Assembly (NCBI RefSeq): GCF_021130785.1
Contig: NC_060214.1
Span: 110,191,001 to 110,255,000, forward strand
Reading direction: 5' to 3'
Source of the DNA: Homalodisca vitripennis
Taxonomy: Eukaryota > Arthropoda > Insecta > Hemiptera > Cicadellidae
Length of the DNA: 64,000 bases
Shown: one piece after another, positions 1 to 64,000 of the stretch
Layout: each line of letters begins with the position of its first letter
Position numbering within the stretch: the first letter of the stretch is position 1
Position numbers and translations under genes: made by a program
Notes under the pieces: model-generated
What the model saw: the letters and a program-made list of their open reading frames with translations, nothing else
Databases searched by the model: none
What the model was told of the DNA's origin: nothing

Positions 1-78
1 GGGACAAAGTCTGTGAACGATAAGCCGGTTTTATTGAAAAGATACTTATTTCTTTTACTGCACCAAGGGCTCTCAGCC

Positions 79-91
79 ATGGGAGATACAC
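79..91 (+). CDS. caz: caz coding exon 1 (start codon)
   Basis: ATG at 79-81 encodes M-G-D-T plus one base, followed by a consensus donor GTAAGT at 92. The exon contributes 13 nt and ends in phase 1; C91 joins AG of exon 2 to give a Gln codon, and the reading continues Y-S-N-Y-N. Such a short first coding exon before a long intron is common in this family. Bases 1-78 are presumably 5' UTR; the promoter is outside the window. Confidence 0.8.
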
Positions 92-3000
92 GTAAGTAAT
101 CCTTATTTCTCTAATAGAATTCTCACATTTGAGATTTGTCTTGTTATTAACTTACTCTCTATTCTTTTACTATGGCATAGCGTGTCTGTTTTAATTTCTG
201 TGAATTTAGAACCAGAAATTTAGTTCTTTTTTAAAATGCACACAATTATGGTAAACATTCAAGATCGGTATAAAAACATATTCGCTAAGCCCTCCAAAAT
301 ATAACTAGCCTAGCCTGGAAAATTTTTAAAGGGGTAGCCTAGTCTAAAACAAACATGTTTACTAGACCAAGGTAATAGGCCTAAACCATAAGTGTACCAT
401 AAAATCTCATCACTTTCTGGTTTTAGGTATTCGATAACCATAGTAGGCTAGTCTACTTTTTTGTTCCTGTATGCATTCCCGATCACTAGTCTACTTTTTT
501 TTTATGCATTCTCGGTTATTGTAGGCTAGTACAGAATTCTAAAAACAAGAACAAAAACAAGACATTTTTTAAGTTTGTGCGGAAATTTCCGGTATTTATT
601 TACATTACTACTCATACTTAGGCTACACTTCAAGAAATAGAAACAACTGGTCTTATCTCAATACAAGAAAATTAATAACATAGCCTAGTTAATATTTTTG
701 CATCTGCCTTTATCTCCTTACTTTAGTATAATGTTGCTGATAATAGGAAATTTGGTATCAATTTACATTAACGTGACCATGGAAAGGTATGTTCATTTTT
801 TTCCTGAAAACAATATTGAAGAAAAAATTCGTTGGCAACGAAAATTAAAGGAGCTACGATTTTGTTTAATCCTCTGAAAACTCCGTTTTTGACAGTTTCC
901 TATAACTCCGCGTCTGCTCAAACTCAGTATATAGCCAGATTTTAAAAACCGATTATCATACCAACAACGAGAAATTATCGTACTTTCATATAAAATAATT
1001 GTACCAAACACATTTAATGAAAAAGTATGTTATGTTGGTATAATAAATTATGTTATAATTAACTTTTGGTTTGTTACTTGTATAAATTTGTCAAAAATCT
1101 TTCATGGTACGATAACTACCCATCGTGTATCTTACCGGCACATAAAATCAATGAAATTATCGTACCTCTGGCAACACTATCCATATTTCACAGTTTGGTA
1201 TTACTCAAATAAAGAAGGGACGCCATTTTGAACTACCGTTGTTCCTCCACGTCTATTCTTAACCTCCTAGTTCAGTAGTGGTAATGACACACCTTTGTGT
1301 TCGATGTTCGGTATCTCACGTGGAAACAATTCGTAAAGACGAGTCTGACTAATACGTTAATCCTGTCAACAATGCCTGCCCGCTGCGCACTGCTTGCTCT
1401 TTTAGAAAAAAAATTAACTCGAATCCCAGATCACGTGATGCCCCTGCTCCGTAACGCAATAATGTCCGAAAGGCATCAACATAATACAATAATATACTTT
1501 TCCCCCAGTTCATATGCACCTGTGATAATAATACTTGACAATAAATGACCAACCCAAGAAAAAAAAGTCCATTTTCCATGGTCACGCTATTAGTGTTAGT
1601 TAAAGTGAAGAATGGGAAGATTATTTTTGTAAAAGAAACGATGTTGACAAAGATGGAGCATCAGAATATTATTTTGTCGAGACATTTCTACAGGACTGTG
1701 TACAATATGCGTATATTAATGGTATGGGGGGGGGAAGTCCTATGCATATAAAGTGTACAGTTTAACATTAAGTGTGACGTGATTGCTTGAAATCTTTTGC
1801 TGGTAGGCCATCAATGCTTTTAACCTTAATTTTGATACTTAAGATGTCTTCTAATCAACCTGACCATACCAGATCTATTCATAGAGAATTTTGGGTACTT
1901 TGGGATTATACCGACCACACCAGTATGAAGAACACAAAAATAGAAATTTATAGAAACAAACATGATAGAACGAAAAAAACAACTCTTCAATTACAAAATT
2001 ACAAACTTACAAGCATTTCCAGGTATTGTGATCGGTATTGTTGTCGCTGTTATCTTATCTTTCTCGAGAATCCTGATTACGGCAGGCCGCGCGGCATCAC
2101 GTGATTTGCACGGTACATAATTGCCTTTCCATTTCAATTCAATTTATATTTCTGATTAGCCCCTCTAGAATTTGATATTTTACTGATAGGTACTATCTCG
2201 AGGGATGTTTTTTCTTTCGTCGACATCAGCGCGGGGCAGCACCGAAGGTGCTGTCGAAGCCCGCGCTGATGGCCGGAGGCACTCGCATTTTGGGTGGCGG
2301 AATGTGATCAAGAATAAAAACAAGTTTTGAGTGTTTTTTTAATAAAGAGTTTAGTTTGGTAAATGTTTGTTTTTGTTAAATTTTTGTGTTTGGAGAAATG
2401 TAGAGGTAAAACACGAAAGTACAACAAAGCGATGCACCAGCTGAACGGGCGGCGAGGCTCTGCAATCACGTTATCTACTAGACGCTCGACTTTGACCTCT
2501 GTCTGAGGATGGGGAGGGGTTTGCGATAAGACAATTCCTGTTTTATACTGACGAAATAGTCTTCTACGCTAATCTAGTAATCAGTAGAAGCAAAATGTTA
2601 AATAACGATTCATGTCTGGGTGTGGTCGGTATAATCCCAAAGTACCGAATTTTGTGTTGACGAACAGAAGCTAATTGAATAGCCTATGTCAACTACTGTT
2701 GTGACTTGACAGTAGTGTTTAAGATTTGTGATTGTGAAGTACATTTTCAGTGTTCAAAGAGCATTAAATAAAATTATTATACACAGTTAGATGTTATACC
2801 AGCATTTTCCTGTGTCACGCTGAGCTTAGTAGCTAAGAAATCCATATTTTGTCAGCATGGCTTTTACTTGATGTCTGCCTATGCTCCTGCCTAGATACCT
2901 GCCAAGTTTATTAAATAATTGTTGTGGGTTATGAGATAGCCTAGTTTACAATGTAGAATCAGTCCAGGTTATTCTTAAAGATTCTAGATTATTTTTAAAG

Positions 3001-6000
3001 TCAACGGTAACATGGTTCCCTAACGGTAGTTTGTATGGTTCCCTACGGATTTAACCCATTGCGGATCATATTGTTTCGGCGCGCGCGCATGAACTAATTT
3101 ACAGTCAGCGGCCGCACGAACAGCAATGGTGCGCCACAGTAACGCTCGCTATCGTATATTAGAAAATTCAGCTGTGAAGGTATTCGTTCAGATGGAACAT
3201 GGGCCTGCTGGGGTGTCCGTGATGTAGGAACGATAACACGCAAGCAAGGTTCCAGGGTGGCAGGGATGATGTCTGAATCATAGTCTAAAGCGGCTGGGGG
3301 GTCAATCCATTTCAAATCACCCAGGTCATGTGCTCAACATTTTTAATTTTGCCTAATTTTTTTATTATCAGTTCCCTATGGGTAGACAATCACAAAACAC
3401 TATTTGAAAAAATTTTACAAGACATAGTTTTTTCCTGGCGGCCATTTTTAAAATGGCGGTTTTTGCAGATTTTAGTAAAATACGCGGTTTTGTAAAAAGT
3501 TTTAATTGCCAAGCTATTTTTAAAGATATCAGAATAATCCAAAAACCAGTGTGTTCAGCATAAAATGACCTTCAATTTGACATTATAATAATGTTTCTTT
3601 TGTGCAAGAAAGTCAGTCAAACTTGTTCTGCAAAATCTCTGAAGAAAATCATCAATTGTTTACTTTTTAAGACCATAAAAGTTTAAGAAGGAAAAGAGGA
3701 CTCACTACTAATATTTTATTTCTATGTTGAAAAACTAATATAACTACCTACTGAAAAAGTTTTAGCCCTGAGAATGCTCTCCTTTTTTTTCTAGAGCTTT
3801 TCAAAAATGGCCGAAAGCCTTATAATGCCAATTTTCTAGGGTTAATAACTAAAAAGGGACTGAATGAAAATAAATGAAAATTTTACAGAATGTTCTTTAT
3901 ACAAATAGAAATATCTCATAAAAAAAAATTATGACTGAGACTTAACTACATTTAGAGATATACAGCATTGTATTTCAGTTAAAAGCGCTACCCTTTTTCT
4001 CGTTTGTGCGGTACCAAGTGAGCAAACAAGGGCTTGTTTAAATCAATTATGTTAACAATAAACTTATATTTAATGCTCAAAACATTATATTCCTTATCTA
4101 AACCTATTTAGGATTTACAATAAAAATTATTTAAAACCCAGAAAAATAATGGTATAAATAAACAATACTCATAACCACAAAATAGCACTTGCGCACTTTA
4201 GGAAAAATAATTTGCTTAGATCTATTATACTGTCAAAATGTATATGCATTTTAATTTATGTTCTAAAATATAATATTATTAAATACATTTTATAAATACA
4301 TGATGTAAAAATATATGTTAGTACCTGAGGAATATTTTAAAAATTGTAACTCATAAATCTTACACAGTGAGAACAATAGGTAAGAATTATAATTTCAACT
4401 TAACTTACTGATACAATTTTTGTACTACAACTTGCATACAGTATCCACATAATATTGTTCTTCTGTGCATTTAGATTTAAAACATTGGTTTCAATTACTT
4501 TTGGCTGGAATTTTCATCGGCAAATTAAATAAAGATGATATTTCATTACATAGTTTTCTCATTTCATATGTCCTACCAGACACAGTTGTTAGTTCCAGTG
4601 GAGTCACCTTTCGCACTATTTTCTTAGCAGGCACCCAGGCAGTGTCATTTTTGGAAAGCTGGAAGGCAGTTTTTGGTCCAGAAGGGTGAAAGAAATGCAC
4701 CAATACATCATTGTTGACTTCATTTTTGTCTTCGATTTTACCAAGCCACCACTTGTCATCAGATACAAGCAACATAGTCATTACTCGTAAAATATGATAC
4801 ATTTGTGAAAAGTATCCTTGTTTGATGATCATCAAAGTTTGAACCTGCAGAAGTAACAAAACATCTTATTTGGTTGCCACTTATGGGGATGTATCTGTGA
4901 TAGCTTCTTGTTCCTTTCACTGGTAAACAGCATTCAAATCTCTCGGTAAGTTTTGTTTCCATTTGCTTGATTTCGGCTGAAGGAACAAAAATATACTAAA
5001 CTCCAGTAATATTTTCTCTACAATATTTGAAAATATCTTGTGGAGTCAGGATATATTCAGTGTAAGGTCTTCTCGTTGACGTGGTTCCCCCAATACCATC
5101 GCAAGAATTTTCCCGGTGTGATGAGGCAAAGAAATTCCATTCTGCTTTTAAACCGAAATCATTTTTGTGTAGGCAGACATTAATGAAGTTTTTCTTATTT
5201 TTGTACTGGCTGCTTGCTCCATCGCTAAAGTAAAATTACCACGGTAAAATTACCGTGGTTATGAGTATTGTTTATTTATACCATTATTTTTCTAGTTTTA
5301 AATAATTTTTATTGTAAATCCTAAGTAGGTTTAAATAAGGAATTTAATGTTTTGAGCATTAAATATAAGTTTATTGTTAACATAAATGATTTAAACAAGC
5401 CCTTGTTTGCTCACTTGGTACCCGCACAAACGAGAAAAAGGGTAGCGCTTTTAACTGAAATACAAATGCTGTATATCTCTAAATGTTAAGTTAAGTCTCA
5501 GTCATAATTTTTTTATGAGATATTTCTATTTGTATAAAGAACATTCTGTAAAATTTTCATTTATTTTCATTCAGTCCCTTTTTAGTTATTAACCCTAGAA
5601 AATTGGCATTTATAAGGCTTTCGGCCATTTTTGAAAAGCTCTAGAAAAAAAAGGAGAGCATTCTCAGGGCTAAAAACTTTTTCAGTAGGTAGTTATATTA
5701 GTTTTCAACAAAGAAATAAAATATTAGTAGTGAGTCTCTTTTCCTTCTTAAACTTTTATGGTCTTTAAAAAGTAACAATTGATGATTTTCTTCAGAGATT
5801 TTGCAGAACAAGTTTGACTGACTTTCTTGCACAAAAGAAACATTATTATAATGTCAAATTGTAGTTCATTTTATGCTGAACACACTGGTTTTTGGATTAT
5901 TCTGATATCTTTAAAAAAAATAGCTTGGCAATTAAACTTTTCGCAAACCGCGTATTTTACTAAAATCTGCAAAAAACCGCCATTTTAAAAATGGCTGCCA

Positions 6001-9000
6001 GGAAAAACTATGGCTTGTAAAATTTTTTCAAATAGTGTTTTGTGATTGTCTACCCATAGGGAACTCATAATAAAAAAATTAGGCAAATTAAAAAAGTTGA
6101 GCAACAAATTTTATTTTTATTGGGTGATTTGAAATGGATTTGACCCTGGGGCGAAACGATTACAACATTGTTTCGGCGCGCGCGCATGAACTAATTTACA
6201 GTCAGCGGCCGCACGAACAGCAATGGTGCGCCACAGTAACGCTCGCTATCGTATATTAGAAAATTCAGCTGTGAAGGTATTCGTTCAGATGGAACATGGG
6301 CCTGCTGGGGTGTCCGTGATGTAGGAACGATAACACGCAAGCAAGGTTCCAGGGTGGCAGGGATGATGTCTGAATCACAGTCTAAAGCGGCTGGGGCGAA
6401 ACGATTACAACATCCGGGCCATTGTCTAGACTAAACCCGCCAACATGTACGTCTGCGTCTTTTCGTTGTGTCACTAACCTCAAAAGTATTATAATAACAA
6501 CTGAGGAAAACACCCAATCAGAAGCGCTAAAAGCAGAGAGTAAACTCATATGCATGATTTTTCAACTTCAACATACAACTGCGATCTATAGGATATTTAT
6601 AAAACTTTTGAAAAACTCTAAACTTAGACCATTGTTAAGTACTCTTAGTTGACAAGTGAAGACGATCGCCCGATCTATCAGACATTAAAGGAACTATTTG
6701 GAGGGAAATTTGGTACTTTGGGAGGTACTTTGGGATTATACCGACCACACCCAGACATGAATCGTTATTTGACATTTTGCTTCTACTGATTACTAGATTA
6801 GCGTAGAACAACATTTCGTCAATATAAAACAGGAATTGTCTTATCGCAAACCCCTCCCCATCCTCAGACAGAGGTCAAAGTCGAGCGGTCTAGTAGATAA
6901 CGTGATTGCAGAGTCTCGCCGCCCGTTCAGCTGGTGCGTCGCTTTGTTGTACTTCCGTGTTTTAGCTCTACATTTCTCCAAACACAAAACTTCAATAAAA
7001 ACAAACATTACCAAACTAAAACTAAACTCTTTATTGAAAAAAGAACACTCAAAACTTGTGTTTATTCTTGATCACACTCCGCCACCCAAAATGCGAGTGC
7101 CTCAGGCTGAAGGTGCTCCGAAGCCCGCGCTGATGTCGACGAAAGAAAAACATCCCTCGAGATAGTACCTATCAGTAAAATATCAAATTCTAGAGGGGCT
7201 GATCAGAAATATAAATTGAATTGTAATGGAAAGGCAATTATGTACCGTGTAAATCATGTGATGCCGCGTGGCCTGCCGTAATCGGGATTCTCGAGAAAGA
7301 TAAGATAACAGCGACAACAATACCGATCACAATACCTGGAAATGCTTGTAATTTTGTAATTAAAGAGTTGTTTTTTCCTTCTATCATGTTTTGTTTCTAT
7401 AAATTTATATTTTCGTGTTCTTTATACTGGTGTGGACCACACCAGTATGAAGAACACAAAAATATTAATTTATAGAAACAAACATAAACAACTCTTTAAT
7501 TACAAACTTGTAACGATTATCAATATTGTTAATGGGGTCAGATTCCGTTATATGCCCCCAACGCTTAAACTTTTTTCAATGAACTTAGAACGTTATAAAA
7601 CGATGTAGTTAAGTAACAGAACTAACATTCCATCAATCAACAAGCATTTCCAGGTATTTTGATCGGTATTGTTGTCGCTGTTATCTTATCTTTCTCGAGA
7701 ATCCCATCACATGATTATTTAAGTTTTAATCTAGTAAAGCATGGTACATAATTGCCTTTCCATTACAATTCAATTTATATTTCTGATCAGCCCCTCTAGA
7801 ATTTGATATTTTACTGATAGGTACTATCTCGAGGGATGTTTTTTTTTTTTTTTTTTTTTTTTTTACATCAGCACGGGCTTCGGCAGCACCTTCGGCCGGA
7901 GGCACTTGCATTTTGGATGGCGGAGTGTGATCAAGAATAAAAACAAGTTTTGTGTGTTTTTTTCAATAAAGAGTTTTGTTTTTTGAATTTTTATGTTTTG
8001 AGAAATGTAGGGGTAAAACACGGAAGTACAACAAAGCGACGCACCAGCTGAACGGGGCGGCGAGACTCTGCAATCACGTTTTATATTGACGAAATATTGC
8101 TCTACGCTAATCTAGTAATCAGTAGAAGCAAAATGTCAAATAACGATTCATGTCTGGGTGTGGTCGGTATTATCCCAAAGTACCGGAAATTTAAAAGCAA
8201 ACCGCTTTTGCGACCTGAGCTCGTCAGTGATCCGCAATGGGTTAATAGCCTACTAACATCAACAATGAAGATTATAGTTCAATGCCAAATTATCACTAAT
8301 GCTTAAGTTAGATTACATATATAATTTCAGTATTTTAAGAAGTGGCCACCTTTTATTGTTCAGTTTTGGAGCCTCTAAAGTAAATTCTGAGGATTACCTA
8401 TTCTATTATGACATCTGTTACCATTATGTATAAAGATTTTTTTGCCTGTTTTTTTCTTAATGTGGCTCATAAAAAATCAGGGCATCACATAAGAATGAAT
8501 AGTGTGTTGATTTTTATATAAGAATGTTGCGTCAAAATAAAAAACAAAGTGAGCACAATCATAATGAAATTCTTACATGTTACGGCAACGCGTGTAGACT
8601 AATAAAGTAAGCTATGGACAGTTTTAGATGCAAACTCAGTGAAGCCTGTTACATGATGACATGTGGTGTACTCCTACCTTATAGGTTTTATATCACCTAT
8701 TTAAAAAGATTAACAAGGTTTTACTCTAAAGTCTTAACCTCTACTAATCATCTGTTCTGAACTACTAATTATTGCTCAGTACTAAGCAGTGCAGGCTTAC
8801 ATTACATCTTGCAGAACATTGTGATACTACTAATCATCTGTTCTGAACTACTAATTATTGCTCATTACTAAACAGTGCAGGCTTACATTACATCTTGCAG
8901 AACATTGTGATACTACTAATCATCTGTTCTGAACTACTAATTATTGCTCAGTACTAAACAGTGCAGGCTTACATTACATCTTGTAGAACATTGTGATACT

Positions 9001-12000
9001 AAAGGTCTTTGGTGACGAATAAATTATGTTTGGCAATCAACATAAACGGTCGTCAAAATATTAGACAGGTGAAAAAAGACAATTACTTATTACATTTCTT
9101 TTGCATTGAAATGTGAACATCTGTGGTCACTAGGATAGTCTGGAGTCCTCCCTTAAGACAATGGTCCAGCTCATACATCTGATCGTACTCAACATTCCTA
9201 TGTAAAGTATTTCATAAAACTACTTCATCAGCTCCTCTGCACTGCTGAGTTGTCGTGGTTTGTAAATGTTCATAATTTTGATTTCTCATCCAACACTTCC
9301 ATTAGTTTTTGCATGCAAGCTTCGGATGTAAGCATAGTTTGTTTTGGGTCTGTTTTAATTGAAAGCATAGTCTAGTGTCCTCCTGATCAAGATGTCCTAA
9401 CTTGAAGAGTGGTGATTTACAGAGTATTCAAACTACAATGCTGGTGCAGGGGGAGGTGGAGGCTATGGAGGATACGGGGGTGGAGGTGCTGGTGGGGGAG
9501 GAGGATACGGTCAGGGAAGTTACGACCAGGGCGGTGCCAATAACTATACCCAGCCTCCCCCACAGTCGGGCTGGACTGGGCAACAAGGCTACGGTGCTGC
9601 CAGTGGTGGCGGCAACGAAGCTTACAGCCAAGCTCAGAAAGGCAAGTTGAGGAAATCATTTTGGCATTTAGTTGTTGGCATAATCCACTTGAAGAAATGC
9701 ATATAACTTATAATGGAGCAAACTATGATTAATGAAAAGAAAATTGACATTTTTGTTTAAGTGTGGATGTTATTTTAATTCCTTTGTATGCTAGGATATT
9801 GTTGGTAGGTCTAAATCAAAAAGTGTAATCTTAAACACTTAAGCAAATGAAGTAAGAAAGTATAAGATCATTTTGGCAACCTCCTACAGCAGTCGATGTC
9901 TAGTCGTCAGTTGCATACTGGTCCAGCTAAATCTAAACAGATTTTACAAATTGCAGTTCTGGACACTTAAGCTATTTTTTATTGAGTGTATTCCAAAACT
10001 ATTTTTTGTGTTATACATTTTTAACGAACGGGGTATAGATTTAATCTGCTACATTTGAACCTGCTTGTATCTAATTAAATGCAGATGGATATATGATATA
10101 GATAAATTTGAACATTACACATTACCCAATTGCGCATGGCCTTGGTCGTTTCAATGTGTACTGTCAATATACCAATCAGCTCCATTTGTCTGTAGTGTAT
10201 CGTGTTTGCTTCTCATGCTAACTTAACATTTTGGTTATATGCATTCGCTTATCTTTAGGTGCTGTAATTACAATGTAGCCTGTTCTTCTGTTTGGCTTAT
10301 TGTATTTTTAAAGTATGTATTTATTAGTTTAACAACCTGTTTGCTAGGTAAGATGGCAGAAATCAAGTGATAGCCTAATTGTTATGTAAGTTATTATTTA
10401 CTAAGTCAGTTTGTAGTATGAAAAGTGTTAGGCTTCCCTTTATTTAGATTTGTTTCCAAATTTATAAATATTTTGTATGGTTTTGTAAATTTTGAGGTAT
10501 TTGCAGGATGGAAAAATAAGAATTGAATGTTTTAGTTATAATGAATTATGTGATAAATAATGCAATAAAACAATAAATGCAATTAGTTCAGATTAGCTTA
10601 TTAGAGCGGTTTATTAAGACCTTTAGTGAATTTATTACGTATTTCTTGTTTATATTAACTGGTGTAAAGACAAGAATTATATAGTACATTTATTTACATT
10701 TGTTGCATTCCTTTGACTTGCATAAGCTTTTAATGGAACATCAATAAGTAAAATTATAACAAATTAAAAAAAAAAATGTTTATTGGCTTTTATTACAACT
10801 TCAGTTTAACAATAAAAATCTGTTAAGTGAGTGTACTAAGTGTATAGATATTGAATTCTTTGCTTAATCACAGTCCATATAAAATATTGCAGCATAGAAT
10901 GTGGATTATATAAACCTGGCTATCGTACTACAAATTCCCACATAGGTTATAAAGTATTTGAATAGATGTTCCTTCTTTAGCTCAAAGTTTGGTATTCTTG
11001 TTTACGCATAGAAACATTGAGATAAAATATTGATGTCAATTAAGCTGAAATAGTGGTGTAATCATATTACTTAGAAGCCAGATAACTCTGAAATATGAGG
11101 TTGTTTGCATATATGACTAATAAAGTATTCTCACACCAGCTCCGCAAGCCATTACTTTACCATTGTATCTATTACGCTTCAACTATTTAAACGGCATAAG
11201 AGTTGGAAATATGTCAATTTCCAACATATTATATCACTCATGCTTTGTCATACTTCAAATAAAGTTGACAGATGAATACTATTCAATGGCCTTCATAAAA
11301 GAAAACCGTAGAGAATTGTGTAGGCTATTAGCTGTTTCTATAATCGTGAAACTTACAGTTGACCGTTAATTTAGGATTGGTGAAAATCAGTTGATGTTAA
11401 CCCTTTTAACTCCAGTGTCCGTATTGTAAGGATATCGTAAAAATGGTGTCAACTCCTGACTTCCGTATAGTGCGGACGTGCACTTATTATTTTACTGGTC
11501 ACCTGTTGTACCAACTGCTTGGAAACTCCACAGACTTGTGTACAAAGATGTATTGCATCGAAATATATTAGTTTGTAGAGCTTTGACTTCATATTTTGTC
11601 AGTTTGTGATTGAGAAATATATGTGTTGCTATACGGTTTTAATCATCAAAGTTGAAATTTTAAAATTTGAATTTATAATACATGTAAATATTTAAACAAG
11701 TAATTTTCAAGATGTGGTAAGTTTTTTCATGTGTCTGTAAAGTACATTTAACAAGAAGTAAAACAAAACAAAATAATTAGCATGATAACTTAAACAATAG
11801 CTTAGCTATGAAAGAAAAATTTGTTATGCCATTCCTATCCTAAACGAGAAAACTGGTATGTCCACGTTGGTTAATAGGCATCTTTTAGTACTCATAATTT
11901 TAAAATACTGTTACGTGTACACTCAAATTTATGTTATTTACTACTATAAATGGGGAGAACTATGAGAATTTAAATGTTTTCCAGATATTTTGCCATTACA

Positions 12001-15000
12001 TGTATTGATTGATAAAAAACAGTGTTTTTAACAGGTTTGGTTAAATTGTGTTCCAGGAGCTTACCAATATGACCAAGGAGGCCAGCCTAACTATTCCCAG
12101 CCTCCACCTGCCAGTGGTGGCGGTGGCACAGCCAATAGTGGCTATGGCAGCCAAGGAGGCTATAACAGTGGCAATGGGGGATACAGCAATCAGGGTGGGG
12201 GTGGTTACGGTGGCGGAGGTTACAATCAAGGAGGCGGCAGCGGTAGTTACAACCAAGGCGGTGGTGTAGTGGTGGGGGCTACAACCAAGGTGGCGGTGGC
12301 TATGGCAGTCAAGGAGGTGGGGGAGGCTACAATCAAGGAGGAGGTGGTGGTGGAGGCTATGGAGGTACGTTCAACATAAAACACAAGTATGAGTGTTTTA
12401 ACTTAATTAAGTAATACGTAAATCACTTTTTACATTGTAAACTTATTGTATACAATACTATTTATTGTTTAATATGATGCAATGAAGATGTTATTAGGCG
12501 ATACTTTTTAGTCAGAGCATATAATATAATGTTTTTAATTGAATATTTTGTTTGCAGGAGGTGGTGGCTATGAAGGAGGTCGTGGAGGTGGCGGCGGCGG
12601 CGGATATAAGTAAGTTACAAATAGCCTAACTAATACTTATCATAACCATACATTACTTGTAAACTACAGAATATTGTCTTTCTGTATTTTACAAGATTTA
12701 AATCCATGTTTACCTAGTCTAATTAAAAACAAAGAGTGTCGTTAAATAAGTACTATAGTTCCACTTACCGTTTTTAAGAAGGTTATGGTATCCCACAATA
12801 AATGTAAAGTTCTCATTTATGGATCTGGGAAAAAATCTGAGAATCCCATCACTATGTTGACAAATGTGTTTGTAAAAAACGTAATTTAAAAAAAAAAAAA
12901 CAAACAGACTTTGGAAGATTGCTTCTTTTTTTAAACTCTATTTTGATACTTTCTGTTGCAACTTTCTTTGGATCTTTTTCTGGATAAAAATCCTATTTTC
13001 AGTCATGTTTGATGGTTTTAGTGGTATGGTTGTTACTTAATACATGATCACTAATGCAATGACATTATATGGAGGTATTCTGTATTCGTTAGTCTCGCTC
13101 TTATTTGTGGATGGGTTGCAACAATTCCGGTCTAGATGTATGGTCGGTTTTTGTGTGTAATGGTACAAGAAGTAGCAACTATAAGTCATATTGTAGGTTG
13201 AGTTGGATTGTGGTGGTTTGGTGTTTTAAGGAGTGTGCACACTGATGGTGAAAAGGTATGTAGGTTGGTATTGTTACTTATAAATTATGATGAGTATGAT
13301 GTGATAAGATGTTATTACTATTAAGTTGGTTAGTAGAAACTGGTGACACACAAGGGTTGTTCTATAAGAATGTTTAAAATTAACTGTGTAATTTCACTTC
13401 CTTAACAAACCATAAATTTTCTGCCATAAAATTGTGGCTCTGGACAGTTTGCTCCCCTAAATGATATGCTTCCGCAGCTGTGACAAATGTACTGCAGTGG
13501 GAAAGCAGTAAATAAAACTAAACCGAGGTAATAAAAACTTAGGATCATGAATGTGATCATGACTACTTTCTAAGCAACAAGGTTCAAGGAATTCCAAGAT
13601 AGTATCTTATTAGCAATTTTAAGGTGTTTTGATAGTTTTCCCTTAATTTATTTTACAAAGACTGCAATCAATTTGTGTAATCATATATTTTAGGGTAGTC
13701 TATTGATTTTTAGAAAAGGTAAAATAATTGCAACATATTTTTCTTCGTACATCAAACAACAACATGCTTTTGAAAAGTGCTAAACTAACTTTAATACTCA
13801 AGCATTATGTTAATTTATTTCTGAGAGTTCGCTTAATTTTCTAGACTATTATTATAAGCCATCCTGAAAGTCTTCAATGTTTTGGTATTTTTAACAACGA
13901 AACCGAGTGAGTACTAAGGTGTATTAGGGAGATGTGGTCCAAAAATGACATTATCTAACTTCATTGTGTGTCGTTGAGGTTCTGCTTGTTGTATGTATAG
14001 CAAAAATTAAGTTGGTGAGACAATAAAAAAAGTTGGCTCAAGTTATCAGTTGTTGGATGGTGTGACCTAAAGGTCGCTTCTGCGTTGCAACACTGCCGAT
14101 GTACCTATTTGTACTTTTAAATTAGTAACGTCCTTTTACTTCAAACGTAATGTAATTTAACTGATAAAAGTCAATCTGGCCTTGAAAATCTGTTCTTAAT
14201 TATCTTTTGACTAATTGTTTATTCAACTATCTTTGCACAGTCAGCTGTTAGGTCACTGTTCGATTCAGATATGTCCAGGCTTTTAACTCAATTACTTATA
14301 GGACACGTAATTGCAGGTTAGGCTATACATTTATTAAATATTGTTATTTCATGTCTGATTAAAATATGTCTTATTGCGATTGAATTTAGTGGAGTACTTA
14401 CAGTTTTGTGAAATATTAACTTAGTTGTCAGAGCAAACCACCAGTTTGTTAACAAACTGTAATAGTTACACTCTCTTTTTACTTTATTCCTTTTCCCCAC
14501 GGACAATGTTGATATTTGCAGAATTTAGCAGAGTTAGGAGGTTGTTATGGATTGTCATGATAGTTGACAAACAAGGTTTCTTTTCACCTAAATCTCTTCA
14601 AATTCGTGTCTTCATTCAGCATCGTAGTGAGATTGGCGTAACCCTTTTCAATCCATTAAAATCCCATACTGATTTTCTTCACATCTGATTTCAATGCATG
14701 TAAAATGCAATACATGTACTCGCCAACCTACTGCTTCTCTCCTCTTTCAACAATAAACTAATTTGTAATCTTTGTCTATATTTAAACTATATTACATATT
14801 TACAAAGATATGTATGTGTGACATACAAGGTCCTATTGTCTGACATTTTAGAGCGGCAAACCATAAGTTGACAAAGGATTAAATAAAATGTTATGTGATT
14901 AAATAAAAATCGTAACATTATGGTTAAAAATGCCAATAGTTTGAGAAAATAGAAACCATGTTTGCAATGTAGTGGTGGAATAACTAAATACACAGGAAAT

Positions 15001-18000
15001 CAGAGGGCCCTACAGAGGATTGGAAAGGGTTAATAATGTTATCTAGATATCTCTTTATGTTTTGGAAATGGTTTCATATTTATTTTTCAATTATTAGTGA
15101 GTATGTAATAAAAAAAAACGTCATTCTTGTCATACATTTTTTTATTTTTTAAGATGGTTGTTCTGATCAGGTTTTTCCAATTCCTTTTATTTTTATCGTA
15201 TCCAGTTCAAATCTTAAACTTATCTATTATATTCAATTTTTTATCATTGATCGTTTTGGAGATGGGATAATTATAAGCTATTGTAAAAGTTATTCAGTGT
15301 TATTTATTATCTTTGATAATAATATATAATGTTCAGCTCTAGTTTTATATTTGAAGAGTTTGATCAGTGTTTAATATGAATTAAACAGGCTGCAATAATA
15401 GCCTTGGTATGAACTCCAGTTTTTATTCTATCTCCAAACTGTGATCAATTATTATAGAATAGTGAGTTTTGGTAGTATTAAATCATATGGATTTCATTTT
15501 AAAAACATTTACTTTAGGTGTGTGAACTATAGTGATGTGTTGGTTGCTTTTTTGTAATTTACAAAGTTTTTGTATTTTTCAGTTTGTTCAAAAAATTGTT
15601 TCAGTTCTGAGTAGTTTTCTCTCATGTATAAAATAAATATAATTTCAATTTTTCTTATATATCTCAAGGGCAAAAAACCTGTGAGGTAATAAAGTCAACT
15701 CAGTTATAAATATCTTATTTTGATGCAAATTATTTATGTATATTTCCCATACTATAATAGAATATGAAATGGTAAACCGGAGTTGAGATTTCATGTAGAA
15801 AGTACAAATTGCATATTTTAATTAGAAAATTCCAGAACTGGTAACAATATTTTGATTAATTGAGAATTAGTGTTCCAAAGGACCTTCCATGTTGTTTAAT
15901 TGTTTTCTGACGATCTGATTAGACAGTATTAGAAACCAACACATCATTAGTACTGACAAAATTTAAGTAAATGTCCAAAGTATAACAAAATAAAAAAAAG
16001 TATTTGCATATAAAATTAAAATAATTATTAACTAATACCAAAGTAATAAAAATTAAAATACATACAATTTATCTATATAATGAACTTGTTTATGATATAC
16101 AATTAACTGTATAAAGTAATTACAATACACAATAAAACCAGTCCATTTTTCGATCTCAGTGAGACAGCAAATCAAAGCATATGTAACAATCTTGTTAAAT
16201 ATTCCTTATATAATCAATTGTATTTTAATGATGAATATATTAAGGATAATTATGGTAAGAATAAAATACAAAATAAACATTCAACTTGTAACCTTCTCAA
16301 CTTATATTTCGTACGTAATATCCTCCCATTAAACAATTACCTCATCAAATTGGTAATATAATATTTCTCCCATTTACAAGATATACTTTTGTATTGTGAA
16401 GATTTTTGCTCAAAATAACTTATAAATTTAAGCAATATAACTGTCATTAAATAAATTGATTTTAAGGATAAAGTACAGCTTTCTTCCCAGTTCAACTAAA
16501 TAATAATTTGTTCTCTCCAAAAATTAACCAAATCGTTGGTATAAATACATTTTTTGTTTGTTCGCACACCGCAATTGGATAGAATAGTGTATTTAATTTG
16601 TAGACCATTTGCATTTCACTTTCTGCACTATATTGATTGGTTGAATTTGATATTTTATTAACTCGTAAAATTGAGTAATATGTGCTGTTTTTGAAGTGTT
16701 TATACAGGTACAAGGGTTTAAGAATTTTTCTGGTATCATACATTGTAGATCAATGGTAAGAAGGATTAGGCAATGTCCCTGATAATGGGTATGTTTTCTT
16801 GTTAAATTTAAAAACTATATGAAGTTGAAAGGTTTAGATGTGGTAAAATTTTAAAAAGGTGAACTTTACTGAAGAGTTTGGTACAGTTATTAACTTTATG
16901 GGGTCAGACAAATTTTTTGTGTTCATATTTGTAACAAGGTAACTGTAATTTAGTGGTTTAATAAGAGGACGAACATTTGAGTTTTGTGCCATAAGGGAGG
17001 TAATTTGTGGTATAAAAAAATCATTAAAAGGTATAAAATATAGGATTTAAAGTTTTTTTAATAATTTTTGGTACACTTTGAAGTTGGTCGGGACTTAGGG
17101 TGATGGGATTTAGGGTGGGCTAGTCTAGATTGGTTGTGAAGATGGAATGCAGCTCTACGCAGTCTGCTACAAGCCTGGTCTTCCGGTTCATGCGTCCACT
17201 GATACATTTGTATTCTGTTTTAGCAGTGGATCCAGGGGTGGTTTTAACAAAGGTAAATGCACCAGCAGAAATGTCTGGTGCTTATTTCTGTACTTTTGGT
17301 TTTAGTTGTTATTCGTTGGTAAATGTAAACTCTATGAATGGGAGACTTCTTTGTTGGTATTTCTAGCTGAAGATTTAAGTGGCCAACAGTTATCTTTAGC
17401 CACTAGAGTAATATACTTACTACAAAGTTACTATTAAGATTATAGTTGACACGTCATTGCTTGAACTAGAAAATAAGAACAATTAGTTATTAAGCATATC
17501 ATTGGTGTCATATCTACTGTGTACATGATACTATGGTCCAGGTCAACGAGATAAAAAATAATCTGCAGACATAAAATACATAAGCACTTAGCTCCCCAAA
17601 CTTATTGTGTTGAAGCATCTAAGTATGGTTTACGGCTGGGAGTGCCTAAACACTAAGGCTACCCAAATTGGTTTATTATTGAAATTATCTAACACTGTAT
17701 CACAAGACTGGTAATGTACGAACAATGGATCGTAGCCGTGCTAAATGAACGCTTTAAGGATGCACGCTCAGACACTGCTTTGTTCAATTGCTACTTGTAA
17801 GTTTAAGAGATTAAAACACAGAGTGAGCATGTAAGGTAACAAATACAGCTAATAAATCAGTTAGGTCAAAGTATGATTAATAAATGAAAGGTATTTTCCC
17901 AGCTTATTTGAAGCTTTTTCTTAAATTTGTGTTGGTTACAATCGATTGATTGGTTCGGAAGATGCAGTTCTTTTTTTAAGTTACGCAGGTAAAATTTGAT

Positions 18001-21000
18001 CATCACATAATAGTGTTAGATTTTTTGGCGCTCGTTTCCTGATTTAACTCGTTATCTCATTCATAGTGCGAAAAAAATTAATTTATTATAAACTAGTGAT
18101 ATTATATTTGTTCGTTTTCATCGTGCATTCATGTTTTATTCTAATGCTGAAACCAAATGCTTATCATAGATAGTGCATGGGAAAAATTTTTATTATACAT
18201 ATCCTACTATAAAGAGTTAGTTATGTTTGTCGATTCAATTAGGAATAGAGAACCAACGAAACAAGTCTGTTTCCAAAACCGATAATTTAATGAAAAGAAA
18301 AGGATTCAGTTTACAAGCCCATTTTCATTTTTTAGTGTTTGGTGTATCCTTAAAAGATAATACCTAAAAAAGACTACAATTCACGTTGTTTATATAAATG
18401 CCAAGGCAATATTACTGCATTTTAAAACTAAGCCAAAAACATGAAATGGGATAGCATAGAATATATTTGCTTTTGCTGCAATGTATACTGAGAATATGGA
18501 AAAAGGTTTAAGGTACAAAATAAGAGAACACGGTCCATCACAACTTCGGCTTATGAAATTATATGTATATTTTAGATTATGGTATGTGAACATTGGTTTT
18601 GGAATGTAATTTAAGATGAGACGAGTGTGCAAGCAAAGATTAAATAACATGCAGTGATTTAGTTGGTCTCAAAACATCATCACAGTAAGGACGTAGAAGG
18701 ATGGTAAATGTTGAGGTGTATATCATTATGGTAATCCAGATTGAGGAAATCCAAACACCAAATAAGGATCTGAAGGAAGCAAATCAAAAAATAAAAAAAG
18801 TTGGAAACAGAAAATTCCTGCGTAAAGATGTTAGTTCTGCAAAGGGAGGAGGAGTTAGTAGAGTGCCAAAAAGAATTAATTACATGAAATAAGATTAAAA
18901 AAAAAAAAAAAAAAAATGAGGTACAGAATTTTTAAATTCAATGTCTGTTTCCAAATAAGTCTTAAAATGTCTGTAGCAACACCTGTATTTAAGAAATGTA
19001 TAGCCCTGAAAATTTCTGTCCAATAAGTTTAGTTCCAGTCTTAAGAAAAATCTACAATCTTGTATCAGCATCAGTATGGTTTTAGAATGAATTATTCTAC
19101 AACATTAGCTTTATATTCTTTTATTTCCATTATTCTAAATAATTTTGGAAAAGGTGTAACCACTGGAATGAAGTTTGTTGATTTATGTAAAGCATATGGC
19201 AGCTTATCACATGATATTTTGTATACAAAATTAAACTTAACGGTGTAGGTATACCTCAGGGATTGGTCATTAGACCTTTTTCATTCTTAGTTTATGTTAA
19301 TGACTTTAGTAGTAACGTTATGTCAACATGTATTTTATATGCTAATGATACAAGCTTTATCAGTTCACACAAAAATGTAACACTAAAAAATCACTTTCTA
19401 AAAAAATACTCTTAACCCAGCTCAATCATGGTTTGATGCAAATAGATTAACTGTCAATGAGGGATAAGACTGAAACAATATTTTTTAGCTTAAGAAGTAA
19501 TTTGAATATTAGTAAAGAAAATAAATCTGTTAAGTTATTTGGTATTTATTCACTTGGTAGATTGAAATGGAGTGACCATACTGAAAATCTTTGTAAAAGA
19601 CTCCCAAGGTTAACTATCTGCTCAGTAAACTCAAAACGTGTTAACCAAGACTTATTGATAACATCATACTATGCTTTTTTTCATTCATTGTTGGCGTATG
19701 GAATTAGGCTATGGGGTGGAGCAGGTGTTGCTGAGAGTTTATTTGGCAAAAGAAGGCTATGAGATTGATTAGTGGTCTTAAAAATCAAGATCCATGTAGA
19801 GCCAGCTTTAATCAATTAAATATTTTAATATTACCACCATTATATATCACTATTCTAATCTAGTTTTTGTTAAAAAAAAGTGAGTGCTTTTTTAAATAGA
19901 GCTGCAGTACATAATATGTATGATACAAGGGAATAAATGAACTTAAATCTGCCACAAATTAGACTAAGCAAAGTAATTAAGTGATTATTCAAAGTGGTTG
20001 GTCGTCGTCAGATAAGTTTTGGAAAAATGTGGTGGTTTTGGGCTGTGATATTCTCTAAAGAAGCAAACTAATAATATGAAGATATGAAATAGTTAATAGG
20101 GGAAGTCTTCCATTCGTAGTACCTAGTGTATTTAGTTTATATCTATGTAAATAATAAAGTCTTGTTAGATTTTTTACTGTAGGCTAAGTTTAATTTTGCT
20201 TAATTTACGTTGGGTGTTAACAAATATTAAATAGATTTTGGGGGGCAAGGGAGAGAATTTTAATAATGTCCAATGAAGTGGTCATGACTTTTAGTTAAAT
20301 AGCAAAGATGCTGTAAAGCCGTTCAATATACTTTTCATCTGTCAGTGTGTCTATGAGCACATAAATTTGCTCATCCTTTGCTTCATTTCAATTATATAAT
20401 AATGTGTTTGAATCATTGACTCCTTGTTTTCAACATAAAAGAGGTTAATTGATATATTGTATGAAAATTCATGAAACATACAGGCTCAATTTAAATACGT
20501 CTGAAGTACCCTTTTATTGTTTAATATGTACTGACAGGTGGATAGCCTTTGTGTGTGTACAATCTGGTCTCATAAAGGTGGAAAATTGGAATTTTCAACA
20601 TTTTTAGTAGAGAGTTCATCGATTTTGATTCTTTTACTCCCTCATGAACTTGTACTCTGTGAATTTTGCAAGTTTTTGCTAGATTCTTGATGATTCATTA
20701 CGAAATCAATAAATGTAGCTTTGCTAGAAGCTAGGTTGTACCAAAATATGATGGTGAATTTGGTAAGTTTGCTTAATAACTATGAGAATAGAACAAGCAG
20801 AGTTCAGGAAAGCTTTAATTGCAGATTTAATTAAAAATATTCTTGTAATAATAGGTTTCATTAGAAATTGAAACAAAGAACTTTATTAATGGTTTCTTTT
20901 CGGTAGAGAATTAAAAAAAAAAATTATGTTATCTATTAAGCAGGGGTGCTTATTGAGCTTCAAGAAAGAGTTGTGTATGTGAAAAAGAAATTTTTAGTTT

Positions 21001-24000
21001 TTCCCTCGTAATGTGTAGGGAATTTGTTTTTTTTTTTTTTTTATTGCAAATATTGGTCTAGTACTTTCTAGTAGTTGGTTTTTTCTTTTTTTCAACATGT
21101 TACATTTGTTTGGTTATAGGAGGCGGTGGTGGCTTCGGAGGCGGCCGGGGTGGTGACGACTTCATAGTGCAGGAAGATACTGTCTTTGTCTCCGGCATGT
21201 CTCAGAACACGTCTGAAGATATGATTCAGCAACATTTCGGCTCCATTGGTATCATCAAGGTGAGTGGTATTGTATCGTCCACTGAAAATATTCATGGCGA
21301 CAAAAGCTCCTATTGTATGCTATATACAGTAAAATTTTATCTCGGTTATTTTGAAAATGCGTAAAAACGTAATCCAGTGAGAAATCAGATGTTTAGATCC
21401 AAAATTAATCTTACTGCAGCTGTCAGTCACTATGTGAAGAAGACATTTCTGAGTACATAACTATTTGAAAAGAAACTTCTTTGCACTGTTTGGTTAGCTT
21501 CAACAAACCGTCTTTTTTTATAGAAAAGTTAAATAAATATCTAGAATAAACTAAATGGTTTGTATTTACTACTGGCACTGGCTGTAGTTAAAACTTTGAT
21601 AATTTCATTGCTGTTTCCAGTACAATACTATCATGAAATGCTTTGCTTTATTAAGAGATATTCTTACCCGCTAACAGCATTTCATTTTTTACAAAGATTA
21701 GGGTGTTAACACATTTCACTGCAGATGACAAAATTACTGGCGACAGAAAATGCAGGATTTTTTTTATTTACCCAAAACTGAGTCAGGATAGCCGAAATGG
21801 TTGTCCAAGGTATCCCGGAAGCTTTGTTGGCCGGAACTGGTGACATCATGTCCGTGCCTAGTCTGCTCGTCATCCGCACCGGGTGCCGTTTCACCGTGTT
21901 GTATGTGCTCGCAGCGCACTAGGTTTCGGCACAAACACTCGCGAATTACACGTATATAGTACATGAATGACACATAGATAGTACATCAATTACACGTATT
22001 GGGGTGGGGTGGGGGACACCTTCACCGTCCCTAGAACTGTTCGAACTCGATTCATTGTCTTCATCAGATGAAAAATTATCGTCTTCCTCCATTATGAGTA
22101 CATACACTTATACAGTCAACAGACACTATAATCCACTCACACAATATCGCAAAGCATACACAACAAACGAAAATTGCGAACCGGCGACAAATCGCACCAA
22201 CTGACTCACCGAAACAGGCACACCTCGCTATGAGTGTTACAGCCTTCCCGGGCAACTGCTCAGCTCACACTGAGGCAATATGAAAGCAGCTGCCGTATGC
22301 CGAGCTCGCTTGTCCACCACCCGGCACGCCATTTTCGCATGACGAGCATGCTCGTCACCCGCAGTGAATGTGTTATCTAAAGTTAGGTTGTCGCCATTAA
22401 GTTCACGAATGGTGCATTCTAATGTGGATATATTTTTGAAAAAAATAGTTTTTATTTGCACGTACACTGAAAGCCCAAAGAAATTATCAATGATTGACAT
22501 AATATCACAATTCGGTCTCATTCAAAGTATTCCTGTCTCACAGTTGTTGTTCTATTGCAGACTGACAAGCGCACTGGCAAGCCCAAGATTTGGATGTACA
22601 ACGACAAAGCAACAGGTAGGCCCAAGGGTGAGGCCACTGTTACCTATGATGATGCAAATGCTGCCAAATCCGCCATCGATTGGTTTGATGGTAAGTGATG
22701 GTCCGTGCTTGTATGTGATTTTGGTTAACCCTTTGCACGCCAGCCTATTTTCCAAAAGTACTACCCAGAAACGCCAAGGGCATTTTCAGCAGTTTTGCAA
22801 GCTTTCACAAAATGTATCATAACTTTTTTATTTTTGAACAGATATTGATGATTTCTTTACCATTATTTTGCTTATGAAAAGCCCGTGTTCAGTTGGTAAA
22901 TTTTAGTTGCATAAAAGTAATTTAAACTTATAAAAAAAATGAAAAGATTAGGAAAAAAAAACTATTTTCAAAAAAGTTTTTTTTTAGCACAAACAAGTGG
23001 TATTAAAAAATATTTTTGCTGATTTCCTGTTATATCCTAGTCAACTATATCTACCCCTTAACCTAATTACAAAATTTCAAAAGCCTATCTTAAATAGAAG
23101 TCCAGTTGTGATTTTTTTCACTAAATGTGATACGGGCACAGTTTTTGTAAGTTGCATGAACGTTGTATGTAATGTTATACTATATTCACAAATCAATATT
23201 TGACACTATACTAAAATAAATCGGTACTTGGGATTATACCGACCACACCAGTATGAAGAACACAAAAATATCAATTTATAGAAACAAACATGATACAACG
23301 AAAAAACAACTCTTTAATTACAAAATTTCAAACTTACAACGATTATCAATTGTTAATGGGGTCAGATTCCGTTATATGCCCCCAACGCTTAAACTTTTTT
23401 CAATAAACTTAGAACGTTATAAAACGATGTAGTTGAGTAACAGAACTAACATTCCATCAATCAACAAGCATTTCCAGGTATTGTGATCGGTATTGTCGCT
23501 GTTATCTTATTTTTCTCGAGGATCACGATTACGGCAGGCCGCGCGACATGATTATATAAGTTTTTTGCACGGTACATAATTGCCTTTCCATTACAATTCA
23601 ATTTATATTTCTGATCAGCCCCTCTAGAATTTGATATTTTACTGATAGGTACTATCTCAAGGGATGTTTTTCTTTCGTTGACATCAGCGCGGGCTTCGGC
23701 AGCACCTTCGATCGGAGGCACTCGCATTTTGGGTAGCGGAGTGTGATCTAGAAAAAAAAAGTTTTGTGCGTTTTTTTTTTTAATAAAGAGTTTTTGTTTG
23801 ATTTGTTGAATTTTTGTGTTTGGAGAAATGTTGGGGTAAAACACGGAAGTACAACAAAGCGACGCACCAGCTGAACGGGTGGCGAGACTATGCAATCACG
23901 TCTGAGGATGGGGAGGGGTTTGCGATAAGACAATTCCTGTTTTATACTGACGAAATATTGTTCTATGCTAATCTAGTTATCAGTAGAAGCTAAATGTCAA

Positions 24001-27000
24001 ATAACGATTCATGTCTGGGTGTGGTCGGTATAATTCCAAAGTACCAATAAATCTAATAAAAGGGGCATAATAAAAATGCCCTAGCAACAATAGTAATGAG
24101 AGAAATACAAACGTAAACAACGCACAGCAACACGAACGTAACCTCACTCTCGACCAAACAATCCAACAGCTGCGAAGCTCAAATACGACCAAACAAACAG
24201 TCCATAAAGGAATAAACAACTTTGTGGTTTCAAAGCAACTAATCGACCATCGATTAGTCAAAATTTTGCGGCAATCAGATGAATTATAAGAAAATTACAG
24301 GCGAAAAACGTGACGTACCTATATTACGGCCGTTGGCGATTTTCAGTTGAGTAGCCGACGGCCGTAATATAGGTACGTTGGCGTGCAAAGGGTTAATTGA
24401 AATCCAGACAATTTTTCAAACTCTTGTTTTTTGTTTTAAGTTATTTAAATTTAATACAAATCATGATATGGTCATATTTTAATTCTTAAACCCATTGTTT
24501 TCATAATAGTTAAAACAAAATTCAGTACATTCAGCTTGGAGATATATACATATATGTATGTATGTTAGTACTGGATGTTTATAATTTTGAGTTCATGTGA
24601 GTTTCCACGTGAAAATAAATTCAGATGTTGTCTGTAACAGGAATACATATATTTTTTAATGCTACATATGTGTTGACTGATTTTTCAGGGAAGGAGTTCA
24701 ATGGAAGCACAATTAAAGTCCAAATGGCTACCAAGAGGGACAATTGGATGGGAGGCCGTGGAGGAGGCAGAGGAGGAGGAGGTGGTGGTGGTGGTGGCGG
24801 CGGCGGTGGTGGAGGAGGAGGAGGACCTGGTGGACGGGGCGGGAGAGGGGGAGGTAGAGGCGGTGGCTTCAGAGATGGAGGTGACAGAGGAGATCGTGGA
24901 GGCGGTGGTGGTGGAGGCGGCGGTGGCGGGGGTAAGCTGTTATCAACCATTTAAACATGTGATATTTTTTAATTGAAAAATCAGTTTACATACCAAGAAA
25001 CCTAAGTTCTGATTTTCAGTTGGTAAATAATGCTTTAAGGGTGTCTACTGATTAACAAAAGTCACTGATTTTTTAATGACGTGTCACGGAAGCCACTGAA
25101 ATTTTCTGTCTAAAATATCAGTTTTTATGGCATAATGATTATAACTAGTGATGTTTCGAAGCCAAATCTCGAATCCATCAATTCTTCAACAAAGATTCAA
25201 ATTTGAGAATCGATTTATGCAATTCGGCAATTAAATCTGCAAAGATTCGCCATGTCATTAGTTAACGACTTTATAGGCAATGGTACACAAATTACTGATC
25301 ACTAAAATTGCTTATGCTGCTAATCACTTAAGATACAAATTGGAAAGTGTTTTTGTAAAATGTAATTCTTCAGCCTATACATACATTTCCTAGTTTAATT
25401 CATGAAATATTGCCTTTTAAAGATGTTGATTTATGTACATTACTTTTTTTACCATATCATTTAACATTATTTTTACTAAGAAATGATTTGGATTACCAGA
25501 TCACAGCTGTTTTCAGTCAACTTAGTAAGCTAGTAGAGTAACTTCTATCTTAGTTTATTTAATCCATTTCGTTCAGTTTATTTACCCGGTGACAAACTGT
25601 AAATATATACTATCTTTATGTAAATAATGAGTCATTGAAATATTAACTTCTTCCTAATGAGTAAATTTGTGACATAAGCATAAATAAACATTGTAGTTTT
25701 CTAACAAAAGCAAAGTCATTATTCGTACAAGAAAGGAAGTAATTTTAAATCGCAAGATTATGGGTGAGTTATTTAGTGCACTTAATCAGAAGACCCTTTG
25801 GACATCAGTGCGAGGCTGATACTAACCTAAACTGTCAAGGCCTTTTTTTACACTTTTACAATGCTTAATGTTTAGCTCTATACTGCCCCTAGTTTTTATA
25901 AATTAAATGATTCATTTTCAGGAGCTTTTTTAGATTGGCTATTGATGAGCATAGATTAAAAGTGCATTATGTATATACTTTTGATCATGTATTTGGTAAC
26001 TACTATGAAAAATAATTTTTGTAAAATAAGCGTTTTATGTCCAAAAACTGTAGAAAAGAAACCATTTTATGTATTAGAAATATTTTAAATGCATAAAGTG
26101 GTTACATCTTATATTTATACGAAATTACAGAACATTTTTTTAAAATATAAATTGGCAAGAAATAATTATAATATGCCCAATGTATTAAAAGAGAAAAACA
26201 AAACAGCTGTGTCAAGATCAAAGTGATACCAACTTTAAGATTAACACTTACTTCAAAAGAAAACCAGTCCAGTCCCTTTAAAAGCTTGTAAAATAAGTTA
26301 TAATTAATTTGTTTTTGTAAACAGCTGATCAATGATGTTTTATCCTTAACTTGGTGGTTCGATCAACCAGGTATTAGCGCCCAAAGGGTTAAACACATGC
26401 AAATTTTGATTGGAGACATTTCAGTTTAATGTATAGATTGTGTTTTGACCTAACTTTGTGTTGGTAGGCTTCGGGAGCCGAGAAGGAGACTGGAAGTGCC
26501 CGAACCCTGACTGCAGTAATACCAACTTTGCATGGAGACAATCATGCAATCGCTGTCACACTGATAGGCCCGGTGGTGGCGGAGGCGGCGGCAACGGTGG
26601 AGATGGTATGATTTTAATCTTAGAAGAATTATTTTTGTAGGTGGAAAAACCCATAAAATGTTTTCATATTAATTAATTTTTATCTAAACCCAATACAGTG
26701 TCATTTATTCAACACTGAGATATCTTTTTTATGCATATGTAAAGGATAAAATGGAATAGTTACGGAGTGGTTAGAAATCACTCATGTCAAATACCAAATG
26801 CCTTGCGGGTAAAGGGAATGAGAACATCTTGTTTTGATGAAGTGTGTAGTTCAAAAAAAACATTTTGATACCAGTGACTAAAAATTCGTAAACTGTATCA
26901 TACATCAGATAGAATCACAAATATGCAAGACTTGGATAAACGTTACTGTAATGTACCACTAGGTAGATTTCATTAATTTGGTAAAAAAAAGACTCTGTTG

Positions 27001-28769
27001 TTAGCAGAAAACATTTTGAACCGTAACAATGGACGGGGCAAATGTGAAAAAATCATTCAAAACTAAAAATTTTGAGTAGATTTAGTGTCAACTAAAAATA
27101 TTGAAGATGTGGAAGATTTTTTATCAATGTGATTCTGTTTTTAGGTGGTCGTAGAGGAGGTGGTGGCGGTGGCATGGACAGAGGTCGAGGAGGTGGAGGT
27201 CGTGGCGGCGGCGGATATGGAGGCGGCGGCGGTAGTTTCGGTGGCCGAGGGGGTGGTGGCAGAGGCGGTGGTAGGGGAGGTGGACCAATGAGAGGGTGAG
27301 TATTCAATCTAAATGTTCTATTTTTTTAAATAAATCTTTTTAACAGTGTTTTGTGTTTCCAAGTAGGCTGTTTTAACATCATCTTATTGATCAGATCTTT
27401 TTACCCCTCTATTTGCCTACATATATCAAGACATGTAATTGTCGTGCTTCTAGCAACTGTTAGATTAAATACAGTGGAACCTCGATAAGTCGGATTAATC
27501 GGGACCGCGGCCAATCCAGGATAACGAAAATCCGGGTTAGCCGGAGAATTAGGTAAAAAATAATAAAATACGGTATACTTACAGATAAACTCTATTATAA
27601 TTGTAAAAACGTCAAACATATGCACATTTAATTATTATTAATCCTTACAGTACATTTATAACTGTTCATTTCCTGGTAAAAAATTCAGTCAGCTTTGGTT
27701 GTGCCAATGTCGTCTGCCGCTTGCGTGCTGTGCGATCCCGCAGTCTCTTCAACATGAGCAATTCAGCCGGCGATGTTTCTGCCTGCCGGTAGTGTACAAT
27801 ACAGTACACTACACACACAACACGGGCACAAGCGAGCGGAGCGAGGTAGGAACGGTACTGAGTGGCCAGGCGTGGCGGTAGCCTGGGAGAGGATTTGGGG
27901 AAATACGGGATTGTTTCTGAGAATCCGGGACAATGACCGTCACTCAGCCGCTGTGTGCCATGAGTCACACGCTCACTGTCGTACAGTCCCATCAAATACT
28001 GATGCAACATTGATTCACGGATACTTTACAACTCAAAAATTTACGTTTTTATTATTGAAATGTTTGTCTGATTTTTTATTTTTTAATTGAAAATCGGTCC
28101 GGGTTAGCCGGACTTCCGGGTTAACGGGGACCGACTTATCGGGGTTGTACTGTAATAGTTCATAATAAACTTGTTCCTTCATCACTACCAATAAAAATCA
28201 CTCATTAAAACCAATAATCGGATATGTTGTACGATGAATACATTTTGCAAATTATATATCAGGGGGAAAACCTATTTTTTATTTTTTTTTTTTTTAAATA
28301 GGGAATTTCATCTGAACATAAGCAACAGAAATAATTCCTGTTATGATTATGTTGTTAAATGTAATTTCATAGGTTTGTTGGTTTTAAACATTCTTAAGTT
28401 GTAAATTAATCAATATCCCATAAAATAAATGCTCTGTCTGATTAAACAAATGGAATATGCAGTTTAATCTAGTAATTAAATGGACTACCATATAGAAAAT
28501 TTATTTCGGACAATTTGAGGGCAAAAATTTCTTCAATTTTCAGTACCAATGGAAATGAGAATACCAATCCATTCTTTATTTTATATATACTAAATCAGAA
28601 GTACTATATTAGAATGTAACTAGTTTAAAAAATTGTGAATTGAATGTGGTTTTTCTCCAATAACTGTTGTTGGTATTAAACTGATCTACTTCAAATTGTG
28701 TTGTAGTTCTGAACTGTTGATCTTTGTTGCAGGGATAGGGGAGGTGGCGACAGAAGTAGGCCGTACTAA
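79..28769 (+). CDS. caz: cabeza / FUS-TAF15-EWS family RNA-binding protein (ten coding exons, whole gene)
   Basis: Join: 79-91, 9423-9641, 12057-12364, 12558-12609, 21120-21259, 22561-22690, 24689-24931, 26468-26605, 27145-27295, 28733-28769. This totals 1431 nt, 476 residues plus stop, with all junction phases consistent. Order: G/Y/Q/S/N-rich low-complexity N-terminus (about 1-147), a shifted-frame stretch (148-198), Gly-rich linker, RRM (about 218-303; RNP2-like TVFVSGM, RNP1-like [10 protein letters not shown]), RGG tract, RanBP2-type zinc finger (W377, C379, C384, N388, C395, C398), second RGG tract, C-terminal DRSRPY. FUS-family proteins are nuclear RNA-binding proteins in transcription and splicing; the terminal R-P-Y matches the family's PY-type nuclear import signal. 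Domain order and the motifs IGIIK, KPKIW and TNFAWR identify the family; I infer the insect name caz. Odd points: a GC-AG intron 2 and the exon 3-4 frame problem (see findings). Confidence 0.93.
92..1885 (+). other. caz intron 1, first part, no recognisable feature
   Basis: AT-rich intronic sequence. Short open frames here have neither family resemblance nor splice-consistent continuation. I see no feature I can support before the inverted-repeat element at 1894. Confidence 0.6.
1894..2646. mobile_element. Inverted-repeat DNA element, family A copy 1 (8-bp target duplication)
   Basis: Left end GGTACTTTGGGATTATACCG, continuing ACCACACC; the right end at about 2619-2646 is its reverse complement. 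It is flanked by the perfect duplication GAATTTTG (1886-1893 and 2647-2654). At 753 bp it has no transposase and carries a GC-rich internal palindrome near 2225-2280. Three other insertions of this family occur at 6712, 23223 and 62345. The 8-bp duplication fits hAT, P or Merlin-like superfamilies; the termini do not let me choose. Confidence 0.88.
2655..3050. other. caz intron 1 spacer, nothing recognised
   Basis: AT-rich intronic sequence between two insertions. I see no gene, repeat copy or regulatory signature that I can support. Confidence 0.5.
3299..6146. mobile_element. Long-inverted-repeat (foldback-type) element with a relic gene
   Basis: Arms of roughly 880 bp (about 3299-4180 and 5250-6146) are near-identical inverted copies; termini are GGGTCAA and TTGACCC. 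It is inserted within the first 245-bp unit with an apparent TGGG duplication (3295-3298, 6147-6150), though the exact length is ambiguous because of G runs. The centre carries minus-strand coding remnants (about 4491-5226). The arms are unusually long for a DNA transposon and well conserved, suggesting a recent event or gene conversion between arms. Confidence 0.8.
4491..5226 (-). pseudogene. Relic of a transposon-associated protein inside the long-inverted-repeat element
   Basis: Reading minus strand from about 5226: [47 protein letters not shown], then an in-frame stop, [20 protein letters not shown], and after a frame change [20 protein letters not shown] with [16 protein letters not shown] recall this combination from repetitive uncharacterised proteins in arthropod and cnidarian genomes, usually treated as transposon-derived, but cannot name the family. 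There is at least one stop and one frame change, so it is a broken gene. The ends of the coding region are not visible. Confidence 0.55.
6712..8184. mobile_element. Family A element, head-to-head inverted dimer (8-bp target duplication)
   Basis: The left outer end GGTACTTTGGG (with a short repeated GGTACTTTGGGA) and right outer end CCCAAAGTACC are flanked by perfect GGAAATTT duplications (6704-6711, 8185-8192). Two family A units lie in opposite orientation, joined at the palindrome ACTGGTGTGG-A-CCACACCAGT centred on 7436; both inner termini have lost their outermost bases. The right unit has an extra segment of about 125 bp (about 7506-7640) also found in copy 3 but absent from the left unit. 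A single outer target duplication implies insertion as one unit. Confidence 0.85.
8246..8740. other. caz intron 1 spacer, nothing recognised
   Basis: AT-rich intronic sequence without recognisable gene or repeat termini. Confidence 0.5.
8741..8998. repeat. 86-bp tandem repeat, three copies
   Basis: Three head-to-tail units start at 8741, 8827 and 8913 with CTACTAATCATCTGTTCTGA; they differ by only a few substitutions. The units contain TACTAAC/TACTAAT-like motifs resembling branch points and lie about 420 bases upstream of exon 2. No coding potential is seen. Confidence 0.85.
9423..9641 (+). CDS. caz: caz exon 2, low-complexity N-terminus; GC donor
   Basis: The acceptor is TTTACAG at 9416-9422. 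Phase 1 in, phase 1 out. It encodes a G/Y/Q/S/N-rich prion-like segment with Gly runs, YGQ and QPPPQ. The only donor that keeps the frame is AAAG|GCAAGT, a GC donor at 9642-9643; the next GT at 9646 would shift the frame and meet a stop early in exon 3. Confidence 0.85.
9642..12056 (+). other. caz intron 2 (GC-AG), nothing else recognised
   Basis: The intron runs from the GC donor to the acceptor TTCCAG. It is AT-rich. A TTAACCCTTTTAACTCC sequence at about 11398 resembles a lone TTAA-type transposon end but has no matching partner. Confidence 0.6.
12057..12364 (+). CDS. caz: caz exon 3, G/Y/Q/N-rich segment with internal frame switch
   Basis: The acceptor is TTCCAG before 12057 and the donor GTACGT at 12365. 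Codons 78-147 read as G/Y/Q/N/S repeats ([12 protein letters not shown] type). From about 12266 the continuing frame becomes Val/Ala/Glu-rich, while the Gly/Tyr/Gln repeat continues one base out of register to the end of the exon. Restoring a single G near 12266 would unify the repeat frame. Either the assembly dropped a base in the GGT run or the gene has a compensated frame change. Confidence 0.8.
12558..12609 (+). CDS. caz: caz exon 4, 52-nt exon of uncertain reading frame
   Basis: The acceptor TTTGCAG ends at 12557; the donor GTAAGT starts at 12610. In the assembled frame the exon enters in phase 0 and leaves in phase 1, which is required to enter exon 5 correctly. In the Gly/Tyr frame it reads [17 protein letters not shown] and, without splicing, ends at TAA 12611-12613; spliced, that frame hits TGA early in exon 5. 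Its use therefore depends on whether the exon 3 base count is right. Confidence 0.6.
12610..18989 (+). other. caz intron 4, first part, no recognisable feature
   Basis: Long AT-rich intron with scattered short open frames. None shows family resemblance or conserved-looking composition. A poly(A) run at 18897-18917 immediately precedes the reverse transcriptase fragment. Confidence 0.55.
18990..19990 (+). pseudogene. Decayed non-LTR retrotransposon reverse transcriptase fragment
   Basis: Broken plus-strand frames resemble consecutive RT segments: [20 protein letters not shown], a degraded D-x-x-K-A-x-x-S segment ([20 protein letters not shown]), an internally deleted stretch, GVPQG-like and YADDT-like (now YANDT) residues near 19250-19350, [20 protein letters not shown], and a C-terminal [19 protein letters not shown]. 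There are several stops and frame changes and no endonuclease. It lies in caz intron 4, in the same orientation as the gene. Confidence 0.75.
21120..21259 (+). CDS. caz: caz exon 5, first half of RRM
   Basis: The acceptor TTATAG ends at 21119 and the donor GTGAGT starts at 21260; phase 1 in, phase 0 out. It encodes a Gly-rich linker, then DDFIVQED, the first RRM strand TVFVSGM, helix 1 ([10 protein letters not shown]) and strand 2 (SIGIIK). This is strongly FUS-like. Confidence 0.93.
21710..22372. mobile_element. piggyBac-like short element in caz intron 5
   Basis: Left end CACATTTCACTGCAGATGAC; the right end, reversed, reads CACATTCACTGCGGGTGACG, so the inverted repeats are imperfect (about 20 bp). 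It is flanked by TTAA at 21706-21709 and TTAT at 22373-22376, a TTAA duplication with one change. It contains a short minus-strand frame starting at 22092 with an acidic N-terminus ([20 protein letters not shown]), the composition seen at the start of piggyBac transposases, which stops after about 40 residues. Confidence 0.72.
21964..22092 (-). pseudogene. Truncated piggyBac-transposase-like N-terminus
   Basis: From ATG at 22092-22090 the frame begins [20 protein letters not shown] and reaches a stop near 21964. Acidic Ser/Asp/Glu-rich starts are typical of piggyBac transposases, and the frame lies inside a TTAA-flanked element. It is far too short to encode a transposase; the catalytic region is missing. 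Confidence 0.5.
22561..22690 (+). CDS. caz: caz exon 6, second half of RRM with RNP1
   Basis: The acceptor TATTGCAG ends at 22560 and the donor GTAAGT starts at 22691; phase 0 in, phase 1 out. It encodes [19 protein letters not shown], then [12 protein letters not shown] (RNP1) and helix 2 [12 protein letters not shown]. An internal GTAGGC at 22616 resembles a donor, but the conserved reading continues through it. A TTAA-flanked mobile element begins 38 bases after the exon end. Confidence 0.93.
22729..24392. mobile_element. piggyBac-like element (TTAA) in caz intron 6, hosting a family A insertion
   Basis: Terminal inverted repeats CCCTTTGCACGCCA (22729-22742) and its reverse complement (24379-24392) are flanked by TTAA at 22725-22728 and 24393-24396. 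Near the right end, 24313-24378 forms a hairpin with arms ACGTACCTATATTACGGCCG. There is no transposase. Removing the nested family A copy (23223-24045 plus its duplication) leaves about 0.83 kb, a typical non-autonomous size. Confidence 0.85.
23223..24045. mobile_element. Family A inverted-repeat element, copy 3, nested in a piggyBac-like element
   Basis: Left end GGTACTTGGGATTATACCGA (one T shorter than the family consensus); right end CCAAAGTACC. Perfect 8-bp duplication AATAAATC at 23215-23222 and 24046-24053. It includes the segment of about 125 bp shared with the right half of the dimer at 7436-8184. It is 823 bp and non-coding. Confidence 0.87.
24689..24931 (+). CDS. caz: caz exon 7, end of RRM and first RGG tract
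   Basis: The acceptor TTTTTCAG ends at 24688 and the donor GTAAGC starts at 24932; phase 1 to phase 1. It encodes the last RRM strand ([19 protein letters not shown]), then RGG/Gly repeats including [10 protein letters not shown] and DRGDRGG. RGG boxes in this family bind RNA and are arginine-methylated. Runs of GGN codons make this exon prone to assembly length error, but the phase is consistent. Confidence 0.92.
24932..26467 (+). other. caz intron 7, nothing recognised
   Basis: AT-rich intron. No transposon ends or coding segments that I can support. Confidence 0.55.
26468..26605 (+). CDS. caz: caz exon 8, RanBP2-type zinc finger
   Basis: The acceptor TTGGTAG ends at 26467 and the donor GTATGA starts at 26606; phase 1 to phase 1. 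It encodes [20 protein letters not shown] followed by SCNRC, matching W-x-C-x4-C-x3-N-x6-C-x2-C, the single-stranded-RNA-binding RanBP2-type finger found in FUS, TAF15, EWS and insect caz. A Gly run follows. Confidence 0.94.
26606..27144 (+). other. caz intron 8, nothing recognised
   Basis: Short AT-rich intron between the zinc finger exon and the last RGG exon; no features seen. Confidence 0.6.
27145..27295 (+). CDS. caz: caz exon 9, C-terminal RGG tract
   Basis: The acceptor TTTTTAG ends at 27144 and the donor GTGAGT starts at 27296; phase 1 in, phase 2 out. It encodes [34 protein letters not shown] and GPMRG: the second RGG domain, after the zinc finger as expected for the family. Confidence 0.9.
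27472..28152. mobile_element. pogo/Tigger-like short element in caz intron 9
   Basis: Left end CAGTGGAACCTCGATAAGTC; the reversed right end reads CAGTACAACCCCGATAAGTC. It is flanked by TA at 27470-27471 and 28153-28154. CAGTnnAACC ends with TA duplication are characteristic of the pogo/Tigger branch of Tc1/mariner. The interior keeps a minus-strand frame whose C-terminus, [20 protein letters not shown] followed by LTEFFTRK, resembles the end of pogo-type transposases. At 681 bp it is non-autonomous. Confidence 0.85.
27666..28010 (-). pseudogene. C-terminal remnant of a pogo-like transposase
   Basis: A 114-residue minus-strand frame inside the pogo-like element. Only the last 30 or so residues ([20 protein letters not shown] and the final EFFTRK) look like a transposase tail; no DDE motif is present. 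It is best read as the residue of an internally deleted parent element. Confidence 0.5.
28733..28769 (+). CDS. caz: caz exon 10, C-terminus with PY-type nuclear signal
   Basis: The acceptor TTGTTGCAG ends at 28732; phase 2 in. It encodes [12 protein letters not shown] and stop TAA at 28767-28769. The terminal R-S-R-P-Y corresponds to the PY-type transportin signal at the end of FUS-family proteins. Confidence 0.92.
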
Positions 28770-29100
28770 ACATTCTCACTTTAATTTTAACAGAACCCTA
28801 CCAGTATGAGTAAAATAGTATAAGTTCTTAGATTATATTTTTCCGTATGTCTTACCTTATAAAATCAACCCTTTTTAAAAGTACTCTACTTTTTTAATGA
28901 ATGTGCTGCAATTGTAAATCAGTTCCGAAGGGTTTTAGTTTTTGTTAACTGTAATTGTATATTTTATAAATAATTGATAGACAAGGGAAGAATTGAAGAA
29001 TTTGTGGATACAAATTTAAACCAGCCGTGTATACAATTGGACTGAGTGTTCAAGTGAATTTTAATTTGTACTGTTCTGAATAAACGTTTTAATTATAGGC
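28770..29100 (+). other. caz: caz 3' UTR with polyadenylation signal
   Basis: After the stop there is AT-rich sequence without a coding frame. A canonical AATAAA lies at 29079-29084, about 310 bases after the stop, followed by T-rich sequence. I take the transcript end to be around 29100; the exact cleavage site cannot be seen. Confidence 0.7.
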
Positions 29101-30109
29101 CTATTTGGTGTTGTCAATTACCTGCTTCTGTTTGTTTGTACGTAACTTTGTAAGACTATAAATTTAGAAGTAATGTTTACTTCTGGCTGGTTTATACCTT
29201 ACAGTTTGACAGGGTGGCCACCCACCGGAAATAAGCTGAGAATCCTCCAATAGAAGGGGAAAAAACAATTGTTCTGTCTCTATGAACTTGTGACATCAAG
29301 AAATAATTTGGCAGCTCTTTGAATCAAGACCTGATTATTCTTGAAACGTTATTTTACGTGGCGTGGTCTGTGAAACTGAATGAATCGTAAGCTCTATTGA
29401 CACAAGTTGATCCAATATTTATTACCTTCACTAATTTACTGAAGTTTATCTTGGTTACTACTCTGTCACGACTATCCCCCAAATAAGTAACAATTAATGT
29501 CAGCTGACCGAGTGTCTGCCACTATACGAGCAGTACTCTGTGAGCAGCAGAGCGGTAGTGGCCGCAATACAAGCAGTTTTTCCACCAAGTTTCATTCGGC
29601 CACGAAATGGGGTCTTCAGATGTAATTCTCCAACTTTTGGAGAAAAACTTAGTAGATTTGCAACAAACTGAAAAGAGAGCATTTGGGTCCGACTGATACA
29701 CAGAAACGAGGATTGAGCGGCAGGAGAATTTCTGGAGAAGTGGTGGTTCAGTGGCACTATCTGGTACCGCCCTGCCACTCTTGTCTGGTCAGTTTCGAGC
29801 GTTTGTTATATGTAAAATATAAACATTAAAACTTGTAGTCCTTCAAGTCACTGCCCACCTTATATTGCGGCCGAGGCCTCGATTTGGTCTATGAACAATT
29901 GTTCATCGGACACACACACTCCGACTGTTCTTCAGATTACAAAGAGAGTGATAAAACTAATCACTAGGATTTGTTAAAATGTATTGCTTAAATAGACCAT
30001 GTGTGGAGGATAAAAGTTGTTTTTTCATGCTCCATTTATGTAGAAATTTTTGTTTTTTTTTTTTTTCAAATAGTTATTCATAATAGAAAATTCATATTTT
30101 TGTCATACA
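29101..30109. other. Region downstream of caz, no supported gene
   Basis: It contains a segment near 29184-29206 (ACTTCTGGCTGGTTTATACC type) also found near 56437, so a dispersed repeat. A 92-codon minus-strand frame at 29500-29778 has no recognisable family. Nothing else is supported. Confidence 0.5.
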
Positions 30110-30164
30110 GGGTGGCGCAAGTCACTGGACAGTTTGTTTAAAACAAGACTAAATTTATTTGAAA

Positions 30165-30456
30165 TTATTTTTATTACAAACAATACTTAGAATTATTTTA
30201 TATTCAAATTGTTTTCCGTCTTCATTAATACATCTTTGAAGTCTTTCTGGAATACTGTTACATGCTCTACGGCATAGTGTGGGATCATTGTCCAAATCAT
30301 AAAATGCGTCATGTATGTAGTCTTTCAGTTCGTCAATAGTATGAGGCTTTCGAGAATAAACAGAGTCCGTGACAACTCCCCATAGGAAAAAATCCATTGG
30401 TGTGATATCTGGTGAACGTGGGGCATGTCAATATCTGCCCTTCGACCCAAATCACC
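30165..30456 (-). pseudogene. Transposase C-terminal third (Tc1/mariner-type), severed
   Basis: Contains PRSPDITPMDFFLWGVVTDS, the region of the third catalytic Asp and the conserved F-F-L-W-G, then ELKDYIHDAFYDL and RLQRCINEDGKQFEY, stopping near 30155-30165. A one-base loss near 30425 separates GRRADIDMP from PRSPD. It continues the segment at 35682-36300 once the retrotransposon is removed. Confidence 0.75.
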
Positions 30457-31148
30457 ATGGCGGACACCCATCATTCTACATGAAAGTGATCCAGTTTTAA
30501 AGTGTGATTTAAGTGGGAAATTCAACAAAATGCCTACTTTTCTTCACAACAAACACAATCTTTAAACTGTAAGTCCATTTATTTACCAAAAAACTACACT
30601 TAGAAGAACTCGAGAATACTTTTTTCAAGGAACAAAAATTTCAAGCTACTTAAATTAATCAATCTTAAGCATAAACGTTCACTACAAAACAATTGTTTAT
30701 CATTATTAATGATATTTGCAAAATATTTAATTTATATTTAATTTATACCATGAATGCACAAGCCTATAAAAATTAGACATACCATATGGAACAGTACACG
30801 CGTCATACGGTGACCTACTTTGAAACTGTGTGGTAATATATCAATGTATGACAAGTAGTCGTGAGGTGCTAACAACAACATCGCTGACTGTGCAAACATC
30901 AGCAAACTCCTCACTTGACCTACCATACTGCTGCTGCCTGTGTGACACTGGAGCACTGACCCTGAGCTGCTGACTGTGCAACTGACAACGGCACCAACAC
31001 TCGGCTGTTATTTATCTACATCTGACTTCCATCACCTATCTAGTTTAGGCTGTCTGGATCTTTCTACTTGACAAGGAACTAGATTACTCCTCAAAATCAA
31101 ACAAAATTGTACACTTTTTTTTTACTAATTAAGTATTAATACAGCACT

Positions 31149-31390
31149 CTATTCATCATGACAATAGCAATCAGTCAAAGCTAGAATAAAAAACTGTTTA
31201 CCATTATTTTATTCATCAGGACAACAGCAATCAGCCAAAGCTAGAATAAAAAACTGTTTACCATTTTATCATCACCAGAACCACTATATTGACAATAGGA
31301 GCCAGCCAAACCCAGCTTAAAAAAACTGCTAACTTTATATTTCTCCAGAACCATTATATTGACAAACAGGTGCCAGAAAACCCCAGAATG
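31149..31390 (+). repeat. Tandem units of about 65 bp in the retrotransposon 5' region
   Basis: Three to four imperfect head-to-tail units share GACAAYAGCAATCAGYCAAA and CTAGAATAAAAAACTGTTTA; the first two are nearly identical and the later two diverge (CCAGAACCAYTATATTGACA). They end right at the ORF1 start. Repeated 5' monomers act as promoters in several non-LTR families; that role here is inference. Confidence 0.75.
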
Positions 31391-32689
31391 TCAAAATACC
31401 CATGTGGAGCTTGCACCATAGGAGTGAAACACAAAGGAATACTGTGCAGTGGAAACTGCAAACAGTGGTTCCATGCAGACTGTGTTAATCTTTCAAACAA
31501 AGAGTTTAAAAACTTGACCAAAACACATTCAACAACTTGGAAATGTAGCAGTTGTGTGGATTTTCACTCCCTACATGAAAACCGAGAATCCACTCCTGTT
31601 TCTTCAAATAAGACTTCAAACATCAAAATGACTCCCCAATGTGACTCACTTAAAGAACTTGAACAAAGTCTTGTTGAAAATGAGGAGCAAAATAGTGAAG
31701 AAAGTTTAATAATGGCAGCTAAAATAGGATCTGCACTTTTACATGAAAACAATATTCTTAAAAAAGAAAATTGTACCCTGCTAGCCCAATTAAATAGCCT
31801 TGAAGCCAAAATAGAGGAGCTGGAATACAATGAATCAAAACATATATCCAATATGGAGTCACTACAAGGAAAAATATCCGAACTTGAAGCACAGCTAACG
31901 AAAGAAAAACAATGCATGATTGAAGCACAGGATATTTTTGAAGAAAATGACAAAAAACTCTCTGAAGTGATATTTGAGTACGAAATAAAAATTAAAGACC
32001 AAAAGAAACAAATTGCAATGCTGAAAACGCAAGTATCTTATGGAAATCACACAACAGCACAACATAGCAATGTAGAAACCCAAACTGAGCTCTTTACTGA
32101 TCAGACCAACTCCTCCTTCCCCCCTTCCACCTCACCCTCCCTTCTCCTAGAAATTGGCAGTTTAAAAAAAAGTCACACTTCACTTGAAGAGAAATTCTCA
32201 AGCTTAGAAGCATCCATCACGAATTTATTAAGAATTAGAAATGGCAAAGAAGAAACCTCTGAAAGGAAAATGCCAAGGCACACACACAAAACTAATCCCA
32301 AAGCCAAATATAGTGCCTCCCTTAAAGTGCAGAAGACGAAAGCATCCATCTCCCAGGCTGAGCACCCTACCAGTGAGCCCATCCCTGAAATAGCCCAACC
32401 AATTCATTCCAACAGCAACAAAGAACATCCTTCTTTCACCAGTACTGCAAACTTTACAAAGAAACTATCACCCCCTATAACAGCCATCATAAGGCCTTCA
32501 AGTCAGACTACAGAGGATTTCTTTAATGAACACATAGAATTCTTTAAAAGGAATATGCAAATTAGTTCTACAACTCATCAAATAACACTTAAGGCAAGTA
32601 ACCAATGCTCAACAGCTTTTCTAGGTCAAGCTCCAAACCAACAACACACTTTTTTAGAAAAAACCAAGACAAAGATTGTGAAACCATAG
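31388..32689 (+). CDS. Retrotransposon ORF1 protein, PHD-type zinc finger and coiled coil
   Basis: 433 residues from ATG at 31388. I chose this start because upstream in-frame codons lie in the 5' tandem repeats and the first is not ATG. Residues 3-60 hold a PHD-like finger: YPCGACTIGVKHKGILCSGN, CKQWFHADCVNL, then W-K-C-S-S-C. About 85-215 is a long Glu/Lys/Leu-rich coiled coil (AKIEELEYNESK, GKISELEAQLTKEKQCM); the C-terminal third is Ser/Thr/Pro-rich. ORF1 proteins with PHD-like fingers occur in CR1-type elements and are thought to bind nucleic acid in the ribonucleoprotein particle. Its last 85 bases overlap ORF2 in another frame. It is uninterrupted. Confidence 0.85.
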   Translation: MSKYPCGACTIGVKHKGILCSGNCKQWFHADCVNLSNKEFKNLTKTHSTTWKCSSCVDFHSLHENRESTPVSSNKTSNIKMTPQCDSLKELEQSLVENEEQNSEESLIMAAKIGSALLHENNILKKENCTLLAQLNSLEAKIEELEYNESKHISNMESLQGKISELEAQLTKEKQCMIEAQDIFEENDKKLSEVIFEYEIKIKDQKKQIAMLKTQVSYGNHTTAQHSNVETQTELFTDQTNSSFPPSTSPSLLLEIGSLKKSHTSLEEKFSSLEASITNLLRIRNGKEETSERKMPRHTHKTNPKAKYSASLKVQKTKASISQAEHPTSEPIPEIAQPIHSNSNKEHPSFTSTANFTKKLSPPITAIIRPSSQTTEDFFNEHIEFFKRNMQISSTTHQITLKASNQCSTAFLGQAPNQQHTFLEKTKTKIVKP

Positions 32690-33495
32690 TACAAATATTA
32701 AAACCAGTAACAGGAAAAAGTAAACAACACAAATTCATCATTGCTCACCAAAACATTGATGGCCTTCAGAACAAAATCGAGAGACTGACACACTTCCTAC
32801 ACAGCTCTAATCCAGACTTAATAATTCTTACAGAACACGGCTTAAGTAGTCAAAAGTTGGAAAACACAAGAATCCCTGGCTACAGTCTACTAGGTGGTTT
32901 TACCAGACAGCAACACCAGAAAGGTGGAGTGGCTGTTTTTGCTAGCTTAAGACTAAAAAACAAGATTACAGTAGTATCAATATCAAGCAATACATCGGAA
33001 CGCATTTGTGAAACGATGCTCCTGAAAATTGAGCTGAGACAAGGATTTTTACAACTGCTAAGCGTCTACAGACCACCCTGCAGCAACTTAGAAAATGCAA
33101 TAGACATTTTATCAGCTGAGCTTGACAAAATTGTAGCCATTAATGACATGGTACTGGTGATGGGGGACGTGAATGTAGACAATCTTATTGAAAGCAATGA
33201 CAGAAGAAACCTGGATGAAATGCTCCTTAGCCATGGCTTGAGCAGACTTCATCTACCCGCAACCAGAATAACAAATCATAGCCAGACCTCTATAGATTTT
33301 ATATGCACGAACATAAAAGAAACGGAAATAGCTACCAAAATAACACAGACAGGCCTCTCAGACCACACGGCCCAACTATGTACGATTCTCACAGATTCTA
33401 CGAAACAGCCACTGACCCAAACAAAAAGAAGACAGTTTAATGCAAGAAACAGTGCAAGAATTGAAGCACAATCTGGAATCCCAAGACTGGACTAA
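32605..33495 (+). pseudogene. Retrotransposon ORF2, N-terminal endonuclease part
   Basis: APE-like endonuclease motifs in order: HQNIDGLQNK near the start, an acidic ILTEHGL, SVYRPPCSN, MGDVNVDN with the catalytic D-x-N, TRITNHSQTSIDFI, and a final GLSDHTAQL, which is the SDH motif. The frame drifts after KRRQFN and ends at a stop at 33493-33495, while the RT frame starts at about 33440. A single-base indel between about 33436 and 33443 separates the two halves of what should be one polyprotein, so ORF2 cannot be made as one protein from this copy unless the indel is an assembly error. Confidence 0.85.
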
Positions 33496-35578
33496 AGTCA
33501 CTCTCACCGAGAATGTGGAAACTGCTTATAAAGTATTTAGTGGAATTTTTCAAACTGCATTGAACATAGCATGTCCACTCAAGATAGTAAAGAAGAAAAG
33601 AAACCCCTACAAAAATATATGGGACAATGAAAGTCAGGCCCTAAAATTATCATACTTAGAAGCACTGAATAAACAAATCATTACTGGCCACCCTGATGAC
33701 AAAAAAGAAACAGCTCGAAGGAAAAAATGTTATGATATAAAACTCAAAACTCTTCGTAAACAGTGCAACTCTTCATTCATAGAACAGTCGGACAACAAAT
33801 CAAAAGCTGTGTGGAATGTAATAAATAATGAAAGAAAAGAAAAATCTTCAAAAAATCCACTAGAATGCCTAAAAATAGAGGAAGAAATTGTTGACTCTCC
33901 AATAACTATTGCCAATAATTTAAATTACTTCTTTGCTACAGTCGCTGACCGAACACTCCTCAGAAATGGAACATCGACACCTGTAATAGCACCAAACAAT
34001 AACAACCAAACACCAAACCTAGCCTTCTTTGAAACCAACAAACAAGAAATTGGAAAAATCATTGACTCTTTAAAAGCAAAAACATCAGCAGGGGAGGATG
34101 AGATCTCATCAAAATTGATCAAACAGTGCAAACACGAAATAATCACCCCACTGACTCACATCATTAATAAATCACTTTCACAAGGAATATTTCCAAATGA
34201 ACTAAAATTCGCAAAAATCTATCCGAAATTCAAATGTGGAGCAACAAATGAAGCCACCAGCTACAGGCCAATTTCCCTAATCTCTACTTTTTCTAAAATA
34301 CTGGAGCGAGTAATACTAAATAGACTACTGAGCCACCTCAAGCAGCACGATCTTCTCACCCCTAGACAACACGGTTTTATAAAAGACAGATCAACTTCAA
34401 CAGCAATAGCTCAACTAATTGAAGAAATCATCGACAATCTGGAAAAAGGAAAAATTGCAACAAGCATATTTTTGGATTTTAGTAAAGCGTTTGACTGCCT
34501 TGACCATGAACTCATACTGAAAAAGTTACACTCTCTTGGAGTCATTGACAAGGAACTTGACTGGTTTAAGAGCTACTTGAGCAACAGGGAACAAGTAGTA
34601 GAACTTACTTACTTGGAGAAAAACACTGTGACGAAAGTAAAATCCAAGCCAATACCAGTAAGCAGAGGAGTACCTCAAGGCTCCGTGCTTGGACCCGTCT
34701 TGTACATTCTCCTAACAAATGACTTCCCAAACTATCTCCAAAACCACTGTGAAATTGTAATGTATGCTGACGACACAGCTTTGATTTTAGCAAATAAGAA
34801 CAAATCTCAGCTAGATATAGACTCTTTTGTTGCATACAATGTGGCTAAGCAATACTGCCACCTCAATGATTTAGTCTTAAATGACTCAAAGACCCAACAG
34901 CTAGTCTTTACACCTAACCCAAACCAATATGACGGGCTCCCAGAAATAACTACAATTAAATCAGGAAAGTACCTTGGTCTAACTGTTGATCAAAACCTCT
35001 CATGGGAACCTCACATCAATCAACTCTGCCACAAACTTAATAGTAGCCTGTATGCAGTGAGAAGAATAAAACAAATCAGTAGCCCTCAAGTAGCTTTGAC
35101 AGCATACCTTTCCCTATTTGAATGTCATCTCAGATATGGACTGATAGCCTGGGGAGGTACGACAATTGGAAATCTTAAAAGGGTGCTCGTTATACAAAAA
35201 AGGGCTGTCAGGACTCTAAGTGGATTAGGACCAATGGACTCATGCCGAGCAGCTTTCAGACATCTAGGAATACTGACGATCATAGGACTCTATATCCTAG
35301 AGACGATCTTATTTGCCACAAAAACAGGGCACGCAAGAACTGGCGACATCCACCCCTACAACACCAGACATAGAAACAACTTCCTCCTTGACCCTCATCA
35401 TCTGACTCTGTTCGAGAAAAAACCATCGTATAAAGGAGCCATGTTCTTTAACAATCTACCTGACTACCTAAGAAAGCTTCCAGAGAAGAACTTCAAGGCC
35501 TCCTTAAGAAGCTGGCTGCTGGAGCATCCATACTACAGTGTCCAGGAGTACCTTCAGTGGAGGACAAGCGCTTTGTAA
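33440..35578 (+). pseudogene. Retrotransposon ORF2, reverse transcriptase part
   Basis: 712 codons open to TAA at 35576-35578. RT blocks: SYRPISLISTFSKILERVIL, TPRQHGFIKDRSTSTAI, FLDFSKAFDCLDHELILKKL (first Asp), SRGVPQGSVLGPVLYILLTN, and MYADDTALILANK with the Y-A-D-D active site, then thumb-like YLGLTVDQNLSWEPHINQLC and SLFECHLRYGLIAWGG. There is no RNase H domain; it ends SVQEYLQWRTSAL. All polymerase residues are intact; the only visible lesion is the frameshift at its start. Confidence 0.88.
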
Positions 35579-35681
35579 TTTACATACACTGACTCATACA
35601 CTGATTGTGACATAAACACTGACCTTTGTTCTATTCTCTAAGAATATGTTCAATAAAGATATATTCTATTCTATTCTAATA

Positions 35682-36300
35682 ACTTTTCTTTGGAAACGTT
35701 CGTTTAAATAATTGCGAACGGCAGTGGCGTAATGTGGTGGAGCACCATCGTGTTGAAAGTAAAGTTCTTGAAAGTTTTCTGCAAACGTCATGAGTCCTGG
35801 TACCACGTAATTCTGAAGCATATCCAAATATTTATCTCCTGTCACTGTTCCTTCAAAAAAATATGGTCCAAGTACATCAAATGATTATATTGCCCCCCAA
35901 ACACTCACACCAGGTTGATTCAGCTGTTGCTCTAACAAAAGACTTTGATTGTCAGTATACCAATAAGTACAGTTATGTCTGTTAACTTGTCCGCTTAACT
36001 TAAATTGGCCTCGTCGGACCAAATGATTTTATTAAAAAAGGTTAGGATCATGTTTGTGTTGGTTAAGCATCTATCCACAAAACTGAAGTCGTCGATCTGG
36101 ATCATCTTCAAGTAACCCGTGGAATATAAGATTTATAATTCTATTTGTGTAACATTCTTTGCACTGACCTTCATGGTAAATCCAGCTCAGATGCTAATCG
36201 TCTGGTCGATTTTCGAGGACTTTTGGTTAGCTAAACATATTGTCATCAGTTGAGACTGTTGTTGGGCGGCCAGACCACATTTTTACTAGATGTGTCTTTG
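35682..36300 (-). pseudogene. Transposase central part (Tc1/mariner-type), severed
   Basis: Minus-strand reading gives a first-Asp region (IIWSDEANL), QPGVSVWGAI, TVTGDKYLDMLQNYVVPGLM, and YFQHDGAPPHYATAVRNYLN with the second Asp, ending at ERFQRKVI where the retrotransposon tail begins. There is a frame change near 36010 and a stop near 35890. The N-terminal DNA-binding part (36300-36480) is too decayed to delimit. Confidence 0.72.
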
Positions 36301-36480
36301 ACGCATATTTTTTCATCGGTTTTATGAGAATTTTCAGTACTTTTTAAAGCAGCAATTTCAACATATTTTTTTAAAAGATTTAATAAAACAGCCTAGAAGA
36401 CAAGGCTGACAGTACTTAAGACACAGAATTTATGCAGCAGTGCTTTATAGTCCTTTAAACCGGAATTTACATTGATTTTC

Positions 36481-39037
36481 AGGTTGTCCCAAAAGTGTGG
36501 TTAACAGATTCGCTGTTGTATTATTTATGGTATTTTGAACAGTATTCTACATTGTGTACTGTCGTCTCCAAAAGTGGGCTAGAAACCCCATATTACTGTG
36601 TATATATATACACAGTAATGTGTATATGATATCATTGTATCACGTGAATATTCACAAATGAGTTATTTATTTGGGATCTTATCTACTTACCATGTCTTCT
36701 GTAAGTACACCATCGCAGACACTTTAGGGCTCACAAGATATACGTGAAATTCTAGTTCACAAACACTACACTTGTCACATCGCTTGGAAAACTAGTGCGC
36801 ATTCTTTTTGTCGTACTACCAGCTAGCTAGACAAACCCAGTCTACTTGATACAATGAAATTGTATTTCACATTGTAATTTATTAATAATCTTTTGCCACA
36901 TGCCATCTTAATAGTTGTGAATAAAAAACTTTTTTGAAGCGAGTGAAGTTAATTTGCCATGATACTGGCAGATTGTCAAGCATCTACCACCTCTCGACTT
37001 TGACCTCTGTGATAAGAAGTTCCTAAACTGTTACTTGAGCATAGGTGCTAAAGTAACAGTTTCCTGGATAAGAGTTAAAATAAGTCATATGATTTATTTT
37101 GTAGAGTAGTATCCGTTTTATTTATAAAATTGAGAAAATACTCATCTTTCTATGCATTATAGGCTGGTATTACAAACACAAAAACATTTCCATGAATGTC
37201 CTAAACCCGGAATACTTCATGTTAAATAAAATATAGTATTGTTCAAAATATAAACTTATACAAATAAGTAAATACATTATTATGTTGAGTTTAAATATTA
37301 CAAATTACTCAACACTACAGATGAAGTTGATCACCCTCGAAGAAAAATATATGTTTCATTGCTTCCAGCTTTTCTGATAACTTTCTTGTTATTTAAAACT
37401 TGGTTATAAAATTCTACACAGTCCATTTTGTAGTTGTAATTACATTGGATATTCATGAAAGAAAATATTCTCTCTTTATTTGCACTGCGGGCTGGTATAG
37501 TAAATATATATTTTGTCATTTTTACCAACTCTGAGTACTGTTAAAGATGCACAGGAGAATCCAAAATTAAAAACTAGTAAAAAAGTTTCATAATAAAAAA
37601 AGATACTGTTCAACCTTGTTTGTCTTAATAGGGATTGGAAGTAACAAGGAAAAATACATAGATAAACAGTAGATACGTTTAAATAACAAGTAATATTTAT
37701 TTATTAAAATATAAAAGTGTAAGAGAGCCAGTTTATTATTTTGTTTTACAGAGATTGATCAAAAAAACTAATTGAAATTCTGTTTACTGTTTTGTAAATC
37801 TCAGTGAGTCTCTTTTATCATACCTGCTGACGAAGTGTCAGACTATCATTTAAAACAAACAATCAGCCGAACTAGCTGCACCATGGAATTGGAAAGAGTC
37901 ATACAAATTTCTGATTATTTATTATCAGAATCGTTTTCACTTTCCTCTCACCAGTGAAGAACTGTTGCTGATACGATTATATTCTATGTCATCCATTGCA
38001 ACAAAACTATTTTCGGTCATGATACAATCATTTACATCTTTCAAATTTACAATTATCAACCTTTCATAGGCCTACTACAACATTGTTAATTTGTTAATGC
38101 ATTGTATGCATTATTTTGTAATAACAAAAAATTAATTACACTGAAAATGCAACAAAAAGTTTTTACTCTTTAAAAATTCGACTTCCTATCTGTAAACCGA
38201 TCCAAATAAACAACATTTAGCTGTATTTTACATTCAGTTTATCTTGGTTTAATCTTATATCTTGCAATCTTTTAAACTAATTTCTCTTTCCATCCATTGC
38301 TTTTTACTAGTTTAAATTCCATAAAATAAGTTAAGTTTAAATTGTTTTTATTATGTTTATACTAATAAGTTGGCTGTTGTTTTTTGTAACTCAACAGACA
38401 GCTAGCAATATATTTATTTCTTTTAATTCCCAACTTGATGCCATAGTGCTTATAAGTGTTGCAAATGAAGTGAAACAAGTTTTGTAAAAACTAAAGTAAT
38501 ATTGCTTAACAGTATAAAAACTAATAATATACTAAACTACTAATCTATGTAACTTTACACATTGTTTCATATAACTAACTCTAAAACAATCTATATTTAC
38601 ACTTAAAATTATATTGCACAATATTGGGTTCAATCTGATAACTGAACATAGTAAAATTTAGTTATTTAGAGATAAAGTCTGAGATTTCTATGATTTTTAT
38701 TAATAAGTAAGTATATCTGTTGTAGAGTGTGAATTAAAAAAAAAAATTCATACTGTATGAACGTACAAAATTAATTTTTATTCAGCATATTTATTAATCA
38801 ATTTGTGGATTTATGCTGTTAACAGATTTTGTTAAATCACATTAAGAATAGCAAACAAAATCCCTGTTTTGAATCTTTTCAAAGGAATGTCAATATCAAT
38901 ATAATACCACTAATGTTATATCTTATAGAATTCCACAGTTAGAAAATGCATAGTCTACTTATACTTTAGGTAATTTGAAACATTTTATCGGCTGATAAAA
39001 AAACTGCCACTTTTCTGTCAGTTTAAAACAGGTTTTA
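36481..39037. other. AT-rich intergenic stretch, nothing recognised
   Basis: Only a small TGTGTATATATATACACA palindrome near 36598 and simple AT-rich sequence. No coding region that I can support. Confidence 0.5.
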
Positions 39038-39703
39038 TCTATATATATAAAAATGAAACTGTTCGTGTGTAACAGCATCACTCACAAACGGCTGGACGGA
39101 TTCGCCTAATTTTTTTTAAAATTTGTTCGTCTTGATCTGTAGAAGGTTTATAGGATACTTTTTATCCCTTTCCCGATTCAGGATTCCGCCCCACTGGTTA
39201 CAGAAATACCCGTAAGAAATGCATTGCAGCAAACATATGTTATTAAGTGAAAGAGTCTTTTCAAATTTTTAATCAGCTGTTCTTTGTAAACATATATAAT
39301 GCGACAAAAAATATATTTATATATAAATTTCTTTACACTTATAGTTTTAAAGCATAGAGTAAGCTTAAGAGAAACGACAAATTTTGTTTAAACTGTTTCT
39401 GCAATCATAATATATAAAAATGAATGTTTGTGTGTTTGTCCTTTATAGACTCAGAAACTATTGGACCGATCACTATGAAAATTTGTATTTTTCTATGTAG
39501 AAGGTTTATACGCAATGCCCATTGATGTAACTAACCACCAGGCTGTACTGCAAGATATAAAAGTTATCAAAGCGCCTGCACATTATAAACTGCAATTACA
39601 ACACAGTAGTTACGTATATTAAAATATCCAAACACTATTTGAAGGCAAAGAAATATACGGGCAAAGCTTAAGAGACGCGTGCGAAGCCGCGGGAAACAGC
39701 TAG
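39038..39703 (+). mobile_element. Short non-autonomous Helitron
   Basis: 5' end TCTATATATATAAAAATGAA preceded by A (39037); 3' end ...GCGAAGCCGCGGGAAACAGC followed by TAG and T (39704), so the element starts TC, ends CTAG and sits between A and T. These are Helitron rules, and the GCGAAGCCGCGGG stretch forms the usual 3' hairpin about 10 bases before CTAG. An internal repeat of the 5'-like sequence (AATATATAAAAATGAATGTT at about 39408) suggests a second truncated copy. No Rep/helicase coding. Confidence 0.82.
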
Positions 39704-40497
39704 TAGTGGCTAAAATCAACCATTAAGAGCACAAAATTAATTTAAGAGTTAGCAGTACAGGCAGTTGAGTTTTGTTTGATAAGAACAATATAAAATCATA
39801 AACTATTTTTCTCCATTCACTTGTAGATATTTGCAAGGTGTCGAATTTTAATGGCACATCTTATGAATTTTACTTTTTATAGTGTTAATATATTTTTTAA
39901 TGTAAAATTCATTTAAATAATTATTTATTTATTGGTGTGATTTAAAATCTATTGTAAGACAACTACACATATTCTACAAAATTTCCAATTGAATTTATAA
40001 GTTTGTAAGTTGTGCCTTTGAAACGAGACATGTTGCAAATCTTTGGAAGATAAATAATTTATTCTTGTGAGTAAAAATCTATGTTTTCCTCCTCACCTGT
40101 CTCTTGGTATTGAAATTACCCATAAGTCTCCTTTTCATGCTTTTAAACTATGAATGAAAAACGGGGTGTCAGAAATAAGAGTTAGGTGACAATGTGGAAC
40201 ATTCAATAGTTGAGGAGGGGGAAAACAGTTTTCTCAAGGGTTTTTACATACAAAATATATTTTTTAACCTTAGTAGTGCGTGACTGAATAATTTTGCTGC
40301 AAACTATTGGTACCACGTTACTTTTCATCACACTGTTACAAGACTATTTTTTCAGTAGGTTGTGAATTATTTTAACTTAAAAACAAGAAGCTGAGGAAAC
40401 CTCACATTGCATTATTACTATTTACACTTTACACTCATAAGACAACAAAGTGTGGCCCTAACTGATTTCTCATTCAGTTCAAATAAAATCTCACTTA
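39704..40497. other. AT-rich spacer, nothing recognised
   Basis: Sequence between the Helitron and mariner insertions; no gene or repeat that I can support. Confidence 0.5.
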
Positions 40498-41822
40498 CAA
40501 GGTGTGTTCAAAAAGTATCGCGAATTTTGAATTTTCGCGGGTTACATATATTCGAATTTCTACTTTTTTATGGCGTTATGTTGGTACATATGTCTCTCAC
40601 TTATGTTGACAATTTCGGCCATTTTGAATGTTCAGTTAATTGTTGACAGCTGCTTTGCTTGCACGTGTTTTGGTTCGTCTTCGATTTTTACCTATTAAAA
40701 AAAATGGAACAAAGAACCTGTATCAAATTTTGTGTGAAAAACGAAATTAAGTGCGCGGATGCATTCCGAATGTTGACTGTGGCATACGGAGAAGCTACTT
40801 TGGACAAAAGCAACGTTTATCGGTGGTACAAAATGTTTTCAGAAGGGCGAGAAGATGTGAACGACGAAGAGCGTGCCGGACGCCCGAGCACTTCAACAAC
40901 AGACGAAAAAATTCATGAAGTGAAGAAAATGGTATTGGCCAATCGTCGAATCACCGTTAGAGAAATTGCTGAGGACCTAGGCATATCGATTGGCTCGTGC
41001 CATTAGTTTTTAATCGATAATTTGGGCATGAGACGGGTCGCCGCAAAATTCATACCAAAATTGCTCAATTTCGATCAAAAACAGCATTGCATGAACATTG
41101 CTAATGAGATGTTGGAATCTGTCCGCGACGACCCGAATTTGCTCCAGAGGGTCATAACTGGTGACGAATTGTGGGTTTTTGGTTATGACGTGAAAACCAA
41201 AGCTCAATCATCTCAATGGAAGCTGCCGCACGAACCAAGACCGAAAAAAAGCACCTCAAGTTCGGTCGAATGTGAAAGTTTTGCTTACAGTTTTCTTCGA
41301 TTGCAGGGGCGTGGTGCATCATGAGTTCTTGCCACAAGGTAGAACAGTGAATAAGGAATATTACCTGCAAGTTATGCGCAATTTTCGCGAAGCAATCCGC
41401 CAGAAACGCCGGAATTTGTGGAAAAACAAAAATTGGCTTTTGCACCATGATAACGCCCTTGCTCACACATCGCTACTTGTATGCGACTTCTTGGCCAAAA
41501 ACAACACACTAATGATACCGCAGCCACCGTATTCCCCAGATCTGGCCCCCTGTTACTTTTTCTTGTTCCCGAAACTGAAGAGGCCCATGAAAGGACGACG
41601 CTACGCCACGATTGACGAGATAGAGATGGCATCGAAGGAGGTGCTGAACAAGATACAAAAAATGATTTTTTGAAGTGCTTCGAAGATTGGAAAAAACGTT
41701 GGCACAAGTGTATAATATCCCAGGGGGGTTACTTTGAAGGGGACAAAATAGATATTCACGAATAAATAAATAATTTTTTTTTTAAGTACACAAAATTCGC
41801 GATACTTTTTGAACACACCTCG
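40498..41822 (+). mobile_element. mariner element (TA duplication), inactive
   Basis: Inverted ends CAAGGTGTGTTCAAAAAGTA (continuing TCGCGAATTTT) and its near-perfect complement at the right, flanked by TA at 40496-40497 and 41823-41824. At 1325 bp it has mariner length. It contains one plus-strand transposase gene with several lesions (see the pseudogene entry). Confidence 0.93.
40704..41765 (+). pseudogene. mariner DD34D transposase, broken in four places
   Basis: Start MEQRTCIKFCVKNEIKCADA; a helix-turn-helix part with FSEGREDVNDEERAGRPSTS and ITVREIAEDLGISIGSCH. Lesions: TAG stop at about 41004-41006 after SIGSCH; one extra A in the A run near 41244-41250; third catalytic Asp replaced by Tyr (DLAPCYFFLF near 41550); one A missing near 41661. 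Catalytic Asp 1 (VITGDELWVFGYDV) and Asp 2 (WLLHHDNALAHTS) remain. The last frame ends GGYFEGDKIDIHE then TAA at 41763-41765. It is clearly dead in this copy; two of the lesions are homopolymer indels that could be sequencing errors, the other two are not. Confidence 0.9.
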
Positions 41823-42351
41823 TAGTTGGCCTCTCAGCTAGTGGCCATCTCGGTAATTGCGAAACCATTTGCAACACTTCTACTCATATTTAAATGGCTG
41901 ACTCTGTAAATGTCAGATTTAAATTTAATCCTTGAACACTTGCAACGTTTACTTCAAGGTTCAAACTTTTTATATTGGTTATTGATATATATTCACAGCC
42001 CATTATATGAAGTAGTCACTTCTGTCAGTCAGTTCCACTACTGCCTTTCCAGTTTTTACATTTATAATAATTATACTTTTTTATTATTTACAGTGTGATG
42101 AAAAGTATCATTCATAACCTATAGTATTTATTCAACCTGTCCTTGATAGAATTTCCATATTTGGCTATCATTTTGGATAGAAAACATGATTCTGTACCAA
42201 AAAAGAACACTTTTGGTACTAGTGATGAACTTATTATTCCAGCTGCGACATATATCACTGATTTTCCTTTGAGTTTTAAGTGATGAAGGTACACAATTCT
42301 GAACACAAACAGATGATGTTAGTCCTTTTACGAAATTGAAAAAAATCAACT

Positions 42352-42792
42352 TCATAAACAATATGGCTGTTTGGTCTTATAATAGTTAATCATCGAACGC
42401 GATAAAACGTTCTTAGGTAACACAAAGTATTTGGTATTGTACTTCCTCAGTTGGGTAAAGGCCTTCCTAGGACACCTGAATCTATATTGATCTTGTCTAT
42501 GTTTATAGTGAAGTTCGTAAGCACTATAGGGGTGGGCGCTTTCTTCAGGAATAAAGGAGGAGAAGTTACAGTTAGAGACGTCACAGTGGGTCCGTAGTCC
42601 GATGTGTAAGTCTCTAGATTGGTGATCAGAGGTGAGCGATTGAGTGTACGTGCCGGAGCGATCAGAAGTCTTTCCAACACTGATACTCCACCTAGGGGCA
42701 TAGGCTCTCTTAACTTGTGGAAAGCTTGGTAATCCAATCAAAATGTTGTGATAATAGATATGGTATTCTCTGCAACTCAATATTATGACCAT
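42352..42792 (-). other. Unassigned minus-strand open region, two frames open together
   Basis: One frame (42352-42792) is open for 146 codons and includes VKRAYAPRWSISVGKTSDRS and YKHRQDQYRFRCPRKAFTQL. A second (42447-42737) reads REPMPLGGVSVLERLLIAPA and TSDYGPTVTSLTVTSPPLFL. GC content is higher than the surroundings. I do not recognise either protein. The second frame could be joined in phase to the exon ending at 44663, but the acceptor would be poor. It could equally be an old transposon piece. Confidence 0.3.
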
Positions 42793-44016
42793 TGGTTGTA
42801 GTAATGCTAATGCTGTAATCTTAAAAATTAATTTACTATACTGGGTGGAAACAAATCTTTCCCCTCAAAATGTCTTACATGAAATTCAACAGTTTTAAAC
42901 AGCAATCTTGTGACACATGATGAAAAAGAACAAGGAAAGTTTTTTTCTTAATTGTAATTTTAAATTTTAATTGTAATTTTAATTTTTGTTTTTTTAATTG
43001 TAATCCAAAAATGGGATGGAGGGCAACTAAAAATGTTTAAAAGATAACTCTTACAATGTGATAAGATAAACAAACATAGAAAATTACCAGGTGAAAATGA
43101 AAATGTTATCTTCTATATTTTAGATTAAAAACAACTAACCCTTATACTTCAGGGAAGTAACAATTTAATAATGAATATTGTAACATTTTTTTCAATAGAT
43201 TTGCTTTGGATGGGTGATTTTTATTATTTAAACCAAAATATAAAGTTCTAAACATAAAAAAGCCACCTTTTTGTATGAAGACAAGATCAAAGATTTTGTG
43301 AGCTGCCTTAGGTTTCTTTAATTTTCTGATTTTTCATTAGATGGATCATAAGATGGGCACAGCTATTTGAAAAATTTGTATTGCTCTCTATTTCCTCATT
43401 TTGGAAAGGAGGCATAGTTAAAAACATACTTGAAATATATTTAACTAATAGCAAATTTAATCTTTGCTATAGATTTTTCTATCAGAAACTCTATTAAATA
43501 AAAAATTATAAACTATTAGTGTAAACCTATAATTGTATAACTAACAATTCAGTACCAGTGAGACTCCACAATTAAAATTCTGAAGTGAAAATATATGAAT
43601 TTGAGAAGTTCCTATTTAAAACGCAGTTTTAAACTTGAGCCTCGTGTTGAAAGTGGAGCCTCAGATGCATTGTCAGCAGCTAACTTGTGTACTCTTTTTA
43701 ACAACACAGACATGACGGTTGATCTACATTTAGTGATAATAATTTTCTTAAAAGTTTTTAATCATTTCATGCAGATAAATCTTTTCCAATATTTTGTTCT
43801 GGACTGTTTTTTATAAAATAATGAATACAACAATCAATTTTCACACAATAATGGTCCTCATTAAAGTGTCCAGCTCTCACCAATGCTTACTCCCTTTACT
43901 CAACATAGTCAGTGAAATCAACTCCAAGATTACAATTATTTCTTCCTGAGTCACAAAAAACAAACCTCAAACATTCGAGTAGGAAATTTTAGTTCTTGCA
44001 TCTGTCCAACAGATTT
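42793..44016. other. AT-rich spacer, nothing recognised
   Basis: No gene, transposon end or other structured signal that I can support. Confidence 0.5.
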
Positions 44017-44506
44017 GTTTTAATGGAAAAGACATTTTTTAGATACTTCCACATTAAATTTATTAAAAATAGCGCTTTCGCCGGTTAAGGCATCATCAGT
44101 TTGACATTGTTTACAGAAAAAAACATATGTGTAAAATAGAATAAACATATGATAAAATAGAATAAAATTAAAAACTAACTGTAAAGACCAAAAAACTAAT
44201 AAATTATAAAAGAATTATGTAGAAAAATATGGTTTGCAATTCATTAGTGAAAAAAATATTTTATACCATTAGTGGAAAAAGAAATCCATTCCAAAATTAT
44301 GAATTGCAAACCATATTTTTCTACATAATTCTTTTATAATTTATTAGTTTTTTGGTCTTTACAGTTAGTTTTAAATTTTATTCTATTTTACACATATGTT
44401 TTTTTCTGTAAACAATGTCAAACTGATGATGCCTTAACCAGCGAAAGCGCTATTTTTAATAAATTTAATGTGGAAGTATCTAAAAAATGTTTTTTTCCAT
44501 TAAAAC
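44017..44506. mobile_element. Near-palindromic hairpin element
   Basis: Two inverted arms of about 220-230 bp (44017-44245 and 44290-44506) are nearly identical, ends GTTTTAATGGAAAAGACATT and its complement with small differences. The loop is about 45 bp. Each arm contains TGATGATGCCTTAACC and GCGAAAGCGC-type sequence. It is non-coding and looks like a foldback/MITE insertion or an inverted duplication of a longer repeat. Confidence 0.8.
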
Positions 44507-44662
44507 CTACCTACTTCCACCAAGGATACAAAGCAGAAAATAACAGATTGGTGTCACTTTGTGTGTGGAAATTAAACTACAAAGGAAGTCTTCTAATACT
44601 CTTAAGTACAAAGAGGATAAAATGTGAGATTAGCACAAGACAATGGAAAGAGGAACACTCAC

Positions 44663-44791
44663 CTATCCTTTTGACGAGGTCTATAAGTTGGTCAAGAATA
44701 CGCTGACGTTCGCCGTCGGAGCGATCGGGAGAATCACTGCTATTAGGGCCTTCTCCATCATCAGACAATGCTGATCGTTTCATTGGAGGCT
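44663..44791 (-). CDS. Exon of unidentified minus-strand gene (second of two linked exons)
   Basis: The acceptor CATTTCAG lies before 44791 and the donor GTGAGT starts at 44662; phase 1 in, phase 1 out. It encodes E-PPMKRSALSDDGEGPNSS, DSPDRSDGERQRILDQLIDL and VKRI. The Ser/Asp/Pro-rich charged sequence followed by an amphipathic helix (RILDQLIDLVKRI) suggests a nuclear or regulatory protein, but I do not recognise it. It joins in frame with the exon at 45809-45942. Downstream exons were not found. Confidence 0.55.
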
Positions 44792-45808
44792 CTGAAATGC
44801 ATTCATTGAGTTAAAAAAAATTCAAATAAATATAGTAGTCCAATTTGTACTGGTTCAACTTATAACAGTTAAATTTTGTACATCAACTATTAAAAACTAT
44901 CTTCTTATGCAATCAGAGACTCTTGATAGGGAAACATTGCTTGAGATGTTAATGAAATATGTTACTTGTTGAAATATTACAATTTTTATTATTTTAATGG
45001 TTTTGATAAGTCAAACTCCATACATGTATACCAGAAAAGTAACACTTGGATGATGTTAACAATAGATGAACATTTTAAAAGTTTATTATTGAATACTAAA
45101 ATCACAAGGATTACAAATTATCTTTGAACAAAATAGTACTTTTCATCACTAGGAGCAAAAATGGTTTTTTTTGTGCAATCTCGTTTTAAGAACGAGGCAA
45201 AGCCGAAGTCGGAAATACGATTAAGTGCCCAAAGACATTTTTCGCCTGTGTGGTAGATTTTTATCATTCAGTAAAAAAATTTAAACTTACCTGTTTTATT
45301 TAATTTTTATTACAAATAACCCAACATAATGTGATACTGTTAAGTTTACATATAAAAAAGTGGTTTTGTTTACATTTAATTCTACTAAAACAATAACAAA
45401 GTTTGAGGTTAGCATACTAAAAAAACTTGAATTGTGCACCAACTGATTTTTAGGTCTCTGTTATATAAAAACATAATTGTATTATGGGCATAATTTATTA
45501 GATTTCTCTAAAGCTCGTTAATCTTGGAGAATGTCATTGTTCTTGTTTCATTGAGCCCCTCACCACATGATCTGTGCTTACATTAAACATTCCATTGACA
45601 CCTGAATGACCATTTCCAAGAGAAAGTATTCTTTAGTCACTGACAAAAAAATTGTAGTTTTTACCCTATGTTATATACAGTTTTATGGCTACATTTAAGG
45701 AAATGCCACGTGGCCAAAAGGCATAAAACTTTGAGTTAGGGATAGCACAAGAAAACAAAATTCGCCAACTACCTTAAAATAAAAAAAGTGTAGATATTTT
45801 ACCCTTAC

Positions 45809-45942
45809 CTGCCACATTGTTTTCTGTGGTCTGAGTGAAGTTGGAATTCACAAATCTTTCAGGGATGGCGTTTGTAGATGAGGTGTATGTGAACCAAGGC
45901 CTCAGAGGTTCTTCTTGGACATTGTTTGATGATTTGAATTCT
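45809..45942 (-). CDS. Exon of unidentified minus-strand gene (first of two linked exons)
   Basis: The acceptor TTCTTATAG lies before 45942 (or two bases further in, before 45940); the donor GTAAGG starts at 45808; phase 1 out. It encodes EFKSSNNVQEEPLRPWFTYT, SSTNAIPERFVNSNFTQTTE and NNVA, open throughout with good codon variety and no internal ATG in frame. Upstream exons must lie at higher coordinates, perhaps within introns of the chitinase-like gene. No family assignment. Confidence 0.5.
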
Positions 45943-46021
45943 CTATAAGAAAAATGCTTTCATTGTATATTTAGGCACAAATAGTAATTTTCTCATAAAC
46001 ATAAACAATGTTGGTTTGAAT

Positions 46022-46438
46022 TTTGAGTTTAACTCCAGTTCACCTTTCTTTTATTGCAGTGTCTGGTATCTAACGCTGTCTCAGACTTGACTCTTGTAAT
46101 CTGGAGTCATGTTTGTCTGAAGAGATCCAAAGAATCAATGACAAAGAAGCTCCAAACGAAACATTTACATCGTTTCGACATTAGAGACACCTATAAAGAG
46201 GTGACTTGCACTAAATTGTGCACCTGATGAAACAATGAGGCTAGCATTTCACCTATTTATAGATGTCTCTGATGTTGAAACAATGTAAATGTTTTGTTTT
46301 GAGCTTCTTCGTCATCGACTTTCTTTGGATCTCTTCAAATGAACGTGACTCCAGATTTCCAGTAGTCACGTCTGAGACAGCATCAGATACCAAGACACTG
46401 CAATAAAAGGAAGGTCAACTGGAGCTAAACTCAAAATT
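46022..46438. repeat. Palindromic repeat, family B copy 1
   Basis: Arms of about 190 bp in inverted orientation, ends TTTTGAGTTTAACTCCAGTT and GGAGCTAAACTCAAAA. The arms contain GACACTGCAATAAAAG-type and GTTTCGACATTAGAGACACC-type segments. Related copies lie at 46738-47078 and, partly, 52640-52905. Non-coding. Confidence 0.72.
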
Positions 46439-46737
46439 ACTTTGAATCACCCCTTCCTACCATAGGTACGTTAAATGTAGGTTTACTCTGCTCCAAGCAA
46501 CTTCTATCATTGGAGCTAGAAATAAATGAGTTCAACTTCATGTAATTATTATGAAATAATTTATAGTTCATCAGATTTGTTTCATTCCGTTACTTTCGTT
46601 TGCTAGGAACAAATATTCAAAGTTTAAATCAAGGTTAAATAGGGTAATTTCAAAGCAGGTGTAATTGTATAAAAGAGTAAATGAACCATTTATTATTTTA
46701 CACATAAACTAGCTATGGTGGAAGGGTTGATTCATTG

Positions 46738-47078
46738 GTGAATGTTGAGTTTATCTCCATTTCTCCTTCTGCTTAGTGCCGTGTCACAAATCTGACACTG
46801 TAACAGATTTCGTTCCTGGATTTCATTCAGTCTATGTCCGTCTGAAGGGATACAAAGAATTCGGCGACAATGAAGACATTCAAAATGAACTCTGCAGCGT
46901 TTCGTCATCAGAGACAGCTAACCACAAAAGATGTCTGTCTGGTTTACTCAGCAACCATCCAATGTAATATAGATGCATAGGTGATCTTATTGTCTCATCT
47001 GGTGAACAATTGTGACTGCGTCAGATTTCAAACACTGCACTAAGCAGAAGGTGAAATTGAGCTAAACTCAACATTCAC
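46738..47078. repeat. Palindromic repeat, family B copy 2
   Basis: Outer arms GTGAATGTTGAGTTTATCTC and its complement with small changes, then TTCTGCTTAGTGC / GCACTAAGCAGAA. It includes the family's TTTCGTCATCAGAGACAGCT region near 46899. More diverged than copy 1. Short open frames inside have no family resemblance. Confidence 0.68.
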
Positions 47079-47387
47079 TGATTTTTTTTGTTTTACATTG
47101 CCAACAATACACAGGGTATTAAAAAATTCCAGCATGAGCTTGATAATTCCCTAACGAGTACAGATAAAGCAATAAAACTTGGCACATCATCACTGCACCT
47201 ATAAATCTACTTTTTGAAGTAACTACTACTTTTTTGTCATGTCAGGGGGATGGCCCGCAAGGAGTCAGAAGGAAATCTTGAGAGCATAGGTCAAGTAGTA
47301 AACCAAATTAAAGGTCTTTATTAGTACATTACACGAATGTTTGAAAGTACATTAGTTTTTCAAATTCTATTGCATGTTTGGTTTTAG

Positions 47388-47488
47388 TAACATGTTCCGC
47401 CAGGGATTTTTCGGTATCCTAAAATTGCCAGAATATGGAAAAATCGGCCACAGCAGAAGACAATTTTGGAAATGGCATACAGTTCAAG
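47388..47488 (+). CDS. Possible plus-strand exon with start codon, unidentified
   Basis: TTTGGTTTTAG acceptor, then TAAC-ATG at 47392 and an open 32 codons beginning MFRQGFFGILKLPEYGKIGH and ending RQFWKWHTVQ, followed by a strong donor CAAG|GTAAGC at 47489. Sharp splice consensus at both ends and a protein-like sequence suggest a real first coding exon on the opposite strand from the chitinase-like gene. I do not recognise the protein and found no continuation. Confidence 0.35.
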
Positions 47489-47897
47489 GTAAGCAATTAC
47501 AATTTTACATGCTTGTTAGAAATCAAATCTAACTACAAGGTAAAGTTATTTGATGGGGCTTACGTATAATGTTCCTTGTTTATATGAAATAAAATACAAA
47601 AATTTGTTAAATCTTTATTTTTTTTAAATTAAAATACCTTGTGTAAAATTGTTTTAGAAAAAAACTATTTGATAAACTAAAATTAAATCTTTTTAAAACA
47701 TCAACATTATAGACAAAAGTTTAGCTAATAAATTAACCATTTGTTCAATACTTTAGGAGTTACATAACTTGTAATAGGTACTTTATTTTATAAAAATTTA
47801 GGATAAAGTATCAATATGTCTTAAAATACACTATTATTCTTAAAAACCCTCATTAAATTGCTCCTATTTCCTACACAATTCATCTTTTATTTTATTC

Positions 47898-48041
47898 TTA
47901 CTGTACAACTGATGCCAGTAATGCTTCCTTCCCCGACTCAATAAGTGGAAACTTCTTCCCGTGACAGTCTCCTCTGAAATCATCATAATCAATCGTCCAG
48001 AACATGAGACCTCCTAAGTCTTCTTGAGCTGCATACTTTGC
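47898..48041 (-). CDS. Chitinase-like exon 8, C-terminus
   Basis: The acceptor TATGTGCAG lies before 48041. It encodes AKYAAQEDLGGLMFWTIDYD, DFRGDCHGKKFPLIESGKEA and LLASVVQ, then TAA at 47900-47898. GGxMxWxIDxDDFxG is the last GH18 strand. The stop is followed within two bases by AATAAA (47896-47891, minus strand), giving an unusually short 3' UTR unless later signals are used. Confidence 0.92.
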   Translation of the reverse strand, partial: AKYAAQEDLGGLMFWTIDYDDFRGDCHGKKFPLIESGKEALLASVVQ

Positions 48042-51000
48042 CTGCACATAACAAAATATTTCTAAATAGGTAAATAAATTATACAATATATTTTAAGGCA
48101 TTGTGTAAAATTATACCACACAGATTTATTTTGAAATTTTCTAAAGTTAAAAAACTGCCATTTTTATTATTTCGAAGGAATTTGATCTAATAATGGAATC
48201 CTCTTTCAAATGAAAATGAGAACTGAACTTATAATATGATAGACCATTTGCTACTTCTCATTGATTCTTAGAAAGTTACATGACAGTTATTTATCCTTGT
48301 GACAAAGCAGGCTTTGGGTAGACACAGAGAGTATTATATTTACAACCACACTGAAGTTGCAGGTATTGCACAGTTAGCTGACAATAAGTAAAATCTACTC
48401 TACATGTCAGAATCACTAAAATAAAACTCAGACACAAGCACTTTATTTCCCTTTAATTCTTTTTTTTTCCTTTCTTTTCGTTCTCACTGTATAGATTGTT
48501 TGTTGCATGGCGAGTAAGTGTATAAGATTACTTAAATACTAATAAAATGTCATTACTCAACATTTCTTTTTACTTACAGGCATTACTTAGGGTTGCAGAA
48601 GATAATTCAGGTGCACGCCTTAATTACAAGTGTATTGATAAATTGACTGTGATTGTATTACTACTTTTCAATAAGCTTTGATAAATGTTTTCTTGACCTT
48701 AAAAGATGCTCATCTAAAACAATGAGCTATCAAATTTAAAAAGTTAATAAATTGTACGAAGTAAGGATTAAGAAAGAAACATTTTGGATAGCCAGAAAGT
48801 TCTGGATAGTGTAGGTTTGGATGTCATTTAGAGCCATGGAAATAGCTTTTATAAGCTTGAATGACTAGCTGTTTCCTGCAGCATTGCATGCTATTTGTAA
48901 AATTTGCCCATGTATGAGCACTTCTGGTTCAAATTAATTACATTTCTAATGCAGATGTAGAGTTTACCTTATTGCCACTATCAAGAAAATCTGTCAAAAG
49001 TGTATGTTTATAGCCATTGTACACGTACATATACTTTATTATAAAGTGGTCTAACACTCAAGCTTGGTCTAACGTCCGAGCCAAATATGCCAATTCAGAA
49101 TCTTTGTATAAGTGACCCAAATAAAAGGAAAATTCATCACCAGTGTGACAAAGAATAGCACGGTAAGAGAGAACTTCACCATAAATGGGAAAAGAAGTTA
49201 CAAAGTAAGCAGCTTTCAGTTCCAGCTACAAAAAAAATTACCATCAACGGGATTTGGGGTCACAAAATAAGCAGCTTTCAGATCTAGTAGAAATAGAAAT
49301 TGATGTATGTAGAATGTATTCGTGAAAGTCTAAGAGTGCATGAAACAAGTGAACATAGAGAAGAGAGTGTATGTTACAATATGAGAATTTCCTGCAACTT
49401 AAAAAAGTGTGGTCCAGCTATATGTATGCCTCTTGTTGTTGAGTATGGTTTAAAACATATATAAAGTTGTATAAGAAAGCAAATGTACGATTTTCTAATT
49501 ACCATTTTGAACAAACACTTGTAAGGTAGTTTATGAAACAATTGCGGAATACTGAAGAAAACCAGATTCCTAGTTTGTCAATGGCCATAGAGGGTTTGTT
49601 ATACTCTGAGATACATATTTTTTCAGACTGAAAGACTTATCTTACAAAGACTGCATCATGTACCAGAATGTACAAAGGCTCAAAGAAACATCCCACTGGT
49701 TGGGTGTAAACGCAGAGACACACAAACCAGCAGTTTTAATTTGTAGTGAGATGTGGACCAAAGAGTAGATAACATAAAAATTCTATTGTACAGAATTGAG
49801 CATAGGGCAGATGACTTAGAGGCTAAAAGGAGGCATCCTCATAGGCTGACAGTATATAAACAGCAGAGCATGATATTCCATGTTGTGTTCAGTTTCAGTG
49901 AATGGTATGGTAAGAGGGTGGTTGCTGTTACTTCATGACAGGCCTATTCAGGGACATAGCAGTGTGTGCCGGATATACCTTCCAACCCTTCTTCTTCTTC
50001 CTCTTCTATGGGGCGGCCTATTGCCATGCACTTAAGCCTCAAGGGCCTTTTGCGCACCCCAGAAGCACACCATGAGGCCTACCAGTCTACGGTTTCAGCA
50101 GTTCTATAAACCGCTGAAAACAATCGATCAGGTCTTCCTGGGGAAATTCGCCACCCTTGTCCAAACTACCAAATATGGTGTACAGCTCCCTTGCTATTGC
50201 AATACAATCAAAGAGCAGGTGTTCAGCAGTTTCCTCCTGCTTGTCACACATTCTACAGAGCGGATCCTCCCGAAGGATGCCGACTTTGTGAAGATGCTTC
50301 CTCAGGTGACCATGTCCCTTAATCAGACCTATAACCCGAGAAGTCATCAATCTACTTAGTGAGAGAAGGTCAGATGCCACCCTGAACCAGAAACTAAAAC
50401 AGATGATAGTTGCAACCCTCAATGTGGTGTGCAAAGTCATTGCAGTTGAAGACTTTGATATGAATAAAGACCATTCCTTCTTCTGAATGCTTCACTCCAA
50501 AAACCTGATCTCATGCCTGCCAACAGGTACCTTCACTACACGTGGGAACAGACTTATTGACATTGTCTTTTCCAAACAACTTTGAAATATTGAAGTATCA
50601 TAGAACCATAAACATATTTTTTTACACACAATGTACCGGAAATTCCTGAACAAAGAAGTGATGCTTGTAAACGTTGTGGAGACCATTGAGGGGGGAGGTT
50701 GTTGAGGTATCAGGTAGAGTAGGAAAATTAAAGGGACAAGACCTACTCATGGCTAAATCGCTGACCACATTCTTAATAGAAAGCTTAAATCCAACAGCAT
50801 ATCTTCAAGGCGTAAAAGAAGAGATACCACAATTCCTTCAATCTGAACAAACTGAAATGGCAACTGCTTCTAATACATTGTATCTCAGCTTCTGTGTTGG
50901 AGAATGCCTGATGCTGTAAAATGTGGCATTCAACACAAAAAAACACATGTCAGTACATTCCAAAACAACCTAAATTGCAACAGACCGAATTCCATTCAAG

Positions 51001-54000
51001 TTGTAAAGTTCCCAAAACTTGTAATTGAAAGGACAGTTTTTACTTGGAAGCACTCATAAAATTCCAAGATAATTTGTATTTATCTTAACACATATTTAAA
51101 TGTTACATATAATACACTAACAAACAGGTATGTTTTGTTATAAAAATTAATAATACCTACTTTTAACTTGACTGAATTGATATCTTCAAAACCAACAAAA
51201 TAATTGTTATGGCGAGCAGTAACTCCGAACGGTGAAGAGGGATTTTCAATTTGCAAATTTCCAGATTTCAAGAGTCTGCAAATCTGAAACACGAAAGAAA
51301 TTATCATGTTTTATGGAACAGAAGAATAAGACTTTTCTTGTCAATAACCAAGAAAATTAAGGTCTAGAAACAGTAGTCCATAAAAAAACTTCACTCCTGA
51401 AATTACGTACGCTAACCTCAGCTGGGATAAACATATTGACCAAATAATATGTAAAATTATTCTGCACTGTATGATCGAAGACACGTCATATTTTTGTAAC
51501 ATACCTATTCTGAAAACTGTTTTTTATGCTCATGGTTAATGAAGGAAATAGGATTTTTCTTACACAATCCTTCCATTGTCAAAAACAAACTTCAAACTCA
51601 TGTTTAATCTCGCATCTCTTATGGTGATTGTGTCTATGGCGCTACTTTTCTCAAAATCCTAATAGGATTCTCAATTTGCAAAAAGAGCAATAAGAATAAT
51701 ATTATATTTAAAACAGGATAACTCTGTAAAACATCATTTTTCAAACCTCAAAATTTTAACAAATTATACTATTTATTTTAGAAAGTTTTATGTATGTTAA
51801 ACAATGAAACAATTGTTTCAAATTATATGATAAGCCACGCCCATACAATACAGTACTGTTTTGACACAAACTGGAAATTTTTAAGAAAAATATTCAGGAG
51901 TAAATTTTTTTAACACATTCCTAAAAGCATTACTGACATACAAAATAGAAACAGATTTAGGAAGATTTTCAAGGACTATATTGTTGGTAAGGCTTTGTAT
52001 TCCTTAGAGGAAACTTTGCTATCACTAATATTTTAGTATTTTATCTTAATACTCTTTATACAGTATTAAAATTTTAATAGTTAATTATCCATTTCAATCA
52101 ATTGACACCATTCAATGTACAGAATGTGCAAACATGAATAAAGATTGTTGTTAATCATCTATTGTCTACATTCATGTACTAACCTCAAAATAAGGGAGGG
52201 ATCCCTCTGCCTTGGAAAGATGTTCCTCCAAGCCAAACCCATCCTCGAGGTGGAGGTCACTAATGTGTTCTTCCGATCCATAAATGACCAGGGACCGTCC
52301 GTAGGTTGGCACACCTAGAATTAGTTTTTCCCTATCCACTCCCTGACCAAGGTAATATTTGACTGTAAAATCCTGCAGAAAAATATTACATACAAATTAA
52401 TAATAATTATCAATGTTTGCTTTTCAACTTACACTAACAAGTATGGATGCTAATCCTGCACTAGTCATGTTTTGTTTGAAAAGTTTATTTTTGCACATAA
52501 ATGTGAAAATCTGTAATTACAAAACGTCTTAAAACAATTAAAGATATAGATCAATACTTAAATATAAAAACAATGATCTCATTTCATTACTTAAAGTAAA
52601 TTGTATTTTATTTGTACAGAATTAAAAAAAGTAATGTGCTTCCTGGAATCTGAAATCATGTTCATGTTGAGGTCCAACAAAAGTCGGCAACAATGAACTC
52701 CTTACATCGTTTCAACATCAGGGACATCTAGACTGCCAAATATAGTGTACTCGTAATCTAGTTGAAGAGATATTCTCATTGTCTCATCATGACTCCAGAC
52801 TCCATGATTCAAGTCTGTGACAGCGTCAGATTCCAGACACTGCACTACGAGAAAGGTGATCTGGAGCTAAACGTAGAATTTAAATTGAATCAACCATTCC
52901 CACCATAGCTATGTTATATGTAGACCTATTGATCAACTATTTTACCCCAATATCTCAACATTTACAATTAGTGATGTGCTCCTGGACATCATGGGGTTGC
53001 CCAGATGTAAGTGACGGATTGGTTTATTTCTGTACCCAGTGTAGGTTCCACTGGAAGATGTATAAACTTACCAGAAGTGCCTACCCTTCTTGGGATTGTG
53101 AGAGTGGTTAGAACACCTATATTCTCTTAAATGTTCATCTTTACCCAACTTAAGCCTCACTGTATATGAAAAGATTACAGAAAATTGAAACATGTCATGG
53201 ATTGCAAAGGTATTATTTGAGGCGCAGAAAAAAGTACAAAATTCTCACTGGAACAATTTTCCAGATTGCTGTGCGTTGGACAGACCTAGTACTATCACTG
53301 ATGAGACAGTGCAAACAGTGAAATCTGCCATCCTAGTTACAAATCGCAGTGAGATTTCTACGTTTGAATCATCTTTCATTTGATAGGTGTGATATTAGAA
53401 TCATAGCAGGAGTTAGTGGTACTTGAATCAGTTTTAGATCATTATATCCGAAAAGTACAGTTTTACGGGCAAAAAGTAGTAAATAATCTTCTGAATACCT
53501 TAAGCACTTCAACATAAGAATACTAGTAAAACAGGTTTACCATAATTAATTACTGTGAATGATCAAAAATTAGTTTTTATATCCAATATGATCAGATTTA
53601 AATGTCTTTAATCATACAGTTTTCTAATCTTTTAATGTTAATCTTATTGTTTAATCTATGCTAATCTTATTATTAGGAGGATTACAAAGTAGTTTTTTTA
53701 AACAGTAGATTTATGATTGATATTTAACTATAAAATCAATAAGTTTGATTTATTTTTTTGATATAAATCTTCGGTATTATTACATATTATTTTTATTACA
53801 ATACCAAATATGTAATAGTTTCAGGCTAACCATACTTGAAATCATAAACCGATCAATACAAACTAAACTAAATAGTAACATGAGTAATTTCCACCACCAT
53901 TTTGAAGACTACAGGCAGATTGACTTACAATATTGCTTTGGGACTTGTCGTTAAGACCAGAAGAGTAGAGTGGGGCAAATTGACTCGTCTCCGTCTCTAC

Positions 54001-55463
54001 AGGAATCCGGTAGTTGAAGGCGAAAACATTCATGAAATCCAGATACCTGTAGTAAAACTATAATTAAGAATAGGTTCAATGTACTGTGAAGGAAACGGGA
54101 TTTTTCCGGACATTTGCTATGTTTCGAGATCTGCAACCTGAAGAAGAGATCAGATTGCAGATCTCGAAACGCAGCAAATGTTTGGAAAAAATCCTGTTTC
54201 CTTCACAATCCTCCCATCGTTAAAAACAAAACCTCAAACAAAGAATTCAAGTACTGTTGATAATCGCATCTAAATAAATAATTATTAGGGAAGTAATCAA
54301 AACTGTGATTCGATTCAGGCTCTGTCTCGACGTTTTAATAAAGCCTTCGTTCATCCCTCCTCTTAACCCCTCTCCTTAACACCATTAGCCAAAACAGCTA
54401 ATTGTCTAATTAAGACAGGTACATCTAAGTTGACAAACAATGGGGCTCTTATTTCTCTTAGAGGTCATAGTCAGTAGTGTAACTAGGAATTGCCTTAGTG
54501 AGGAGGGGGTTGAGTGAATCTGATTGATGACCACACACCACACTGAGCGGTATGGAATAAAACTGAGTAAATCTAAATTTGTATTACTTTCTCCTAAGGT
54601 TCATTGACAGTCTTTGGCTTTCAACCCTGATAATTCAAACTTAAGTTTGTATTAGTTAGGTAGGCTTAGTTCAAAGTAAAACATTTAACTGCTGCTTTTC
54701 AAACAAGTTGGATTGATGTTATACAAATATGCCCCCCTCGTACCCCCCTCCCTCCTCATAGTTACAAGTTACACCACACTATTATCTGCTGATACACCAT
54801 AGCAGTGCATAACTCTGAAAGAAGCAAAGAAATCAGCCACAGTCTTCACGAAATGATGGACTGAAAGAAAACCGTTTCATTTGAAAATTATGAACAACTA
54901 CATGAAAATCTAGTATTAGCAATGCGCTCATTTCAAATAACTACTAAATCGTGAGTGTTTCTTAATTCAGTGAATGAGTGTGCTTGGGAGCTCAAACTTT
55001 GTTTTGGTTTGACCTTGTATTTAATTGGTTTCATATAATTTAGTTAGAAAATAAATTAAATAAAACTTACTTGCTCAGACTGTGAATGTCGAATCTCTCG
55101 TCCAATACTTTGGGGTCGTGAGGAACATCTATTGATATCAGAAGGCTGTTCTTGCCAGTTGCTCTACTTTCTTGCTCAAACTCTTCACGGAGTGCCTGGA
55201 ACAATAGTTTTTAATTTGGACAAGAGTCTAATAAACAGCATGTATCAGAACTTGTACAATAACCAACCAGAATGTATTAAAAATGTCAAAAGGAAACTTT
55301 TATGTCTTGTAAATATTTTTCTTAAAACGCACCCTTTGAAGTAACAGCTTTAAAATTTTAAAAAAATTGTACTTTTCTGAAGGAGCAACTATGCTATTGG
55401 GAGAAATAGTACCTTTCGAGTAGAAGATACACTAATCAAACAAATGGCACACACACGCACACG

Positions 55464-55504
<41 letters not shown>

Positions 55505-58500
55505 CATTGTAGGTGTGCAATCTGTAATATTGCAAAAATAATATCTTAGAAATCCATGAATTTTAAAGGATATTCTTATAGAGACTTCCCCCTAAAAAAA
55601 GACATGTTATAACACTAACTAAATGTATTCTTGAAAATCATAAAATTGGCTATGCTTTCAGATCTGTGCAAAAAATAAATAAATTACATTTCAATTTTTT
55701 TTAAGAGGTTCCACTTTTATGAAAATTGAGTTTTAAGTTTGGAGCTTTACTGGTAACTTCCTTAGTCAGGAAATGCCGTAACTGCCAATAGATGGGAAGA
55801 TAAAGAATGATTATACAGAGTCTCATACTGACTTGGCATTGAGATCCAAAAGCTAAAATATATAAAATTGCATTTCGTACGTTCCGTCATACCTCGGTTA
55901 ATTACGTTCATGTCCATGCCGTGATATGATAGCATTTTTTTGACGTCTCTATCACTATTTATTACATTTTAAGTTTCATATTGTTTTTTTATGTATTAAC
56001 TGTGTTCTGTGTTATTTGTTTTGTGATGTTTTATAACGATTATTTTATTTCAGCTATGATGACGATGCAGTCGCATCAAAACATGTTATTTATTGAGCTG
56101 TACAATGGTATTTCAGTAATCTAGTCTTTGTGGCATTACTGTAGGGGGAGAGGGGTGAATCCCCACAAGGATACAAGATAAAAATATATGTATATAATGG
56201 CTATTTTACTAGTTTAGAATGCAGCAGTTAATTAGTTTTATTTTGAATTAGGACTATCTAATTGATATTTATTCTGATTTATTTCATATAACCCAATCTG
56301 ATGTGTTCTTCAATTTGATTTATCCTTCCCTCCCTTCACCTAAAGCCAAGTCCTAGCTACACCACTGTTAGTCCTACACAATTAACTAAGCAATTTATTT
56401 GTATTTGTAATCATATTCATCCTCCTAGAAGGGTTCACTTCTGGCTGGTTTATACCTTCTAGTTGAACCTATACCGGGTACAGCAAAAACCAATTTGTAA
56501 TTGAATTTAGGCAACCTTATGGATGTCCAGGAGCGGCACATCACTAACCACAAATGCCAAGATATTGGGGTGCAAGGGTAGATCGATAGGTCTCATCTAC
56601 TGCAGCTGATGACTGTTGAAGTTGGTGGAGCTCCCTAAGTGTTAAGGGCTGTTGCTAGCCTAGACATAAGGGCATACCGCACCCTGCCTGCTTGCTTTTG
56701 ACTGGAGAGGCTGATACAGAGCTGGCTTCCCCTTCTTCGGAGGACACATGATGGAGATTAATGCCTAAAATCCTTCCTTTTGGATCTGGAGAGGTGGCCC
56801 CTAACCCCAACCTTAGCCATCCAGAATATTCTGTCACTCCAGAAGCAGCGCAATGGTCCTTTTAGGACTAAGTGCAATTTCTAAGCTTCTTGTCCTATGA
56901 GAACAAATCATTATTCATTGTGTAGCTGGGACGACTATTATTTCTGTCTATATGTATTTCTTTCTGTTCAGTTATGTTTTTTTCTACAACACGAACAGCA
57001 TACCTGTAACAGCAGAATGTAATTCACTCTGTCGTCAGCGCTGCCAAGAGGGAAGCCTGGGCGGTGCCAGCTCAGGTTAATCCCACCGAGCTTGTTGGTT
57101 CGGAGAAACTGCACAGAATTTCTGGCAAACGTCCTCCTCCGTTCCTCATCTGCAGCTATGGCTGACAACTTGTGAGACAGACCTTTCCCTACAGCCACCA
57201 TCTTCACAGGATTCTTCTTGTAATACTGTTCAGAGCTGGATTGTGGATATCCTGCAACAGGAAACAATACTACTTAAAGGTCTTTAACATTTTGAATCTC
57301 CATCATAAGCAGAGTACTTACTGTGATCTGATATCCGTCATATTGATCTGATATTAGAATACTAGATGTTGTCCTAGTTTACAAAAGAATTTTTTTCAAC
57401 ATTCTGATATTTGGTACATACATAGAACAATATTGCTAATAAGTAGGTTTGAGATGTCGGCATTCTGTTATGATGGAAAAGCTTTAAAACTATATACAGG
57501 GTGTAAATGAAAATACACCAACAAACTTAAGGAGGTTGTTCCTGGGATCAAAACAAACCAAAAAGTCCTATAAAATATATAGGACTATTTATAGGACATA
57601 CATTTAATGTATGTCCTAAAATGTTCTCTGTCTGTCCGCCTGTTTGTGTTTTTTAGGACATATATTTATAGGAACTTTTTGGTTTGTTTTGATCCCAGGA
57701 ACAACCTCCTGAAGTTTTTCAGTGTATTTCAGTTACGCCCTGTATAAGTCTAGTATATCTGAGGATCTGAGGTATTTTTGGGTATTAACAATCATACAAC
57801 ATTTAACATTAACAATGTTAACATTATTTGTAATAAATTTATCATAGTGTAATTTAGATTGGATATTTTAGAGACACTTTCTTTCATTCCTACGTCTAAC
57901 ATATTCTGTTGCTGTGATGTTATAGTACAAGGCATATCGTTGCAAACCTGCCTTTTTGGCTTTATTGTTTAGCAACGTAAAGATATGTCAATTAATAATT
58001 TTAATACTGGCGTGTTGCTAGAAACTAATCTTCTATACTCATGTGAAGATTAAACAGTATACTTCAGGCCTAAGTGTATTAAAGAATAGTTAATTTGTCC
58101 CATCCAGGCTTGTAATTTTATACCTTGTTATACTGGTTATCTAAAAAGTCTCCCCCCCCATTAAGTTTGTTATGAATAGTGATGGAATGATTTACTTGGG
58201 GGGATGTTTATATGACCAATTGAGGAGATTTTCGACGTAAGAACATTTTTTACTCTCCCTCTCTAAATGGGGTATTTTGGGGGTAAGTCAAAATTCTTAA
58301 ATAGGATCCCCTAGCATGTGACACCTCATATTAAAGGTATTATAAAAGAAGAAGAGTGGTGCAAACTAGAGGTCTCTAATGTTACTCTGTCAAATTTGGT
58401 GGCTAATTAAAATTTGAATTTTTTATAAAACCCCCACAGTTTAAATTACATTAAAAGTAATTGTAAGGCAGATAAAATATTCACTCACTAGTTATTTTGA

Positions 58501-61500
58501 CAACATAGAACACAGAACCATAAAACAAGTCATTACAAGAATCAACAAACATCAACAACAAACTATGATTAACTTAGTATTTATTAGGCTTGGTTTTGTC
58601 TAACCGAAGCATATTAGGAAGTCCAGGGGGTACAAATTGCTGATTTTGCCATATCATCTCTTATTGTTTACAAGTTAGTATGTGAGACACATTTAGACCA
58701 TTTTGACTCAGTAACTGGACTTCCCCCAACCTTTGCGGGACTTCTCCAAATCCCACCCACACCTGAGGGGGTGTAAATATTAAAAATTTCATCAATTTAC
58801 TTTTAGTTGTTTTTTTTAATTTGGTTTTGAGTAATCTTTTCTTACATATTTAAATCTAAAATTATAACTTAACCATTTATTATAGATCCCAATTCGAATT
58901 GCATTCCAAGTTAGGCCAAAATTAGTGTTATTATTCGGTCATGTTTTATAGTTACATACATACACACATATAGATTCATAATTTAGAGCTGGTTGTGTTT
59001 GAAACTGTGGTAATCCAACAAAAAGGGCAAAGAGAACAGAAGATTAATATTTCAGATGGTATATAAACCTTTTATTAATACAACAAAATCCGTTTACTAA
59101 GCATTTTATATATTCTGGATTGAGCATGTTTTTGTTCCTCAAAGTCTCTTAGTAACATTCTACATTAATTTATAGTTTCATCTTTGCTAGGAAATAAAAT
59201 AAACATAACCCCTTTCTTGTCTCAGATCAAAGTGCACATGATTTACCACACTCATTAAAACTGTTCGTCTTTGGGTATCTGTGTTTTCTGTTTCCAGATG
59301 TTTGTTCAGATTCTGGAATTGTATGAAAAGTCTAAGTTACATCATAATCACAATATGCTATAAAGACTATTGCTGTATTAGATAAGAAATGGCAGAACAC
59401 TTTTAAGTCACTTTTTTCGCTAATCTGTGAGCACAGCTTATAATAACCTAAGCGGTTGGTCACAATATAATAAGATCATACAAAATTTGTTAAATTCTTC
59501 TGAAATGATTGCATTCTACGTTGTCTGCTAATTATCTCATCAACTTTCCTAACCACATCATTCATCATGTACATAAGAGAAGGCCATCCACCTCTTGTTT
59601 CATCATAGGTGTTTGTCTGACATTCAATGAACTTCCTAACCCACTTGCACCATTCAATCACTCACTGCACATTCACTGCAAATCTCTGCAACATGATGAT
59701 GGATTTCTACTCTCTTACCAAAGACATTCCAAATCTAGAGGTCTCACTGAGATTAGTATCTAGGACAAGGCAACAGAATTCGCTATTTTTTTCTCTAGAT
59801 CCTCTCAATGTTAGTAGTACAGTACACCTTACTATCAGATAGTGCTTTAATATTTAATTCTGTGAGACCCAGTGGCGTAACTATGGGGAGAATGAGGGGG
59901 GTAGGAACCCTCCCTTAAAGCCTAAGATATGTTCTTATGACAACAATCCAACTTTTTTAAAATACAGAAGTCAATATTTTGCTTTGTTCAGAATTATTCC
60001 ATACCCTCCGGTGTAGTCTGCTCTTCATTCAGATTCATTCCCCCAAAGACAAGTTTTAGTTACGCCAATGGTGAGATGGCTCCTTTCTCTTTTCTATGGT
60101 GTCAACAATCCCATAAAAAAAGGTAAAAGATTGAATCTCTCAATTGACAGGAAGATCATTTGATTTAAGTATTGTAAACAGCATACAAACCACAATTGTA
60201 ATGAACTGTTATGGCATCAGTTTGTTGCCTACGAATAAAGAACAATTTAAGCGTGCATGCATAGAGTATAAACATAAGAGCTACGCTGCCATTAGAAAAT
60301 AATACTACTTACTTTCCATACTAATACTAATACAAATTTAGAAATTAATTTGGCCGCAGCAGCTATTTTAGTATTTTAGCCATGATCAACAGAAGGAAAT
60401 GCTCACCTAACCTTTTTCCCAGTCCAAGTAGATATGGTGGGCCTCAAATCTGTCATTATCATCCAGTGTTGCATAGGCATAGATCAGGTGAGTACATAAT
60501 CCTGGATCTAGGTCCCGGAGTGGGAATATTCCCGATTCGGGAATGTTTCTGTTCCTCCCTGTGTAGAAACATACAATCTTCTTGTCCTTCCACGTTACTG
60601 GAACTGAAACTTAAGTAATTAGTAATATCTATTAGCAATACTAATTAGAAGTAATATTTATTTAAGTAATGTAGTGTTTACTACAAGCTTCTTCACGTAG
60701 GCTATATTATAAACCATTTAAATAAATTTATAGGTAACTAAGTTCTAAGTATTCCTATTCAAATTGCAATGCTACATTGCTACCACAATTAAATTCTTGG
60801 AATATATATTTGCCTTACTGCAGAACAGAGGTTAAATTGAAACTGTCAATAATTCATACATGCCTATACAGTGCAAGGTTTGTGTTGTGATGGCTGAACT
60901 ATTAAGTAACAAACAATATGATCAACAGTGTCTATATCCCGAGACTATTAGTTCATCTCCACAGTAAAATCAATGAGAAAACAGGTCAAATAAAACAAAA
61001 TTTAGCCAGAGTTTGTAATATATTTCTTGGAAAACAAAAAACAACTAAAAAATGGTTTCAAAACTTTTTTTAGAATAAATTAAAATATGGAATTTCATTT
61101 TTAAAGTAATAATCATGAACAATACTGTGCATAATAAAAATATTTGTTGCTCAAAATGTCTGATATTGGTAATATTTGTGTGGCGACATTCTAGATTTTT
61201 AAACCTTGTACCATACTAATTAAACAATTTTAATTTAATTCTAATTGTTTTTCTTTGTGTTATATTGTTAACGAAGTACAATTAGTTGAATAAAATTAAA
61301 TCTTGTTTTAGCTGTTCACCTTGAAATGCTCAAATAAGGATGCATCATTTTACAACCTGTTGACCTTGAAAATATCTTCCTGCTCATTTCTTAATTTGCT
61401 TTTAGAGGGTCAAAGACCCCTTTAAATTCAAACACTAGGAAAACACAGAATGGAAAATACCTTTACACTGATATAACTTTCACAAAATTGAGGCTATACA

Positions 61501-63059
61501 AGTAAATTTCAGGATACCAATATGAGAATTAGAAAAATATGTTTCAAGTAATCGGTGATTACTTGTCAGGGTTAGGCTTATATGAAAATTCTAAAAATTC
61601 GTTACCAAGAATCAAGTTTTGCATACATAAGTTGTAAAGAAGAAACAAAACACGTATGTGTTTGTCTAAGCATGTTGCTAAAAAGTAAACAATTGTTTGG
61701 TAATTTTTTAAATTTGTGAATATATTTAATAAATGAATTTGACCTACAATGATTTTGCATTTAGAGTCTCTACTCTCAATTTAAAATGTATGGTGCTTCA
61801 AAATTGACAGTCCAAAATTGCTTGTATGATATTATTTGCATGCTTTTACATTTATATAGTATGTTTTCCATTGAACAACACCATTACATTTTTTTTTAAA
61901 GAAAGTGGTCATCGGGAAATTTTGAAATAGAAATGTTATTTGTTACCAAAGAAATATGATTTTAATATGCCATATCTCCTTATAAAATAATTTCGAACAT
62001 ACATCTAGACTTCTAATAAAAATGTTTTAATTTATTTCTGATTTTAGGAAGTCAAAATAAAGAGGAATTTTGGGAATCAAACACTGATATCAGCTTCAAT
62101 ATTAAATAAGGTTTTGAGTTCTTTTCATACCAAAAAGTCATTCTAGTTCTACTTTAACTTTTTTTTAACAATTATGTTTAGACACAATATATAGAATAGC
62201 TTTAAGTTCAAATTAAAGTTTACACATGTACACAGCTTAGCGTAGGCCTACAGAGATTTTTCTACTCTTTCCAACCAAAACTATTCTTTATGTTAAATTT
62301 AAGTTTTGTCAGTAGACATCAATCATCATCCAAAAACAATACTTGGTACTCACGTATTATATCGACCACACCCCTACATTTCTTCAAACACAAAAATTCA
62401 ACAAAAACAAACATTACCAAACAAAAACTAAACTCTTTATTGAAAAAAAAAACACACAAAACTTGTTTTTATTCTTGATCACATTCCGCCACCCAAAATG
62501 CGAGTGCCTCCGGCCATCAGCGCGGCCTTCGGCCGCACGGTGCTGCCCCGCGCTGATGTCAACGATAGAAAAACATCCCTCGAGATCGTACCTATCAGTA
62601 AAATATCAAATTCTAGAGGGGCTGATCAGACATATAAATTGAATTGTAATGAAAAGGCAATTATGTACCGTGTAAAAAACTTAATAAATCATGAATACCC
62701 CTTATTATTGTTATCGCTGGAGCGGCCGGTCGCTGAACCTTGACCAGTGGGGAAGGGACAAGTATTACGATAAGATAACACCAGACGTCTATTATGGGCA
62801 GTTACCTTAACAAAAACCATGCTTCTAAATTACCAAATATGTTGATGTTTTAAAATACTAATAGTGTGGTCGATATAATACGTAAGTACCCAATACTTTT
62901 CTGTTAAAATATTCCTGCAATAGTTTGAAGCTTGGAGTGTTTCTTGTTGAAGGAAGTAGTACTATTATTTTACAAAAAAGTATAGTGTAAAAGATTCTTA
63001 CTTGCGTTTACAAAATTCCACAATAACAGGACCACTATCTGTAGCTCCTTTACCCACAT
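47898..63059 (-). CDS. Secreted GH18 chitinase-like protein, catalytic residues lost (eight exons, whole gene)
   Basis: Join on minus strand: 63059-63002, 60603-60412, 57251-57004, 55195-55071, 54046-53929, 52372-52184, 51283-51161, 48041-47898. This totals 1197 nt, 398 residues plus stop, all phases agreeing. Residues 1-19 (MWVKELQIVVLLLWNFVNA) are a signal peptide. GH18 landmarks in order: KKIVCFYTGRNR, LCTHLIYAYA, a motif region KLGGINLSWHRPGFP, YLDFMNVFAFNYR, LILGVPTYGRSL, LPYFEICRLL, YFVGFEDINSVKLK, and GGLMFWTIDYDDFRGDC. Active chitinases carry DGxDxDWE at the motif; here it is GGINLSWH, so all three Asp and the proton-donor Glu are changed. It is therefore probably a lectin-like or growth-factor-like protein, as are IDGFs. 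No chitin-binding domain follows. AATAAA lies just after the stop. Confidence 0.9.
48042..51160 (-). other. Intron 7 of the chitinase-like gene
   Basis: A 3.1-kb intron, AT-rich; it includes a retrotransposon tail at 50087-50440 (separate entry). No other gene recognised. Confidence 0.6.
50087..50440 (-). pseudogene. C-terminal tail of a non-LTR retrotransposon ORF2 (zinc-knuckle end)
   Basis: Minus-strand frame with RVIGLIKGHGHLRKHLHKVG, then CRMCDKQEETAEHLLFDC, the C-x2-C-x-H-x-C type end that follows RNase H in R1/I/Jockey-type elements. No RT upstream in register, so only the terminal piece remains. It sits in intron 7 of the chitinase-like gene in the same orientation. Confidence 0.68.
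51161..51283 (-). CDS. Chitinase-like exon 7
   Basis: The acceptor GTGTTTCAG lies before 51283 and the donor GTAGGT starts at 51160; phase 0 both ends, 41 codons. It encodes ICRLLKSGNLQIENPSSPFG, VTARHNNYFVGFEDINSVKL and K, corresponding to the YxEIC...W-V-G-Y-D-D-x-x-S region of chitinases. Confidence 0.92.
51400..52140 (+). pseudogene. Heavily decayed retrotransposon RT C-terminus
   Basis: Broken plus-strand pieces resemble the thumb region and tail of a non-LTR RT (a LTSAGINIL-like start, a LKTVFYAHVN-like piece, GDCVYGATFL-like and KRAIRIILYLK-like residues near 51630-51710), ending with ATGAATAAAGATTGTTGTTA at about 52134. Many stops. It lies antisense in intron 6 of the chitinase-like gene. 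Confidence 0.4.
52184..52372 (-). CDS. Chitinase-like exon 6
   Basis: The acceptor TTCTGCAG lies before 52372 and the donor GTTAGT starts at 52183; phase 0 both ends, 63 codons. It encodes DFTVKYYLGQGVDREKLILG, VPTYGRSLVIYGSEEHISDL and a segment ending GSLPYFE. LxLGxPxYGRS is a strongly conserved GH18 signature. Confidence 0.93.
52373..53928 (-). repeat. Intron 5 of the chitinase-like gene with two dispersed repeats
   Basis: 52640-52905 matches one arm of palindromic family B (ATCGTTTCAACATCAGGGAC, GATCTGGAGCTAAACG). 52905-53110 is a second dispersed repeat also present inverted at about 56415-56600 (shared TTAGTGATGTGCTCCTGGAC). 53190-53370 has weak resemblance to a mariner N-terminal piece (GRPSTITDE-like, here DRPSTITDETVQTVK). 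Confidence 0.55.
53929..54046 (-). CDS. Chitinase-like exon 5, altered M-x-Y-D motif
   Basis: The acceptor TTTACTACAG lies before 54046 and the donor GTAAGT starts at 53928; phase 2 in, phase 0 out. It encodes YLDFMNVFAFNYRIPVETET and SQFAPLYSSGLNDKSQSNI. Active chitinases have M-x-Y-D-x-H/F here; this protein has F-A-F-N-Y, a further sign of lost catalysis. Confidence 0.9.
54085..54207. mobile_element. Short hairpin element beside exon 5
   Basis: Arms TGTGAAGGAAACGGGATTTT and its complement run inward to a loop near GAAGAAGAGAT; each arm is about 55 bp with few mismatches. It lies 39 bases from the acceptor of the chitinase-like exon 5, in intron 4. Non-coding, MITE-like. Confidence 0.75.
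54472..54779. mobile_element. hAT-like short element (CAGTGGCGTAACTA family), diverged copy
   Basis: Left end CAGTAGTGTAACTAGGAATT; reversed right end AGTGTGGTGTAACTTGTAAC. Similar ends occur at 59870-60070 and, incompletely, at 56140-56365 and 63752 onward. These CAGTGGCGTA ends are typical of hAT-type MITEs. No clear 8-bp duplication at this copy. Confidence 0.5.
55071..55195 (-). CDS. Chitinase-like exon 4
   Basis: The acceptor TTGTTCCAG lies before 55195 and the donor GTAAGT starts at 55070; phase 0 in, phase 2 out. It encodes ALREEFEQESRATGKNSLLI, SIDVPHDPKVLDERFDIHSL and S, matching the GH18 region in which active enzymes have LLTxAV/S-type strands. Confidence 0.9.
55196..57003 (-). 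other. Intron 3 of the chitinase-like gene
   Basis: It holds a CA microsatellite (55448-55501), a partial hAT-like end near 56340-56365 (CTAGCTACACCACTG), and the inverted copy of the dispersed repeat at 56415-56600. No gene recognised. Confidence 0.6.
55448..55501. repeat. (CA)n microsatellite
   Basis: About 54 bases of CA dinucleotides with a few CG-type interruptions (ACACGCACACGCACGCACAC). Confidence 0.95.
57004..57251 (-). CDS. Chitinase-like exon 3, degenerate catalytic motif
   Basis: The acceptor CTGTTGCAG lies before 57251 and the donor GTATGC starts at 57003; phase 1 in, phase 0 out. It encodes SSSEQYYKKNPVKMVAVGKG, a helix rich in Arg (DEERRRTFARNSVQFLRTNK), then LGGINLSWHRPGFPLGSADD and VNYILLLQ. 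The GGINLSWHRP segment aligns with DGLDLDWEYP of active chitinases. Confidence 0.92.
57497..57742. mobile_element. Palindromic Tc/mariner-type MITE (TA duplication)
   Basis: Left end CAGGGTGTAAATGAAAATAC; reversed right end CAGGGCGTAACTGAAATACA; TA at 57495-57496 and 57743-57744. Inner arms AGGAGGTTGTTCCTGGGATC pair perfectly with their complement near 57700. 246 bp, non-coding, in intron 2 of the chitinase-like gene. Confidence 0.82.
57743..59869 (-). other. Intron 2 of the chitinase-like gene, remainder
   Basis: AT-rich. Apart from the MITEs at either end I recognise nothing; short frames near 59476-59842 overlap in both strands and show no family resemblance. Confidence 0.5.
59870..60070. 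mobile_element. hAT-like short element (CAGTGGCGTAACTA)
   Basis: Ends CAGTGGCGTAACTATGGGGA and (reversed right) CATTGGCGTAACTAAAACTT; candidate 8-bp duplications GTGAGACC (59862-59869) and GTGAGATG (60071-60078) agree at six of eight positions. 201 bp, non-coding, intron 2. Confidence 0.7.
60412..60603 (-). CDS. Chitinase-like exon 2, GH18 N-terminal strands
   Basis: The acceptor TTTCAG lies before 60603. It encodes IPVTWKDKKIVCFYTGRNRN, IPESGIFPLRDLDPGLCTHL and IYAYATLDDNDRFEAHHIYL: the first beta strands of the GH18 barrel. Donor GTTAGG at 60411 is used because the stronger-looking GTGAGC five bases on would include an in-frame TAG. Phase 1 to phase 1. Confidence 0.88.
60604..62344 (-). 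other. Intron 1 of the chitinase-like gene, 3' part
   Basis: AT-rich intron sequence without recognisable features up to the family A element. Confidence 0.55.
62345..62890. mobile_element. Family A inverted-repeat element, copy 4 (diverged subfamily)
   Basis: Left end GGTACTCACGTATTATATCG, right end the matching complement (with one differing base), flanked by perfect CAATACTT at 62337-62344 and 62891-62898. The interior shares the GC-rich palindrome (CATCAGCGCGGCCTTCGGCC region) and flanking sequence with the caz-intron copies, but the terminal 20 bases differ at several positions. 546 bp, in intron 1 of the chitinase-like gene. Confidence 0.86.
63002..63059 (-). CDS. Chitinase-like exon 1, signal peptide
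   Basis: ATG at 63059-63057 directly follows an acceptor-like TTTTTACAG, so a 5' UTR intron is likely upstream. It encodes MWVKELQIVVLLLWNFVNA with a hydrophobic core and a small residue at the end; donor GTAAGA at 63001; phase 1 out. Confidence 0.82.
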
Positions 63060-63061
63060 CT

Positions 63062-64000
63062 GTAAAAAGTTAAATCAAGCAGAAAATAAATAGGCCTACA
63101 GTACTAGTATTAAGTAGTATTGCATTTATAACCATACAAAAACTTCACAAATTATAACATAATATAGATATAAATGAGAAGCATTTTCAATACAAATAGA
63201 TTCATTTCTATCATTTTACTATATAAAGTGATGTATATATTACTTGGAGATATTAATGCAAAACAAAATTAATGTTATGATTTCCTTATTGGCGGCCCAT
63301 CGTTATTGTAAAATTCCTCAAGCCACAGCTTGTGGATGATAAATCCCAACAATTTTGGATGGCAGTGGATGTTCTGGCTGAACAAGGTTAACCTACACCT
63401 GATGGAATGCATGTAACCTTGTACAACTCCTCACATATTGCTGAAATATACAATTTTGTCATTATCTTCATTTCAAAATCTAAAATTGAAGCAAAACATT
63501 ATTTCATCTCTCAAAATTATTTTATTACTCTCAAAATGTCCTTCCATTCCATTCCTTCATATACTACCTTATTTAATTATTTAAACCGTTTAAAATTACA
63601 GCTTACTCAAAGGAGAGTCACAAAAAGTGCTCAAACTACATGTCCCACCATGATTACTCATCTTGAGCAATATGTCCTTGCTTTTGTTGATCCCCGTGAC
63701 CTCTGGCATTACAAGGATGGCACCACAGGAATTCTCTGACAACATTAAAAGCCAGTGGTGAATCCAGTTGAGGGGCCATGGCCCCCTCAGAGATTTTCAA
63801 AAAGAGTGTTTCAATTAACAAAACTTCACCACTCTTGCATTCTAATCTTAAGAAACCAAATTAATAATAACTTATAAACTAAACTTTGAACGTGAGTAAA
63901 TTAATTTCTAAACATTTTGTTTTTTTGTTCAATTGAAATGCAAAATCACCTGTTTACAGTGACTAAAACGAAGGTACCTCCCCTAAAAATCAGCACTGGA
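63062..64000. other. Region upstream of the chitinase-like start codon
   Basis: It should contain the 5' UTR intron or the promoter. A 110-codon plus-strand frame at 63407-63739 has no recognisable family. A CAGTGGTGAATCCAG end at 63752 resembles the hAT-like repeat family. No TATA or initiator site could be called with confidence. Confidence 0.45.

Follow-up and report, generated by a model that had tools for sequence, protein, structure and literature searches.

The caz gene of Homalodisca vitripennis is probably an ordinary, working gene. Two things together best account for the switch of reading frame in its assembled sequence: a one-base gap in assembled exon 3 (an assembly slip or an allele) and an overlooked 26-nt exon, here called 4b. 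Judging from the DNA, we regard it as very likely that exon 3 lacks one base and that exons 4 and 4b are both coding. Exon 4b is the probable insect counterpart of the frame-shifting exon 7 of FUS. The gene was analysed in a window of 64,000 nucleotides, by which we mean the whole stretch of DNA under study; the window sits on a contig of more than 110 Mb, and the host genome searched comprised 2.3 Gb.

The window holds a caz/FUS gene of the hemipteran type, with its coding sequence on the + strand between 79 and 28769. Of the protein matches listed, the best three come from hemipterans (Nezara, Ranatra and Metopolophium). The predicted product has a G/Y/Q-rich head, one RRM, a RanBP2 zinc finger, RGG boxes and the C-terminal end ...RSRPY, and thus displays the feature set of the FET family (caz/FUS/EWS/TAF15), including the C-terminal RPY. 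The Pfam domains RRM_1 (44.1 bits) and Zn_ribbon_RanBP (28.8 bits) both exceeded their cut-offs. The exon boundaries given by the first-pass annotation hold for exon 3 (12057-12364) and for exon 4 (12558-12609, 52 nt). The intron at 9642-12056 is of the GC-AG type: the donor of exon 2 (9635-9647) reads CAGAAAG/GCAAGT, with GC and not GT. With the RRM piece as the query, two matches were found in the host genome, both being the RRM exons of this locus itself; among the 10 candidates scored in that search there was no retrocopy showing the spliced form.

Features of the caz locus, in positions of the window
Feature	Position	Strand	Remarks
caz exon 1, coding part	79..91	+	ATG GGA GAT ACA C, then donor gtaagt
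caz exon 2	9423..9641	+	G/Y/Q-rich; GC donor AAAG/GCAAGT at end
caz exon 3	12057..12364	+	G/Y/Q-rich; probably one base short near 12266
frame slip in GGT run	12257..12275	+	assembly error or allele
caz exon 4	12558..12609	+	52 nt, phase 1 to 2; very probably an ordinary coding exon
GC-rich patch	17070..17285	+	highest GC content in the 8.5 kb that separate exons 4 and 5
caz microexon 4b	17227..17252	+	26 nt, phase 2 to 1; would code (N)GSRGGFNK(G)
hairpin GCACCAG...CTGGTGC	17259..17281	+	7 bp, starts six intron bases past 4b donor; fold of surroundings not significant
caz exon 5	21120..21259	+	phase 1 start; RRM begins here
caz exon 6	22561..22690	+	RRM
caz exon 7	24689..24931	+	RRM end, RGG box
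caz exon 8	26468..26605	+	RanBP2-type zinc finger
caz exon 9	27145..27295	+	RGG box
caz exon 10, coding part	28733..28769	+	ends ...DRSRPY-stop

Exon 4b reads, with its flanks, ttttagcag/TGGATCCAGGGGTGGTTTTAACAAAG/gtaaat, and lies within the 8.5 kb that separate exons 4 and 5, after the RGG1 exon and ahead of the first RRM exon, flanked by introns of 4617 and 3867 nt. Its entry phase (2) is the phase in which exon 4 ends, and its exit phase (1) is the one in which exon 5 starts. When exons 4 and 4b (78 nt together) were both included in the translation, the native frame stayed open into the RRM and on to the end of the gene. The acceptor is a tandem one, TTTTAGCAG (17218-17226, with the alternative ending at 17223), which gives an exon of 26 or 29 nt; the frame is kept in both, and the longer form carries one additional Ser. 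The length is of the 3n+2 type with 26 nt, or with 29 nt if the upstream acceptor is used. The segment encoded is of the GS(D)RGGFNKFG type, as seen both in the phmmer alignment and in the intron scans. In the alignment of exons 4-4b-5 with human FUS (5yvg_X), the match runs from GGYEPRGRGGG via GSDRGGFNK into the RRM, the score coming mostly from the RRM. Skipping of 4b would shift the frame and lead to a TGA at 21154 in exon 5, with five exon junctions downstream of the stop, and retention of either flanking intron would likewise give a stop, at 12611 or at 17303.

Exon 4b was first spotted by eye, in reading the intron, and was tested against chance afterwards. The scan took in every AG...GT segment of 8-152 nt in these 8.5 kb that was compatible with the frame (n=237), with hand-set splice weights and a reference peptide of FUS picked by the analyst. 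By splice score alone, 4b ranked third of the 237, and the two candidates above it encode unrelated peptides. When the candidates were scored for likeness to the peptide of FUS exon 7, 4b (together with its 29-nt form) came first, at 34 versus 24 for the next unrelated candidate. None of 400 introns simulated with a first-order model reached 34 (maximum, 31), and five control stretches, two of them other introns and three from elsewhere in the window, had peptide scores of 18-26, with 17 for the antisense intron. A simulated intron held on average 0.88 candidates with a splice score as good as that of 4b; it is therefore the peptide, not the splice sites, that carries the test against chance. 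Compared with the rest of the gene under the same hand-set weights, the acceptor of 4b scored below eight of nine acceptors and its donor below seven of nine donors; these low scores could reflect regulation, or nothing. When ten short Gly-rich pieces were aligned by MAFFT, the exon did not fall in a consistent place, and the alignment was left unused.

The surroundings of 4b were also examined. The GC peak of the 8.5 kb falls on 4b and just before it: the 12 richest 200-nt intervals printed start at 17055-17110, all include 4b, and have a GC fraction of 0.44-0.475 versus a mean of 0.303. The segment 17080-17380 had a single match in the host genome, in a search that passes over very common words, which counts against a transposon copy. 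Rfam gave no match at the gathering level over 12000-22000. Viral contigs were scanned for DNA of related insects; six stretches matched a pattern, and none was confirmed.

As the first-pass annotation had noted, the G/Y/Q frame breaks near 12266 in the assembled exon 3, and from there a Val/Ala/Glu-rich frame stays open in the assembly to the end of exon 3, across exon 4 and into exon 5. Translation of the assembled path 1-2-3-4-5-...-10 likewise bore out its 476 codons before the stop, with a Val/Ala/Glu-rich middle. A missing base in exon 3 would agree with the G/Y/Q repeat seen on either side of the slip. In the host genome, a 104-base query from exon 3, taken upstream of the slip and not including it, had a single match, and so did 12557-12900; hence there is no second copy by which an assembly error could be told from an allele at the slip. 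The openness of the Val/Ala/Glu-rich frame has a simple origin. A stop in the +1 frame requires a codon whose last two bases are TA or TG; among the 195 codons tested there was no Leu, no Ile, no Val and one Met. In 2000 synonymous recodings of the native frame, the +1 stop was absent from all 2000 and +2 stops were present in all. Because the tested codons are devoid of Leu, Ile and Val, the +1 frame is open automatically; being open by composition alone, it is uninformative. The slip removes one nucleotide and the overlooked exon another 26, a total of 27 or nine codons, and the 476-codon frame is open for that reason. Programmed frameshifting at 12266 was set aside by eye. A +1-frame ORF starting from the ATG at 9438 was also seen to be open across exons 2-4 (9438-12609), on either side of the slip, and to meet the RRM in frame at 21120 if 4b is skipped.

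The relatives examined comprised 155 proteins, namely the best 120 of 322 and 35 more from a second listing. Classed by the composition of the sequence that precedes the RRM, 75 were Val/Ala/Glu-rich (here called shifted), 46 were native and Gly-rich and 15 were mixed; 10 were too short, and in nine the RRM start was not found by the pattern used. Native Gly-rich isoforms seem to be under-represented in the protein database (101 candidates), and the 75 of 155 is therefore no frequency. It had been proposed earlier that orthologues with the Val/Ala/Glu-rich frame would speak against restoring a base in exon 3. Such a stretch is indeed present in these 75 relatives, but in the two species where a native and a shifted model could be paired, the shifted model consists of the native exons in the +1 frame with 35 nt left out at this site. 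Database models of this kind usually follow RNA reads and a longest-ORF rule. A segment like that of 4b stands before the RRM in relatives, for example GGRGGYNKGG in Ranatra and GSNRGGFNKG in Chironomus, and a protein search with the microexon segment alone gave four matches at E up to 0.1, two of which were the Chironomus GSNRGGFNKG.

In eight pairs, we asked whether one DNA sequence can encode the native protein in frame 0 and the shifted protein in frame +1. The Musca domestica caz pair, in which the native record is a caz-phosphatase fusion model, gave a run of 71 residues, and the Trachinotus anak TAF15 pair gave one of 144, each against a maximum of 8 in 50 shuffles. In both shifted forms exactly 35 nt are absent, coding approximately for NGGGNKDSYNKG in Musca and for GGGDRGGYKNYG in Trachinotus. 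A bird TAF15 pair gave a run of 38 residues with a 35-nt difference. Three mosquito pairs gave runs of 10, 10 and 17 (shuffled maxima of 9, 8 and 10) with differences of 38, 35 and 38 nt, the two runs of 10 being hardly above the shuffles, and the remaining two pairs failed, with runs of only 5 and 4. When the pairing was widened, runs of at least 14, a length reached by none of 360 shuffled controls, were seen in 18 pairs; the difference was 35 nt in 12 pairs, 38 nt in one, 8 nt in three and negative in two. The 12 pairs with 35 nt consist of 11 TAF15 and one caz, rest on three native proteins in all, and include only two same-species pairs, Musca caz and Trachinotus TAF15. Human FUS exon 7 is itself 35 nt long. 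The shifted models of Musca caz and Trachinotus TAF15 are forms without the equivalent of FUS exon 7. This does not hold for every shifted model, since P0021 (Aromia) and P0076 (bird TAF15) keep the exon-7-like segment behind a shifted head, and the assignment of the missing exon leaves out the molluscs, the sea urchin, Daphnia and Folsomia.

The first-pass annotation had set exon 4 directly before the exon at 21120 and had taken it as either essential or a poison exon. With a 26-nt exon very probably lying between the two, neither view is supported, although the translations behind them are right: in the native frame exon 3 joins exon 5 in phase, a direct junction of exon 4 with exon 5 runs into the early stop at 21154, and read-through past exon 4 ends in GGYK-stop with the TAA at 12611. 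A normal mRNA joining exon 3 to exon 5, with exon 4 as the piece that brings the stop, would account for these translations, but we consider it very improbable. In the native frame, exon 4 codes for GGYEGGRGG, which aligns with GGYEPRGRGG of human FUS, a segment that lies in FUS exon 6 according to the exon-6 primer given in the part of Zhou et al. 2013 (PMC3814325) that was available; exon 4b then mends the frame with the next FUS-like segment. Inclusion of a poison exon brings a premature stop into the normal path, whereas the path through exon 4 is open with 4b; as 52 and 26 nt add up to 78 nt and restore the frame, exon 4 reads as ordinary coding sequence. It is harder still to credit that the assembly is correct and that a Val/Ala/Glu-rich protein of 476 codons lacking 4b is the real product. 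This reading offers a single open frame, but it abandons the G/Y/Q repeat in the middle of an exon and drops the stretches of exons 4 and 4b that resemble FUS, and the openness of its frame is no evidence, since composition alone keeps the +1 frame open and the losses of 1 and 26 nt cancel modulo 3. A further alternative protein is conceivable, in which 4b is skipped and translation starts at the ATG at 9438, giving a FET protein with a Val/Ala/Glu-rich head, the RRM in frame and no prion-like domain. From there the +1 frame is open through exons 2-4, on both sides of the slip, and with 4b absent it continues in frame into exon 5, and a similar general form is common among database models (the 75 of 155 relatives, by composition). 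Against it, the native ATG lies upstream of 9438, +1 openness is automatic, and a longest-ORF rule would choose models with such heads; we judge this protein highly unlikely.

Much nearer to an even choice is a variant of the preferred exon model, in which 4b is real and always included, an unregulated small exon; we would put its chances slightly under one half. The weak structure and GGU signals around 4b agree with constitutive inclusion. Folding was not significant, either for 226 nt around 4b (z -1.12, with 30 of 200 shuffles as stable) or for 81 nt (z -1.75, 14 of 200), and the density of GGT, GTGGT, GGTG and TGTG near 4b was unremarkable, 72 of 826 intervals being equally rich in GGU. 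Regulation is favoured over constitutive inclusion by the models without the same exon recorded in Musca caz and vertebrate TAF15, and by the lowering of cabeza when FUS is overexpressed in fly motoneurons, reported in the portion of a review that was available (PMC7831090), where the exon is not named; this drop fits a shared target. In the preferred exon model, the full-length mRNA would include exons 4 and 4b and yield a FET protein of about 485 residues. Under a regulated 4b, part of the transcripts would skip 4b or retain its introns and so meet a premature stop, and the Caz protein might use such skipping or intron retention to limit its own level. Autoregulation of Caz through 4b and its flanking introns, proposed by analogy with human FUS, is a tentative reading, to which we give somewhat less than an even chance.

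Several repeats were noted by eye elsewhere in the window. What looks like a long non-LTR retrotransposon occupies 31380-35580, with a Cys/His-rich ORF 1 and an endonuclease/RT-like ORF 2, and appears to be nested inside an element that looks to be of the mariner type. Reverse-transcriptase-like remnants lie at 18980-20150, in the intron between 4b and exon 5, the length of which may be partly transposon-derived. Several repeat copies, some inverted or nested and ending approximately in gtactttgggattataccgaccacacc, occur at 1890-8200 and 23220-24050.

In ALS, the control of the FUS level through exon 7 and introns 6 and 7 is disturbed. Should insect caz possess this frame-shifting exon too, the loop could be tested on a native gene in flies and other insects. 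For the databases, an exon skip with +1 reading, shown for two species, is a possible origin of the Val/Ala/Glu-rich heads in many caz and TAF15 isoforms, and such isoforms should not be accepted as real protein variants without proof.

The regulation of human FUS provides the closest known system. The accessible sections of Zhou et al. 2013 (PMC3814325) report that FUS protein binds exon 7 and introns 6 and 7 and represses exon 7, and that skipping of exon 7 shifts the frame, giving a stop in exon 8 and NMD. The primers in those sections translate to SGGYEPRG for exon 6 and cover DQGSRHD for exon 8, which places FUS exon 7 on or around GGSDRGGFNK. In mouse data, as given in the part of Humphrey et al. 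2020 (PMC7337901) at hand, skipping of exon 7 was not seen and introns 6 and 7 were retained. Ancient unproductive splicing has been described for SR genes (PMC4379411), in a text whose available portion does not name FUS, TAF15 or cabeza, and the accessible part of PMC6162566 mentions cabeza and shows no caz exon. Among the papers listed as matches, judged by title and the opening of the abstract, none dealt with an insect or other invertebrate counterpart of FUS exon 7. The likeness to FUS autoregulation drawn in the earlier annotation was right in its direction but fell on the wrong exon: the counterpart would be 4b, whose skipping, rather than the inclusion of exon 4, would be unproductive.

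With exon 7 of human and mouse FUS, 4b shares its site, which follows the first RGG segment and precedes the RRM. Insofar as the published excerpts allow the comparison, the peptide GS(D)RGGFNK and the long flanking introns are found at 4b as well, and skipping leads to a stop in the next exon, as is predicted for 4b. A difference lies in size, 4b having 26 (or 29) nt and the skipped piece of Musca caz and fish TAF15 having 35 nt. In FUS the exon 6 donor and the exon 8 acceptor are weak, according to the available part of a 2025 paper (PMC12285722); the donor of caz exon 4 is likewise the second weakest of the nine besides 4b (2.33), whereas the acceptor of caz exon 5 is not weak (4.95). The TAF15 exon coding GGGDRGG(Y/F)KNYG resembles 4b in being a frame-shifting 3n+2 piece at the same place, and database models without that exon are recorded; it differs in belonging to a vertebrate paralogue, in its 35 nt and in having RGGYKNYG in place of RGGFNK. 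Poison exons of splicing factors such as RBM39 are alike in that unproductive splicing lowers the level of an RNA-binding protein, but their inclusion stops the frame, whereas 4b would stop it when omitted. It may be, with a likelihood a little short of even, that a 3n+2 cassette exon already stood here in the FET gene from which those of insects and vertebrates descend, and that both have kept it as a control by unproductive splicing, shrunk to 26 nt in the present gene; on that reading, held just as cautiously, the exon 7 switch of FUS would not be a vertebrate invention.
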